DNA of 64,000 nucleotides from positions 310,001-374,000 of the forward strand of contig JBAIAA010000659.1 of the NCBI GenBank assembly GCA_037893245.1. The letters are read 5' to 3'. Origin of the DNA: Crossaster papposus (taxonomy: Eukaryota; Echinodermata; Asteroidea; Velatida; Solasteridae). The translations under genes and the position numbers were made by a program. Position 1 is the stretch's first letter, and each line of letters begins with the position of its first letter. Shown piece by piece: positions 1 through 64,000 of the stretch. The notes beneath the pieces are model-generated. The model made no database searches. It was not told the DNA's origin and was given only the letters and a program-made list of their open reading frames with translations.

Positions 1-864
1 TTGTGAACTCGCATAAACGTTTTTAAATAAAAAAAGAATACATTGTACATCTATGTACAACATTTTGAATTGTGACAAATGTCATTTTAGATGATAATGC
101 AGAACACATCAGAAATACAATATGCAACGCCCAGCCTAAATGTCCATATTTCTTTTTCTCAAATGCCTTGAATGTATTTAACCCTAATACTAATTTCCTT
201 CCAGTCAAACTCCAACACCAGGTTCGGTTTGAATACAGTATGTTAGGATGGTTACTGGACCCCTAAACTGATTGCCTTTTACTTTTGGTTAGACATACAT
301 GTACCTCCAGAATCAGAGTCCAACAGCTTACAGTTTGCCATGGTGGTCTTGGGGTTTGCAAGGATGGGTATAGGTCCTAGTAAATTACACTAGGAGGTTA
401 GGGTGGTGCGAAATACGGTACCCTCTGGAGACAAAACGTCTCCGGAGGGTAAATTTCTATAGATGAATAGGTCTCCACTGGGAATTTCACGAATTAGATT
501 TTTGGATTTTACTTAAATTACTCAAAAACTAGGATTAGGATATGGGTTAGGGTTAGTGTTTGGGTTAGGGTATAATATAGGGTATATTGGGTCAAAATTT
601 CAACCCAGGAAAAAAATTATGGTTAAAATGGGAGCATTTTGAAAAACGTGCTCGACTTTCTAACCATTTTGTTACAAAAATGCGAATGTGTGAATACAAA
701 ATGGTTTTGTTTTTTTTTGTTTTTTTTTAGTGTATTTTGGTTTTTTTGCATGATCATTATTTCTATACAATATTTTGTTCTTATTCCAGGGCAGACGGAT
801 TAATAAAAAAAAAGCAAGGTAAAACACTTTTTTTTAAAATAATTTGTATCCCCTTCTTCGATAG
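1..864. other. 5' flank or intron of the ELAPOR-like gene, no exon seen
   Basis: I see no convincing coding exon here. At about 418-452 a short hairpin pairs TACCCTCTGGAGAC with GTCTCCGGAGGGTA. Around 530-590 there are scattered TTAGGG-like motifs in non-uniform spacing. Poly-T runs lie at 705-730. The stretch ends in the acceptor of the first visible exon (AG at 863-864). The first coding exon(s) with the signal peptide of the ELAPOR-like protein should lie upstream of the window. Confidence 0.5.
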
Positions 865-3800
865 ATTTCTCTTGTGGTCCCGGTGAATACCTGGACAAGG
901 GTGACACCCAGCAATGTCAGAAGTGCCCCCCTGGTAGTTTCTCACTGGGCGGGGGAAAGCTCTTCCAAGATTGGTCCGTCCTCCCTGAGGGTTTCACAAT
1001 CACCCAAGGCGAAGAAGATTACAGTAGTCAATTTAAGGATGACGACGAAAAATACTGCAACAAGTAAGATTTGTAAAACTAAAATTAAGATGGTCACTGA
1101 CTGACTAACTTGTTGTATTGGATTATTACGTAATAGTAGCAAGGAATGCCAAGCGCACAAATTTGCTTAGCAAAACAAAAGTCTTGCTCAGTAAAAACAG
1201 GTTACCAGCCAAAACTAGATGTACTTTTCTTGCTAGGCAAAAACCAGCTGAATACCAGTCACAAACAATTATACATCGCCTGAAAATTTGGTTTGTAACC
1301 CTGTTTTTCCAAAGAAGAATTTTCATGATTTTAAGCAAATTTTTATGTTTAGCAGCTCTATGAAATTGGCCCCTGGATCGAATTCCGTGGCACTCCTATG
1401 CACACAATTTTTTCAAACAACTATTAACCATTTGTTGTAAATTCAGTACATATTTTTATTTTTTGTTTTATTTCAGTTCGATGTGGGAGCCAAAAGGTAG
1501 TCACATCCGTTCGTCGGGTGACAACTGCATCTCCAAACTCATCTACGCTGCCAATCTGATGAAGGATGGCTACGTTGAGTTTACCTACTCTCTAGCAACG
1601 GACAACACTATCCTCCATGTGTCGGTAAGCATGATGAAGGCATCTTCCACAGGGATGTTAGGTTACAAAAAAAGGAGGATTTGGGAGGTTAGGGTTAATG
1701 GGATCATATACGTTTGGTAATTGGAAGAATAATCTGCATTTGAATACACAATCTAAGAAACGTCACTGCAGTAACGCTTCTCAGATTCAAATTTTTGGTG
1801 ATAAAAAGTGATAATTTGTTTACATAACCGCAGTGAAAAGTTTCTAAAAATGCATTATACTATCCAAAGCTGCTGTACTTCTTACCAAGTAAGTTTTTAT
1901 TGCCATTAATTTTTGGAGTAATTACCAAACGTATACGATCCCTTTAATGAAAAGAAGTTAGGCATAAAAAAAAAAATGTTATGTTGGCGTAACCCGACCG
2001 ACCCTAAAAATACGGCCGACCCTGGATATTTTGTTCTTCAAGGGACGAAATTTAATGATTAAAATCTATATAAATCTAGTTATAAATACGTTTAAAAAAA
2101 CATTTCTGACCGTTTCTCATTGTTGTGTGTGTGGATTGTGTATATATTGAACCTGGACACGCTATCGTGTATCAATACCGGCTTAAACAATTAGAAAACA
2201 TCATTTTCATTGCTGGGAGGAAAAAAAAAAAAAAAAAAAAAGAGAATCTCTACCTACCTACCCTATTGTTTTGGGCCCGTTACGCCAACATAACATTTTT
2301 TTTGTTATGCCTTATTCATGAGATGGGTGTACATCTTGGTGATGTACATTCAATATTGGGTTCTTCCCTTCACCAACGTGTTACAAAAAAATACTGTACA
2401 CTCAGTGTTGTCCCGAGTGATGGTGAAAAGAAAAAGATCACTCGGGTGGGACTCCAACCAACAACCCCTGCTAGTGGTAAGACATCTGCACTTGTAAGTA
2501 AGAAGTCATGGGATCGAGTTCTACGTGAGTATTTCTCTTTCAGAGTGTTTATGAAAATATGTTGCAGAAGGAGGAAAACCCTTTAACGAAAAAAATTTGT
2601 AATCTCTAAATAATTCATTACCCAGTTTGTTTTTTTAGATGTAATTTCCCCGATGTCAATTTTAATTTTTTTGTTTGTCTCGTTTTGTAGGTTACTAATG
2701 AGAAGTGTGAGGCAGACATGACAGGTAACAGATGGCCAGATCCAACGGGTGAAGGCACCTGGAAGACATACAAGGTACGTTACAGGATGAATGTGAACAG
2801 AGTTGTCAGCTGTTCGATAATGCTGATGACACACAGCTACACAACTAGCTTTACCTTGCATACGTACTGTGGACATTCCTTTGTCTTCGTGTAGTTAAAA
2901 AACGTTGACTAAATACTCATTTTTTTCGCTTCCCCAAAACAAATTTACCCTCAAATTTTAATTCTGGGCCTCTCAGCTGTTCCTTCTATCTTTTCTATAG
3001 AAAACCCTAACCCGTTTTTCCTCTAGCACTCTTTTTCGGAAACTAAAAAATGGATTGTGGACCTGGGCAAGTCCACAAACCTTAACCTCTTCCCGCATCG
3101 TGTGGACCTATATTGTTCTGAGGTCCACAGTGCGTATGCAAGACTAACTCGCCATATCTGTCCCAACACCAATACTGACTACCAAACTGCACTACATACA
3201 ATAATGTCTTGCCTTCATGATATTCAGATAAGTGGATGGCTGCTAATTTCCTAAAATTGTATCCCACTGAAACCAAATTTCTTGTCATTTCTTCCCCACA
3301 CGTCCGGCATAAATGTACAATCTAGAATAACAAGGTTGACAATACTCTCATTACACCCACTCCACATACACAAAATGTTGGCGTTGTGTTTGACCATTAT
3401 ATGAATTTAGAAATGCACATCTCAAACATCTGCCAGACATCCCCAGACATTGCCAGACATCATTATTTGTACCTAAAGCGCATTGCCTCGATTCGGCGGA
3501 TGCTTATAACTCTGGCATTACATACACGCATTCATTACATTCAGACTTGATTTCTGCAATAGCTTACTCTATGGTCTTTCTCAAAAGACCCATACGCTCG
3601 GTTCAGACAGGCGTTCCACCGGCGCGCCAAACCAAATTGAAATCGAGTCGCTTCTGAGTCGCTCTAACAACTCCAGCAGTCGATCGTTTGCCATCTGGCG
3701 CGCCTTGTCGCCCTTATTCGTTTCAGACGTCGGACTCAATTCACTCATTTGGTTCGGCGCGACTGTGGAACGCCTGTCTGACACACACTTTAATCGCTTG

Positions 3801-4866
3801 CAGTTGTTACAGAATACGGCAGCTCACCTGCTTATCGGTCCAAAGAAATTGGCACATATCGCCCCTATACTTCAAAGACTCCACTGGCTGCCGTACAATA
3901 CAAGATCATTCTCCTCACTTTCAAAGCACTTCAAGGTTCTGCCCGACCCTACATACAAATCCTACTGCAGCTTTGTACTGTCAGACCAGGCTTGAGGTCA
4001 TCTGGTAGTCTTGAGGTCATCTGGTAGTCTTGAGGTCATCTGGTAGTCTTGAGGTCATCTGGTAGTCTTGAGGTCATCTGGTAGTCTTGAGGTCATCTGG
4101 TAGTCTTGAGGTCATCTGGTAGTCTTGAGGTCATCTGGTAGTCTTGAGGTCATCTGGTAGTCTTGAGGTCATCTGGTAGTCTTGAGGTCATCTGGTAGTC
4201 TTGAGGTCATCTGGTAGTCTTGAGGTCATCTGGTAGTCTTGAGGTCATCTGGTAGTCTTGAGGTCATCTGGTAGTCTTGAGGTCATCTGGTAGTCTTGAG
4301 GTCATCTGGTAATTGTCACAGGTTGACGTTAATAAGCGCATACAGTCGTAAAACAATAACATCTGCTTAAATATTTGTACAATATTTGTACAATGGCAGT
4401 TACTCGCCTACACTTGGGGAGTAAGTGTGAGAACTGCCAACACTGGACCGAGCCAGAGCTCTGGAGTGGGTTCTACTGATGTGGATTAACTCTTAATGAT
4501 GATGAACTCGGACACATGGGCAAACATCGCTCCTTTTACACAGCAACTCAAAACACTTTCTCAAACGACTGAGGGTTCTGGCACTTTTAAAATGCTTTCA
4601 GAAAAAAATGAGCGTTATTGTAATTTTATTACTTGGGTTAGTCTATATAATAATTAAATCGGTTTTAATAACTCTTCTCAGATGCCGCTGGAAGCTGGAA
4701 TGAATGTGATCACATGGAAGTCTGTTGGTATCGGCTTTTCCTACGAGCAAAACTCCAAACTCGACCCGGTCCTGATTAAATCCATCAAGATCATGGGGCT
4801 TAGCTTCACCTCCGAATGCACCAAAGCCAAACCGGGGACCTTCGTCAAGGACACCGGAGCCTCTCA
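865..4866 (+). CDS. ELAPOR-like exons 1-4 visible (extracellular N-terminal part)
   Basis: Four exons at 865-1063, 1477-1624, 2691-2774 and 4682-4866. They read FSCGPGEYLDKGDTQQCQKC at the start, a first Cys-rich EGF/TNFR-like knot. A beta-rich segment follows with W at the SMWEPKG motif and the block KSVGIGFSYE. The last exon ends in CTKAKPGTFVKD, the start of the next Cys-rich repeat. Donors are GTAAGA, GTAAGC, GTACGT and GTGAGT, and acceptors are all AG. In family members this region lies in the lumen or outside the cell. Confidence 0.9.
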
Positions 4867-7800
4867 GTGAGTTTATTTAATAAGCAGGTTCGGTATTCCA
4901 ACTGCATATGTGATGCGATCAAGCAAAATCAGTCGGAATTCAGCAATTCTTGTTTTGAGATCGGGCCAAAATATGTTTGTAGTGGTGGAAAAATCAAAAT
5001 TGACTTTTTTTACAAAAACAGAAGGGGGAAATATTTTTGTTTTACATGAAAATACTCTTTTAACCAAATTCAGAAAGGAAGTGATACAAAAACATAATTT
5101 TTTTTCAGTTTCTTTATTTTTAACGTGCTGGTGTTCAAATGGTTGTAATTGTTTAACCAAAGGTCGTACAGTATTCACACGAGGTTTTCACTAATTGAGC
5201 CTGAAGTACGCTACACAAGAATATGTAAAAATCCCCAAAATGACCAAGGCCTATCTCAGACTGATTTTGCTTGATCACATCACATATGTGCACAGCAAGA
5301 TTCAATCATTTTTTTTCTTGGGACAAACGTGGCAGTCAAATGCACACGAGGCTATGGGGAACGTGGTAACTGAATCTACATTCTGTGCATTTGTTTGTGC
5401 AATCGAAGAGACTGATCGATGAGTCTATTTAAAACTTTAGACACACAAAACGCCTTGAAACACTTCTTTTTTTAAATTGTTTTTTTTTACGAACATGTTA
5501 CCATAAATTTGTCACCCCAAAAAAACTTTATCTTATGTTGTAGAGGGACGACAGAGGAACGTACATTTAATATAAATCCTTGCTAAATAATGCGACGTTA
5601 AAATATCATGTTTAATAGGATTGATTCTACAGAATAACAATTTACAAAATGTTAAAACATTGCTTCGCGTGTTATTAAATACATCGACTGCAGTCTTAAT
5701 TTAAATGTGCCACTATTTAAAAAATATTGTGGATTTTGATTGGTTGATTTCGGTTAGTGTTAATAGAAACAAAAATGAACTTGTTGAAGAACATTAGAAA
5801 CAAATCTTTAACTCTAACTGAACACAACCCATCAAAATTTGCTAACAATTTAACACCAACTGATTTTTGTCTGTGTGCTAAAGGTAGTATTCACCATTTG
5901 TAAATATTTAAAAAAAATCCTGAATTATTATGGAATACCTTACTTGATAAGTGAATAACAGTCTCAAGCATCCTGTGAAATCACAACATCTGGTGTGCTG
6001 TGGTTTTCAAGAAAAGTCGAATTTTATATCATTTTCCATCGTTTGAAAAACTTTTCAAACACTTTTTCCAATTGATTCAATTTAGTCCACATTTTATTTG
6101 CAGCAATAAAGATGACTACTATTTGATGTAACCTTTTCTAATGTGTACCCAGCCTAATTGTAATCTTTATATCCCCATTAAACACAAACATGTATTCATT
6201 AAAATATATTTTTCTTCTTTTTTCCCCCCAAGGTCTGAATTGTGTCCAGCCAACACATTCTCAGGTACTCCAGGAATTGTCACATGTACAGATTGCGATG
6301 CTGCCACCCAGTACTCAAGTAAGTTATTTACAGTGGGCCAGTTCCCTTCCCCCCAGCCTTTCTTGGTCCCCCCTCCAGCCTTTCATTGTTTAGAATTAGA
6401 AGTATAGTTGAAAGAAGACAGTAAACTGCCCCCCCCCCCCAAAAAAAAAAAATAAAAAAATTAATTAATAAAAAATAAAAAAAACCCAATAATTAAAAAT
6501 TAAAAAAATAAGAAATCCCCCAAGAAAAACAGAATCTCCCCCCCCCCTCTCCCACATTTTTACAAAAAATCTTCAACCAACCCTCCCTCCCCCCCCATGT
6601 CTGGGGCCAATTTAAAAAAAATGCTTAGCCAAAAAAAGTCTTGCTCAATAAAAACAGGTTACCAGCCAAAACAATATACAACACCTGACAATTTGGTTTG
6701 TAACCCTGCTTTTGTCCAGGAAGAATTTTCATGCTAAGCAAATTGTTGTGCTTAGCTGCTCCATGAAATTGGCCGCGGGTAATTTAATGCATGGTAGACT
6801 TGAACAATGCCTAAAGTTTAAGCATTGATTTTATTTAAATTTGTTAAGTCTACCCATTCCATACTGTTTTAAAATTTTCTATTGATCATTTATGAAACCT
6901 ATTTTAGGGTAATTTCATAAAGTTGCCTTTCTCCTGTCCCCAAAATATAAAAAACCAAAAAAACAGACATAATCAAATTTACTGCACAATTGTTTCAATT
7001 TAGGATGGCAGTATTTATCTTACTGAACTTAATAACTCCCAAATGTTACAAATGTTGTGCAGAATCCATAAAATACAAATATCTTGATTTTTACAAATTC
7101 TTGATTTTTACAAATTCTTGATTTTTACAAATTCTTGATTTTTACAAATTCTTGATTTTTACAAATTCCGATTTTTACAAATTCCGATTTTTACAAATTC
7201 TGATTTTTACAAATTCCGATTTTTACAAATTCCGATTTTTTTACTTTTTGGGAGGTGACATGAAATAAACTGATTATTTTCCTTCAGACCCTGGTGCTAC
7301 TGAGTGTAGTGGGAAGGAACCGTGTACTGAGCAGGATTACTACAAGACCCATACCCCATGCGATCAACAGAACCAGGTTGGTTTGCACCCGGATTCCATC
7401 CTCTGATTTCAATAACCTCGGAGTCTCTTGCAGTTTGCAAATCCGTTAAGTTACGGAGGACCATCTCAAATTTCCCTTTGAGGGTTACAAAGGGAAAGTG
7501 TACCTTTTGCAACTATCTATCAAGTAACCAATCAAATTGTTATTCAAAAACTTTTTGATGTAAGGATATGAATGATTCTAAATTCCCTGTGAAATAATTC
7601 CTCCTGGCATGCTATTTTGAAGAAATCGATGAAAGAATGTCATTTTCAAATATGCGTCTTAGAGACATTTTTGGAAATTTTCTTTGGGTTGTAATCTGCA
7701 AATGAGCATGCAAGCTTTAGAACGTCACAAGCATATCAATGCTTTTATTGGTTGGTCCATTGTGTGATGCGTATACATGTAGCTGCATTCATCTGAATAA

Positions 7801-10800
7801 GAAATCGCAATTCAAATTCTGACTTTATTGCAAATTAAAATTGAAATTGAAATTTTATAATGTTTTCTTGCAATGCACAGCATTCACATAGCTACAACTT
7901 AGCCAGAATTAGTTGTCAAATACCACTTTTATGATTTTGAGAACTTTTGCTGCTTCAATTGATAAAAATGCACAGCGGACAAGTGGTATACTATAATTTG
8001 AATTCCCTTTGCGTTTCTTGCCTTCAGACTCAAGTTATGTACAAGTGGATTGAGCCCAGGATGTGTCGTAGCGACATCGCCGGCGCTAAACAGCTGCCAG
8101 CGTCAGGTGAAATAGAGCAGTGTCCTCCCTGTAACCCTGGCATGTCGGCCTTCAATCACACCACCTGCACATTCTGCCCTAAGAACATGTTCTCCGACGG
8201 CAGTTCGGGTGAGTACAGACCGGTTCATACTTCACGCGAAAGGGAATGCGATGCGAATTTGACGTCAAAACGCATTCGCTACTTCCTGTGATGTCACAAA
8301 TTTTTGTAGCGTTCGGCTGGGTATAAACTATCCCTTAAAACCTTGTCGAGCTATAATAAAATGACACATCCTTACAGGGCATACACAAGTTGATCAAAGG
8401 TCAGTCGCAAGTCAGTCGCAAGTCAGTCGCAAGTCAGTCGCAAGTCAGTCGCAAGTCAGTCGCAAGTCAGTCGCAAGTCAGTGGGAAGGTGTGAAGGGAT
8501 ATGTGCTGCCAGGCCTCTCATTTAAAATCTTGAATTGCATACAAACAAATGACAAGTTTCCCCCACTCACCTACAAGTGTAACTCTTTAAGTTTAACCCA
8601 AGTTTTGTCGCTGCTTGTGATTTGACTTGTAATTAGCTTGATGTCTGTCTCTGAGATTTTATTATTTAGTTGAAGACTAACTCTTCAAGATCAGAACAAA
8701 TGGAACCATTTGCAGTTTCCCCAAAACGGACTTGCTGAGTGATTAAGAACTCCTTTCTTGGTAGTAAAAAATAGTTGGCAGATTTCATTTATTGCTTCTG
8801 AGACCTTAGACTTGCTCTGTGTAAAATTGTCTAACCAGGAAACAGTTATCAGTTGTTAATGTATGGCTTGTTCCTTGTCTGTTTACTCCTACAGCTTGCC
8901 AGGAGTGTGCGCCCAACACTGCCCCAATGTATGGTATGAACTACATCCGATGGCACATCATGCCGCCCAACATGGACGCCACATGCCTCAGCTTGTCAGG
9001 TAAGGCTTCTGATTGGTAATATTTGGATTGGCAGATGGGCAGATTTCAACTATAAAGAATGTACCATTGGTCTACTTTGTAGAGTTGGAAGTAGCAAAGA
9101 TGTAGCAACGTTCCTTAGAAAAATAGCCTCCGTCGGCTGCTCCGTATTTTGAACACATTTCGAGCAACAAGCGCGTGTGTTTGGAACATTTATAAACTGC
9201 ACAACGTATGCTTGATTGCTTCAAATACACAGTTGCAGTTTTTCTACGAAGATGGCTGTCTTTTTGAGAGAGATCCATACTACCAGTGCATCGGTGAAGA
9301 GCAAAACTTGATATTGAATCAATTATTCCGCAGGTTTTGGCTGTTCCGACGAGGCTGGCTGGCAGCTCTCCGACGACCACATTCACACCGGAAAGGGGCA
9401 CGCGGATGACGTCTACTTAGTCCTAGACCTGGGCCTGGACGGGATGCAATCGGAAGAGGGCTACTATGGCGGCAAGGCAGAGGAACTGGGAGTGATCTCA
9501 TTCTGGTTCAGTCTGGAGTGTACCAGCGACTGTGCGTTGTTCTTCGTCAGGGATGACAGTGACGGATCGCCGATCATCGAGGAGTGGACTGGATCGCAGC
9601 CCAAACAGGAGTACAGGTAGGCCGCAGCAATTTGTTTCTTGGTTTTCACAAGATGAAATTTAAACAGGATGGACATGTTTACACACAATTTTTTTCGGAA
9701 TTTAAAACGGATGACGGATAAACACAGCATGACCAAGGCTGGAAAAATCTGTCAGCGACCGGTTCGCTGCAAGAGAGGCCGGAAATATCAGGGTGTGCTA
9801 CCCACATCTCGCGCCATGGCCCGGTCAAATTCATCCCGGCGCTAACTGGTTAAACGGATACTAGCTTTTTTTCACTGAAAGTTACAGGGAGTGTGACCGA
9901 GTGGTTAGGTTTGTGATCTGAAGGTCAGTGGTTCAAATCCAAATTTCTCTAAATCTTCTAACATTCCAATTTTGTATCGATTCCAGGTATTCCATCACCA
10001 AGAACGGCCGCGTCACATTCAGCTGGGCATTCCAGAAGACGGACATCTCTGATTACTCCCACAAGCCAAACTACAATTACCGCAATGACGTGTGAGTCTG
10101 ATTCTTCCCCCCCCCCCCCCACCTCCTACCTCCACCCCACCTCCCATTTATTTAACTCTGACTAGGAGAATTTGGGCATATTGACATTGAGGAAAACACT
10201 GAATGTACCAAATCCTGTACAGTGGAGGATTTATTGCTATGCTTGTTTGACTTCTTTACCTCTGTAGTGCCAAGATCTTCAGCGTGACAGTCACCAACAC
10301 CTTAAACGGTGGTGCCAGGGAATGTAAGAAATGCCCTCGAGGAAGTAACGTCAAAGGGTAAGAACAGCTTTACTGACCACCCTACCCCACATGCAAAGAA
10401 TCCTTGACCACTGCACGAATGCATGGCTTTATTTACCATTCAATAACCCATCCAGTTTTATGCAAGTGCAGTGTAACATTAACATGCCTCAAATTAACTA
10501 GGTTCGTAAGTGTGACGTCATTTCAACTTGAACCACGCTTACTTCACACGTAGTGGAACTTAATCATTGAAACGAGAAGTGAACGCACTACTGTGTGTTT
10601 ATAGCCAAAGAGTGCTAGTAATTAGTGGTGCGAAATAATGAGTGTGTATGACCAAGTTTTATCAAACCCTACTGTGTTTCAAGAACATTTATATTTCCAT
10701 CAATAGCTAGGTACAGATAAAGAAACAATATTTAGTATGATTTCAGAAGCCGAAGTTTATAGGGGCATGTCGTACCTAAATAAAAAAAAACTGCCAGAAA

Positions 10801-13800
10801 ATCAAAATTATAGAACAAACAACCAATTAACACGTTGACTGCCGACTACGAGTATAGTCGTAGTAACAGGTGTACCGGATTCTGCCACTACGAGTATACT
10901 CATAGAAAATGAAAGGTTTTATGTATTGTAAATTGAATACACTGGCATCACTGATAACGCAACAAATACGCTGCTGGCAGTGGTGAGTACATACATGTTT
11001 ATGTTCACATTTTGTTTTTTATAATAAGTACCTATTAAGTATGCGCATGCGTACAATGCTTGGCAAATGGGGGCGCCCTGTGAAATTATGCCCGGCAGTC
11101 AACGTGTTAACAAGAACTAATTTAAATTTGAGCAATAACTAAAGACAAACTGACAAACATACATGTACGTACAACAGGGTCAAAAGAATAATAAGGAATG
11201 AATTAGGTACTGAGTCATTGTTTTTCTTTGTTTACAACAAGTAAGCTTTTGAATTATAATTTGGTTGGTTATTTTGTTTATAGTTGCCAAAGATATATTG
11301 TCCCTATGTCTCATCATTTATATTTCCAGAAAAATGGCAATTAAAAAATATTTATATTTGTTTACGGGGAGACTATCTTTTAAGGTTAATAAAACTTCAA
11401 AAATGCAAAGATTTCAATGAATTGCATGATGGCTGCATGAACTAACAACGCGATAACGATACTGGTTTTGTTTTTAACTCAATCTTGCCTCCCTGCATAG
11501 CTGCATACCGTGTGAGGCCGGACATTACATTGCCAATGATACTAACAAGTGCATTTCCTGCCCAAAGGGTAAGTAATTAACCATTTCGCGCCGGGCGGAA
11601 ATACCGAGCGCGTGACACGGAGCCGGGAACTTTTTAGATGATTTTAGAATTTCATAAATGTTTAAAAAATAATATCCTGCTGGGAACTTATACTCCAGCA
11701 AGACGGTACCCAGGCTAGTTTAGCCTGACCTGCACGCTCCAGTGACTCCATTGAATTGCGCCCGGAAATAAACGGCCCCATTGTTTGGTCTTGCGTAATC
11801 CGCTCTTTGTTACCGAGTCTAGACAGCGTGTTGCTGGGTTATTCACCACGCACGCCCCGACAATGAGCGCGCTCAGCGTGCCTTTGTCCCCGGAGATAAT
11901 CCGCTAACAATGCCAACTCCGCGCTGTTGAGTGGCAAGCCCCAGCAGTATAATATTTATATAATTTTCGGTGCCCCTATTGGGGGCACCCGGCGCCTGGT
12001 ATAGGAAAAAATGCGTGATGCTGGACGGTGGTATTCCCCTCGCTAGCATTTCATGCTGGACTCTATCTGGCGTGTGTTTTGTGGTAAGGTCAGTGGGGTG
12101 ATGACTCATGCATCAGGCTCCCGCAGTCAGAGGGCGCGCGGTGCACGTTGGAGTGTAGTCTGGACTAGCGCATTGCTGGACAGGGTATTTCCTTCCTTTT
12201 CACGGCCGACTGTGGCGTGAATTTTGCGTTGAGGTCAGTGGGGGTGATGACTCATCTGGCACCCGCAGGCATGGCAGAGGGTAGTGTACGTGGAGTTTGT
12301 GGGGCCTCGGACTAAAATTACTGTCGGGTCCCCCTCCCGAACTACCCATTCCCATTTACAATTACTATTTTCCCAAGAATACTTTCGTCATTTTTATGTT
12401 GCTGGCTAACCTAAAACTTTATTTTATCCCCCCCCCCCCTGTATTCATTCTATTTCATTACCAAAGTTCAAATTCACTTCCCAATTGTATATTTTATTTC
12501 CCCAGAAAACTTTCAAGTCATTTTTATAAGTTCAATTATTGAAACTAATAAACAAACAAATAAATAAATAAACACATAGAGTCAGATTATTTATCTTCTC
12601 ATTTCTTTCTTTTGTATTCTTTCTTTGTTATTCTTCAATTCTCTGTTCTTGTTCTTATGAGTTGTCCAACTCATAATTATATAAAATAAGTAAAATAATC
12701 TCCAACTTTGTTTTTCTTCTTATCAAAAATGAAACTCATAAAATAAGGGACTTTGTTTTTTCTTCTTCTCAAAAATGAAACTCATAAAATTACGGAAATA
12801 ATTTTTAGTTTTGCTCGAAGCACACACCGACAAAATTCACTAGTATAAATTCACGCCATCAAGCAAAAAAGTTACAAGGGTCTAGAAAATTCACAAGTGC
12901 AAAATTCACGCCATAAAAGCAACAAAATTACATTGGGCATAATAAAATGTTCAACTGTCCCTTACTGGGTGTGGTTTGAAAATGTTCAACTGTCCCTTAC
13001 TGGGTGTGGTAGAAAATGTTCAACTGTCCCTTACTGGGTGTGGTAGTCCCGGAAACAAGGCTCGAGGCAGAGGCCCTTGTCGCAGATGTCGCACCGGTAG
13101 TGGGTCTTCTTGTTTAGTCCCTGGGATGAGCAGTGCACACATCGCCGGTAGAGGTAGTCACCTGTGTCGTCGGATCTCTCCACGAAGGCGGGGAAGTGTG
13201 GGCCACCAGCGAAGCGGGGGATCGGCGAGGGAGTGTCGCGGTGGGCTCGGTACTCGGGCAATGGCTCGTCGTAGAGAAGTTCCCTGACGAGTTCAAGTCG
13301 AAAATCGAGGAAGGAGGTTCGGTGACCAAGGGCCAGGTAGACGCAGTAGCAGTTCACCAGGGTCAAGTCGAGGAAGTAGAAGAAAAGCTTCTTGTACCAT
13401 TTCAGCGATTTGCGGGCTGCTCGATGATTTGCTGCTAACTGGTCACTCTTGTCAACGCCCCCCATCAGAGCGTTGTACTCCAAGACGGAGGCTGGTTTCT
13501 GTTTCTCTGTCCCCGTCCTGTCGTTCTTGCCGGAGCCACGAATCTCAGCCGTGTGCATGGTGGAAAGCATGCGGATGCTCCGTTTGTCTTTCCACACCAA
13601 CGCCAGGAGCGAGCCGTTCACACCAAGGCTGGCCGTCCGGTACGCTACTTCGCCCCGGTTGAGCTTGACGGTCTTCAGGTCGTCGGGCATGCCCTTGCGG
13701 TTGTACATGACGGTGCCGACCACGTTGAATTTCTCTGCGTAGAGTCGGCGGTACAAATCCGGACTGCTGAAGGCACGGTCGAGGGCAAGGTTGTACCCCT

Positions 13801-16800
13801 TACCCTTCAGATTCTCCAGAAGGTCCAGAACGACTTTCACCGTTGCTGGGAGTTCTCCCTTGTCTTGGCCGGTATATATCTTGAAGTTGGAGCAATACCC
13901 AGCAGCAGCCCCGGTGCTTTGACACAGCTTGTAGACTTTTATACCGAAGCGGGCCCTCTTTCTGGGGTTGTAAGTTTTGAAGCGGAGCCGCCCGTAAAAC
14001 TTCAGCAAGGAGTCGTCCACGGAAATGTCCCGCTGCAGAGAGTACACAGTGGGAAACTTCTCGAGGAGATGGTCGATGACCGGACGCAGCTTGAACAGGC
14101 GGTCGTCGTTGTCCTCCGGCATGGCGCTGTTGTCGTTGAAGTGTAGGGCTTGCATGATGGCAAGGTACCGGTCTCGGGGCATGACGGACCGGAACAGGCA
14201 CGTCTTCAGCAGTGGATCGGTCGACCAGTAGCTGTGAAGGCTGGGGAGATTGGTAATGCCCATCAAGATGCTAAGGGCTAGAAAGGCTTTCAGTTCTCGG
14301 ACAGTCAGTTCGTTCCACTGCCTCATGTGGGAAGAGGAACTTGCGGGGCGCTGAACAGCATACCGATTCGTCTCTTCGACGATTCTTGAGTTCAGTTCGT
14401 CATTGAAGAAGACGGCGAAGGTCTCGCTGCATGTCGACAGACGGTTCAGCCCCTCTCCGATGGCACCACCATCACCGGTGAAGCCGTACTTCAGTGGTGC
14501 GCTGTCCTCGTCTCTCCACCGGAGCGGTGCGGCGGCGGACTGCCTCGGCTGCTTGGCGTACACGGCCAAGGGGACATCGCTGTCTATATCGTACGAAGAC
14601 GAGTGGTATGAAGCATCATCCGAAAAATCACTAACTTCACTACTAGAGTAGTTAGATTCACCCGATGTAACATCAGACATCTTGCTTCGAAAGAAGAGGA
14701 ATAAAGTATTGTGGTGTGTGTGCTTCGAGCGGAAAACAGAACGAAAATGCTAGCAATAACCGCTGCACGCGAGTTTTATGGGCACCGCGCAGCTGTTTTG
14801 TCTTAGAAAAATTCCTTTTAGCAGTGTGTGGGCCGTGGGGGTGATGGGGTTATTCAGCTGTTTTGTCTTAGGAATTTCCTTTCAGCAGTGTGTGGGCCGT
14901 GGCGGTGACGAGGTTATTCACCACGCACGCCCTGACAATGAGAGCGCGTTCAGCGTGCCTTTGTCCGTGGAGATAATCCGCTTACAATGCCAACTCTGCG
15001 GGCTGTTGAGTGGCAAGTCCCAGCGGCGCGGTCTTTTGTTTACGTGTTGCCGGAGTCCTTTCACGCCTGGGGGCCCATTGTAATTGAAATAACCCCGCAA
15101 GAGGCAAACACTTTTTGACTGACAGCCAGTAACCTTTTGGCCGAGTTAACTTTTGGCCGAGTAATAAAACATTTTTTTACAATCCTCCAGCACTATAAAA
15201 TTTATATAATTTTCGATGCCCGAAACTGGGCACCCGGCTGCGTGGTATCGGGAAAAATGCCCGATTTCGGGTAGCCCGGCGCCAAGTGGTTAACAGATAG
15301 CTGGCGTAATAGTCAGGTACCCTGAATGGATGTTGGTGTATAGGGTTGTATGTCTTGATGTGGATACAGGGAACACGTTGGTAAACCTGGTATAATGTTG
15401 GTAAACCTGGTATAATGTTGGTAAACCTGGTATAATTTGTGCTAAGCTGTTTTCTTTTTCGCTAAGTGGAAACACTCTTGGTATTTAAAGCAACTGCATT
15501 CTATTATAAGAATATTTCTCATGTACCAGTAGTAGCCAGGATCCCTGAATGCATTTAACTGGCTGGTAGAACAATTACTGTGTGAATACAGGGAACAAGT
15601 TTTTTTATCTGCTAAAAAGTTATTACAAATAAACACATTTTTTATTTGTTTTTGCTGAACTGCAAAATTACCTGGAAACAGGTTAATCACAGTTTTGAAC
15701 GAAATTTTATTTGTGGATTAGTCAGCATTTAAAAAAAAATTGTTTTATGTCTTGTTATTTGATATTGTGATGAGTTTCTTATTTTTAGTTTTAAATAAAA
15801 AAATGAACATTAGTATACAATTTGAATTATCTTGCAACTGGTATACAATGTATTACAAGGGTAGACATTTAGCATGTTTAGTACATGCACTGGTACATTG
15901 TACATGTGTACACATTTGGGTTTGTGTGATGAAGGGTTACTGAATAATTTAGGTGTTTGTACTATCAGTGAACCCCTTTTGTTTATGAGTTTGTCTTGCA
16001 TGGTAAATGATTCATATTAAAGGTAGTATACACCATTGGTAATTACTTGAATTATTGGGAATGAGTGGATTTGGGGGGTTGTATTTTATAGTAAATATTG
16101 TTTACCTGACCTGTTCAAAGTTTGACAATCACGGATGCTAAGAAAAGCAAGAAAAACGGCGTTAGTTTTCAACCAGCTTCAGGCAGTGGTTCTTATGTTG
16201 TTCTGGACGGCGATCGTGATTTTTTTAAAATAAAATAATTTTTAAATTCTTAATAATTTGGTGGTAAAAAAAATTGATATCTGCAAATGGTGTATTCTAC
16301 TTTTTAAAGTGCTACAATGCATTGCATGCAACAAAATATAACTTATTAATTCTGATCTTGCATGTATAACTTTCTGCAAATTGTCGTTGATTTCAGGCAT
16401 GCAACCTTGTCCATCATATGTCCAGTCACAAGTAAATTGCAAGTCTAGTCACAAGTAAATCACAAGTCTAATCACAAGTAAATGACAAGTCTAGTCACAA
16501 GTAAATGACAAGTCCAGTCACAAGTAAATGACAAGTCTAGTCACAAGTAAATGACAAGTCCAGTCACAAGTAAATGACAAGTCCAGTCACAAGTAAATGA
16601 CAAGTCCAGTCACAAGTAAATCTCAAGTCTAGTCACAAGTAAATGACAAGTCCAGTCACAAGTAAATGACAAGTCCAGTCACAAGTAAATCTCAAGTCTA
16701 GTCACAAGTAAATGACAAGTCCAGTCACAAGTAAATGACAAGTCCAGTCACAAGTAAATGACAAGTCCAGTCACAAGTAAATGACAAGTCCAGTCACAAG

Positions 16801-19800
16801 TAAATCTCAAGTCTAGTCACAAGTAAATCGCAAGTCTAGTCACAAGTAAATGACAAGTCCAGTCACAAGTAAATGACAAGTCCAGTCACAAGTAAATGAC
16901 AAGTCTAGTCACAAGTAAATCTCAAGTCTAGTCACAAGTAAATCTCAAGTCTAGTCACAAGTAAATGACAAGTCCAGTCACAAGTAAATGACAAGTCTAG
17001 TCACAAGTAAATCGCAAGTCTAGGCACAAGTAAATGACAAGTCCAGTCACAAGTAAATGACAAGTCCAGTCACAAGTAAATCTCAAGTCTAGTCACAAGT
17101 AAATCGCAAGTCTAGTCACAAGTAAATGACAAGTCCAGTCACAAGTAAATGACAAGTCTAGTCACAAGTAAATCGCAAGTCTAGTCACAAGTAAATGACA
17201 AGTCCTGTCACAAGTAAATGACAAGTCCAGTCACAAGTAAATGACAAGTCTAGTCACAAGTAAATCGCAAGTCTAGTCACAAGTAAATCGCAAGTCCAGT
17301 CACAAGTAAATCTCAAGTCCAGTCACAAGTAAATCTCAAGTCCAGTCGCAAGTAAATCTCAAGTCCAGTCACAAGTAAATCTCAAGTCTAGTCACAAGTA
17401 AATGACAAGTCCGGTCACAAGTAAATCACAAGTCCGGTCACAAGTAAATCACAAGTCCAGTCACAAAAATCTTTCCATAAAAATAGGTTTCAGGTTTTAT
17501 TTGGGACACGAATGCCGATAAATTTGGCAGGAAATCTTTCCTTCCTCCATCGTAGATACCTCTGTTCGACCCAATAACCCCTACGGTTCTGAGGCCTGTG
17601 TGCCGTGCGGCCCGGGCATGAAGAGTGACGAAGGAACCAGTTGTTACAGCACTTGTCATGTCCACACAGACGGATTTCATTATGAACTCCGCCAGCTGGC
17701 AGGGTGAGTGTACATAGCCATGAGAAGCTGAGTTGACTTGCATATCTGCCAGGTTTTAGCCTATTATTATTAATAATTCTTTCTGGTAAACAGGGTGCTG
17801 TGAGTCTGGGGGATCCTTCGTGGCCCGCCTTTCATGGGATTCTCCTGGAAAACTGCCTAGAATCAGTCTATCGTTACACTTCTATACAATAGTTAATTTA
17901 TTCTTTTGAAATGTTCTCATTCTTTTCCTTTGTGATAATTGTTCCTACCTATTGTCTTATATTTGTATACATTCCTGCCGTGAATATGGCCACTGATGCC
18001 GGCACGGCGTTAAACCCTAAACTCACTCACTCACTCACTCTTTCTGGTAAATGACACCAAGGATCCCTCAAACGTTCTATGCACTGTAGCTCGCAAGCCT
18101 GAAAAAAACCTGTAGAGAGAAGACAATGAGAAGAAGGAACATTTTTAGAAGTGGGAGGAAAACCCTAGAAGAATATCCTGGGGAAAACCCACGGAGTCAG
18201 AGACTGAGAACCCAATCCACATATTGACCCAGGCAGGGTTCGAACCCGGGTCACAGAGATGAAAGACGAGGAAAGAACCGCACGTGTTTACATCTGTATT
18301 CAAATGTGCCCGGCAGTGATGCGCACCCATCATGCTTTACATAAAATTTGCTTAAAGAGTGACGTCGCAGTTCAGATCGCCTTTGAATTTTGTGACCTGA
18401 TGTCATCTCTTAACAAAATTTATGTAAAACATGATGCGTGCGCATACTGCCGGGCACATTTGAATACAGATGTAAACAGAGGCACATCGTCTATATAACG
18501 CCAAATATCATTTCAATCTGTGAGGGTTGGGTACAAAATCCGGTTGAATTAACACTGAATAATCCTTCTCCCCTCTCTAACATCGTTAGGAGCCACTCTG
18601 TGCAGACACATGCCAGTTTCACTTCTCGAGGCAGCCGTTTCTACCATCACTTTAACATCAGCCTGTGTGGAACGAAGGAGGGCAAGGGTATTGCCACCTG
18701 CTACGAGAACGTCACAGACGTGGTCAGTAACTTAGTCTTGTAGTGCTGTCCAGTCATTAGTAATCATAAGACATCATAAGTCAGGTCACAAGTCAGGTCA
18801 CAAGACACAAGTCAGGTCACAAGACACAAGCTGCGTCACAAGACACAAGCTGCGTCACAAGACACAAGCTGCGTCACAAGACACAAGCAATACAAAGGGG
18901 TTAACAATAACAAAGGAATGACTTCGTCATTGTTCATTTGAATATTTTTGGGTTGAATTTGGACTTGTGGTGGAGATGTGGTGGACTTGTGATCTACTCA
19001 CTGATTTCTTTAAGGAGCACCAACATAGAGCATTAGAAATGGTTCGAGGGGAACACCATAGGCATTTTCTCATTAGAATCTCACATCATTGAGGGCGATT
19101 CACTACTCGGCGCGAAAGCGAACACGAATGCAAATTTGTGACGTCAGGGCAACTTTTCGCACTGCGAATTAACAAGCTGTGTGAACACATCTCAACTCTG
19201 GCGAATTGCAAATTTTTGTCACGTCATATTTGCATCGCATTCACTTTCGCGTAAAGTATGAACTAGCCTTGAGGCCAAATAAAAAAAAATTGTTTCTTGT
19301 CCTCACACGCAATCCTTTTTGTTGCTGCAGCAAACATTTAGGGGTTTCCCCCCCTCCAATTTGTTTTAATCAAAAACAAGAAAATTACAAAAATTCAGGT
19401 CATTTTCACATAGGCATTTTTCTTCTGATCATAATGACTCTCTTTTGCAGTTTTTCAGAGCATATCGGTAGTATGCTGGAGTGGAGTCTAATTATTATCA
19501 TACGACGCGACACTTTATAAATTACGTTGAAATTTATACAAATATGTTCGGCAAAAACCAAAACCCAATTGTTATTTTATAAAGTTCGGATCAGAAACTT
19601 ATTATTTTTTATTTCGACTTATCTCTAGGTACATTTAGGGGAAGTTTGCTGTCTTTTTCATGAAGAATTCTCATTTTCTCTAGAGCAACCTCTTAACCAG
19701 TTCGCGCCGGGATTATTTTAACATCGCCGAGTCGAGGGGCGGGATTATTTTTAACGAAACTCGATCCGAAGCGGGTTCAGGCCAATAGTGCCGGGAAGCA

Positions 19801-22800
19801 CACCCACGCATTTCCGGCCTTGCTCACTGCTGGCAGACATTTCCGAACTTGAACTTGGCGTGTTTATGCGTCATCCGTTTTAGAATTTGTGGGAATGTTT
19901 GCGTTTATATACGTCATCCGGCACGAAGTAGTCAAACTAGCCTCCCGAGATGACCCATAGAGCATTCTGTTTTTCTGAGGTGAAGCAAGAGAAATGTAAT
20001 CCTCCATGGATCACTGAAGGAGGGTGTTTTTTTACAACACCATGGGACAAAGCAGGAAAGAAAAAACAAATTCAAATTCGGCCATCCTGAAATGGCGGCA
20101 ATCCTTTAACTTTCAGGATCCTATTCAAGAAATTATTTCTGCAAGGAGCAACTTTTTAATACACACTTCGTTTCAAGAATTGGTTGTCTTTCCAGTATTT
20201 GCTTGGAGACAACTGTTTATCCTAATCAATAAAGATTATTGCATATTTGAACCGCAAGTTGAGAATAGTTCTGCTGATTCTGCGACAAGCCAATCTTCAA
20301 ATAATTTATTAACAATCCTGAAATTGTATTAACACTAGAATTTTTCTAGAATTCTGGCTAATCCCTGCTTTTAATAACCATAACCATACAGGACGCATCA
20401 ACAGATCCTAGTTTTAAGAAGAAGGTGGGTGTGGCTTTATTAACTTGTAAGGGCGTTATGAAGCCCTACGTTCCTCATGGTTACATACGGAAGAGTACAA
20501 AATTGAATCCAGTAGACCAACAGGGGAGCGTCGCATGATATTTGGACCCCTATGAAATTGGGACTCTTTTCCTCAATCCTCCAAAATCAATGTGATTTTG
20601 CACACACCTTAGAGAGTTGGGGTTAATCCCTGTACCTCCCCAAGACTGTTACTCCCTGTACTGCCTCAAACCACCCTGCCTGTTACTCCCTGTACTGCTC
20701 CCAAATTGTCCTGCCTGTTATTCACTGTACTGTCCCAAATAAGCCATTTATAAGCGTGACCTCGAGTTAAATTTGAATAATATCTGGTACACTGACTTGC
20801 TCACACAGCTTGGCACCGTTGAACTTTTAATTCTCCAGACCAAAGACACTGTTGCCATATTACATGATTCTGGGCAAGCTCTTGCATAGTTACGTAACAG
20901 ACGTTCAGCACCAATACATTGTTCACAATAGGTGAGAATGGCCCAAAGACACAAGACCATTCCGGAGCTGGGGGTTGCTAGCGTAAGGCTTGCCCCGAAT
21001 AGCAACAGTGTCTTTTGTTTGGAGAATTTAAAGTTCAACGGTGCCAAGCTGTGTGAGCAAGTCAGTGTACCAGATGTTATTCAAATTAAACTCGGGGTCA
21101 CCACATAAAGTTGGCCAACCCAACTTTATGCCCTCTGGATTGATATTTGTACTCTTCCTGTTAAACACCACCAGTTAATCATAAACCATTGCACAGCATG
21201 GGTGATTGGGTCATTAGATTTCATATGTCACCTCTAATACCGGGGTCCAAAGCCGTGTCCAAATTACTATGGCTATGGCTATGGCTTGAAATTACACACT
21301 TGTCTATGGTAGCAGCTGCAGCCGTTTCTCTCGGACTCATGTCATTTAAACATTCTTGGTTCCCCTGCAGCTACAAGAATTGATGTGGTTCTAGTATCAA
21401 AGCTGCTTAACAAAAACATTTTTGAGTACATTGTACAGCCACTAGCAGTATACATTGCATAACATGTTAGCTGGTAATCCATTTTTTGCTAAGCCAATTT
21501 TTTTACGTGCTTACCATATTTAAATGCTTAGCTGCTTTGCTAAACTGCCTAGCAGTTTAATAGCCTAATAGCTGCTTAAACTGGTGATGGGTTATCGCTA
21601 CAAATTACATGCATTAACTCTAACCCTGCCAGACAAAAGGTGTAACAAATCTGGTGCACTTTGATGCATTCAACTATCAACACCTGGGCCCAATTTCTTA
21701 GCTCTGCTTACCGTTGGCGAAAAATCCCTACTTACTATAGCAGAAAATTTGGTGCTTACGGTAAACGTATTTCACGCGTTAGCAAGGAATTTTGGTCTCT
21801 GAGCATGCGTACATCCCGTAACTAAGGATTCTGTGCTTACAGGGTTAGCGCAAAATTTTTCTGCTAGTGCGGTTAGCGGAAAATGGTTACCATAAGCGCG
21901 AAATTCTGTGGTTAGCAGAACCAAGAAATTGGGCCCAGATCTTAAGTAGCCACATCTGAGACGATGAGAGCTAGTCCACAGTGAGCAATGCCACTGTTGT
22001 ATTCTACTTTATGTGGGGAGCACAGATATCACTGTCATACAAACATGTACTTTGAAACGCAAAGGGTGTGAATGTTTTGATTCAAGGTTGATTCTGGGTT
22101 GTGACGTGGGAAAACCTGTGAAGCCTCCACTCCCTGCCCCATTTTCAGGCAAAATTTAAATTATAATATCTGTTATCCTTTCTTCGAAAGCTTAAGGATT
22201 ATGAAGAAAACAAAGTTGATGGTTACATCTGTCGGTCAACCATCATCCCACCGGCAACAAGGAATCTAGGTGTGCTCTCAGCTCAACCAATCAGGTAAGA
22301 GAATGAGTTGACTCATTAGGGGGTTAGTTGGGGTGGGGTTTGGGGTAGTAGGGGGGTATGAGGGTATGAGGGAGGGGTTGATAGGAGGTGGTACAAGGGA
22401 AGGGGGTGGGGGTGAAAAGTATAGTGATGGTAATGAATAGTAATGTGTACATAAATGTATGGATATTTGTTAGCATTCTTTCAGCGTCGCCCCCTTCTTG
22501 GCAGCGAGCCAGGTCGGCTTGGCACAGAATCCTGATCCCCTTCCACCCTTCCATCAGCCTCACTTTCTGCCTTTGGCAATGAACCAGGTCGGCTTGGCAC
22601 AGAATCCTGATCCCCTTCCACCCTACTGTCAGCCTCTGCACTTTCTGCCTTTGGCATCGAGCCAGGTCGGCTTGGCACAGAATCCTGATCCCCTTCCACC
22701 CTACTGTCAGCCTCTGCACTTTCTGCTTTTAGCAGTGAGCCAGGTCGGCTTGGCACAGAATCCTGATCCCCTTCCACCCTACTGTCAGCCTCTGCACTTT

Positions 22801-25800
22801 CTGCCTTTGGCATCGAGCCAGGTCGGCTTGGCACAGAATCCTGATCCCCTTCCACCCTACTGTCAGCCTCTGCACTTTCTGCTTTTAGCAGTGAGCCAGG
22901 TCGGCTTGGCACAGAATCCTGATCCCCTTCCACCCTACTGTCAGCCTCTGCACTTTCTGCTTTTGGCAGTGAGCCACGTCGGCTTGGCACAGAATCCTGA
23001 TCCTCTTCCACCCTACTGTCAGCCTCTGCACTTTCTGCTTTTGGCAGTGAGCCAGGTCGGCTTGGCACAGAATCCTGATCCTCTTCCTCCCTACTGTCAG
23101 CCTTACTTTCTGCCTTTGGCAGCGAACCAGATCGGCTTGGCACAGAATCCTGATCCCCTTCCACCCTACTGTCAGCCTCTGCACTTTCTGCTTTTGGCAG
23201 TGAGCCAGGTCAGCTTGGCACAGAATCCTGATCCTCTTCCTCCCTACTGTCAGCCTTACTTTCTGCCTTTGGCAATGAACCAGGTCGGCTTGGCACAGAA
23301 TCCTGATCCCCTTCCACCCTACCATCAGCCTCACTTTCTGCCTTTGGCAGTGAGCCAGGTCGGCTTGGCACAGAATCCTGATCCCCTTCCTTCCTACTGT
23401 CAGCCTCACTTTCTGCCTTTGGCAGTGAGCCAGGTCGGCTTGGCACAGAATCCTGATCCCCTTTCTCCCTACTGTCAGCCTCACTTTCTGCCTTTGGCAG
23501 TGAGCCAGGTCGGCTTGGCACAGAATCCTGATCCCCTTTCACCATGCTCCTTCCGCAACCCTACCATCACCATTTGACAGCGAGCCATCACAGCTTTGCC
23601 ATTCTAGTTTTGTCCTGAACTTTGCCATTGCTGTTTTTGTTCTTTGTTTCAGCCTCGGCGATCGCTTGATCGGAATCACCAGACGCAATTCGCTCCAGAA
23701 TCTGAACGAGACCATCTTTCTTCCAAACGCTGACGGGCCTGGTGATCTCCACTTCTTCTACCACTCAGCATGGTACTGAATCACTACATTGATTACCTGG
23801 ATTATCCGCATTGGACTCTGAGCGCAGTAGCTTTCAATGTTTACAGAGGAACCTTCAAATACATAATATCTTTCTGCAAAATGTTTTGTGGTGATTTAGG
23901 CTGAGCACGGTTGATTGTTGGTTGTGGGAGTTTCTTTTGATCTGTGACGGTTATTTGATTACATAATTGAAAGGGTTTTTTGGTTTTTTTAACAAAACAG
24001 AAAAATTTGCAAGGAAATTTGTTTACTGGATTAAAAAGACCAGCTTACTTCTCTCTGATGTTCATAGTTTTGAATTGTGTACATGTATGACATTGTACAA
24101 TTTCAGAGAGTAGGGGTTATTTTAGTATTTTTGTTCATAAGCAAGATACTTAACTGCAATTATCTTTTTGGTGGGTATCTGCAGTCCCACTATGGCCTGC
24201 CCAGAGGGCTGAAGCACCATCATTCCTCCCCCTACAGTGATCGAAGCGTATTTTAGTATTTTTGTCCATAAGCAAGATACTTGACTGCAGTTGCTACATT
24301 TGTTTGGTATCCGTAGGCCTACCATGGCCTGCCCAGAGGGTCGTAGTACCATCATCACCCTCCGCTGTGACCTGAGCGCTAGTGGGTCGGGCTCTTTTCA
24401 CCTCCCTGAGGAGTGCCCCTCTGGTACCTGTGACGGCTGCGCCTTTCACCTGCTGTGGCGCAGTGAGCACGCCTGCCCGCTATGTCACGAGGGAGACTTC
24501 AAGAACATCAAAGGAGAATGCAAGGAAGGGAAACAGCAGATACAGTACTCGTGGAAGACACCCAAGTATGACCACATTTTCTTCTTATCAGGCTTTTAAA
24601 AATTCCTACTTTTCGATGAAGGTGTTTATTTTATGGTGTTTTTTCTGTAAAATGCGGCTATTTCTTTGTTAAATTTATACATTTTTTTTCCCATAATGGG
24701 AAGTCCTAATTAGCCATTAAATATGAATTTTTATATCATTTTCATAACTAATTTCTGTAGAGATTCCTACGTTCCCAACGTAGCCAAAATAATTCGACAT
24801 GATTTAATGCAACGATGAACCATGCCGCTCTCTTTAAAGTGTTGTTTTGGTTGGAAGTTGGAAAGGGCCATCTTTAATGTAAAACATTGACAACACCCAC
24901 AATCTTTTGCGAAAGTATTTTTCAGCATTCCTTACGGCCTGCGAGCAGCGCGTAATTTGATTGGCTTCATTGTTATTTTATCATTGTTATTTTAGCACCT
25001 GTGCAGTCGTAACATTGCTGGCAGTGGCGATGAATGTTGCTTTGATGCTGGACTGTGCTAATCCCCTTCTGTTTAACAGTTCCATGGTCTCACTGTTCTC
25101 TCTTGTTATTGTTCAGGTTCTGCACCGGTGGTAACTCCCTCCCTGATGATCTGACCCAGCCCTGTGAGATGGAACCCTGGTACAATCAGGTTCCCTGGTA
25201 CGCCCAGGCGTCGATCGCTGCCTTCATGGGATGTGTGGTACTCCTCGTCACGTGTGCACTGTACTTCTGGAAGCGCAACAGAAAGTGAGTTCACGATTGC
25301 AGGCTTTGAAACGTTTTATTTGTTGAATAGATTTGTCTAAAGGGCGACATTTATGCAGCACCGGAATAGCAGTTCATGTAGTTGAGTTCTTGACAAGTTC
25401 TCACTAGTCCATCAAAAGTCCTCACTTGCAGAAGACCCTTTCCTGACCATTTTATACCATGTCCTACAACAGGTTAGAGTACAAGTACCAGAAGTTGGTA
25501 GCGTCAGCCAATGGAGAGCTACCGGCAGCCGAGACATGCGCCATCGAAGACGGAGACAACGAAGACGACGTCCTCTTTGAAGACGGAGGCAAGAAGTCGC
25601 ACGGATTCTTTGGGAAGTTCCTCTCTAGACCCAGAAACGACAAGGTGAGGCAAAGGCTGTGTCAGAATTACAAGGCTATGGCTAGGCATAACACACAGGT
25701 CAATAGGAAGTGGCTGCAGCCGCTCCCATAGGTGCTTGTGTACTTTACTTACAAGCTGGAGCTAAATAATATGGACCTGAAATTCAGAGAGCTACTTAAG

Positions 25801-26663
25801 TACAATATTTGCTTGAATGTAGGCTACATCATTTGCAGATATCAAAAATATTTACTATTTAATTATTAAGAAATATCTTACTTATTTGAAATTAAATAAT
25901 GATTATAGGCATCCAGCAAAATTATTGCACTAGATATCCTGTAATTGTTCTAAAAAGAACAATTACCCGACGCCGGTTGAAAATGATTGCCGTTTTTCTT
26001 TGTTTTTTTTCTCAGCATCCATTATTGAAAAACTTTGGACAGGTTAGTTAAAGGCAGGATACACAATTTGCAGTTAAACAATATTTACTACAAAATACAA
26101 CCCCCACACCCCCCAAAAGAAATCTACCCATTCCTGATAATTCAAGCAGTTTTCAACCGGCGTCGTGCAGTTATTTTTGTTTTTTACGCGATTGCGATCT
26201 ATTTTTTGGAATAATTACAGGATATGTAGCGCAATCATTTTGCTGGATGCCTAGAATCATTATTTCAAATAAGATATTTCTTAATAATTCAGTAGTAAAT
26301 ATTTTCGAAATCTGCAAATGGTGTATCCAACCTTTAAATGGAATCTCTTCCTAACTCAGCTCGTATTAACGAGAGTCGACTGTACATGTATGTACCGGTA
26401 CATCGGTGCGCCCCCTTTTTTTTTGCTTTCTAGTTTCCGCCCCTAGATGCACCGAAATGATTTATCATTATAACTCAATCACCTTCTGTCCCATTCTCTC
26501 TTTCATTCTTGCTAGGAGTCGATGTATATGGAACAGAAGCCCTTGACCCTCAACTAGAGAATGGTCTAAAACCAAAATGGCAAAAAGGCATGCATTGTTC
26601 TGACTTTAGTTTTCTGCATGCTTACAAAATCATCAAGCTTTATTTTTGTTGCTTTTTAAATGT

Positions 26664-26700
<37 letters not shown>

Positions 26701-28791
26701 AATTGCCATTGCCATTGCCATTGGTACCCGCTATCGTTCTATGGTCAATTTTGCCTTGTTCACTAGAGGAGCCTTCGAATATTTCAATGTAAAATTTCAT
26801 TTACCGTAATTCATTATACAAGTTAATAATTAGGTGTGCGAGTGGGAAAGTTCTTTTTTTCCTGTGCGTTTTTTTTATTATGAGAATTCTTTTTCTGGTT
26901 TTGGCTTGAAACAAAAATGGAAATTGCCACTTGTGCAGGTGTTTTGGTTCCGTATTTCAATTTTGGTGGTTTTTTGGGGGTTTTTTTTTGCAAACATATC
27001 CCAGTTCTCCCCTTGTCAAATGAACATTCCCTTCAGAAAGAATGTAATATCCCGACGCAACTTAAACAAAATTTAAAAATGTTTCTCAGTCCCGAATTCG
27101 TGTTTTTTCAAAAAATTCGCACTGATTGACCTTCAAGTGCCAGGCTGCAACATTTTGTCCTTCCCTTCTACTGTTGAACCTCCCTGCTCCTGCTCCTGCC
27201 CTGCCCTGCCCTGCCCTGCCCTGCCCTGCCCTGCCCTGCCCTGCCCCGCCCTGCCCTGCCCCACCCCAAAAACCTATGGGCTTTTGTTTCAAAGCGAAAA
27301 TGCATCAACTCGGTATTAATTTTTGTTTCACCGTTTCCAGTTATTATAATTTACAAATAATAAATGTTTGTGAGTGCAACGATTTCTTGTGAAAGGCCTG
27401 AATAAATTCCCGTCATCTGCCAAAAGTGTGACCGTGCAGAAGAAATTCTGTTTAGCATGGAATGGAACTTTTTTTGGTACGGCCGTGCTGTGCATTGGAA
27501 CGAATAATTTAATGACATGAGATTTAACGATCCACCAATGACGGGGATTTATTCAGGCATGTCAGGTGGGTGCGATCGTTTAGCTCACTCGTGTTGACAC
27601 GGTTTAGCCCCGTGCTGTTGGTTTAGCTCTGATGTCATACTAGGGGCTCAGCCACCACACAGCCTGCTCGAGGAGCAGAATCACACGCCGCGTTGTTCAT
27701 TCCAGGCAACAGACAAATATTGCGGCCGGACAGTGGATAAGTTCAAGTGGACCCCCAAAACACAACTTTATTAGAGCTCTTGGAAGCTGTTATTCCAGCT
27801 GGACATCGTTACTTTTTGCGACTGCAACCATCATGTGAAGATAGTGATGCTCGCATTTGAGCGTTCATTGAATGCGACTCTCGTGGCTAAACCGGTTTTG
27901 CATTGACCTGAGTCAATCGGGGTGAGCTACCCGAACGCACCAGATTCATTTGTATGTGTTTACTGCATGCTGGTATTTGTTGAATATTTATTGTACAATT
28001 GAAAGTGTATGGACGCTGTGCGTGTGTGTCTGTGTATTACATAACCCTCGAGGACAGAAGCACAATAGACGAACAAGAGATCCTTTCAGTTCTTGGGCGT
28101 TAGTCTTTTGTAAAATTTTGTTCTCTGTCGTTAAAGTGTACGATAAGTGAATTGGGTTGGGTTACAGTACAAGAACAAAGGAAAACACAATAAGGAATCC
28201 TCGGTCGTTATGTAAAACACGACTGGGTGTACCCTCGATGTATAGAAAGTGTATAATAACTGTTGATAAAGGACGCATGAGTGCCATTTGTTACCAAGTA
28301 TCTCGAATGTTGTGGGTTCGGGTGCGTAAATTTGCAAAGCATTCGGCACGTCGCAAACTTTTGCATGTTGATACATACAACACTACCTACATGCAGGGAT
28401 GCAGTCGAGTCCATCACAAGTCCCTGTAAGTCCATCACAAGTCCCTGCAAGTCCATCACAAGTCCATCACAAGTTCTCCAGTTCCAATTCAAATCACAAG
28501 CTATTCAATTGAGCTCTGACAAAAGCATTCCTTTGTCATTGTTCATCCAGTTACTTGTGACTGCCTTTTAATATGAAAGGACTTGTGACTGGCTTCACGA
28601 AAGGACTTGTGAACGAACTTGCAGGGACTCGACTACAACCCTGCCTACATGTACTGTTCAGTGCCCATCTAGATTTCTGTGGATATTAAATTAATTTGTT
28701 TCTTTCGTTGTTCCAGGGTTTTTTGCTGAATGAAGAGGACATGGGCACGACTATGGAAATGAAACCAGCCAAGACCCTCACAAAAATCTAA
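865..28791 (+). CDS. ELAPOR1/ELAPOR2-like (KIAA1324/EIG121) transmembrane protein, 5'-partial, 21 exons
   Basis: Endosome/lysosome-associated apoptosis and autophagy regulator family: type I membrane proteins with Cys-rich growth-factor-receptor-like modules, a mannose-6-phosphate-receptor homology region, one membrane span and a short cytosolic tail. Exons: 865-1063, 1477-1624, 2691-2774, 4682-4866, 6233-6318, 7288-7376, 8028-8208, 8895-8999, 9334-9616, 9987-10091, 10268-10357, 11501-11568, 17556-17703, 18590-18722, 20392-20424, 22191-22294, 23653-23772, 24317-24565, 25117-25284, 25473-25644, 28717-28791. All phases join, giving about 940 residues, close to the family length of roughly 1000, so little is missing at the N terminus. 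Recognition rests on the Cys spacing, the stretch CPPCNPG, the fragment DRLIGIT, the span followed by FWKRNRK, and LEYKYQKLV. Whether it matches ELAPOR1 or ELAPOR2 cannot be told; it may be the pre-duplication orthologue. Confidence 0.93.
1138..1374. mobile_element. Inverted-repeat MITE, 'AATTGGCC/GCTTAGCA' family, left end diverged
   Basis: The right end reads TTTAGCAGCTCTATGAAATT then GGCCCC. The interior shares phrases such as AAAGTCTTGCTC and GGTTACCAGCCAAAA with copies at about 6601-6777, 38145-38389 and 62789-63014. The best preserved copy (38145-38389) begins GGGGCCAATTTCATAGA and ends TCTATGAAATTGGCCCC, so the family has terminal inverted repeats. There is no coding capacity. Confidence 0.7.
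1625..2690. other. Intron, with one decayed end of the telomere-like MITE family
   Basis: The block at about 1672-1697 (GGAGGATTTGGGAGG then TTAGGGTTAA) matches the right end of the elements at 61972-62407 and 44067-44483. I find no clear left partner here. An A-run lies at 2221-2240. I see no exon and attach no function to the open frame at 2125-2586. Confidence 0.5.
3040..3985 (+). mobile_element. CR1/L2-type LINE fragment, reverse transcriptase C-terminal part, decayed
   Basis: Broken reading frames give peptides typical of the 3' end of Jockey-superfamily non-LTR elements: LHDIQISGWLLIS, then the phrase HRLQLLQNTAAHLL, then LQRLHWLPYNTRS. Stops and frameshifts separate the parts, so it is inactive. 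It is cut on its 3' side by the 19-bp tandem array that starts near 3988. Confidence 0.75.
3988..4312. repeat. 19-bp minisatellite, about 17 copies
   Basis: The unit CTTGAGGTCATCTGGTAGT repeats almost without change. It begins exactly where the LINE coding sequence would continue (an L-R-S-S-G-S type stretch). This suggests slippage or duplication of a piece of the LINE itself. Confidence 0.93.
4903..5290. mobile_element. Short inverted-repeat element (candidate MITE), about 390 bp
   Basis: About 30 bp at 4905-4935 (ATATGTGATGCGATCAAGCA onward) are nearly the reverse complement of 5259-5288 (TGCTTGATCACATCACATAT within it). The interior is AT-rich and non-coding. The element starts about 36 bp after the ELAPOR-like exon ending at 4866. 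Target-site duplications were not resolved. Confidence 0.65.
5291..6232. other. Intron, mostly unassigned AT-rich DNA
   Basis: The block near 5879 (AAAGGTAGTATTCACCATTT) resembles one end of the AAAGGTAGGATACACC inverted-repeat family seen at 16017, 26048 and 41447. Otherwise I see nothing in this stretch. It ends in a pyrimidine-rich acceptor tract before 6233. Confidence 0.45.
6233..8999 (+). CDS. ELAPOR-like exons 5-8 (Cys-rich receptor-like repeats)
   Basis: Exons 6233-6318, 7288-7376, 8028-8208 and 8895-8999. Paired cysteines recur as CPANTFSG, CTDC, CPPCNPGMSAF, CTFCPKNMFSDG and CQECAPNTAP, the repeat style called growth-factor-receptor or ephrin-receptor Cys-rich (GCC2/GCC3-like). The segment TQVMYKWIEPRMC is a strong family landmark. 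The exon at 8895 continues to GMNYIRWHIMPPNM and splices in phase to the next block. Confidence 0.92.
6601..6777. mobile_element. MITE of the 'AATTGGCC/GCTTAGCA' family
   Basis: It carries the left-arm block GGGGCCAATTT, the interior phrases AAAGTCTTGCTCAATAAAAA and TTTGTAACCCTGCTTTTG, and the right-arm block TGCTTAGCTGCTCCATGAAA. An internal segment is missing compared with 38145-38389. The intron part just before it (6429-6600) is low-complexity poly-C and poly-A. Confidence 0.75.
7089..7240. repeat. 17-bp tandem repeat
   Basis: Units of the form TTCTTGATTTTTACAAA recur, drifting into a TTCCGATTTTTACAAA variant in the second half. It lies in the intron before exon 7288-7376. Confidence 0.9.
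8395..8482. repeat. 11-bp tandem array CAGTCGCAAGT
   Basis: About eight copies of CAGTCGCAAGT. The core AGTC(A/G)CAAGT is shared with the large array at 16430-17465 and smaller blocks at 18775-18885 and 28410-28480 in other introns of the same gene. Confidence 0.9.
9334..10357 (+). CDS. ELAPOR-like exons 9-11 (central beta-rich lumenal domain)
   Basis: Exons 9334-9616, 9987-10091 and 10268-10357. The first encodes GFGCSDEAGWQLSDDHIHTG and then an Ig- or jelly-roll-like stretch with paired Cys (ECTSDC). The second reads VTFSWAFQKTDI. The third is KIFSVTVTNTLNGGA followed by a new CKKCPRGS knot. A piggyBac-type MITE (9660-9853) and a tRNA-like SINE fragment sit in the intron between the first two. 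Confidence 0.92.
9660..9853 (-). mobile_element. TTAA-flanked piggyBac-type MITE, family A copy 1
   Basis: It ends at TTAA (9850-9853), preceded by CCCGGCGCTAACTGG, the family end in reverse. The other end is near TTAA 9660-9663 and is diverged. The interior shares GTGTGCTACCCACA, the block GGCCGGAAATATC and ACGGATGACGG with other family copies. Confidence 0.7.
9885..9942 (+). repeat. tRNA-like SINE head fragment
   Basis: It reads GTGTGACCGAGTGGTTAGG (box A-like, Leu/Ser tRNA style) and then GTGGTTCAAATCC (box B-like). There is no full cloverleaf, so it is a SINE remnant and not a functional tRNA gene. Confidence 0.6.
10827..11110. mobile_element. TTAA-flanked MITE, family B copy 1 (284 bp)
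   Basis: TTAA is followed by CACGTTGACTGCCG, and the far end is CGGCAGTCAACGTG followed by TTAA: perfect 14-bp terminal inverted repeats with the TTAA duplication expected of piggyBac-type transposition. The interior holds two small near-palindromes built on CTACGAGTAT. A second copy is at about 33433-33726. Confidence 0.9.
11501..18722 (+). CDS. ELAPOR-like exons 12-14 (end of Cys-rich part, start of MRH-like region)
   Basis: Exons 11501-11568, 17556-17703 and 18590-18722. The reading is CIPCEAGHYI, then YGSEACVPCGPGMKSDEG, then SRFYHHFNISLCG, which opens the mannose-6-phosphate-receptor homology region. The 6 kb intron between the first two exons carries the full piggyBac element, only 8 bp after the exon, and the large 23-bp minisatellite. 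The donor after 18722 is GTCAGT, weaker than the others. Confidence 0.9.
11832..12010. repeat. Internal direct repeat of the piggyBac right sub-terminal sequence (left copy)
   Basis: GGTTATTCACCACGCACGCC, the phrase CAGCGTGCCTTTGTCC and TTTATATAATTTTCG occur here. They recur in the same order and orientation at 14906-15265 next to the right end, where the second part is separated from the first by an extra 150 bp or so. The left copy lacks the terminal TIR. Confidence 0.8.
12940..13045 (-). repeat. Triplicated 3' end of the transposase gene
   Basis: A 32-35-bp unit containing ATGTTCAACTGTCCCTTACT then GGGTGTGGT occurs three times in a row. The last copy overlaps the transposase C terminus: read on the minus strand it gives the final residues (YHTQ) and the TAA stop. 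Confidence 0.85.
13031..14680 (-). CDS. piggyBac transposase (DDE_Tnp_1_7 family), 549 aa
   Basis: A cut-and-paste transposase that moves elements at TTAA sites. It has one open frame with ATG at 14680. The N terminus (residues 1-60) is Ser/Asp-rich and acidic. The expected catalytic aspartates are present: D222 or D223 in ISVDDSLLKFYGRL, D301 in LALDRAFSS, and D410 in NALMGGVDKSDQL, a family signature. The C-terminal 40 residues form a Cys/His zinc-binding tail (CVHC, CDIC, CLEPC, H) as in piggyBac proteins. No frameshift or internal stop is seen, so it could be functional. It reads against the surrounding gene and is GC-rich compared with it, as expected of an inserted element. Confidence 0.95.
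   Translation of the reverse strand: MSDVTSGESNYSSSEVSDFSDDASYHSSSYDIDSDVPLAVYAKQPRQSAAAPLRWRDEDSAPLKYGFTGDGGAIGEGLNRLSTCSETFAVFFNDELNSRIVEETNRYAVQRPASSSSHMRQWNELTVRELKAFLALSILMGITNLPSLHSYWSTDPLLKTCLFRSVMPRDRYLAIMQALHFNDNSAMPEDNDDRLFKLRPVIDHLLEKFPTVYSLQRDISVDDSLLKFYGRLRFKTYNPRKRARFGIKVYKLCQSTGAAAGYCSNFKIYTGQDKGELPATVKVVLDLLENLKGKGYNLALDRAFSSPDLYRRLYAEKFNVVGTVMYNRKGMPDDLKTVKLNRGEVAYRTASLGVNGSLLALVWKDKRSIRMLSTMHTAEIRGSGKNDRTGTEKQKPASVLEYNALMGGVDKSDQLAANHRAARKSLKWYKKLFFYFLDLTLVNCYCVYLALGHRTSFLDFRLELVRELLYDEPLPEYRAHRDTPSPIPRFAGGPHFPAFVERSDDTGDYLYRRCVHCSSQGLNKKTHYRCDICDKGLCLEPCFRDYHTQ
16017..16308. mobile_element. Inverted-repeat MITE, AAAGGTAGNATACACC family
   Basis: It begins TTAAAGGTAGTATACACCAT and ends ATGGTGTATTCTAC then TTTTTAAA. 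It shares interior phrases with copies at 26048-26337 and 41447-41727 (TTTACTATAAAATAC, GGACAGGT). It is non-coding. Confidence 0.75.
16425..17466. repeat. 23-bp minisatellite, about 45 copies
   Basis: The unit CCAGTCACAAGTAAATGACA plus AGT has variants (TCTAG for TCCAG; ATCTC or ATCGC for ATGAC). It fills about 1 kb of the intron just before exon 17556-17703. The core matches, in reverse complement, the right end of a MITE-like repeat seen at about 28545-28640 and 41325-41375. Confidence 0.95.
18140..18265 (-). repeat. tRNA-derived SINE fragment
   Basis: In reverse complement it reads a box-B-like GGGTTCGAACCC followed by TGCCTGGGTCAATATGTGGA and AGAATATTCTTCTAGGGTTT. The same order occurs on the plus strand at about 51062-51175. 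The preceding intron piece (17960-18045) ends in (ACTC)n after GCCGGCACGGCGTTAAACC, another SINE-like tail. Confidence 0.6.
18285..18478. mobile_element. 194-bp MITE with about 62-bp inverted repeats
   Basis: TGTTTACATCTGTATTCAAA onward (18285-18350) is nearly the exact reverse complement of 18416-18478, which ends TTTGAATACAGATGTAAACA. The arms include GTGCCCGGCA and CATCATG. Most of the element can fold back on itself. Confidence 0.9.
18775..18890. repeat. Tandem block of GTCACAAGT-type units
   Basis: Units CAGGTCACAAGT and CTGCGTCACAAGACACAAG repeat in tandem just after exon 18590-18722. It shares the CACAAGT core with the 23-bp array. The following text includes CAAAGGAATGACTTCGTCAT, similar to the centre of the MITE at 28392-28645. 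Confidence 0.85.
19090..19268. mobile_element. Candidate MITE with GCGAAAG / CTTTCGCG ends
   Basis: The left part (CGGCGCGAAAGCGAACACGA) mirrors the right part (GCATCGCATTCACTTTCGCG). Both arms carry GACGTCA-type motifs. A related block lies at 8215-8330. Confidence 0.55.
19693..19935 (+). mobile_element. piggyBac-type MITE, family A copy 2
   Basis: It starts TTAACCAGTTCGCGCCGGGA and carries the internal landmarks ACGAAACTCGATCCGA, the block GGGTTCAGGCC, GCACACCCACGCATTTCCGG and GCGTCATCCG. The right end (CATCCGGCACGAA) is diverged and its TTAA is lost. Confidence 0.85.
20392..24565 (+). CDS. ELAPOR-like exons 15-18 (MRH-like region)
   Basis: Exons 20392-20424 (a 33-nt microexon, DASTDPSFKKK), 22191-22294, 23653-23772 and 24317-24565. 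Landmarks are YICRSTIIPPATR, the block SLGDRLIGITRRN, CPEGRSTIITLRCD, CPSGTCDGCAFHLLWRSEHA and CPLCHEGDF. These are the conserved Cys and strand pattern of the receptor homology domain shared by ELAPOR proteins and cation-independent M6P receptor repeats. Glycan binding cannot be inferred. Confidence 0.9.
20750..21107. mobile_element. Foldback element with about 110-bp arms
   Basis: GTGACCTCGAGTTAAATTTG at 20756 pairs with CAAATTAAACTCGGGGTCAC at the far side. The arms include GGTACACTGACTTGCTCACA and its complement. A second copy occupies 52438-52975 and is interrupted by another repeat. Confidence 0.9.
21685..21943. mobile_element. Inverted-repeat element with GGGCCCAATTTCTT ends
   Basis: The left end CTGGGCCCAATTTCTTAGCT mirrors the right end CCAAGAAATTGGGCCCAG. 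The interior is rich in GCTTAC and GTTAGC motifs. It looks related to the AATTGGCC/GCTTAGCA family but has distinct sequence. Confidence 0.8.
22490..23577. repeat. 75/78-bp minisatellite, about 14 copies, open in several frames on both strands
   Basis: The unit contains CAGGTCGGCTTGGCACAGAA then TCCTGATCCCCTTCC. Two length types differ by one codon (an extra CTG). Units are multiples of 3 and lack stops in several frames, so a 359-codon frame on the plus strand and frames of up to 227 codons on the minus strand appear. It lies wholly between the donor at 22294 and the acceptor at 23652, and the host exons read in phase without it, so I treat it as intronic and not as a gene. Confidence 0.9.
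24119..24316 (+). pseudogene. Tandem duplicate of the next exon's acceptor and start, decayed
   Basis: A block of about 130 bp starting TATTTTAGTATTTTTGTTCA at 24119 repeats at 24249. The second copy runs into the real acceptor (AG at 24315-24316) and exon. The first copy contains a matching AG and CACTATGGCCTGCCCAGAGG, then GCTGA, so the copied exon would meet a TGA a few codons in. It is a broken exon duplicate within the intron. Confidence 0.85.
25117..28791 (+). CDS. ELAPOR-like exons 19-21 (membrane span, cytosolic tail, stop)
   Basis: Exon 25117-25284 encodes the juxtamembrane part and a hydrophobic span, ASIAAFMGCVVLLVTCALYF, with a basic stop-transfer motif (WKRNRK). Exon 25473-25644 encodes LEYKYQKLV, an acidic stretch (EDGDNEDDVLFEDG) and GFFGKFLSRPRNDK. 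Exon 28717-28791 adds a 24-residue tail ending TLTKI with stop TAA at 28789-28791. A short extra exon inside the 3 kb intron between the last two cannot be excluded, but the phase joins directly. Confidence 0.85.
25815..26337. mobile_element. Two head-to-head copies of the AAAGGTAGGATACACC family
   Basis: The right copy spans 26048-26337 (starts TTAAAGGCAGGATACACAAT, ends GGTGTATCCAACCTTTAAA). The text from 25818 to 25975 (AAATATTTACTATTTAATTA and TAGGCATCCAGCAAAATTAT) is the reverse complement of 26160-26330. Together they make an inverted repeat of about 160 bp arms. Confidence 0.75.
26340..28020. other. Intron between the last two ELAPOR-like exons, mostly simple sequence and unassigned DNA
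   Basis: It holds a (TTG)n run at 26665-26700, a (CTGCC)n run at about 27185-27260, poly-T stretches, and otherwise unassigned DNA. I see no exon supported by homology, although a short alternative tail exon could hide here. Confidence 0.5.
28020..28230. mobile_element. Interspersed repeat also nested at 52742-52925
   Basis: It shares AGGAAAACACAATAAGGAAT then CCTCGGTCGTTATGT, plus a CCTCGAGGACAG-type start, with the segment that interrupts the foldback element at 52742-52925. The class is not identified. Confidence 0.55.
28392..28645. mobile_element. Inverted-repeat element carrying the CACAAGTCC tandem motif
   Basis: The left end GCAGGGATGCAGTCGAGTCC mirrors the right end GGACTCGACTACAACCCTGC. 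Near the left end AAGTCCATCACAAGTCC repeats in tandem; the right side reads ACTTGTGACTGGCTTCACGA. The centre reads AGCATTCCTTTGTCATTGTT. A decayed relative lies at 41285-41375. Confidence 0.75.
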
Positions 28792-29690
28792 ACTTTTTTT
28801 AAATATTTTTTTTTGGTAAAATTGAACAAATTTAGAATTTTTTCAAGTGGTGCAGTTTTGAAATGTCCTAAGCTAAATTGATTATTTTTTTGAAAACTTT
28901 TGTTCTCTTAATATATTTTAGTTTGTTTTACATTGGTTCCTTTTTAGAAGTAACGCTGGATATTTCTATATAACACTATTTATTTGAAGAAATAATTTTT
29001 TTTTCAATATAGAATGGGAAATACCTAAGTATTACACAAATGCCTTTAAATTTGAAATTCTGAAAAAATACCGGCTCCTTCTGTATTTCCCAAAACGAAT
29101 TAACAGAATGTAGTACAATTTTAACAATGTAGTACAGTTGTTAATGGGTTCAATTGCTAGAGTGGCATATACTCTGCCCTTTTTACAATTAAAATCTGTA
29201 ATAAGTTCAAATTTGAAGTTAATGATTGTTATAATCACCAGGTAAACTTATTTAGAAGTATTCACAAAAGAGGTATTTCTGGTTTTATTATGACATTATT
29301 TATGTATTCAGTACAGTTACGAACAAGACCTTCATTTTTTAATTAATGTTGGGATAGATAGATAGAAAATTGTATTTAATGTCTGGTGGCAATTTTGTGT
29401 TAATTTTGTGCTTTATTCAATAATAATCCTTGCAGTATAACGGCGCTTCGTTTTGTAATAGGATATTATAGCTTTCTGTATTTAAAAGATCTATCAAATT
29501 TTGTATTTTTTGTTGAAAACAAAGCTCAGATTTCTTTAAAGTCAATTGGTGACTCGGAAATGTTTATTAGAACATTACTCCAGTTTGTTTTAAATTGTAT
29601 TCATTCGAAAATTCATCATTCCACGAGCGGTTAATACTTTAACGGTTAATATATTTCTGTCGGACATTCTTTTACTTTTTTTCTTTATAT

Positions 29691-29934
29691 TTAACCAGTT
29701 TGCATTGGGATTATTTTGATATTGACCAGGCCCAGACGCTGAATTGTTTTTCACGAACCTTGATCCAAGACAGGTTCAGGCCACCATCTGTGGGTAGCAC
29801 ACTCTGATATTTCCGTCCTCGCTCGCTGTGAGCTGGTCGCTAATATATTTCCGGTCTTGCTCGTGACGTGTTTCCCCGTCATCCGTTTGGAATTCTAGAA
29901 GAAATTTGCACAACCTCCGACCAAAACAGGTTAA
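29691..29934 (+). mobile_element. piggyBac-type MITE, family A copy 3
   Basis: It begins TTAACCAGTTTGCATTGGGA and ends CAAAACAGG then TTAA. The internal blocks CGAACCTTGATCC, the phrase GGTTCAGGCCACCATCTGTG and CCCGTCATCCGTTTGGAATT match the family. It is diverged. Confidence 0.8.
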
Positions 29935-30839
29935 AAAATGTTAACCAAATTTTGAACAAAATTTAGGATGTTTTTGTTGCAAAGAAACCTTGGACTTCTT
30001 TATTATTTTTTATCAAAACATTACCCCAGTTTGTTTTATATTTTATTCATTAAAAAGGTCTTGTGTTCAGCCTTCCATGAGTGGTTAATATATCTCTACT
30101 AGACATTCTTTTACTTTTTTTACATTCAAGTACATAATTCAGGGTTATGTGGTCTTTGTAAATATTGTATTGTGTTGGGTTATGAGGCATGCTAATTTTT
30201 TTGTAAAATATTTAAATTATATTTAATATGTGCAAAAATGGGCATACTGGTTTTTGAGGTTAGAGTATAGTTGTAGTAATATATGAAAGATGGAAATTTA
30301 TTAGGAGTAATATTAAGCATGAATAAGTAGCAGTAACAATTTGGGGTTTTTTTTTATTTTAGAAATGTAAGTTATGACAACCTCTAAAAGTTGGGGGTTG
30401 AAGTTGGGGGTTATGAGGATGTTCATGATTATTGGCAGTACAAGTTATAAATGTTTCTTTTGATTTTGAAAATGTTTTTTTGGTGTCGAGTTCCCTTTTC
30501 AACTGTTTTGTTATAAAAATTGTAAACGAGGTTCAGATATCTACCCACAATTCAAACTTTTTTCAAAAGAAAATAATTTAAAACCATAATTTAAAACTAG
30601 AAAAAAAAGGGCACTCTGATGAGTGTACAATTCTGCCCCAATAGCAAAAAAACGCGCCCTAATGTTACTGGCTGTCCGGTATAGCACCCTCAATTGGCAA
30701 ATTTTCACTTTGAAATTTATGTCAGTGTTCCTCGTGGTTTATTTGTGTATTATAAGACGAAGTTGTATCATAAAATTAGGCGTTATCCCTGGCCACACAG
30801 CATTCTGGTGTTTATAACTACTGCCCCCAAACAGAGATA

Positions 30840-30930
30840 CTGACAATTTGGGAGACCGCGAAATAGCTCTGTTGGTAGAGCACCGGTCCGGTATTTTGGA
30901 GGTCGCAGATTCGAGTCTGGCCTTTTTCTG
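30840..30930 (+). repeat. tRNA-derived SINE head
   Basis: It has box A-like TAGCTCTGTTGGTAGAGC and box B-like GATTCGAGTCT spaced as in a tRNA, preceded by GACAATTTGGGAGACCGC. Two more copies in the window (38015-38128 and 42165-42270, both minus strand) carry the same upstream phrase, which marks a SINE family and not a tRNA gene. Confidence 0.8.
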
Positions 30931-31364
30931 TTCACGCAAAATTACCTAGTCAGTTTCCCTTGTGTATATTATCTAGATCAACAATTCCTAAATGCCACAA
31001 GATTTGTTTTCATGCGTATTTCATAATGACAGTTTAAACTATGCATTGTTAGGGTATATTTGGTTGTGTATTAAAATATCAATATAAATGACTCATAACT
31101 TGAAGAATGTAGTATCCTTCTGCTGCTACTTCGTGTTGAGTGCAATTTCAGATTATTTTCTCAACAGTCCCAGATTCATGTCTTTTCAACCTTTTTTGAA
31201 ATGACTTACCTTCATGGAGATCATGCAATGCAGCGTCGGTGTGTAATGTTCTAGTTCAAACACCCAACAATACCGCTGAAAGTTCTCTCTAGCATGTTCA
31301 TTTCATAATGTTCAGAAGGCACTGTTTGACTAAAACCAAAAACGTTGTGTGCCTTTGGTTGTCA

Positions 31365-31556
31365 TTAACCAGTTCGCGCCGGGATTATTTTTAACGAAAC
31401 TCGATCTGAAGCGTGTTCAGGCCGATAGTGCTGGGTAGCACTTGCGCGCTGCTGACATACATTTCCGAACTTGAACTTGGCGTGTTTATGCGTCATCCGT
31501 TTTGAATTTTGGGAATTTTTTGCGTTTATTTACGTCATCCGGCGCGAACTGGTTAA
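31365..31556 (+). mobile_element. piggyBac-type MITE, family A copy 4 (best preserved ends)
   Basis: TTAACCAGTTCGCGCCGG at the left and CCGGCGCGAACTGGTTAA at the right give perfect 14-bp inverted repeats with intact TTAA on both sides. It is 192 bp with no coding content. Confidence 0.95.
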
Positions 31557-32175
31557 GTGCTTACCGAATGTCAAATGTTGGGCGCTTATAGAGCAGCTGT
31601 CTGTGACACGACAAAACAAAATGGCGTCAGGATGCAACATTCTTTCTAACTTAACTCATATGAAAGAAAAATAAAGCTGTAATTCTGTTTTGCTGATTGG
31701 AAATTAATAATCTTTGTATGTTTATTATGTGATCTTTGGAATGAAAACCGTTTGTCAATTGGATTTAAATGAAAAAAGTCATAGTAACAAATTTAAACAG
31801 TTGGACTAAACACCATACCATATTCCTGCCTTGTCCCAAAGTTCAGGAAAAAATATGTACCACCAAGAGTTGAAATTTCAAATTATTTATTGATATTAAA
31901 CCACGTTGTGTTTAAAGTGCGGTGGACAATTTCAAAGTTGCACAATAGGTCTTAAAAGAAACTTCTAAAATGTTTTAATACAAAATTGTATTCACATAAT
32001 TTCACTGATATTAACAATAATATACAAAAACAAACTGAATGTTCAACCACTGCATAATTAACGCCTCGTATGCAAGAACATAGAAATCTAAATGTTTTTA
32101 CACTGTAAACAAGTAACCGTGATTTATTGCCGAATGGCTTTATAATGTGGGCCATGTTTCTTTTGTTAGATGTTT

Positions 32176-32366
32176 TTAAAACCAGTTCGCGCCAGAAGAC
32201 GTACATACTCACAAAGTTTCGAAACGGATAATAAACACGTCACAAGCAAGGCCGGAAATGCGTGGGTGTGCTTCTCGGTACCATCGGCCTCGGATCAAGT
32301 TTCGATGAAAATAATCCCGCGCCTCGGCTCGTTGATGTTAAAATAATCCCGGCGCAAACTGGTTAA
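32176..32366 (-). mobile_element. piggyBac-type MITE, family A copy 5 (reverse orientation)
   Basis: ACCAGTTCGCGCCAG near 32181 and CCCGGCGCAAACTGG then TTAA (32363-32366) bound a reverse copy. It contains GGCCGGAAATGCGTGGGTGT and the reverse of the ATCCGAGGC block. Confidence 0.85.
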
Positions 32367-32746
32367 ATACTCGACTAGGCCAACATGATCAACGAAACAA
32401 GTTGAGACTGCTAACTCGTTCTCCACTGTACTGCAACCTCCTTGTTACCTATCCCAACCCTATTCATACTGTGAAGAGATCAGAATGATTATCTTGTCTC
32501 ATTTCAGTGTGAGGGGCTGGTTCTTCCACACTTTTCTCTGTAGCCCACATCTTGAGTGGCCTTTGGCCTTGTGATGGGCGACTTGCCCTAAAAAAATCCT
32601 TCACCAGACCTGATTTGATAGGTCTCTCTCAAATGATTCACTTCCTACCATGCATGTTTAGAACATTTTCCATACCGCACGTACGCGTCAGAGAGCGATC
32701 TATACACGGGATATTAAACAAACGAAAGTCTGGCCACTGCAATATC

Positions 32747-33286
32747 TCAAAAGGGATTCTTCTCTACAACTCCGTTTCCCTCGGGCAGTCTTTTGCCGTC
32801 TTCTCGAAGGTCCTGCGCCACCACGGCCCCATCAGCCTGTATTCGTGGTGCCTCCCTGCTATCTTGATGTAGCTGAAGAGGCTGCATCTCTTGTTGCTGG
32901 ACTGGTGCCTGCTGTAACTGGACTGGTGCCTGCTGTAACTGGACTGGTGCCTGCTGTTGCTGGACTACTGCCTGCTGTTGCTGGACTGGCGCCTGTTGCT
33001 GGACTATTGCCTGCTGTTGTTGCTGGACTGGTGCCTGTTGCCCGACTGGTGCCTGCTGTTGCTGGACTATTGCCTGCTGTTGCTGTTGCTGTACTGGTAC
33101 CTGCTGTTGCTTCTGCACTTGCTTGTCTAGCTCCAGCTGTTTCTGTTGCAACTCTATAATCTGTTGTTGGATTTCTTGTTTCTGTTCCTGAGCGTCTTGT
33201 ACAGCACTGTGTGGGTGGCCGCGTCGCTCCATTGAATCTCTTAACGTTTTGACCACTTTGAAAGGATCGACGTTTACATTGTTTAT
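32747..33286 (-). CDS. Last exon of the HIT-like gene: end of the domain and Gln-rich tail
   Basis: A 180-codon exon including the stop. It begins INNVNVDPFKVVKTLRDSME, which completes the HIT-like fold. A Gln-rich coiled-coil-like stretch follows (EIQQQIIELQQKQLELDKQV), then imperfect QQQQAPV / QQQQAIV repeats of about 75 residues. It ends VVEKNPF. The repeats are coded by mixed CAG and CAA codons, so this is not a pure microsatellite. Confidence 0.85.
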   Translation of the reverse strand: MNNVNVDPFKVVKTLRDSMERRGHPHSAVQDAQEQKQEIQQQIIELQQKQLELDKQVQKQQQVPVQQQQQQAIVQQQQAPVGQQAPVQQQQQAIVQQQAPVQQQQAVVQQQQAPVQLQQAPVQLQQAPVQQQEMQPLQLHQDSREAPRIQADGAVVAQDLREDGKRLPEGNGVVEKNPF

Positions 33287-36200
33287 CTGCGTGTGATATT
33301 GACAAATACGAGAATGGTATTAAAAGAAAATTATATTGTCAAATTCAATCATACAAGATCCTGGTTGGACTTATTCTATGGAAACGTTTTACTGATAAAA
33401 CAAGCCGTCTTCAAATGAAGGAAGCTCTTCTTCACACGTTGACTGCCGACTACGAGTATAGTCGTAGTAACAGGTGTACCGGATTCTGCCACTACGAGTA
33501 TACTAGTAGAAAAATGAAAGGTTTTTGTATTGTAAATTGAAAACACTGGCGTCACTGATAATGCAACAAATACGCTGCTGGCAGTGGTGAGGACATACAT
33601 GTTTATGTTCACATTATTGTTTTCCGTGTTTAAAAAAAAAAATACCTATAATAAGTATGCGCATGCGTACAATGCTTGGCAATTGGGGGCGCCCTGTTAA
33701 ATTATGCCCGGCAGTCAACAGGTTAAAATCCACTTACTGTTATAACTATCAAAACCTATTAAAAAACATACCCCTTCCTCTCTCTCATGGCTTTTAGTTA
33801 CAACATGTAACTCGATATACAGTGTTTTGATATACAGTGCGTATAAATAAAAACCCAGGAAACCGAGATTAAATTATTATTACTCAGAATTGTACTGTGC
33901 GATGTTACTCGGAATGCAAGCTGCCGGTACAGCGTGAATTAAGGACTCTAAAATATGGACCCATTTGTGGTATTGCACACGCCTTGCGAGGTTGCAACCA
34001 ATCAAAGTGTAAGGTGAGCAGATTTCACGGTTGTCCAAATTTTATGTGACATCGGAAAAGTGTTTAAAAAATGTACCTGGTGTTTTATTATCCATTCATA
34101 AATACCTGGGACAGTTTAGGCATTCCTATTGGTCGAGAGCCCGTCACGTGGCCGGTATTAAACGGACGATAAAGACATGGCTGGAAGTGTTTAAACCCAG
34201 TTGGCAACAAAAGTGGCCTCCGCACATGGACAACATTATTCCTATCTCGGCATTGCGTGACGGGTTGCGTGTCATTCCGTATTTGGAGTGACGTCACATT
34301 TTTGATAAATATTTATTTTAATCAAAGAAGCTAAATTGTTGCCCCGAAAGTGGGTGGGTGGGTCATAAAGCTCAGGAAAATTTGGGGTAAAGAGAATAAT
34401 TATGTTTAAACCCTTTTTTAAATGAGTTGTAATTTAAATCCATACAAGATGGATTAATAAATATAATCTTCTTGGCAAAGCCTGAAAAGTTGATGTAAAA
34501 ATATCGTCTGCTTTCTCGGCGCTATTTTTGTTGTGATGTCATAATTTCTAGAGTTATTTACTTTTGTGAAAGAAGATAAATAGTTTTACCCCCAAAAAAG
34601 GTGGGTTTCGGAGATCAGGAAATCTAGGATGAGAAAATAATTATATTTAAAACTATTTTTAAATAAATTGTAATTTTAAACCATTGACAAAAAAGCAATA
34701 AATGCAAACCTCTTGACCGAGCCTGAAAAGTTCATGTGAAAATAGAGTACAGCTCGACAATCTGGGAACGAGGTTGCCAATGCAGTGATGGCCATTTAGT
34801 CTGGTTCATAGTAAATACGCTTTATTGCATGTATTGTCTAGAACGACAGAGGCATGTCATTTGACAATGGCCCGTGAACATGGATAGGGGAAAACACACA
34901 GAATGGCGAAACACCGAAATTTACTTGCGACAATTTTTCGTGATTTTGGGGGCTTTTTGGCTGAATTTTACAAAAAAGATATTTATGAATGGGAATAAAT
35001 GTATGTTCGGTCGGTATTAATCACTCTGTTTAATACCGCTTGGAGTCTGGGTGCTGATAATTACCCTCGCCTTCGGCTCGGGTAATTATCAGCACCCAGA
35101 CTCCAAGCGGTATTAAACAGAGTGATTAAAACCTCTCGAACACACATTTATTCCCTTATTTAAAACGAAAATGTGGCGGGCTCTCGACCAATAGGAATGG
35201 GTAAACTGTCCACGGTATTTTATGAATATGAATTAAGAGTTTAATATTATTTTCATTTGCAAGCCCACAACTCAGACTAGAAGGTTTACTCACTGCAAAG
35301 AGTTCCATGGCCCCGACATCAGACCTGCTGCTTGAAGGAGGCCCTCTTGTGACAATCCTGGCTATCGCTGGTATATCTTCATAATCTGGTGTCGTGTACG
35401 GTTTCTGTATAAATCATCAGCAGAAGAACAAATTACAGCACAATTCTAACCAACCAAACAAAGTATTAAAAAAACCTCCACCCTCCACCATTTTTTTCCC
35501 CAAAGACTTTCTTGATCAGCCTCGTTATTTTCTTTATTTTTTCAATCTGGATTTTTGTTGAAATGTATTCGATGATTAGACACCGTATACTCACCAATTT
35601 GGGTAAAAACATGGCCATACTCCACGCGTACAACTTGAGATCCATAAACGCTCTTATGGTATAATACAATAACCTGCAAGAAAAATACAAGTCTCGATCT
35701 ATAATTCAAGAACTCTCTGTGTGTCTGTTGATGTGTCTGTCTGTGCATTTGTATTGACCGGCAATCGTGGTCATCGGAAAACAAATTGGGAGGCAAACAA
35801 TGGGTCCACGATTGACACAATGTCCACGATCTCAACTCGTGTACAAATCCTATGGCAATCATCCAAAAACGTTAGAGTATAAACAAAAGAGGGAAGACGG
35901 TCGGACAATGCCCCGTCCACGGTTGCCGGTCAATACATGACTGTGTGTGTCTGTCTATTTGTGTGTCTGTCCATATCTCGATTATCTAATAAGAACCGGG
36001 CACTGTATAAAGTTGACAATCGGTACGTGTATTGCTCAGGACCCAAGAATGTGCAGTGTTAAGATTAAAGTTGTTTAGATGAGCGGTTCTCACACACAAA
36101 AAAGAGATATGATAAGTCTCCAAAAATGAACAAAAATAAATAATCAAGCAACTACAATGTACATATGAATGAAAAAAGTGGGCGGAAGGAAATTTTCAAG

Positions 36201-39200
36201 GGGTCATATCTTAGAAATACTGACACATTATATTTCACTTGGGATAACTTACACTGCGATGCCCGAAGACGTGAAAACCTTTTGTTGGAACGAAAAACGT
36301 GAACAGTTAACAATAGGTTTCCTTTTCACGTATTACATTTCAGATTTTAATTTAAATACATTTTACATTTTAATATGTGAAAAAGGGGTCTATTGTTTAC
36401 TTTGCACGTTTTTTGTTCCAACAAAAGGTTTTCACGTCTTCGAGCATCGCAGTGTTTACACTCATTTCAGTTAATTTAAATACAATTTAGAAAATTAACC
36501 TTTCAAAAATATTTTAAGACCCAAGTTAATACGTGTAGCTCTAGAAAGGTACACAAACTACATACGATTGGTCATGTTCATGTCCTCTGTACATGTAGTA
36601 ATTTATAGGTTGTTTATGTGGGTGTACGCCGATTCAATTGTTGTACTTGTAAGTTGTAACTTAAATTAATTTTGTATACGGGTTTACTGGTTAAGTTTTG
36701 TTACTTGTGGTAATTTGTGTGACGTTTATGTGTGTATGTGATCCGATTGTTGTACTTAAATAAATTTCGGTGGGGTCACTACTCGACAAGCTTTGCCTTT
36801 TAGAGACCCCCATCCACATTATTGTAATCTGGTTATGCTTTTGTATGGTTTGCCTCTTGTTATGTGGAAAAAAAAGTAAGATTGATTGAACTCAAAAACT
36901 TAACCCTAGCTATCTCAGGTGTTTGAACAAAACCGCATTAACATTGAAGGCCTTTCAAATTACCTGAAGAAATCCTGACATGGTGTTTTACTGATTATCA
37001 TGATGTCGTTATCTTTCCTTGGCGTAAGGTAGGCTAAAGCAGAGGCATTGCCTAGAGTAACAGTCAGCCCTAATGCATTGTGGATCTGCAATAAATATAG
37101 AAGATGTTCAAGTTAAGAGTTGTTCCGAGTATGAATCAAGGACATGAAATAAAGTGAAATAAGGTTCTGGAAAAATGAGACAGAACAGGGCAGAGGTTGA
37201 AATGAGGATTTTCCAGCATTAACCAGTTTGCGCCGGGATTATTTCGACATTGACCGGGCCTAGGCGCAGGGTTGTTTTTCACGAACCTCGATCCGAGACG
37301 TGTTCAGGCTGGCATCTGTGGGTAGCACACCCTGATATATTTGGCTTTGATCGCTGCGAGCTGGTCGTTGACAGACAGTCGCTCATTGTATACACGTCAT
37401 CCGACACGAACTGGTATACAATACTGTTTGTTGTGCTTCAATGAGATATTCCATTATTAGGTTATGCCCGTTTAATATTTTATCAACATGTTGCCAAATT
37501 AAAATGTTTATAAATATAAAGAAGGCAATACAGTTTTAGTTTTGCACATGTGATAAGCAAAAAAGGCCAATTGCTTGTCCTTAACCTTGCGAGGTGCGGC
37601 CATTTTGTTTTTACACGAACGCGCGCCCGTACTTTTTTTAAGTCGGTTGTATTTTGTGTATAACCCCCATGCTGTTCGGCTGTGTCACCGGTTCAACCAG
37701 GGTTCAAGCGGCACTTACCATGCTATTCGGCGTGTTTTGAACTTCGAATACTAGATTTTTGTAACAAATGATGAAAAATCGATTGTTTTTTTACAGCGAA
37801 GCTACTTCGAAAAAAGTGCGGTGGCACGTCGCAGGGTTTTATTTCACAACTTTCAAATATAGTAGACATAATAAATATTACAAATAATTATCAACAATCT
37901 GAAAATTTTGTATTTTTCTCCACTGTGGCTTGTGGCCAGTTCCGTCTTATTTTGCCAGAACGCCTCGAATTGAAATATACTCAATCAGAAATTGATCATA
38001 TTAAAGTGAACAAAGAAAACTGGCAGGAGTGGGATTTGAACCTGTGACCTCCGGAATACCGTACCGGCGCTCTACCAACTGAGCTAACTTGCCCTATGTT
38101 GGCGGTCTCCCAAACTGTCAGTATCTTTGTTCGAGTGCATAACCAGGGGCCAATTTCATAGACCTGCTAAGCACACAAGTTTGCTTAGCACCAACAAGTC
38201 TTGCTCATTAAAAACAGTTTACCAGCCAAAATTCTAGGTGTTTTTCATGCTAAGCAAAAAAACAGCTGATTATCAATCAAAAACAATAAAGATCACATGA
38301 AAATTTGGTCTGTAACCTTGTTTTTGCCAAGAACAAATTTTCATGCTAAACATATTTTTGTGCTTAGCAGCTCTATGAAATTGGCCCCAGATTACAAATC
38401 CACCAGATTAACACAAAATTAAATCAAACTTACCCTGGTAAGATCTGTAAAATAGTTTTTGCCTTGATTTTCCTCCCCGTACTTTATTGCTGCTAACCTG
38501 AAGTGTTCTATGCCACCTGTTTAGAAGGGCAAAGAACGCACAAATATGGAAACAATACCATCAAAAAAATATAAACCCCAAAATAGGGTTTTTAACAAAG
38601 GAAATATTTATTAACAAAAATTAAATTCAAAATGTACATCTTTGGGCAGTACTGTTCAGCAAACGTCCACAATATGAAGTATCGCAGATTGACTTGCACA
38701 GCAATTTGGTTGAAATGGCATTTACGATGTCTATTGTGTGACTTTTCAAGAAAATTGCTAATTTGCATGAAAGCAGGTCAAAACCAAAATTTAAAAAGGT
38801 GGTCAATTTGTTGTCAAGTAAACCCTAATCTGTAACTCCTGGGCTACTTTTTTTTCCTGTTTGGAAGAGTTGACTGTGCACACAACTGCAAGATTTTTAA
38901 ACGCCTGGCTTTTTCTAACAAATCCATTTTAAATTACGAGTTCAAGTAAAGTTGGTGTTCCATATTTCCGTTATTGAACTCATCTGTACCCCTTAGTGTT
39001 GTATACCATTGGAAAGCTCTTGTTCAGCAGAATCCAGATATAAAAATATCCCAAATCCTAAAAAGTCAGACTTTTGGCTCATTTTGTAATAAGAGGCCAC
39101 ACCTTACAACTCACCGTAGTGCCTGACTGGACTGAGCATGATATGAGCGTGTGGGTGGATCTGACTAGCGCTAGCCTTGGGCAGGTTGTCCCATATCAAG

Positions 39201-42200
39201 TGTGGATAGCGATACTGCTTGTCTGTATCATATACCTTCATAAACCTTCAGAGCATGAGGGTAAAACAGCCAAAGATCAGTTTTAAAAGTCATTTTGACA
39301 ACCATAATTCTAACTGTGAATGTCTGTAGGAGAAATATTACTGCCTCATGTGTGATGGTACACGAGTTCATGTTGGATTTTGTAGGATCCAGAAGTTTCC
39401 TGTCAACATTACAGAAAAAATAAGGTTATAACAAATGTGACCTAAATGTCTCCCAAAATCTTGTTTCGAGTAATGAGCACCTAAAGTTGGCCATACGTTA
39501 AAATTAATTTCAAAATTGATTCAGAATTTTCTGTATTTTTGAGTTGCCAAGGTATCCAAGATACACAATGTATTTTTATTGTTGGAAAATACCCAAAATG
39601 TGGAGAGGAAAAAAACCTTTATTTTTTCACTGTCGTTGGTGGCGCTAATGCATATAAATTTTCTTTTAAGCCTTTTATCTTTGGAATCAATTGAGCTAGA
39701 GAAAAAAATTGATATCATTGGAAAGCTAATGAGCTGCTCTTTGAAAAAAAAACCACTCAAAATTCAATAGTGGGGGTTATTCCCCATTATACTATGGCAG
39801 GTCACGAATTTAGAATGGAAAAATAAACACCAAAAAACAGACATCGCTCATCTGAAATCTCACCATTTCATTGAGACGTGCATTGCATCAAGGAATTGCT
39901 CCTCCGTGATGACTCTGGGGTCGTGTTGGTTCTTTAGGATGACAAGAGCATGGAAGCCATCTATCTTGAAAGCGTTGGCGGCCGTGGCGCTAAGATCTGA
40001 CTCAATCCTGCCAAATGTGTCCTCTGCCGTTTTGCTGGGGGGGGGGGGGGGGGGCGGAAGGGAATTGATAAAATTAATAAAATACCTTACATCTGTGACC
40101 TTATTATTTGACAAGAAGAGAGGGCAAAAAGAAATTGAGGGCAAAAAGAAATTCGACGGCCACGTGGAATCTTAATACAGCAACATTCATTCGCCTAATT
40201 CTACCGTGCGTTCCTATTTTACCCTTAGACTATTTTACCACGACAGAACGTTTATTCAGCTTGCGAGGCTTGCGGAGAATATCACACATTGCTGGGATAC
40301 TGGCGCTGATAACTTTCCCCGACTGCTCTGTAATGTTCTGCGACCGATTTCAGCCTGTAGTTTTACACTACGGTTATGTTTACATGGAAGTTAGTCTACC
40401 GTGCGTTATCATTGGATTTAATTCTACAGAAAAGTTGTGGTAGATTGATCAAAAAAAGTTCAATGGGAACACGACTTTAACATGAACTACATAGTCCTAA
40501 TAGTCTTCGCCAGGTTTGCAAAGCCAACAGTATGAGTAGGGGAGCTGGTCTATAATCGTGTCATTTGTGGGCGCACTGCATGTAAAGATTTAACGTAACG
40601 TGCACAATGTCGATTACTCTTGTCTTTGGCAAAGACAAGCCCTGTCCAAGGGGTGTATATTTCGCTAAGAATAGGCAAAACCAGTACGTTCCCTAGCTAA
40701 TACATTTACCATATTCGAAAAATCAGTTTAAACAACTTGGCCTATGACCTTACTATTTATAGTCGCAGAAATCACAGTTTTTCTCAGACTTTTTGACAAG
40801 GTCCTCCATGTACTCATCGATGTCTTCAAGGTCGTTGACCCCAGGTCGCTTGGCTCGGAGTGGGTTCAGTAAGGTGTGTTCATGTGTGTACTTGTTGTAT
40901 ATGGAGGTTATAAACTGTGTGAGACAAAAAAAACAAATCAAATTCTGTAAGCTTTGTTCCAATTGAAGGTTTTTTTGGCAGTTGTAGATATTGTGGGTTC
41001 GAGTGATCAGTTTGACCATGTTAAAAATGGTTTCCTGCCCGACGAAACAAGATTGATCAGGTCTGAAGTCTCAAGGCCAGACTGCCTCAGAGTCTGTGAT
41101 TTCCACTGCAGCAGACTGCTTTTAATAAAGTAAACACCAATTAGGCACAGAAAAGCAATGGTCTGGAGGGATTGCTAGCGGTAATCTCTTGAAGCTCACA
41201 GTTGTTGTTCCTCTACTGGATGATTAGTGCCTTGCCAAATTGCTTTCTTTGTGATGAGCAAGATCATGGTGATCGAGACTGGTGGATCGAGACTGAGCTT
41301 TGACAAAGGCATTTCTTTGTCATAGTTCGTCCAGTTACTTGTGACTGGCTTTATGAAAGGACTTGCAGGGACTTATCTCTGACGCAACTTTGTGGTTCAA
41401 CAGACCTTTACACCTGATGTGTGTGGTATGGTCAAGATGGTAAGGATTAAAGGTAGGATACACCATTTGAAAATGTTTACTACCGAATTTTTAAGAAATA
41501 TCTTATTTATTTGAAAGTAAATAATGATTGTAGGCATCCAGCAGAATAATTGCGCTAGACATCCTGTAATTGTCCTGAATAAAAAAAAAATCACGATCGC
41601 AAGATGGCGATTGTAAAACTTTGGACAGGTCAGCTAAACGATATTTACTATAAAATACGCTACAACGCCCCCCAATTCACCCATTCATGACAATTCAAGC
41701 AATTACCAAAGATGTATCCTACCTTCAATACAAAATGATATAACTTCCCATTCTGTTTGGGTGTATATGTACCTGTAGTTTAGCCTCCTTCAGCAGTTCT
41801 TCATCATTTCCCAGCCATCTAAGTAGCTTAGTCTGAAAGGTTTCTGGTATGATCAGCTGACCGGACCGACGACCCACGCTGTAGATACTAGAGAAGGTGT
41901 GGTACATATCGCTAGAAAGAAAAAGGAACTTTATTGGGAGAGCTTAAGGTCAAACATATTCTTAACCCCAACCCTCTAATGGTTCCCCAGGACTTGCCTG
42001 CTAAATCCAACAGAGTCAAACCGTGACTCTTAATGACTTGACTGCTCAACCCAACACAGTCCAACTCACATATTGTTGGGTACCTGAACATATCAAATGA
42101 CTTGCCTGCTAAATCCAACAGGATCCTTTGGTTTCTTAATTTGTTTCAAAGTAAACAAAGAAATTGACAAGGTGGGACCCAAACCTGCGACCTTCGGAAT

Positions 42201-45200
42201 ACCAGACTGGTGCTCTACCAACTCAGCTATCTTGCCCTATGTTGGCAGTCTCATAAATTGTCAGCATCTCTTTTGTTTTTGGTTGTTGGATCCAACAGAG
42301 TTCAACTTGGCTTTATTGCAGTAAGTCAACAGAATGCAATTCTAAATGCGTTCCTGAATTATTGTATCAAATGCCTTTCCTGCTAAATCCAACAGAGTCC
42401 AACTGTAATGTCAACTGATTGGAACCTGTTGCATTTAGCAGGGTTGGAGTTAATTAATTATTGGAAGGGCGTAAGGTCAAAAATATACTTGATGCGTCTT
42501 AGGCCGTGTCCAAATTTATTGGCTACGGCTTAAAATTGCACACGTGTCTATGGTAGCAGCTGCAGCCACCTCCCATAGACTCATGTATAACTTAAAACCC
42601 TAGCCTTAAACCCTAACCCTCCAGGGTATTTTGGCTAGAAACCCTGTCAGTTACATCAGATTGCATACTTTGTCACATTGACTTGTGTGCAGAGTGCAGC
42701 AAAGTCAAGCAGTCACCACAGATGCACTGTACTGTGCTGGGTCTGGCAGGGTTAGGGTTACAGTATTTTACAGCAAATAAGCAAAGTCTGTATAATAAAC
42801 TCTGGTTTCAGTAGAATAAAACAGAGACTATTTATATTCCCCCTAGATTGGATGCCAGTCCATCGAAGGTTACTCCTTAGCTAATGGGAAGAGGCAAGTT
42901 GCGGTGAAGTGGCATGCCCAAGGACACAACATATGGCCAGCAGCTGGATTCAAACCCCCGACCCTCATGAACCCTGACCACTATTACAGATGTTGTGTGG
43001 TATTACCTGCAGTCTGCATTGGTGTATGTGACTGCCCATTTCTCAATGAAGTCATCCAGCGTTGAGATAGCGAGCTCATGCTCAATACCACGAAAGCAAA
43101 CAGAGTGATACCAATCCTGCCAACAATATAAACATCATCTTAATGAAGGTCAGCCATTGCACAAAATGTAGACAAAAAAACATGAATGTGGGACCGAAAA
43201 ACATTTCAAAATTTGAAAAATGCACTCGACTCTCTATAGACTTTGTACACAAACCAAAAAAAGTGGCAGAAAGAAACTACAGTCTTTTCCGTTGACAAAA
43301 TTAAACACGATTTCTCATCTCTCGAATCACGGTCTCACCTCCTTTTGCAATTATCCTATTTTACAACTTGACCCCAAATGACCTTTTCCTTTCATACTTG
43401 ACCTTTGACACTATTGCATCCATGACCCAAGTTTGATTGCAATTGGATCTCAACTTTGCATACAAGACTAATTGTTCGAAACTTTAACCAAAATGCCACA
43501 TACATACAATGTGTACATGTAGATATGGAAGGACATACTACATTCAGAAATAGTGATAGCATCTCTTTCTGAACTTCGTTCAGACGAGACAAATTTGTAA
43601 GAAATAGTTCATTCTCATAAGACAAATCCCTGCATTGGCCCACTCACATGGTCGTGGTCCGTAAGTGTTGTGAAGGCTACAAGCTGTGAGACATGCACGT
43701 GCCGACGCTGCAGGTCGTACGAGCTCAAAATGAAGAGAAGACGCATCCAACCCAAGCAGCAGATGACGAGGAAGATGGCAAAAATCAGAAACAGTCGCTT
43801 GTTCATCCTTGATCCTGCCATCGTTTGTACCTGATCATAGAAACAAGTCAAGAGAGCGACCTGGTTTCAGACTGGTTTTTTTCTTCATAAATATGTATCT
43901 AGATAGATGAGCTTATAAACAATGGTTTAATGTGGCTGCAATGCTCCGTGTCAACGTGTTGATGGGCAATATGAGCAACTGCCAATATAAAACCAAAACA
44001 AAAAGGGAAATTAAAAACAATTTTACTGATCCCTCCTTTTTTTTGCAAGTTAAAAAAAAAGCATGTTTAACCCTAACGCTCCTCAATCCTCAAAAATCCT
44101 CATTGCAGTTTTTGAGGATTTTTGAGGATTGAGGCTGTATGGGATTTTTTTTTAATGAGGATTTTTGAGGATTGAGGTCCAATGGGGTTTTCCAAAAATG
44201 AGGATTTTGGAGGAATGAGGCTGAATGGGGTTTTCAAAAAATCATAATGAGGATTTTAGAGGATTGACTTTTTTCAATCCCCAGAATCCTCTTTGCAGTT
44301 TTGGAGGATTAAACAAAATGAAGATTTTGGAGAATTGAGGCACATGATGTTGTTTCAAGTGTGGAGGATTTTTAAGGATTGAGGCTAGATGGGGTTTTAA
44401 AAAAATGAGGTTTTAAAAAAATTGAGGATTTTGGAGGATTGAGGATGGTTGCTAGCAAAAAGGGCCTAGGGGGTTAGGGTTAAACAAAACTAATTGACAA
44501 AAACATTAGAGATATAAAAACCACAGCATCAACCTGTCACAGGTTAATATTTGCTTAAAGTTTAACTATTTCCAGCTATAAACTACTTCAATCTGGGCCT
44601 AATTATGGGCATCTACTGTACAATCTGTTAAACCGTCGGTTTGTACAAATTGCAAAAAATTGTTAACGTTATTAAATAGCTGCTCCGAAGCGCTGCTTAT
44701 TACAAATCTTTTTGAGGAAAAAAAAATCAGTTTTTGCATTTCCTTTACAAAAACTTTCGTTACAAAACAAAAACCACACAAGAATAATATTAATAAAACA
44801 AACGTCAGGTAGATTAAATGCCAAAAAGGTTTCCCAATATTGTCACCTTATCGGAGGTGCCGAGTTGGTTAGGTGCCGACTCGGACTTAGTTAGGTGCCG
44901 ACTTGGTCAGGTGTCGACATGGTTTTTGTGCAGGTGTCGAGTTGGTGGGTTTCAAGTGGGCAAGGTGTTGAGTTGGTGGGTGTCAAGTTGACAAAGTGTC
45001 TAAGTCAGTGACCAGATAACGGCATCTTGCAACAATTCTTGCGGTCGTCATGACGTCACAAAGGAACGAGCCGTCCATAGCAACACGCGCTAAACCTCAA
45101 ATGTTCCCCTTCGCGCCAAGTGCATAAACAATAGGAAGATAAACGAAGTTCCCGGATGTCCGACCACGAGAATAGGCCTATCGTCGTCAACTCGAATAAA

Positions 45201-47002
45201 ATCGACCGTACACTTCATTAACAACAATGCGTATTCTCGCGGTCAGCATGGCGACACCGGCCTTGTTTCTTGTCTCTGATTGGTCAGTGGTGGCTGTTAG
45301 TTATCGCACCCTCTGGACTCAAAGGGGAATGAATTGTGTTGTGGTCAATGTTAAAAAAATTTATTCTTGCCCAACACTACACCAAAATATTTCCAAATTT
45401 CATTGTTGTACATGTATATAGTAACAAAATCTCCCACGTTACACCGAGAAAAAAAGGATTCATTTTATATTGCTGTAAAAAAATGAAGAAACACGTAAAT
45501 TCCCTGTACAAATAAACGGGTTGCATTGACGTCAAGCGTGCTACGCGTACGCGCTAATCGCACTAGTAGCACAACCGGGCTGAGCGGCCATAGGTCAAAC
45601 AAAGTGCAGACGGTACATGTACATTTATACCATGATTATATTACGTAACGACCTCATTGGGCACGCTGTCGTGAAGTGCGACGTGGTGTGACGTCATATG
45701 CATGAACTTTATTGAATGGAGGGCTTCCCCTTTGCCCGGCGGCGTGTGCATGCAATAAGTGGAACATCCTCCGACCATAACAATATAAGGTTGTTTCACG
45801 TTCCGCGACTATCTTGGATTCAGCGCAAAGAGGGGTACGCAACTTACCCGGATGATAGCGTGTTTATATGGGTGTTCCCCTCTCCTACATGTAGTAGGCC
45901 TACAGAGGGCGCTCTACTGAGCATGCGCAACTGGAACGTGAAACAACCTTATGGCAAGCTGCGCCCGGCCGGTGTGAAAGGTAATTCTGTCCCCCCTGGT
46001 AAATGTGTCCCCCCGGACAGACTTACCAGGCCGTGACCCGGTAAATCTGTCCAGGGGGACACATTTACCTAGGTATTTCTGTCCCCCTCCAGGTAATTCT
46101 GTCTCCCTGCCCAACGTTAAACGTGTCCCCCTGGTAAATTTGTCCCGTGCAACGTCACAAGTCTAGCACCCACTAGACGCAACAACCAGTGTAGTACAGG
46201 TTCACCCCTCCATGGTGCATTATTTGTGGCAGACTGTAGGATGTGTAGTGTCCTACAAATTACTGGTGGTCAAAAGTGCTGCCTTATTTCGTGCTGGGTA
46301 TCTAGAATCTGTACGCGTGCAAGAAGTCTAAAACTACTGATTACTGCTATTTTCCCTTTCGCGCAGAAACGTAGATCGGTTGATATAATTAATAAAGTTA
46401 TTTGTATTTGTATTTTTGTTTTGATAAATCGATGAAGGGAAGAGAATTCCAAATAATAAATACCATGTGGGCTTTTCATTGAAATAACATCAAAATAACC
46501 GCTTATGTGTGGAACATTGGGGGACACAATTACCTAGAGAGGGGACAGAATAAACTGGAGGGGGACAGAATTAACGTCTTCAGGGGGACACTTTTACCTA
46601 GGTAATTCTGTCCCCCCGGACAATTTTACCGGGGGACAGAATTACCTTCCACACCGGCCACCGATATGAGCCGATAGGCCCGACTGACTGACTAGACTTA
46701 CTGAAACATTTTAGCCTAAATATATAAGCTTCATAGTAAGAATCTTACCTGCTTACCCACTACAGTCTTGCTAAGATTTTGCTGTAAATTACACACCATC
46801 AAAGTTTTAACTGTTAATAATTTTTCAAGGAGTTATTAAAGTCCAAACTTACCTTGCTCTCTGCTTGAACTTGAAGCATCTGCACAGAAAAAAGTTTGCA
46901 GCTAGCTGTGATAACGAGCGCCCTCTGCCGGTGATCACCTTTGCGCACGTTCGCGCAAGCTAGGGCCGTTTTTCTAACAGTAACATCAATAGGCTCCATC
47001 AT
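32747..47002 (-). CDS. HIT-like (GalT/HIT superfamily) domain protein with N-terminal membrane anchor and Gln-rich tail, 12 exons
   Basis: Exons in order: 47002-46853, 43830-43648, 43116-43007, 41911-41773, 40914-40754, 40034-39864, 39245-39115, 38516-38434, 37085-36964, 35673-35595, 35404-35294, 33286-32747. All phases join; about 606 residues from the Met in exon 2 (MAGSRMNKRLF), or about 656 from the upstream Met. A hydrophobic segment (about residues 8-30, LFLIFAIFLVICCLGWMRLL) after basic residues suggests a signal anchor, placing the rest in the ER/Golgi lumen or outside. CDFC ends exon 5. Exon 7 has PHLIWDNLPKASASQ then IHPHAHIML, the histidine triad, at about H282-H284-H286. Later blocks (LGNASALAYLTPRKDNDIMI, AMELFA) fit the galactose-1-phosphate uridylyltransferase/HIT fold. 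I know of no named gene for it; substrate unknown. Confidence 0.82.
33433..33726. mobile_element. TTAA-type MITE, family B copy 2
   Basis: It has the same ends as the copy at 10827-11110 (CACGTTGACTGCCG at the left; CGGCAGTCAACAGGTTAA at the right, two bases off). The left TTAA is mutated. The interior including the CTACGAGTAT palindromes is nearly identical to copy 1. Confidence 0.85.
34080..35232. mobile_element. Foldback-type element with inverted ends and an inner hairpin
   Basis: ATTCCTATTGGTCGAGAGCC at the left (with CATTCATAAATACC before it) mirrors GGCTCTCGACCAATAGGAAT on the right. Inside, 34991-35155 is a near-perfect hairpin with arms of about 75 bp around CTCGCCTTCGGCTCG. The remaining interior is AT-rich and non-coding. 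Confidence 0.75.
35700..36963. other. Intron of the HIT-like gene, unassigned
   Basis: Between exons 35595-35673 and 36964-37085. TGTGTGTCTGTCTGTTTGTG-like simple repeats lie at 35715-35745 and 35940-35970. A pair of inverted phrases at 36265-36310 and 36405-36455 (GAAGACGTGAAAACCTTTTG and its complement) suggests a small foldback of about 195 bp. Nothing coding is seen. Confidence 0.5.
37219..37416 (+). mobile_element. piggyBac-type MITE, family A copy 6
   Basis: It begins TTAACCAGTTTGCGCCGGGA and contains ACGAACCTCGATCCGAGACG, the phrase GTTCAGGCTGGCATCTGTGG and GTCATCCGACACGAACTGGT. The right TTAA is lost. Confidence 0.85.
38015..38128 (-). repeat. tRNA-derived SINE
   Basis: In reverse complement it reads TTAGCTCAGTTGGTAGAGCG (box A) and GGTTCAAATCCC (box B), preceded by GACAGTTTGGGAGACCGCCA. 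This is the same family as 30840-30930 and 42165-42270. Confidence 0.8.
38145..38389. mobile_element. MITE of the 'AATTGGCC/GCTTAGCA' family, best copy
   Basis: The left end GGGGCCAATTTCATAGACCT mirrors the right end AGCTCTATGAAATTGGCCCC. The inner arms repeat GCTTAGCA and its complement. It is 245 bp and abuts the SINE to its left. Confidence 0.9.
39115..40914 (-). CDS. Catalytic-core exons of the HIT-like protein (CxxC and HxHxH)
   Basis: Exons 40914-40754, 40034-39864 and 39245-39115. The first ends in KNCDFCDYK, a CxxC likely to bind zinc as in GalT/HIT-like relatives. The second reads FGRIESDLSATAANAFKIDG then FHALVILKNQHDPRVITEEQ. The third carries QIHPHAHIML. GalT enzymes use HPHxQ, whereas here the third position is His as in classical HIT hydrolases, so nucleotide-sugar transfer should not be assumed. 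The acceptor of the 40034 exon is preceded on the sense strand by a run of about 18 C. Confidence 0.85.
41447..41727. mobile_element. AAAGGTAGGATACACC family MITE
   Basis: It starts AAAGGTAGGATACACCATTT and ends GATGTATCCTACCTT, an inverted repeat. The interior phrases GTAGGCATCCAGCAGAATAA and CATCCTGTAATTGT are shared with 25815-26337. It lies just downstream, on the host strand, of exon 41773-41911. Confidence 0.85.
42165..42270 (-). repeat. tRNA-derived SINE
   Basis: Third copy of the SINE family. The reverse complement has ATAGCTGAGTTGGTAGAGCA and a box-B-like CGCAGGTTTGGG region. The adjacent 41930-42120 and 42290-42420 carry a loosely repeated phrase, CTGCTAAATCCAACAGAGTC. Confidence 0.7.
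42820..42985 (-). repeat. SINE-like fragment
   Basis: The sequence GTGGCATGCCCAAGGACACA, the phrase GGATGCCAGTCCATCGAAGG and TTCAAACCCCCGACC read, in reverse, like the body and box B of a tRNA-derived SINE with a conserved core. Assignment is by resemblance only. Confidence 0.5.
44067..44483. mobile_element. TTAA-flanked element with telomere-like ends, copy 1
   Basis: TTAACCCTAAC at the left and GTTAGGGTTAA at the right form perfect 11-bp inverted ends including TTAA. The interior is a loose array of GAGGATTTTTGAGGATTGAG units. It has no coding capacity. A second copy is at 61972-62407 and a solo end at about 1672-1697. Confidence 0.85.
44490..45030. other. Intron 1 of the HIT-like gene, unassigned part
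   Basis: A loose repeat at 44850-45000 uses GAGTTGGT / AGGTGCCGACT phrases (about 20-25 bp period, diverged). Otherwise I see nothing. Confidence 0.5.
45034..45186. repeat. Dispersed repeat shared with 48553-48692
   Basis: Phrases such as CATGACGTCACAAAGGAACG, the block GAGCCGTCCATA and CGAAGTTCCCGGATGT recur in the same order and orientation near 48553-48692, about 85 percent similar by eye. Confidence 0.8.
45784..45952. mobile_element. 169-bp element with perfect 20-bp inverted ends
   Basis: ATAAGGTTGTTTCACGTTCC and its exact complement bound an interior with ACTATCTTGGATTCAGCGCA. It is a candidate MITE. No clear target duplication. Confidence 0.8.
45967..46659. mobile_element. 693-bp inverted-repeat element built from GGTAATTCTGTCCCC motifs
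   Basis: The left end GGCCGGTGTG then AAAGGTAATTCTGTCCCCC mirrors the right end GGGGGACAGAATTACCTTCC then ACACCGGCC. Inside both flanks the motif GGTAA(A/T)T(G/C)TGTCCCC occurs many times in both orientations. The core (46160-46510) is ordinary non-coding DNA. Confidence 0.85.
46853..47002 (-). CDS. Probable first exon of the HIT-like gene
   Basis: The donor AAG then GTAAGT at 46852 joins in frame to the exon at 43830. The frame is open from an ATG at 47002. Whether translation starts here or at the Met in the next exon is uncertain. The second choice puts the membrane segment about 8 residues from the N terminus, which is more usual for a signal anchor. Confidence 0.5.
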
Positions 47003-47348
47003 GCATCATTTGCCAAACTGAATTAACTAAGCCAAAACGGAGACGAAGCTGGGGCTTGGAAAACGGCTTAATAGACAGCGCACGTGGCCGTACGTACTAC
47101 TAGCGCGCCGAAGTCTGTTTTTGCAAAAACGTACTTGCTTCTGAAAAGTTTGTTCCATGGAGGAATTCTTATCAATTTTCACGAAATAGTTTCGTTCTAT
47201 TTCGCTGAGAATGGACTGACTGTTTTGCTAGGAGCAGTTTGACGTCACTGGACAGGTCTGCGGTCGATGACACGATGTAAAACTCTCGAAAATAATAGAT
47301 TTTTAGTCTAGTTTTTACAGCCAGAGATCGTACTGTAGTCCAGGGCCG

Positions 47349-47405
47349 AGGGGGGGGGGGGGGGGGGGGGGGGCGGGGGGGCGGAGGGGGGGGGGCGGAG
47401 GGGGG
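47349..47405. promoter_or_regulatory. Long G-run, G-quadruplex candidate
   Basis: About 30 uninterrupted G followed by GCGGGGGGGCGGAGGGGGGG-type repeats, some 350 bp upstream of the HIT-like first exon. The plus strand could form G-quadruplexes. A regulatory role is inferred only from position. Confidence 0.4.
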
Positions 47406-48128
47406 ACCCAAGAAAGTGCGCCACCAATGTTGAAATGTATCTCATTCGTTCTTCCACGCTTATGCATGAGCCACACATCTCACACAGTAAATACGTACAG
47501 ATCGCTACCGCGAAGCGCACCATTGAAACACGTACAGATTTGCTCCGTGATCGCTCTCCGCATTTAGTGATTCATACAACGTCCGCAAAGCCAGGTACGC
47601 AGGCACGATCTACACGGATTTTGTTTGGGGCGATGTCATTTTCTGCCATTTTCGTTCGAAAACAACACGATAAAACGCAAGGGGGTCACAGGCAGATTTT
47701 TTTAAAAATTCAGTATATCACTGCGACATCCTTTTTTAACGTATCCATGGAAAAAAATGAGTGGGGTCAAAGCACGATTTTTCACAATTTATCGATTATT
47801 ATTGCCCTTTTTAGGGGAGGTATTTGTTAACGTCGTTTGAGTATTTGTGCACAATCTCCACGCGCATCAACGGTACGTCAACGCTCAATTTTTTCGACTG
47901 TTTTTTTCATTTTCAATACAATTTGTGTCATTGGATGATAAACATTAAGGTAAATAACAACCTTGTACAACTACAAAAGACAAGATGTTAAGATTGGATG
48001 CCAAAAACTCTTTATTTTTCGAGTGAGAAAATTGTTCCCCCCTATTTTGAGAATGGACGGTACCACAGCGTTTCGCAATCACAGCCTCGAAGGGCCCCCC
48101 CTCCGCCCCCCCCCTGCTGTAGTCGATC

Positions 48129-48895
48129 GTTATTATAACACCTCACTCACAGATTCTGTGTCTTGATTGGCCGAGAGCGCGTCACGTGTCACTTGCTATT
48201 TTTACTATTTTTTACTTGCGCTCCAAAAAGACTATACCACGCAGCCTCGTTCTGAAAAAGTTCTATGCGCATAGCAACACACGTACTATGCGCATAGCAA
48301 CGAAAGCGTGACTGAAACCCAGACGTGTGTTTCGGTGCATTGCGTAAACATTGCTCTATCACCCTCGCACCCGGTACCGTTCATCAAGGCAACAAAGTAC
48401 ACGTATGATCGAGAAAAAGGGAACGAAGATACAAATAGTCGGGTGCCCTTTCAAAACGCAAATTCAACGTACAATTCTTTCGTAAACAACGCACTGCTTG
48501 CACGTAGGTTGACACTGAATTCAGAGATTTTTTGTCATTACTACTATTCTCGCGGTCGGCATGACGTCACGAAGGGGCGAGCCGTCCATAACAACATGCG
48601 TTTAACCTCAAATTTTCCCCTTTGCGCTAAGTGCATAAACAATGGGAAGACAAACGAAGTTCCCGGATGTTCGACCGCGAGAATACTTTCAGGAAGCTTA
48701 AATTGTGCAGAATCTGTGAGTGAGGTGTTATAACAAATATTGACTGCTTTATTTCGCGGTATAGTAAAACTAGCCTCCCTCGGTGATCCATGGAGCATTC
48801 TATTTTCCCTCGGCTTCGCCTCGGGAAAATAGAATGCTCCATGGATCACCGAGGGAGGCTAGTTTTACTATACCACTCAAAGCAGTCAATATTTG
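48129..48895. mobile_element. Foldback element pair: inverted ends plus a perfect hairpin
   Basis: TATAACACCTCACTCACAGA at 48134 mirrors TCTGTGAGTGAGGTGTTATA at about 48713-48732. Immediately next, 48734-48895 is a hairpin: CAAATATTGACTGCTTT, then GTATAGTAAAAC and CTAGCCTCCCTCGGTGATCC pair with their complements around TCGGCTTCGCCTC, with only one short mismatched spot. The left end carries TTGGCCGAGAGCGCGTCACG, similar to the end of the element at 34080. Confidence 0.85.
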
Positions 48896-49736
48896 TATAC
48901 TAGTTCTCTTTCTTGCAAGTTGCACCTCACTGTCTGCAGACAGGCTGCAGTTGCACATCTGCACGAATCTGCGAATAGCTAGTTGCACATGCGCCCGGTT
49001 CCCACACAGTTGTTGTTGTTGTTGTTGTTTGGATGGCACCTTTGGCATTCGTTGTGCCCTGTGTGCCATGATCATGCAGGTCTACATCAAAATCGTCACT
49101 AGGCGTTGATCATGTGCGTTGTCGATCTAAATAGCTGGTCACGCCTTACTGAAGAGGTCGTTAAATCATGCAAAAGTAGAGGTTAACAAAAAGAGTCGAT
49201 GGAAAAATGTGATACTATATGTGTTACTATCAGAATTTCAAGCGGATCAAGACAAGTACTACCGATATATACAGGAAGGTTTTATGGAGGGAGTGAGCAT
49301 AGACAAACCTCCACACACACGGCACCGCACACATTATTGCTCCCGCAAGGCCGGCCGTTTCCCTTGCAATTTAAAGGCCCGGGCCCCGCCGGTATTTTCA
49401 CAGGACCACATCCGGGTGACGAGAAAGGCAATACAGTGTATCTGGCCGATCATCTATGCTCCCTCCCTCTTACGTGTGCAATACCAAACAGGAACAGGAG
49501 GCATTACTATGAGCAATTCAGACTAGATATTAACTTTACAATCAAAAATTTCCACACAGTACCGTCAGGCAACATAAGGATGTTGGGCGCGATAAGTCAA
49601 ACTGCGCAATATTTAAATCGCGCTGATGTCCCTATTGCGCCGATGTTTAATCGCACCGATGTCTTGATTGCACTGATGTCCCGATAGCCAAACATCTTTC
49701 TCATGACATGACATTTCTCATATTTGGCATGTAGGG

Positions 49737-49896
49737 GTTCTGGCCAATAGTACCAGAAAAGTACACCCACGCATTTCCGGCCTTGCTCGCTGCTGACAGA
49801 CATTTCCGGCCTTGCTCGTGGCGTGTTTATTCGTCATCCGTTTTGAATCTGAAAAAACTTTGCATTTTTATACGTCATCCTGCACAAACTGGTTAA
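49737..49896 (+). mobile_element. piggyBac-type MITE, family A copy 7, left end missing
   Basis: It contains ACACCCACGCATTTCCGGCC, the phrase GCTCGCTGCTGACAGACATT and CGTCATCCTGCACAAACTGG then TTAA (49893-49896). The first 45 bp or so of the family consensus are absent. Confidence 0.85.
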
Positions 49897-50792
49897 CCTC
49901 TAAAATGTTGATTCTGCTCCCCTTAAATCATGTTTACAAGTTTAAATTTCTTAATTTCCTGCCCTCTCATACACAGTACATTGTATTTGATAATATTAGT
50001 TATCGTGCTTTTTTTCAGTCAGTCCCTGCCCGATTCCATGGGTTTGCCTAGAATATTCTTCTAGGGTTTTCCTTTTACCACTAAAAACTGCCGTTTCTAC
50101 ATTTAATTGTCTTCCTTTTACAGATTTTCTCTGGTTTGCCAGCTACATGCCCAGGGGCACTTTTGCGGAATCTTTGGTTAACAAAATGAATAAACACATT
50201 GTTTACGTGAAGGAAAAACCTAATATAAGAATTTACACATCAATTCTATCTTATACAACTGGTCCCCACCGAAAAAAAATCTTGAGTGTCACAATAGGTG
50301 CCCAAACATTGCCATAAATTAGTAAGGCCAAATAAATAAAAAAAACATGTTTAGCGTCATGCCTTTTTTTTAAAGGAAGGAGAAGGCCCTTTTTCTTTCT
50401 TTTTAAAAATTGCCGCCTGACACATTTTAATGCTAGTCATGTAGTGAACATGGTTCACCCACGATTAAAAATCAAAATTCATGAGGGACGATCATATATG
50501 CATCGTACACATCACACCCTAGCCTTCCTAGAAAAAAATTTTTCCAGAGCATGTACACATTGATGCGAAAGTCTAAAATACGATCTTAAAATTGTATTAT
50601 CTTTTTAATTTTTAATTTAATTTTTTATTTTATTTTCAAAACAATGATAAAATTTATAATTTTGTTTAAAAAGAAAAGAAAAAAGGAGGCGGCCCCCAAA
50701 AAGGAAGCGGGCGGTGACGCTAAACATGTTGTTGTTTTTATTTGGACTAAGGATGAAGATATAAACTCATCTTTGTTACTCTCCCCCTTCAG

Positions 50793-51469
50793 AAAAACAG
50801 CGGCAACCTGACAATGGCTTCTTCCAAGCGCAAGCTGATGCTGAATGACAAGAGCTTTCTCCTGGAAAAGATCCACCGCATCGAGGAACGCCAACACTGG
50901 TTGATGAGTAGGATTCAGGATATCTCAGCCTCGGTACGTGCCAGCTGTAGTCGGCGGAGTTGATCGGGGGGGGGGGGGAGGGACATGCCATCATTTCATC
51001 CCATTTATAATAATAATGTTTGTGCTTATATAGCACTTTATACTCCTACAATACGCCTTATTCTCATCTAGGGGGTCAGGTTGGCGTAGCGGTTCTTTCC
51101 TCGCCTTCCAGAACTATGACCAGGGTTCGAATTTGGCCTGGGCCAATATGTGGATATACTCTTTCTGAACAAATTGGGAAATGCCTAATATATCTGACTG
51201 TTATTTTATCCACAGTAGCCCCTTTCCTGTTTTTCTTTGAGATCGACAAGAACCTTTTCCCACCTGTGTACCTTTTTAAAACTGTATTCCTTTTTCACAC
51301 TAACCATTTTGTTGTAATTCTCGGCAGAATGTTGCTCAAGCGAGGAAACTAATGGAAGAAACAGACAGGAAGAAGTTTCAAAAACTGTACAAGCAAGTCA
51401 ACATTGCCCTGGAGACCAGCTTGGACAGATTGATGAAACTCACTGCCACCTTCCCATCATCGGAAAATG
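50793..51469 (+). CDS. Tudor protein exons 1-2 (helical N-terminal part)
   Basis: Exon 50793-50933 follows a CCCCCTTCAG acceptor and has ATG at 50814 (MASSKRKLMLNDKSFLLEKI). Exon 51328-51469 reads NVAQARKLMEETDRKKFQKL and on to LDRLMKLTATFPSSEN. Both are charged and helical, probably coiled coil. If 50814 is the start, the first 21 bases of the exon are 5' UTR. Confidence 0.75.
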
Positions 51470-54400
51470 GTGAGAAATCTTGAATAATGCAGACATGCAA
51501 CTTTTCCACGGATCTGCAGATTTCGGCATTTTAACCCTTGCTCTATGAGAGTTGTTTATTGCAAGTCGGTGGTATGTGCCAATGCACTGCCAGAAATTGT
51601 CCTCAAGATTGGTGATTCCACAATTTCTCCTTCCCCTTCAGTCAGGAATCTAGGAGTCATTTTTGATTCTTCAATGTCTATGTCCCCTCACATAACTTCT
51701 GTCTGCAAATCTCTCAACTTCCATTTACGCAACCTTCATCGCATCCGAAAGTTCATTGATCTCAACACCTGTATTCATACAGTCCGTTCCCTCATCATTT
51801 CTCGCCTGGATTATTGTAATTCGTTACTGTATGGTGTCAATCAGGGTGAGATCAACAGACTACAAACACTCCAAAATCGTGCCGCTAGGCTTGTTTATTC
51901 TGTTGATCGATTCCATGACGCCTTCGCATCTCATTACGCAACTACACTGGCTACCAATGAATTACCGCATACTTTTCAAATTACTTCTGGTTGTGTTCAA
52001 ATCCCAACGCGGTTCATCACCCTCTTACCTCACAGACCTATTATTCTCACATCAGTCTGGTCGGGAGGGGCTTAGATCTTCATTAGATAAATCCCGTTTG
52101 CAGGTTACAACACACACACAAGCTACAGGCGACAAAGCGTTCTCCATCGCAGGTCCTAAAGAATGGAACAAAATCCCACGCTATATCCGAGACTCGCCTT
52201 CAGTTCAGATTTTCAAGAAGGGCCTCAAAACTCACCTGTTTTCCAAAACCCATTAGTAATATGTGCTATACCAGGTTGTTGACCTTGTATTTATTGTTAT
52301 TGTTTTTGGTTTTGTTTTTTCCTTCTTTGTAAAGCGCTTTGATCTTGGTAAAAGCGCTATATAAATACCTGTATTATTATTATTATTATTATTATTTGTG
52401 TGCATTGGAGGGTTATTTGCAGTACCAGACAATTTGCGTGTGGAATTTGAATAATATCTGGTACACTGACTTGTTCACACAGCTTGACACAGTTTACATT
52501 TAAATTCTCCAGACCAAAGAAACTGTTGCTATATCACGTGATTCGGGGCAAGCCTTACGCTAGCAACCCCCAGCTCAGGAATGGTCTGGTGTCTTTGTAC
52601 CATTCTCAACCATTGTGAACAATGTATTTGTGCTGAGCGTCTCTAACGTACATGTAACTATGCAAGAGCTTGCCCCGAATCACATGATATAGCAACAGTG
52701 TATTTGGTCTGGATAATTTAAAGTCAAACTGTGCCAAGCTGTGTGTTCTTGTATCGTATTACGATCGAGAATCGAAACACAAAAGAGACCAAAGGATCCT
52801 CGAAGGACAGTTTGCTTGTCCGAATTCGTTCCTCGATCGTTGGGGCAAGCGCTAAGTAATAGGGTTAGGGTATAGTAAAGGAATAAAGGAAAACACAATA
52901 TCGATCCTCGGTCGTTATGTGGTTCCCGACTGTGTGAACAAGTCAGTGTACCAGATATTATTTAAATTCCACACGCAAATGGTCAATTGGTACTGTAGTG
53001 CATTGGGGCACTACTGTTTATCAGTAACAGCAATAACTTGGCATATGGCTTTGCTTATCAGTGTAATACACTCTGTACTCACAGCATGACCATTTTGTTG
53101 TAATTATGTGGGGTGTCGTGGCCGGGCGGTTAAGAACCCGGTTTTCTGTTCCACAGAGCGTGAGTTCGAGTCCCGGTGTCGACACGTGTGTCCTTAAGCA
53201 AGGCAATTAAACCACTATTGCTTCGTCCTTCGGATGGGACGTAAAGCTGGAGGTCACGTGTGTTGTGTAATACACGTAAAAGAACCCAGTAACACTTATC
53301 GCTAAGAGGAGGGGTTTGCCCCGGTGTTCCTGGCAGTGCCTCGGAATAGGCAACTAGATTGATGGCGCTTTACAAATGCAGATTGGATTGGATTGGATGA
53401 CCAAGTTGACCTCCAGTGTCATTTGGCATTCCTTGGAGTGCATTGGAGGACAATGCGATAAACATAGGTAGTTTTTGGGGCGAATATTGAAGTGCATTGC
53501 AGTGTAAACATGAGCAAAGGTAACCACAACAAAATGCTTTCAGCTTGTTTCACACTGGCACCCACGGAGTCTTGCGCACACATTTAATATACAGACTCGA
53601 TTATAATACAAGAGAGGAACAAATTGGGAGAAAAAGTAATTTTTGTTTGTCTCTAAATTGCACGCTTCCCTTTTCTGCAGACAATGATGAGAGCGATTCT
53701 AGCTCCAGCACGGAGTGTCACCCGGACTCTGCATCTAGCATCCACGACGATAACGTCTCGGTCTTTAGTAGCATCAGCACCACTACAGTCTCTTCATCGG
53801 GGTCCCTGGGAAGACCCCATGTGTCAAAAACCAAAAGTAATTTACCTAAAGATTTGCCCAGACAGCCACCAAAAAGTGAAAATCAAACTGATTCATGCCT
53901 TGCTGAAACTGAGCAGTGCGAACAGGGACGTGGTCCCAACCCTGGTTCCCCCACAGAAAGACGTCACAACATGGGCTGTAGGACACAGAACATCCAGGAC
54001 AGGATGATTCAACGGGAACAGACACGAAGTCCTCCTGGACTACACACACAGCCGAATGCTTCAGCAAGTACCAACAAAAAAGTAGAACAGTCGACGAGGA
54101 ACAGAGAAATCCCCACTGGCTGTAATCCTGTGCCACATGAACCAAACACAAGCGAGTTGAGTAGCTGCCACGACAGCCACAAGAAGGCTTTTTCGCCAGG
54201 TTCAGGGGATGCTAGCTCTGGAGACATTAAACAAATGCCTCTGGGACCAGCTCCATGCAAGGCTCCCTCGAGTACCACTCGGCCAGCCCAAGCATCTCTC
54301 AATCTACCAAACTTTTCTTCTACCCGGTCCCACCCTCTTCCTTACAATCACATCGACAAGGACAAACAGACGGCAGTCATTAGGCCGATGGATTTGACGT

Positions 54401-57400
54401 CTATCTCTCAAGTTGAGGTGGTGGTCAGTGAGATCAGGACTCCGGCAGTCTTTTGGATTCAGCTGGCCGACTCGCCGCTGGACACTTTTGCTCAAGAACT
54501 AAAGTAAGTTAACTGAGATAGTAAGATAACTAGTGTAATTTACTAGGAACCATAACCATCCTGGCAAATCCTAAATACATTTTTAGCATTTGTTTATGTA
54601 ATACCTTGCCTGTACATTGTACATGTTTCATTGTTTGCCATAATTTTGTCCACGGAGAGGAACAAACTTTATCAGACTATTGATGTAATATAAGGACCTA
54701 GTCGTCAGGCAAAGCCTGTTACTTCTGTCGTTGTTCTTGCAGCCAAGTCTACGTCAATTTCCAGAACATTCCAATCCCAACGCCAGAAATTGGCACCTTC
54801 TGTTGTGGGTGTTTCACTGAAGACAATAACTGGTATCGGGCTCGTATTGTAGGTAAGTTATGACTACGTATAGACTTTAGATATTTTCTGACTACAGTCA
54901 AACTCCTTTATAAGGACCTTAAGACTTAACAAATTACCTTTTTATAATTAGTATTATTTATTGTATTATCGGTAATAGAAAGCAAAGAAAAGAAAGACTC
55001 GGGATGTTGTGTTGGCGGTGCTTTTATTATCAGGGTTTGACTATATTGCCACATTTGTCCGAACCAACTTCTTTCAGTTATTTTTATTACATTGTGCCGC
55101 CTCAATATTAAGCTTGGGCAAATCCAGCAATTTTAAAATCGATTCCCGCATAGAATCGCCCTAGGTTACTCAATATTGATAGTTTGTTTTTCATTTGCCC
55201 ACAGGAATTCAGGACCACACACCAGGGAAGCCACTCAACCTCGACAACCCAGCAAGCATCATCGTAGACGTTATCTACGTGGACTATGGCAACCGAGAGA
55301 AAGTGAACCTGACCCGGGTGCGCGTGATCAACCCTGCCTTCACCAATCTTCCGGCTCAGTCTTTCTGTTGCTCAATGGCCAAGGTATGTCCATAAGCAAG
55401 ACTGTTTTCTCCAATAAAATTAAAATTCTAATCCTCCTGGGCGATTGGATGCAACCCCTAGCACGGGCCTTAACAATATTGTACCAGGAAGGTATAGTTC
55501 TTCAAGCTAGAAGATTTACAACAATACAGAATTTATACCAATCTTGTTCAGTATTGCCGTATTTTCCAACCTTCCTAAGTGCTTTGGTGCATACCTTGGA
55601 GCTAGCTTTAAAAGTGTTGTTTCAGCTCACAAAGATATGTCCTTAAGCAAGACAGTTTACAACAATAAAGAATAGCTTCTCGACCCAATCAACATTTTCT
55701 CCTTTGCCCCTTCAGCTTGCTTTAAAAGTGTTGTTTCAGCTCACAAATGTATGTCCTTAAGCAAGACAGTTTACAACAATAAAGAATAGCTTCTCGACCC
55801 AATCAACATTTGCTTTTTTGCCACCTTGGAGCTAGCTTTAAAAGGGTTGTTTCAGCTCACAAAGGTATGTCCTTAAGCAAGACAATTTACAACAATAAAG
55901 AATAGCTTCTCGACCCAATCTACCTTTTCTCATAATCTTCAATTCCTACTTCCTTCCAGATTAAACCGCCGATCCTCACTAGTGGCTGGGTCAAGGAACA
56001 GGTCGACTTCTTTAAGTCCTTGCTCCTGGGGAAAAAGGTGATGGCATCGGTCCAGGTACCCAAGGGTCACTCCATTCCCTCCCTGGACATAATCGCACCT
56101 TTCATGGTCAGCAGTGGTGGCAGCCGTCGTATTATTCAGGTATTCAGTGATAACAGACAATGCCAATTCACATCGAGATACTGTCACCAATTAGACCATG
56201 GGATGATCGTTAAGAATGTTCCAAATCGTGGTGCATATTTTGCACCACCAGTCATAGTGCAGCATACTCGATATTGTACATGATCTTGGAAAATTTATGA
56301 TTTTTGCGTAACTCGAAACTCAAATATCTCAAAATTGGTAACCATTCTCTTGAGATTTGACTTATCGAGATGTCACTGTATGTAGAAATGTCAGACTCCC
56401 TAACTGTTACAATTGTATTTTTCAGTCAATTAATTGAGAAAGAAGTTTGAAATCCCTTTTTATTTCTGGCGATCTAATTTTCACCAGGTTGATGTTGCAG
56501 AAGCCATGGTTGACAGGCAGATGGCTCAGTACTTGCCAGGCTTTGGTCCCCCAGATAAGGACCCTCTCAACCCCCTGCATTCAGTAGCTAAACAACCCAA
56601 GACCTCAGGTAAGCCAATGAGTGGGTCATAGGGGCCGTAGTGATATCTCATTAACCCCCTGCATTCAGTGGCTAAACAACCCAAGACCTCAGGTAAACCA
56701 ATGGGTGGGTCATAGGGGCCGTAGTGATATCTCAATAACCCCCTGCATTCAGTAGCTAAACAACCCAAGACCTCAGGTAAGCCAATGGGTGGGTCATAGG
56801 GGCCGTAGTGATATCTCAATAACCCCCTGCATTCAGTAGCTAAACAACCCAAGACCTCAGGTAAGCCAATGGGTGGGTCATAGGGGCCCTAGTGATATCT
56901 CAATAACCCCCTGCAATCAGTAGCTAAACAACCCAAGACCTCAGGTAAGCCAATGGGTGGGTCATAGGGGCCGTAGTGATATCTCAATAACCCCCTGCAT
57001 TCAGTAGCTAAACAACCCAAGACCTTAGGTAAGCCAATGGGTGGGTCATAGGGGCCGTAGTGATATCTCAATAACCCCCTGCATTCAGTAGCTAAACAAC
57101 CCAAGACCTCAGGTAAGCCAATGGGTGGGTCATAGGGGCCGTAGTGATATCTCAATAACCCCCTGCATTCAGTAGCTAAACAACCCAAGACCTCAGGTAA
57201 ACCAATGGGTGGGTCATAGGGGCCGTAGTGATATCTCAATAACCCCCTGCATTCAGTAGCTAAACAACCCAAGACCTCAGGTAAGCCAATGGGTGGGTCA
57301 TAGGGGCCGTAGTGATATCTCAATAACCCCCTGCATTCAGTAGCTAAACAACCCAAGACCTCAGGTAAGCCAATGGGTGGGTCATAGGGGCCCTAGTGAT

Positions 57401-60400
57401 ATCTCAATAACCCCCTGCAATCAGTAGCTAAACAACCCAAGACCTCGGGTAAGCCAATGGGTGGGTCATAGGGGCCGTAGTGATATCTCAATAACCCCCT
57501 GCATTCAGTAGCTAAACAACCCAAGACCTCAGGTAAGCCAATGGGTGGGTCATAGGGGCCGTAGTGATATCTCATTAACCCCCTGCATTCAGTAGCTAAA
57601 CAACCCAAGACCTCAGGTAAGCCAATGGGTGGGTCATAGGGGCCCTAGTGATATCTCAATAACCCCCTGCATTCAGTAGCTAAACAACCCAAGACCTCCG
57701 GTAAGCCAATGGATGGGTCATAGGGGCCGTAGTGATATCTCAATAACCCCCTGCATTCAGTAGCTAAACAACCCAAGACCTTAGGTAAGCCAATGGGTGG
57801 GTCATAGGGGCCGTAGTGATATTTCAATAACCCCCTGCATTCAGTAGCTAAACAACCCAAGACCTCAGGTAAGCCAATGGGTGGGTCATAGGGGCCGTAG
57901 TGATATCTCAATAACCCCCTGCATTCAGTAGCTAAACAACCCAAGACCTCAGGTAAGCCAATGGGTGGGTCATAGGGGCCGTAGTGATATCTCAATAACC
58001 CCCTGCATTCAGTAGCTAAACAACCCAAGACCTCAGGTAAGCCAATGGGTGGGTCATAGGGGCCGTAGTGATATCTCAATAACCCCCTGCATTCAGTAGC
58101 TAAACAACCCAAGACCTCAGGTAAGCCAATGGATGGGTCATAGGGGCCGTAGTGATATCTCAATAACCTCCTGCATTCAGTAGCTAAACAACTCAAGACC
58201 TCAGGTAAGCCAATGGGTGGGTCATAGGGGCCGTAGTGATATCTCATTAACCCCCTGCATTCAGTAGCTAAACAACCCAAGACCATAAAAGGAAATTTGC
58301 CAAATCTTATACAGTAAAACTTAATGACAACATTTTGTTTGTGTCCGAACATAGTGTTCGAATACTGATCACACTGTTATGGGTATGCTGCAAAGGGCTC
58401 CCTCACACGTTTGTTTGTTTTTATTTATTTTTTTCTTCATCCCCTTCGCTTTCACCTTAAGACGGAAACAAAATATATAACAAAATTTAAAATAACAGCC
58501 TAACTTGGTATTGTGGTAGAAATTTATAAACAAATAGCTAAACATACAGCTAAATAACTTTGGCAGCATACACTCATCTAAACAGAATGTTAATTTGCAG
58601 CGATTTGACTGCACTGTTGTAATATTCTTATCATTTTGTTAAATTTTACCTTTTACAGGTTGTAATACAAGTCAGTGCACTGGGACCTCTAGCAGATCAG
58701 GAAAAAATGAGAGCCAGTGCGAGTCTTCAGGGAATAAAGACGGCAGAAAGCTGTGTGACGATAAAAGCAACAAGTGCACCTCAAAGGAATCACTTGGTTC
58801 AAAACAGACAACGAAAAAAAATGGCACGGCGCAGGAACAGAAACAGGCAGAATGTGACCGGTCGACCAACTCTTGCAAATCTTATACGCAAACAGAAAAT
58901 GATGTCGCTGGATATTCAGACTTTGAAGAGAATAAAAGTAACCCCTTTCCCAGATCCAGACACCAATCAAACCCTGATTGGAGGCAAACGCAGCAGTCAG
59001 AGGGCCAATCCGGAAGCAGGCCCCAGAAGCATCACAGTCAGTGCAGTGAACCAAGAGAAAGTTGCATCAACCAAGATGCACCAAAGCAGACGTCACCGCG
59101 CCAAGACACCAAGCCTAAAGAGAGCAGCTCTGCAGCAATGTCCCCACCACCACACTTGAGAGAGAATCCTAACAAGAACCAACCAGGATGCTCTAGAAAA
59201 CACGGCTCTTGGGCAGGACGGGGAAACAGGCTTAACAACTCCAAACCAGCAACTGCACCCCACAATCCGCGGAAGACCGATCAAGAGGTTCGTCATAGCA
59301 GCATGGAAACCAATTCGGAGAGGGCAGGAGGGTCAGCGCACCCTCAGCCAACATGGGAGGCAGGCAATGTTGGCTCCAGATCAACAGAGCCACACAAAAG
59401 TTTCACAGATAATGTCAAGGTGGTGGAGAAGTCTGTCAAATCGGGGAGTGAAAACGTTGCAGAATCTAGCAACTTTCCAGAGGAGATTGGGCTCGGCAGA
59501 ATAAGTCCTAACTCCTCCAGTGGAGTTTCCAGCTGCAATTCAGCACCAAGTGACATGAGCAGCATCCAGCAGAACACAGCCCAGTCTGGCAAACAGAATA
59601 AGGATAACACTTGCCAAAGTAACCAGAAGCAGAGCAGAAAAGATACAATCACAGAGGATCTCAAAGACATCCTTGGCCTACACTCGGAAGATACACAAAC
59701 TAGGAGCTTAAAGCGAGCTGGCACAGATCAGCGAATGAAATGTGAAAAGCCATATGCAGTAGGTCTCAATAAGCCACTGAATGCTTCTTCAAAGAACCTC
59801 TCATCAAGCACCAGCTCTTTTGTCACTGCTGTTACAGACCTGGACACAGAGGTGTTCCAGTCAGATAGCTCCTCGCTCCATTGCGGAAACACAAACTCTG
59901 GAGCATCTTCATTTGGTTCTTCCAGCAGGAGTGTCAATACAAAGAGAAGGGACGTTACCAAGTCGTCTTCAATTCTTCCACTTCAGCTTGGCCGGAGAGA
60001 GAGTCTGCCAACACACAATGGCTGCATCGGGCTGGCCATGTCTCACATCGCTAGTCCACAAGAGTTCTACGTTCACCTGATCAACTCCGACGCAGAGAAG
60101 CTGGATGTCCTGGCCAAAGATCTCAACAATTGGTACAATGGTAAAGAGGCTGAACAATTGATGGACAAGGCAGCTCTTGAACCAGGCAGGTATTGTGCTG
60201 CCAAGTTCAGTGAAGACGGAACCTGGTATCGGGCCAAGATCCTTGAGATTCAGGAAGGAAACAGCATTCAGGGATCGGCCAAAGGAGCCGATAGTAAAGT
60301 CGATGCTACAAGGGGCCCCATGGCCAAAGTCATGTATATTGACTTTGGGAACCAGGAGTGGTTGGCGGCAGGCACTCTCAAACTACTTCAACCCGAGTTT

Positions 60401-63400
60401 TATGCACTACCAGGCCAAGCGATCAAGTGTTGCCTGGCGCACATTGAACCACCCAAGAAAGAAGAAAGTTGGAAGAAGGATGTTGAAAAGCTAGACGGTG
60501 AGGTTAATTCTACTTCCTGATCCCTCAAAATCCACCAATGTGTTCTGGAGGATTTTGTATAATTTAGGAAGATGGAGCCTGGCCTCTATTAATCAGTTCG
60601 TGCTAGGATAATTTTGACATTGACTGGTCCCAGGCACGCTTGTGACGTGTTTATTAGTCATATGCTTTTAATTCCTGAAAATCTTTGCGTGTGCACACGT
60701 TCTTTGACGCGAACTGGTTAATATAAAAACAGGCTACATGCTCCCTTTAAATTTAAAGTACAAATACGTGCTCTTAGGTTTTTGCACAGTGATGGTATTT
60801 TGAAAATTCAGAGAGGCTTCTTGGAAAATTTAAAAAGAAAATAAGGATTGAAGAAAATGAAACTTGAACTTGTCATCACTCAAATTTGGTGGCTCTCTGC
60901 GCTTGTGATGTAAAAAAAAGAAGAAGAAAATTGGCAATTTTTTTTTCAAATTTGAACTTTGCAGGAAAAGCCAAGGGTGACAAAGGAGGGGTCGGAGGAT
61001 GGTCGGATGAGACGGTCCAAGAGCTTGCCAGGATGACTGGCTACACCAAGATGCTTCTGGGTAGAGTCGTGAGGGAGTACAACCCAGACAGGTATAGCCG
61101 CTCACTGGCACTGGGGGGCTTGAAAGGGTCTAGGGTGGGGGTGCGCATCGGAAACAGGTTCTCTATTTTAATAAAGACCTAGCTGCTGATTGGTCGAAAC
61201 TCGTTCACATGGGCAGGGGTTGTAGTAACAGGCGTTATTTGTAGTAACGGGCGTTATTTGTAGTAAAGGGGGGTTATTTGTAGCAACGGGCGTTATTTGT
61301 AGTAACGGGCGTTATTTGTAGTAACGGGCGTTATTTGAAGTAACGGGCGTTATTTGAAGTAACGGGCGTTACTTAACGGGTGTTATTTGTAGTAAGCTAA
61401 TAATGGCCCCTGAACCAGCTATGATCAAGCATGTACGCCAATAAATGGCCAAATAATACAACACTCCTAGGGCAATTTGCAAGAATACAGCAATACGTCT
61501 CTACTTACGTGAAAGCACGTGTCAAATATTGATACTGCGCATGCTATATGTGACCTGTCACCACAAAATAAGAGTAAAGTCGCACGATGTGATTCAGAGA
61601 TATGGCCATCCAAAGTCAACATTTGAAGGGGTGGTCAATTTTGAGATTTTGCGTAATTTGGAAAGCCCAAGTCCTCTACATATTCCCATTTTTTGGGTGC
61701 GATCAGATGATCAAAAACCTCCTAAATCACACGATTTTGCGTAGTGTTTGCGTAGTTAGTGTTTGGATTAAAGTCCATTAGTGGTCTAAATATGCAAATC
61801 AGGTCCTCGTAAGTATCGCACGTTTTCAAAATTTTGATAATTTGTTGATTATACAATAGTTTGTATGTGTGAAAAATTTCAGGAAGAAATAATGATTAGA
61901 ACATAGCCGTTGCTATGCTCAACCGAACCTTGTCCTGTTTTGTAATCTTTTGCAAGTTTCGTTTATGATGTTTAACCCTAACTCCCTACCCATTTTTACT
62001 TACACATAACCTGAATCCTGCAAAATCCTCCAATTCCTAAATTGTTAAAACTCCAAGTAACCTGAATCCTGCAAAATCCTCCAATATTGGTCACTGGTGA
62101 CCATACAGCCTGTATCCTGCAAAATCCTGCAGTCTTGCCCTGGCTGCAGTCAGTAAAAACCCAAGTAACCTCAATCCTGCAAAATCCTGCGATGCATCAA
62201 ACTCCAAGTGACCTCAATCCTGCAAAATCCTTGTGTGTCACATTCAGCCTGATAACCTGAATCCTCCATATTCCTGCAGGGGTAAAACCCCAAGTAACCT
62301 CAATCCTGCAAAATCCTGCAATGCATCAAACTCCAAGTGACCTCAATCCTGCAAAATCCTGCATTTTGCAATGAGGAATTTGGAGGATTTGGGAGGGTTA
62401 GGGTTAAAGTAAGTTTTCTCACAAACACGTTTTGTGAAACCCATGACTTTATAGAGCGCTGTAAAAAGTATTTATCGCAAAACCCCCAAGTGTTATTTAC
62501 CATTGGAAAGCTCTCTTTCTCAAGAATTAAAAAATACCAATATCTCAATTTCTAATATTTCCAACTTTACTCTCATTTTGTGGTGACAGGTCACATATGT
62601 ACGCAGGCATGTAAGGGATAGACCACAGTGAACAGCTAGTCTGGTCTTAAAAATTGGGTAATAATAATAAAATGCATTGAAGAGACAAGGTACCGTGAAA
62701 ATAAGCTAAAATATAGCCCCTGAAGACGAACACATAATCCTGGAAATATCGCTGAACAAAATGTTTATCTGGTTTGTTATCACGGAATCTGGGTCCAATT
62801 TCATAAAACATAAAGCACAAAAATGTGCTTAGCATGAAAATTCTTACAAATCAGTTAATGTTTATTGTTTGTGACTAGTACATGTATTCAGCTGGTTTTT
62901 GCTTAGCATGAAAAGTACATGAAGTTTGGGCCAGTACCTTATTTTTACTGTGGAAGACTTGTTTTGTGCTAAGCACATTTTTGTGCTTACATGTTTTATG
63001 AAATTGGCCCCTGGAACTCGTAACCAACATTACAAATTACTTAGTAACCTCTCAGACAATGAAAGAGAAAGGTTTTCAATGTGGTTTTTTTGTGGGGATT
63101 TAAAATTTTTGAATAAAACAGGCTACATGTGAAAACAGCACATTTGACGTTTATGAAGCTCACAAAAGTTGTAGTAAAACCCACTGGTGCTTTTGACGCA
63201 CTGACGATGTGATTGTGCGAATCTTGATGAACAATTTGAGCAGCAATTTCTAAGGTTCTGAAATCAGATGCATTTAACCAGTTCGCGCTGGGATTATTTT
63301 AACATCACCGAGCCGACGCGCAGGATTATTTTTAACGAAACTCGATCCGAGGCGGGTTCAGGCCGCCAGTACCAGGAAGCACACCCACGCATTTCTGGCC

Positions 63401-63734
63401 TTGCTCGCTGCTGACAGACATTTCCTGCCTTGCTCATGAGTGTTTATGCATCATCTGTTTTGAATCTGGGGAAAACTTTGCGTTTATATTCGTCATCCGG
63501 CGCGAACTGGTAAAACAAATCAAGTTGGGCAAGGCAAGCATATACTAATTTTACGTCTTGCATTGTTTTGTTTTGTTTTGTTGTATTGTTATCATTTTTG
63601 TATTTTCAGTGGAGAGCCACTGCAATTAATCCTCCTGGATCCCTCCAGCCCGTGGGAGATCTGCATTAACCAGGAACTGGTCAACCTCGGACTGGCCACC
63701 TCGTCTAGATTTCAACCAGCTCCCCCAAGGGAAG
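50793..63734 (+). CDS. Multi-Tudor domain protein (TDRD/RNF17-like), 3'-partial, 10 exons in window
   Basis: Tudor proteins bind dimethyl-arginine on Piwi and organise germ granules and piRNA work; this is family knowledge. Exons: 50793-50933, 51328-51469, 53681-54503, 54743-54852, 55205-55383, 55960-56139, 56488-56608, 58659-60497, 60965-61091, 63610-63734. All phases join, about 1262 codons in the window; the frame runs on past the edge. ATG at 50814 is the first in-frame Met seen; no RING or MYND motif is visible, so a true start may be further upstream. N-terminal exons are helical (FLLEKIHRIEERQHWLMSRI). Then comes a Ser-rich linker, extended Tudor 1 (WYRARIVG, VIYVDYGNREKV), a long Ser/Asn/Lys-rich linker, and extended Tudor 2 (TWYRAKILEI, VMYIDFGNQEW) with its SN-like half. 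Closest named type is RNF17/TDRD4, but TDRD1 or another TDRD is possible. Confidence 0.88.
51062..51175 (+). repeat. tRNA-derived SINE fragment
   Basis: GGTTGGCGTAGCGGTTCTTT (box A region) and CAGGGTTCGAATTTGGCC (box B), followed by TGGGCCAATATGTGGATATA. Same family as the minus-strand fragment at 18140-18265. It lies in the first Tudor-gene intron. Confidence 0.65.
51541..52395 (+). mobile_element. 5'-truncated CR1/L2-type LINE with (ATT)n tail
   Basis: The frame from 51545 gives VRNLGVIFDSSMSMSPHITS, SRLDYCNSLLYGVNQGEINR and LQTLQNRAARLVYSV, the C-terminal part of a Jockey-superfamily reverse transcriptase. A frameshift near 51920 moves to QLHWLPMNYRILFKLLLVVF and on to KEWNKIPRYIRDSPSV. 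The 3' end reads GCGCTATATAAATACCTGTA then (TTA)n, the usual microsatellite tail. It is inactive. Confidence 0.9.
52438..52975. mobile_element. Foldback element (copy of 20750-21107) split by a nested insertion
   Basis: The arms GGTACACTGACTTGTTCACA and its complement are preserved. About 185 bp (52742-52925) are inserted in the right arm, next to TGTGTG on both sides. The insert matches the repeat at 28020-28230 (AAGGAAAACACAAT, CCTCGGTCGTTATGT). Confidence 0.85.
53108..53400 (+). repeat. tRNA-derived SINE with (GATTG)n tail, near full length
   Basis: Box A-like GTGGCCGGGCGGTTAAGAAC and box B-like GAGTTCGAGTCCC stand at tRNA spacing. A conserved-looking body follows (AGGCAATTAAACCACTATTG, GGATGGGACGTAAAGCTGGA), then CAGATTGGATTGGATTGGAT as tail. 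Confidence 0.85.
53681..56139 (+). CDS. Tudor protein exons 3-6 (linker and extended Tudor module 1)
   Basis: Exon 53681-54503 (823 bp) is Ser/Thr/Gln-rich and ends EVVVSEIRTPAVFWIQLADS, the first half of an extended Tudor fold. Exon 54743-54852 reads FCCGCFTEDNNWYRARIVG. Exon 55205-55383 reads VDVIYVDYGNREKVNLTRVR then VINPAFTNLPAQSF. Exon 55960-56139 completes the fold (LTSGWVKEQVDFFKSLLLGK). WYRA and YVDYGN hold residues that usually form the dimethyl-arginine cage. Confidence 0.9.
55384..55925 (+). repeat. Three tandem copies (about 115 bp) resembling the preceding exon's donor region
   Basis: Units contain GTATGTCCTTAAGCAAGACA then ACAATAAAGAATAGCTTCTC, at about 55632, 55744 and 55859. 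The real donor of the exon ending at 55383 reads AAGGTATGTCCATAAGCAAG, so the units look like amplified, diverged copies of it. The third copy keeps AAAGGTATGTCC, the first two have lost a base of the donor. Confidence 0.8.
56488..56608 (+). CDS. Tudor protein exon 7, whose 3' end founds the 84-bp array
   Basis: It reads VDVAEAMVDRQMAQYLPGFG then PPDKDPLNPLHSVAKQPKTS. The last 40 bp and the donor (TCAG then GTAAGC) form the first unit of the downstream tandem array. The in-frame continuation into the intron meets TAG within 27 bases. The exon joins in phase to 58659. Confidence 0.85.
56569..58284 (+). repeat. 84-bp tandem array carrying exon end plus splice donor, 20 full units and a partial
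   Basis: Each unit is AACCCCCTGCATTCAGTAGC ... CAAGACCTCAG, then GTAAGCCAATGGGTGGGTCA ... ATATCTCAAT. Unit starts run from 56569 to 58249, exactly 20 x 84 bases with no length change; the last partial unit stops at CAAGACC without a donor. Units differ by a few point changes. The first unit is the genuine end of exon 56488-56608. The open frames seen on the minus strand here (up to 235 codons) are by-products of the 28-codon period. Confidence 0.97.
58659..63734 (+). CDS. Tudor protein exons 8-10 (long linker exon, extended Tudor module 2)
   Basis: Exon 58659-60497 is 1839 bp, about 613 codons. Its first 430 codons or so are Ser/Asn/Gln/Lys-rich and low complexity, probably disordered. The rest is a Tudor fold: MSHIASPQEFYVHLINSDAE, TWYRAKILEI, VMYIDFGNQEWLAAGTLKLL. 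Exon 60965-61091 reads WSDETVQELARMTGYTKMLL. Exon 63610-63734 reads PLQLILLDPSSPWEICINQE then LVNLGLATSSRF, the usual close of an extended Tudor domain. The donor after 63734 is GTAGGA. Confidence 0.9.
60589..60721 (+). mobile_element. piggyBac-type MITE, family A copy 8, internally deleted
   Basis: TTAATCAGTTCGTGCTAGGA at the left and TTTGACGCGAACTGG then TTAA at the right; only 133 bp. The middle block with GGTTCAGGCC is missing. Confidence 0.85.
61210..61400. repeat. 19-bp tandem array
   Basis: Units of TAGTAACGGGCGTTATTTG, about nine, with small variants (TAGTAAAGGGGGG, GAAGTAACGG), in the intron after exon 60965-61091. Confidence 0.9.
61545..62600. mobile_element. Inverted-end element split by a telomere-like MITE
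   Basis: ATATGTGACCTGTCACCACA then AAATAAGAGTAAAGT (about 61547-61582) mirrors ACTTTACTCTCATTTTGTGG then TGACAGGTCACATATG (about 62565-62600). The interior shows no coding frame. The TTAA-bounded element at 61972-62407 sits inside, so it was inserted later. Confidence 0.8.
61972..62407. mobile_element. TTAA-flanked element with telomere-like ends, copy 2
   Basis: TTAACCCTAAC on the left and GTTAGGGTTAA on the right. The interior repeats CCTGAATCCTGCAAAATCCT / CCTCAATCCTGCAAAATCCT at irregular intervals, interspersed with AAACTCCAAGTGA. It matches the style, and in reverse complement the motif, of 44067-44483. Confidence 0.88.
62789..63014. mobile_element. MITE of the 'AATTGGCC/GCTTAGCA' family
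   Basis: It starts GGGTCCAATTTCATAAAACA and ends GTTTTATGAAATTGGCCCCT. Inner arms use GTGCTTAGCATGAAAA and its complement. Confidence 0.85.
63274..63514 (+). mobile_element. piggyBac-type MITE, family A copy 9
   Basis: TTAACCAGTTCGCGCTGGGA at the left; CATCCGGCGCGAACTGGTAA at the right (one base of TTAA lost). The interior is complete (AACTCGATCCGAGGCGGGTT, GCACACCCACGCATTTCTGG). It lies about 95 bp before exon 63610. Confidence 0.92.
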
Positions 63735-64000
63735 GTAGGAAACCAGACAAATATTTGTTTTGAGGCTGTTGAAATTGCTTGTGTATGGCTGACAGTAATA
63801 TGCGTGTCTATGGCAAGTGGCTTTGGCTACTTAATAGGTAATTGTGTAATTGTAAGCCGTACTAGTCAATTAATTCAGTTACGGCTATTTTAATATTAAA
63901 CTGAAATTTAGATCTCCTTTAAAATGCCTTTGAGCTAGTAAGCCAAAAATTTATGTTTAACTGATATTCATCACATGCAGTTCTACACCCAAAAACTTTT
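63735..64000. other. Start of the next Tudor-gene intron
   Basis: After the donor GTAGGA I see only AT-rich DNA with no exon before the window ends. The Tudor gene is therefore cut here. Confidence 0.6.

Follow-up and report, generated by a model that had tools for sequence, protein, structure and literature searches.

A stretch of 64,000 nucleotides from the starfish Crossaster papposus (hereafter the window) contains a coding exon whose splice donor recurs many times downstream, raising the question of which donor is spliced and whether the repetition controls the host gene or is silent. Tandem Repeats Finder (TRF) identified an 84-bp period at 56569-58284 (20.4 copies, 97% matches, 0% indels, score 3285), and a unit-by-unit reading agreed with it, bearing out a preliminary description of 20 complete units at exact 84-bp spacing. 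Each unit comprises the 40-bp end of the exon and the first 44 bp of the intron, with the donor between them. The features concerned were as follows, with the supporting evidence in brackets:

55205..55383, plus strand: exon of the preceding Tudor domain, donor AAG/GTATGTCCATAAGCAAGAC (open frame, domain match)
55593..55931, plus strand: probable older, decayed array of donor 55384 (TRF, site scores, alignment to the donor region)
55960..56139, plus strand: exon between the main array and the older candidate array (open frame)
56488..56608, plus strand: coding exon ending ...VAKQPKTS G, phase 0 in and phase 1 out, whose last 40 bp and donor form the first unit (open frame joined to neighbours)
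56569..58248, plus strand: array of 20 complete 84-bp units, 48 in the other haplotype (TRF, unit-by-unit reading)
56609..56617, plus strand: first donor CAG/GTAAGCCAA, putatively the one used (top-scoring donor of the eight exons by a weight matrix not fitted to the species)
58249..58284, plus strand: partial last (21st) unit, 36 bp, without donor (unit-by-unit reading; same junction in the other haplotype)
58285..58658, plus strand: remaining intron, acceptor TTTTACAG/GTTGTA (open-frame model)
58659..60497, plus strand: next exon, encoding some of a Tudor domain and, judged by eye, a Ser-rich linker (PF00567, E = 2e-22 for 58661-60520)

All 20 complete units were 84 bp in length and differed from the consensus at 0-3 positions. 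The GTAA of the donor was intact in each, as had been described, despite nearby changes to TTAG (units 6 and 15), TCGG (unit 11) and TCCG (unit 14) before the GT; units 2 and 8 carried GTAAA. The 21st unit was likewise confirmed as partial and donor-less, breaking off after 36 bp at AAGACC, which is followed by ATAAAAGG. An in-frame TAG had been noted soon after each donor; a stop does occur there, but each unit holds three (unit columns 61, 70 and 73), not one. The predicted RNA secondary structure of three units was not better than that of shuffled sequences (z = 0.48).

Exon boundaries were placed by a single open reading frame over eight exons together with the Tudor match, and this frame fits exon 56488-56608, its reading frame and the acceptor at 58659. 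Assignment to a Tudor gene was upheld, with PF00567 matching two stretches of the gene (E = 1.3e-22 and 3.6e-23) and TDRD1 (4b9w, E = 9e-15) being the best solved relative of the first; 33 matches were listed in a Tudor family search of the assembly. The eight exons, which include those at 53681-54503, 55205 and 63610, were stop-free in both haplotypes, with an overall pN of 0.019 vs a pS of 0.040 between them (0.015 vs 0.038 for exon 58659-60497). The first exon (53681-54503), a linker, shows no constraint between haplotypes, with 25 nonsynonymous and 7 synonymous differences (pN 0.040, pS 0.037).

A search of the 1.02-Gb assembly with the unit returned two loci (the best two of two candidates scored), the window and C721:203864-207932 on the minus strand. 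The latter contig represents the second haplotype and carries 48 complete units with intact donors (48/48), preceded by identical exon sequence (81/81 bp) and ending at the same junction as in the window. One of its units, the 17th, has a 1-bp insertion and measures 85 bp, hence this allele lacks a perfect period. The donor was thus kept in 68 of the 68 complete units pooled from both haplotypes. The intron upstream of the repeat-bearing exon spans 348 and 329 nt in the two haplotypes, and the last donor lies 454 and 458 nt from its acceptor.

The expectation that donor bases vary less than the rest of the unit was not borne out. Variation was seen in 4 of 9 donor columns vs 17 of 75 elsewhere (Fisher p = 0.22, the direction being more variation at the donor), and the invariance of GTAA alone had a chance probability of 0.31, such that no special conservation of donor bases was detectable. 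In the 48-unit allele the donors were invariant from -3 to +5 in 48/48 units, and varying columns numbered 3/40 in the exonic vs 11/44 in the intronic part (a post-hoc contrast, with the inserted base left out). This could hint at constraint, though the contrast is absent from the 20-unit allele (6/40 vs 6/44).

We consider it roughly three chances in four that this is a young boundary-spanning minisatellite in which the first donor is spliced and the other copies are silent intron, free to drift in length. For the origin we infer a tandem duplication across the exon-intron boundary, which would have started a minisatellite that expanded via unequal exchange or slippage. The acceptor at 56488 would be paired with the closest strong donor, at 56609, to define an exon of 121 nt, and copies 2 to 20 (2 to 48 in the other haplotype) would lie within the intron and be spliced out with it. 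Being silent, the extra copies could drift freely in number; the intactness of the donors would reflect a young array and not selection, and with only the first signal expected in use the repeat is probably harmless. A minigene study describes exclusive use of the upstream of two identical CAG/guaagu donors, 52 nt apart, under exon definition in transfected cells (PMC9225289). This precedent, together with the lack of donor conservation, makes use of the first donor, with a silent intronic minisatellite behind it, the likeliest outcome, albeit that the minigenes held two donors whereas the starfish array holds 20 to 48, in an echinoderm. Both haplotypes have flanking introns longer than 250 nt, the class favouring the upstream of two near-equal donors. 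The proposal that the exon may be spliced from any of 20 donors is not expected under exon definition, in view of the minigenes (PMC9225289) and of the reports on amphioxus repeats discussed below (PMC3087553). The neutral alternative that accompanied it, recent minisatellite expansion, is the best fit.

An alternative, which we regard as unlikely, is that several donors are used and that the array acts as a valve, the productive share of Tudor mRNA being set by donor competition and array length. Splicing from a later donor would run the frame into a stop in the intronic part of the first unit (after ...TSGKPMSGS), so that the productive share would depend on competition; the predicted truncation agrees with the three in-frame stops found in 20/20 window units. 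The 20 window donors are also strong, lying at the 98.2nd to 99.6th percentile of window GT sites by a weight matrix not fitted to the species, and the haplotypes differ in donor number (20 vs 48). Genome-wide human data in the same study put the preference for the upstream site at just 60% among near-equal donors, and over all events, unfiltered for strength, the downstream site was favoured in about 60% (PMC9225289). Classical in vitro splicing work favoured the intron-proximal donor, and these three observations count against the first-donor reading. Against such a valve stand the exon-defined minigenes, in which two equal strong donors yielded upstream splicing only, the span of exons from later donors (205 to 1717 nt) and donor columns that are no more conserved than others. 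The idea that competition among 20 donors forms a switch found no support. Slightly more doubtful still is its allele-length-dependent form, wherein some transcripts would reach later donors and be lost to premature stops, such that Tudor output would differ between the 20- and 48-unit alleles.

It is very improbable that the array is instead a hidden coding repeat, with 60-nt introns removed between units and each unit adding an in-frame, eight-residue VAKQPKTS to a disordered linker. Such a repeat would use ATTCAG/TAG (AATCAG in units 5 and 11), located 24 nt upstream of each unit's donor, and the stop-free 24 nt are in frame ahead of a Ser-rich linker, with the same geometry in 20/20 units. 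However, an exon of 24 nt would be very short, and the candidate acceptor is mostly weak. By weight matrices not fitted to the species, it scored 2.65-2.66 in most units, near the 81st percentile of AG sites in the window; the score was 0.65 for units 5 and 11 and 4.66 for units 2, 13 and the partial unit, whilst the eight gene-model acceptors scored 4.9 to 11.8. Only that of unit 1 exceeded 4.66 (6.67), and it is located inside the exon itself. The 1-bp insertion in unit 17 of the long allele falls within the 24-nt piece and would shift its frame.

Tandem arrays are difficult to assemble, yet false expansion is most improbable, since the array occurs on two contigs at different lengths with a common end junction and largely private variants, and neither the window nor the 29 kb of C721 examined contained an N; the presence of the array at another length on a second contig answers in part the artefact test that had been proposed.

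Returning to the minisatellite, the two alleles also retain a record of its history. Distances in the intronic part of the units were 2.5% and 4.9% within the haplotypes and 4.0% between them, the mean within the 48-unit array thus not falling below the between-haplotype value; two flanking intron stretches differed by 5.2 and 6.3%. With the extra base of unit 17 taken out beforehand, four variants were common to both arrays (0.77 expected, P = 0.008), suggesting that an array of several units was probably present before the haplotypes split, whilst 20 of 24 variants were private to one haplotype, indicating that each array has turned over since. Seven pairs of recurring unit types, spaced six units apart in the 48-unit array, are consistent with block duplication. 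As regards concerted evolution within a cluster, a trait of the amphioxus repeats described next, the private variants and recurring unit types speak for it, but the 4.9% vs 4.0% distances do not.

Amongst the amphioxus repeats termed mirages, those of Adh3 are said to show somatic instability. Mirages are minisatellites over intron-exon boundaries of the amphioxus Adh3 and globin genes, and they affect either donor or acceptor boundaries and reportedly leave regular splicing undisturbed (PMC3087553). As in the starfish, their units cross the boundary, AG/GT is kept in many units and copy number differs between haplotypes, with 6 and 3 units in BflGb6 (PMC3087553); in the starfish array the unit spans the boundary, donors are kept in 20/20 and 48/48 units and length differs between haplotypes. 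The host of the mirages is, however, a cephalochordate, the BflGb6 arrays are shorter than 20 and 48 units, and their normal splicing was seen by RT-PCR, whereas the starfish array is known here from DNA alone. Lancelet PGBD5, a conserved gene, similarly bears tandem repeats of 60 and 108 bp over splice sites, but the copies are imperfect and the 108-bp repeat is a triplication (PMC3902484). Boundary minisatellites of variable copy number also occur in human segmental-duplication genes and can give rise to new introns, although those described average four 30-bp units, occur in paralogues and have transcript-supported altered splicing (PMC2812944). The starfish array is most likely a mirage in the amphioxus sense, and a large new example in a Tudor-domain gene. 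A literature search of open-licence papers, partly by title, found no report of a boundary-spanning minisatellite in sea stars or other echinoderms.

A second candidate lies two introns upstream. TRF identified 2.9 copies of a 114-bp period at 55593-55931. Sites resembling a donor lie at 55635, where the GT has been lost, and at 55749 and 55865, and one copy aligned to the true donor region with a score of 58, whereas the best of 1000 mononucleotide shuffles reached 41. The intron holding this repeat is 576 bp long in the window and 347 bp long in C721. This is probably an older, decayed case of a boundary-spanning array in the same gene.

Several observations were made on the wider assembly. 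Many tandem arrays were present in 19 sampled 10-kb pieces, viewed without exon annotation. Mitochondrial COX1 was stop-free under table 9, with the expected Asn at AAA (by eye), and was encoded on the plus strand, with 16S, ND2 and ND1 on the minus strand (ND genes named by eye). In starfish mitochondria, 16S, ND1 and ND2 are described as lying in an inversion when compared with sea urchins (PMC3308324); the code and gene order thus match those of starfish (Asteroidea). An amphioxus source, suggested by the mirage literature, was considered and rejected: searches for GFP-family genes, a feature of amphioxus, with PF01353 and mNeonGreen, run without a positive control, gave no match, and the mitochondrial contig indicates a starfish instead.

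Boundary-spanning minisatellites are now seen in an echinoderm. The 20 and 48 near-identical strong donors of one assembly constitute a natural competition, one that would put the rule of the donor closest to the upstream acceptor winning to a test far beyond that of two-donor minigenes. Since a young array and a probably decayed one lie two introns apart, this gene may also offer successive stages in the fate of such repeats, as a source of new introns or on the way to extinction.

Tandem Repeats Finder delimited the following tandem repeats in the Tudor-domain gene, the longer of which (hereafter the array) extends over an exon end and its splice donor:
56569-58284, 84-bp period, 20.4 copies, 97% matches, no indels
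Within the intron 55384-55959, two introns upstream of the array, 114-bp unit, 2.9 copies

Cutting the array into units yielded 20 complete copies of exactly 84 bp, each departing from the consensus at 0 to 3 places, followed by an incomplete 36-bp 21st copy that stops short of the donor. This bears out the arrangement of evenly spaced donors given in the preliminary description. Each unit comprises 40 bp of coding exon end and 44 bp of intron start, the latter opening with the donor GT. GTAA was present in all 20 donors, with CAG|GTAAGC complete in 14 units and GTAAA in two, whilst the bases before the GT were TTAG in two units, TCGG in one and TCCG in another.

In a sequence-based model, eight exons (53681 to 63734) give a single open frame, two stretches of which match the Pfam Tudor domain (E = 1.3e-22 and 3.6e-23); for the first, the top-ranking solved relatives are structures of TDRD1 (4b9w, E = 9e-15). 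The array lies downstream of this first Tudor domain and upstream of a Ser-rich linker. All eight exons were stop-free in both haplotypes of the locus, with a pooled pN of 0.019 versus a pS of 0.040, and pN/pS between the haplotypes revealed no constraint in the first, linker-coding exon taken alone.

Among the best candidates scored, the 84-bp unit was found in at least two places in the 1.02-Gb assembly, namely the window and C721:203864-207932 (minus strand), a contig carrying the second haplotype; likewise, the downstream exon had at least two matches among those scored, one on each of these contigs. C721 differed from the window by 5.2% and 6.3% over two stretches of intron, by 2.0% in the large exon and at 0/81 positions of the exon preceding the array. 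On C721 the array runs to 48 complete units, all with CAG|GTAAG (G at +6 in eight) and one, unit 17, with an extra base, and the partial end is as in the window. The array-bearing intron is 2050 bp in the window and 4407 bp in C721.

Three in-frame stops follow the donor in each of the 20 window units, and three (40 units), two (5) or four (3) in those of C721; splicing from any later donor would therefore end the frame within the first unit, upholding the truncation proposed earlier. Carranza and colleagues (PMC9225289) report that flanking introns longer than about 250 nt favour the donor closest across the exon, and that minigenes carrying a pair of identical CAG/guaagu donors, spaced 52 nt, spliced exclusively from the upstream one. 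Here the intron upstream of the array exon measures 348 nt in the window and 329 nt in C721, and the last donor lies 454 or 458 nt from the acceptor. These distances, together with the minigene result, predict that the first donor (56609) would be spliced and the remaining units would stay silent in the intron, a reading to which we assign a probability of about 0.76.

The rule has limits, in that the same paper (PMC9225289) has the upstream donor winning 60% of events among near-equal human donors, and about 60% of human events favouring the downstream donor when no strength filter is applied. The former figure lends something to the alternative that several donors of the array are in use as a splicing valve, which we nonetheless consider unlikely; that the output of such a valve is set by array length is possible, though more doubtful still. 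Possibly, too, the units hide a coding repeat, contributing in-frame 24-nt pieces that would keep the frame. However, most units have a weak internal acceptor (2.65-2.66, near the 81st percentile of AG sites), and the best score outside unit 1 is 4.66, below the eight gene-model acceptors (4.9 to 11.8); in addition, one of the long allele's units would throw the pieces out of frame. Assembly error, for which the preliminary description had allowed, is argued against by the C721 copy, because the two contigs differ in array length and carry largely private variants.

Variable columns were counted over both haplotypes, with the inserted base of C721 unit 17 left out. The suggestion that selection keeps the donors was not borne out, as 4/9 donor columns were variable versus 17/75 others (Fisher p = 0.22), the direction being towards more variation in donors, not less; the chance probability of a variant-free GT was 0.56, and of a variant-free GTAA 0.31. 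Exonic and intronic columns did not differ over both haplotypes (8/40 versus 13/44, p = 0.45). A post-hoc look at the 48-unit allele alone (3/40 versus 11/44) offers at most a hint of lower exonic variation, a contrast absent from the 20-unit allele (6/40 versus 6/44).

The arrays hold 24 distinct variants, 13 in the window and 15 in C721, with four common to both versus 0.77 expected by chance (P = 0.008). An array of several units therefore probably predated the haplotype split, and each was reshaped thereafter. The intronic part of the units differed by 2.5% and 4.9% within haplotypes and by 4.0% between them, all below the flanking intron divergence; the within versus between values do not alone show homogenisation.

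One copy of the 114-bp unit aligned to the donor region of its own intron with a score of 58, whereas 1000 single-base shuffles reached no more than 41. Its array holds three donor-like sites, one having lost its GT, one weakened and one intact, whilst the second haplotype has a single copy and an intron of 347 bp versus 576 bp in the window. This repeat is a probable older example of a donor-spanning array, such that one gene seems to hold both a young and a decayed case.

Elsewhere in the window were:
7941-24599, plus strand, ELAPOR1-like gene exons (PF23091, PF23031, PF23087, PF23089), upstream of the Tudor gene
13031-14749, minus strand, transposase, 572-aa open frame (PF13843, E = 1e-83; PF13842)
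16420-17466, 23-bp unit, 45.5 copies, 93% matches (Tandem Repeats Finder)
22498-23543, 78-bp unit, 13.6 copies, 92% matches (Tandem Repeats Finder)

The transposase frame, which we take to be piggyBac-like, sits between the ELAPOR1-like exons, and each strand of the 78-bp repeat carries a long open frame (plus 367 aa, minus 242 aa). Judged by eye, two imperfect arrays (about 43-49 bp), at window 62157-62362 and at 3303-3477 of assembly piece L013 (taken as the first record of a several-record file), look related in reverse complement. Tandem arrays with periods of 86, 105, 43 and 357 fill 4 of 19 sampled 10-kb assembly pieces end to end (L015, L023, L024, L029). Contig C8 (> 5.2 Mb), possibly a bacterial symbiont or contaminant, has COX1-family matches without internal stop codons at two places (L035, L037, L038). 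The mitochondrial contig C1841 (16,330 bp) reads cleanly with the echinoderm code, and carries 16S and frames named by eye as ND2 and ND1 on the minus strand but COX1 on the plus strand, the inversion by which starfish are described as differing from sea urchins (PMC3308324). Amphioxus, the source first considered in view of its mirage arrays, was set aside since this contig points to a starfish; GFP searches of the assembly, made without a positive control, gave no match.

The mirages of amphioxus globin genes, minisatellites across exon-intron boundaries, resemble the Tudor array in that the unit crosses a boundary, the AG/GT signals are kept and haplotypes differ in length; their authors interpret RT-PCR and Adh3 data as showing undisturbed splicing (PMC3087553). 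Lancelet PGBD5 repeats (PMC3902484) and variable boundary repeats of human duplicated genes (PMC2812944) are also relatives in kind. The Tudor array is filed with these mirage-type boundary minisatellites, being larger than those of the amphioxus globins and in another phylum.
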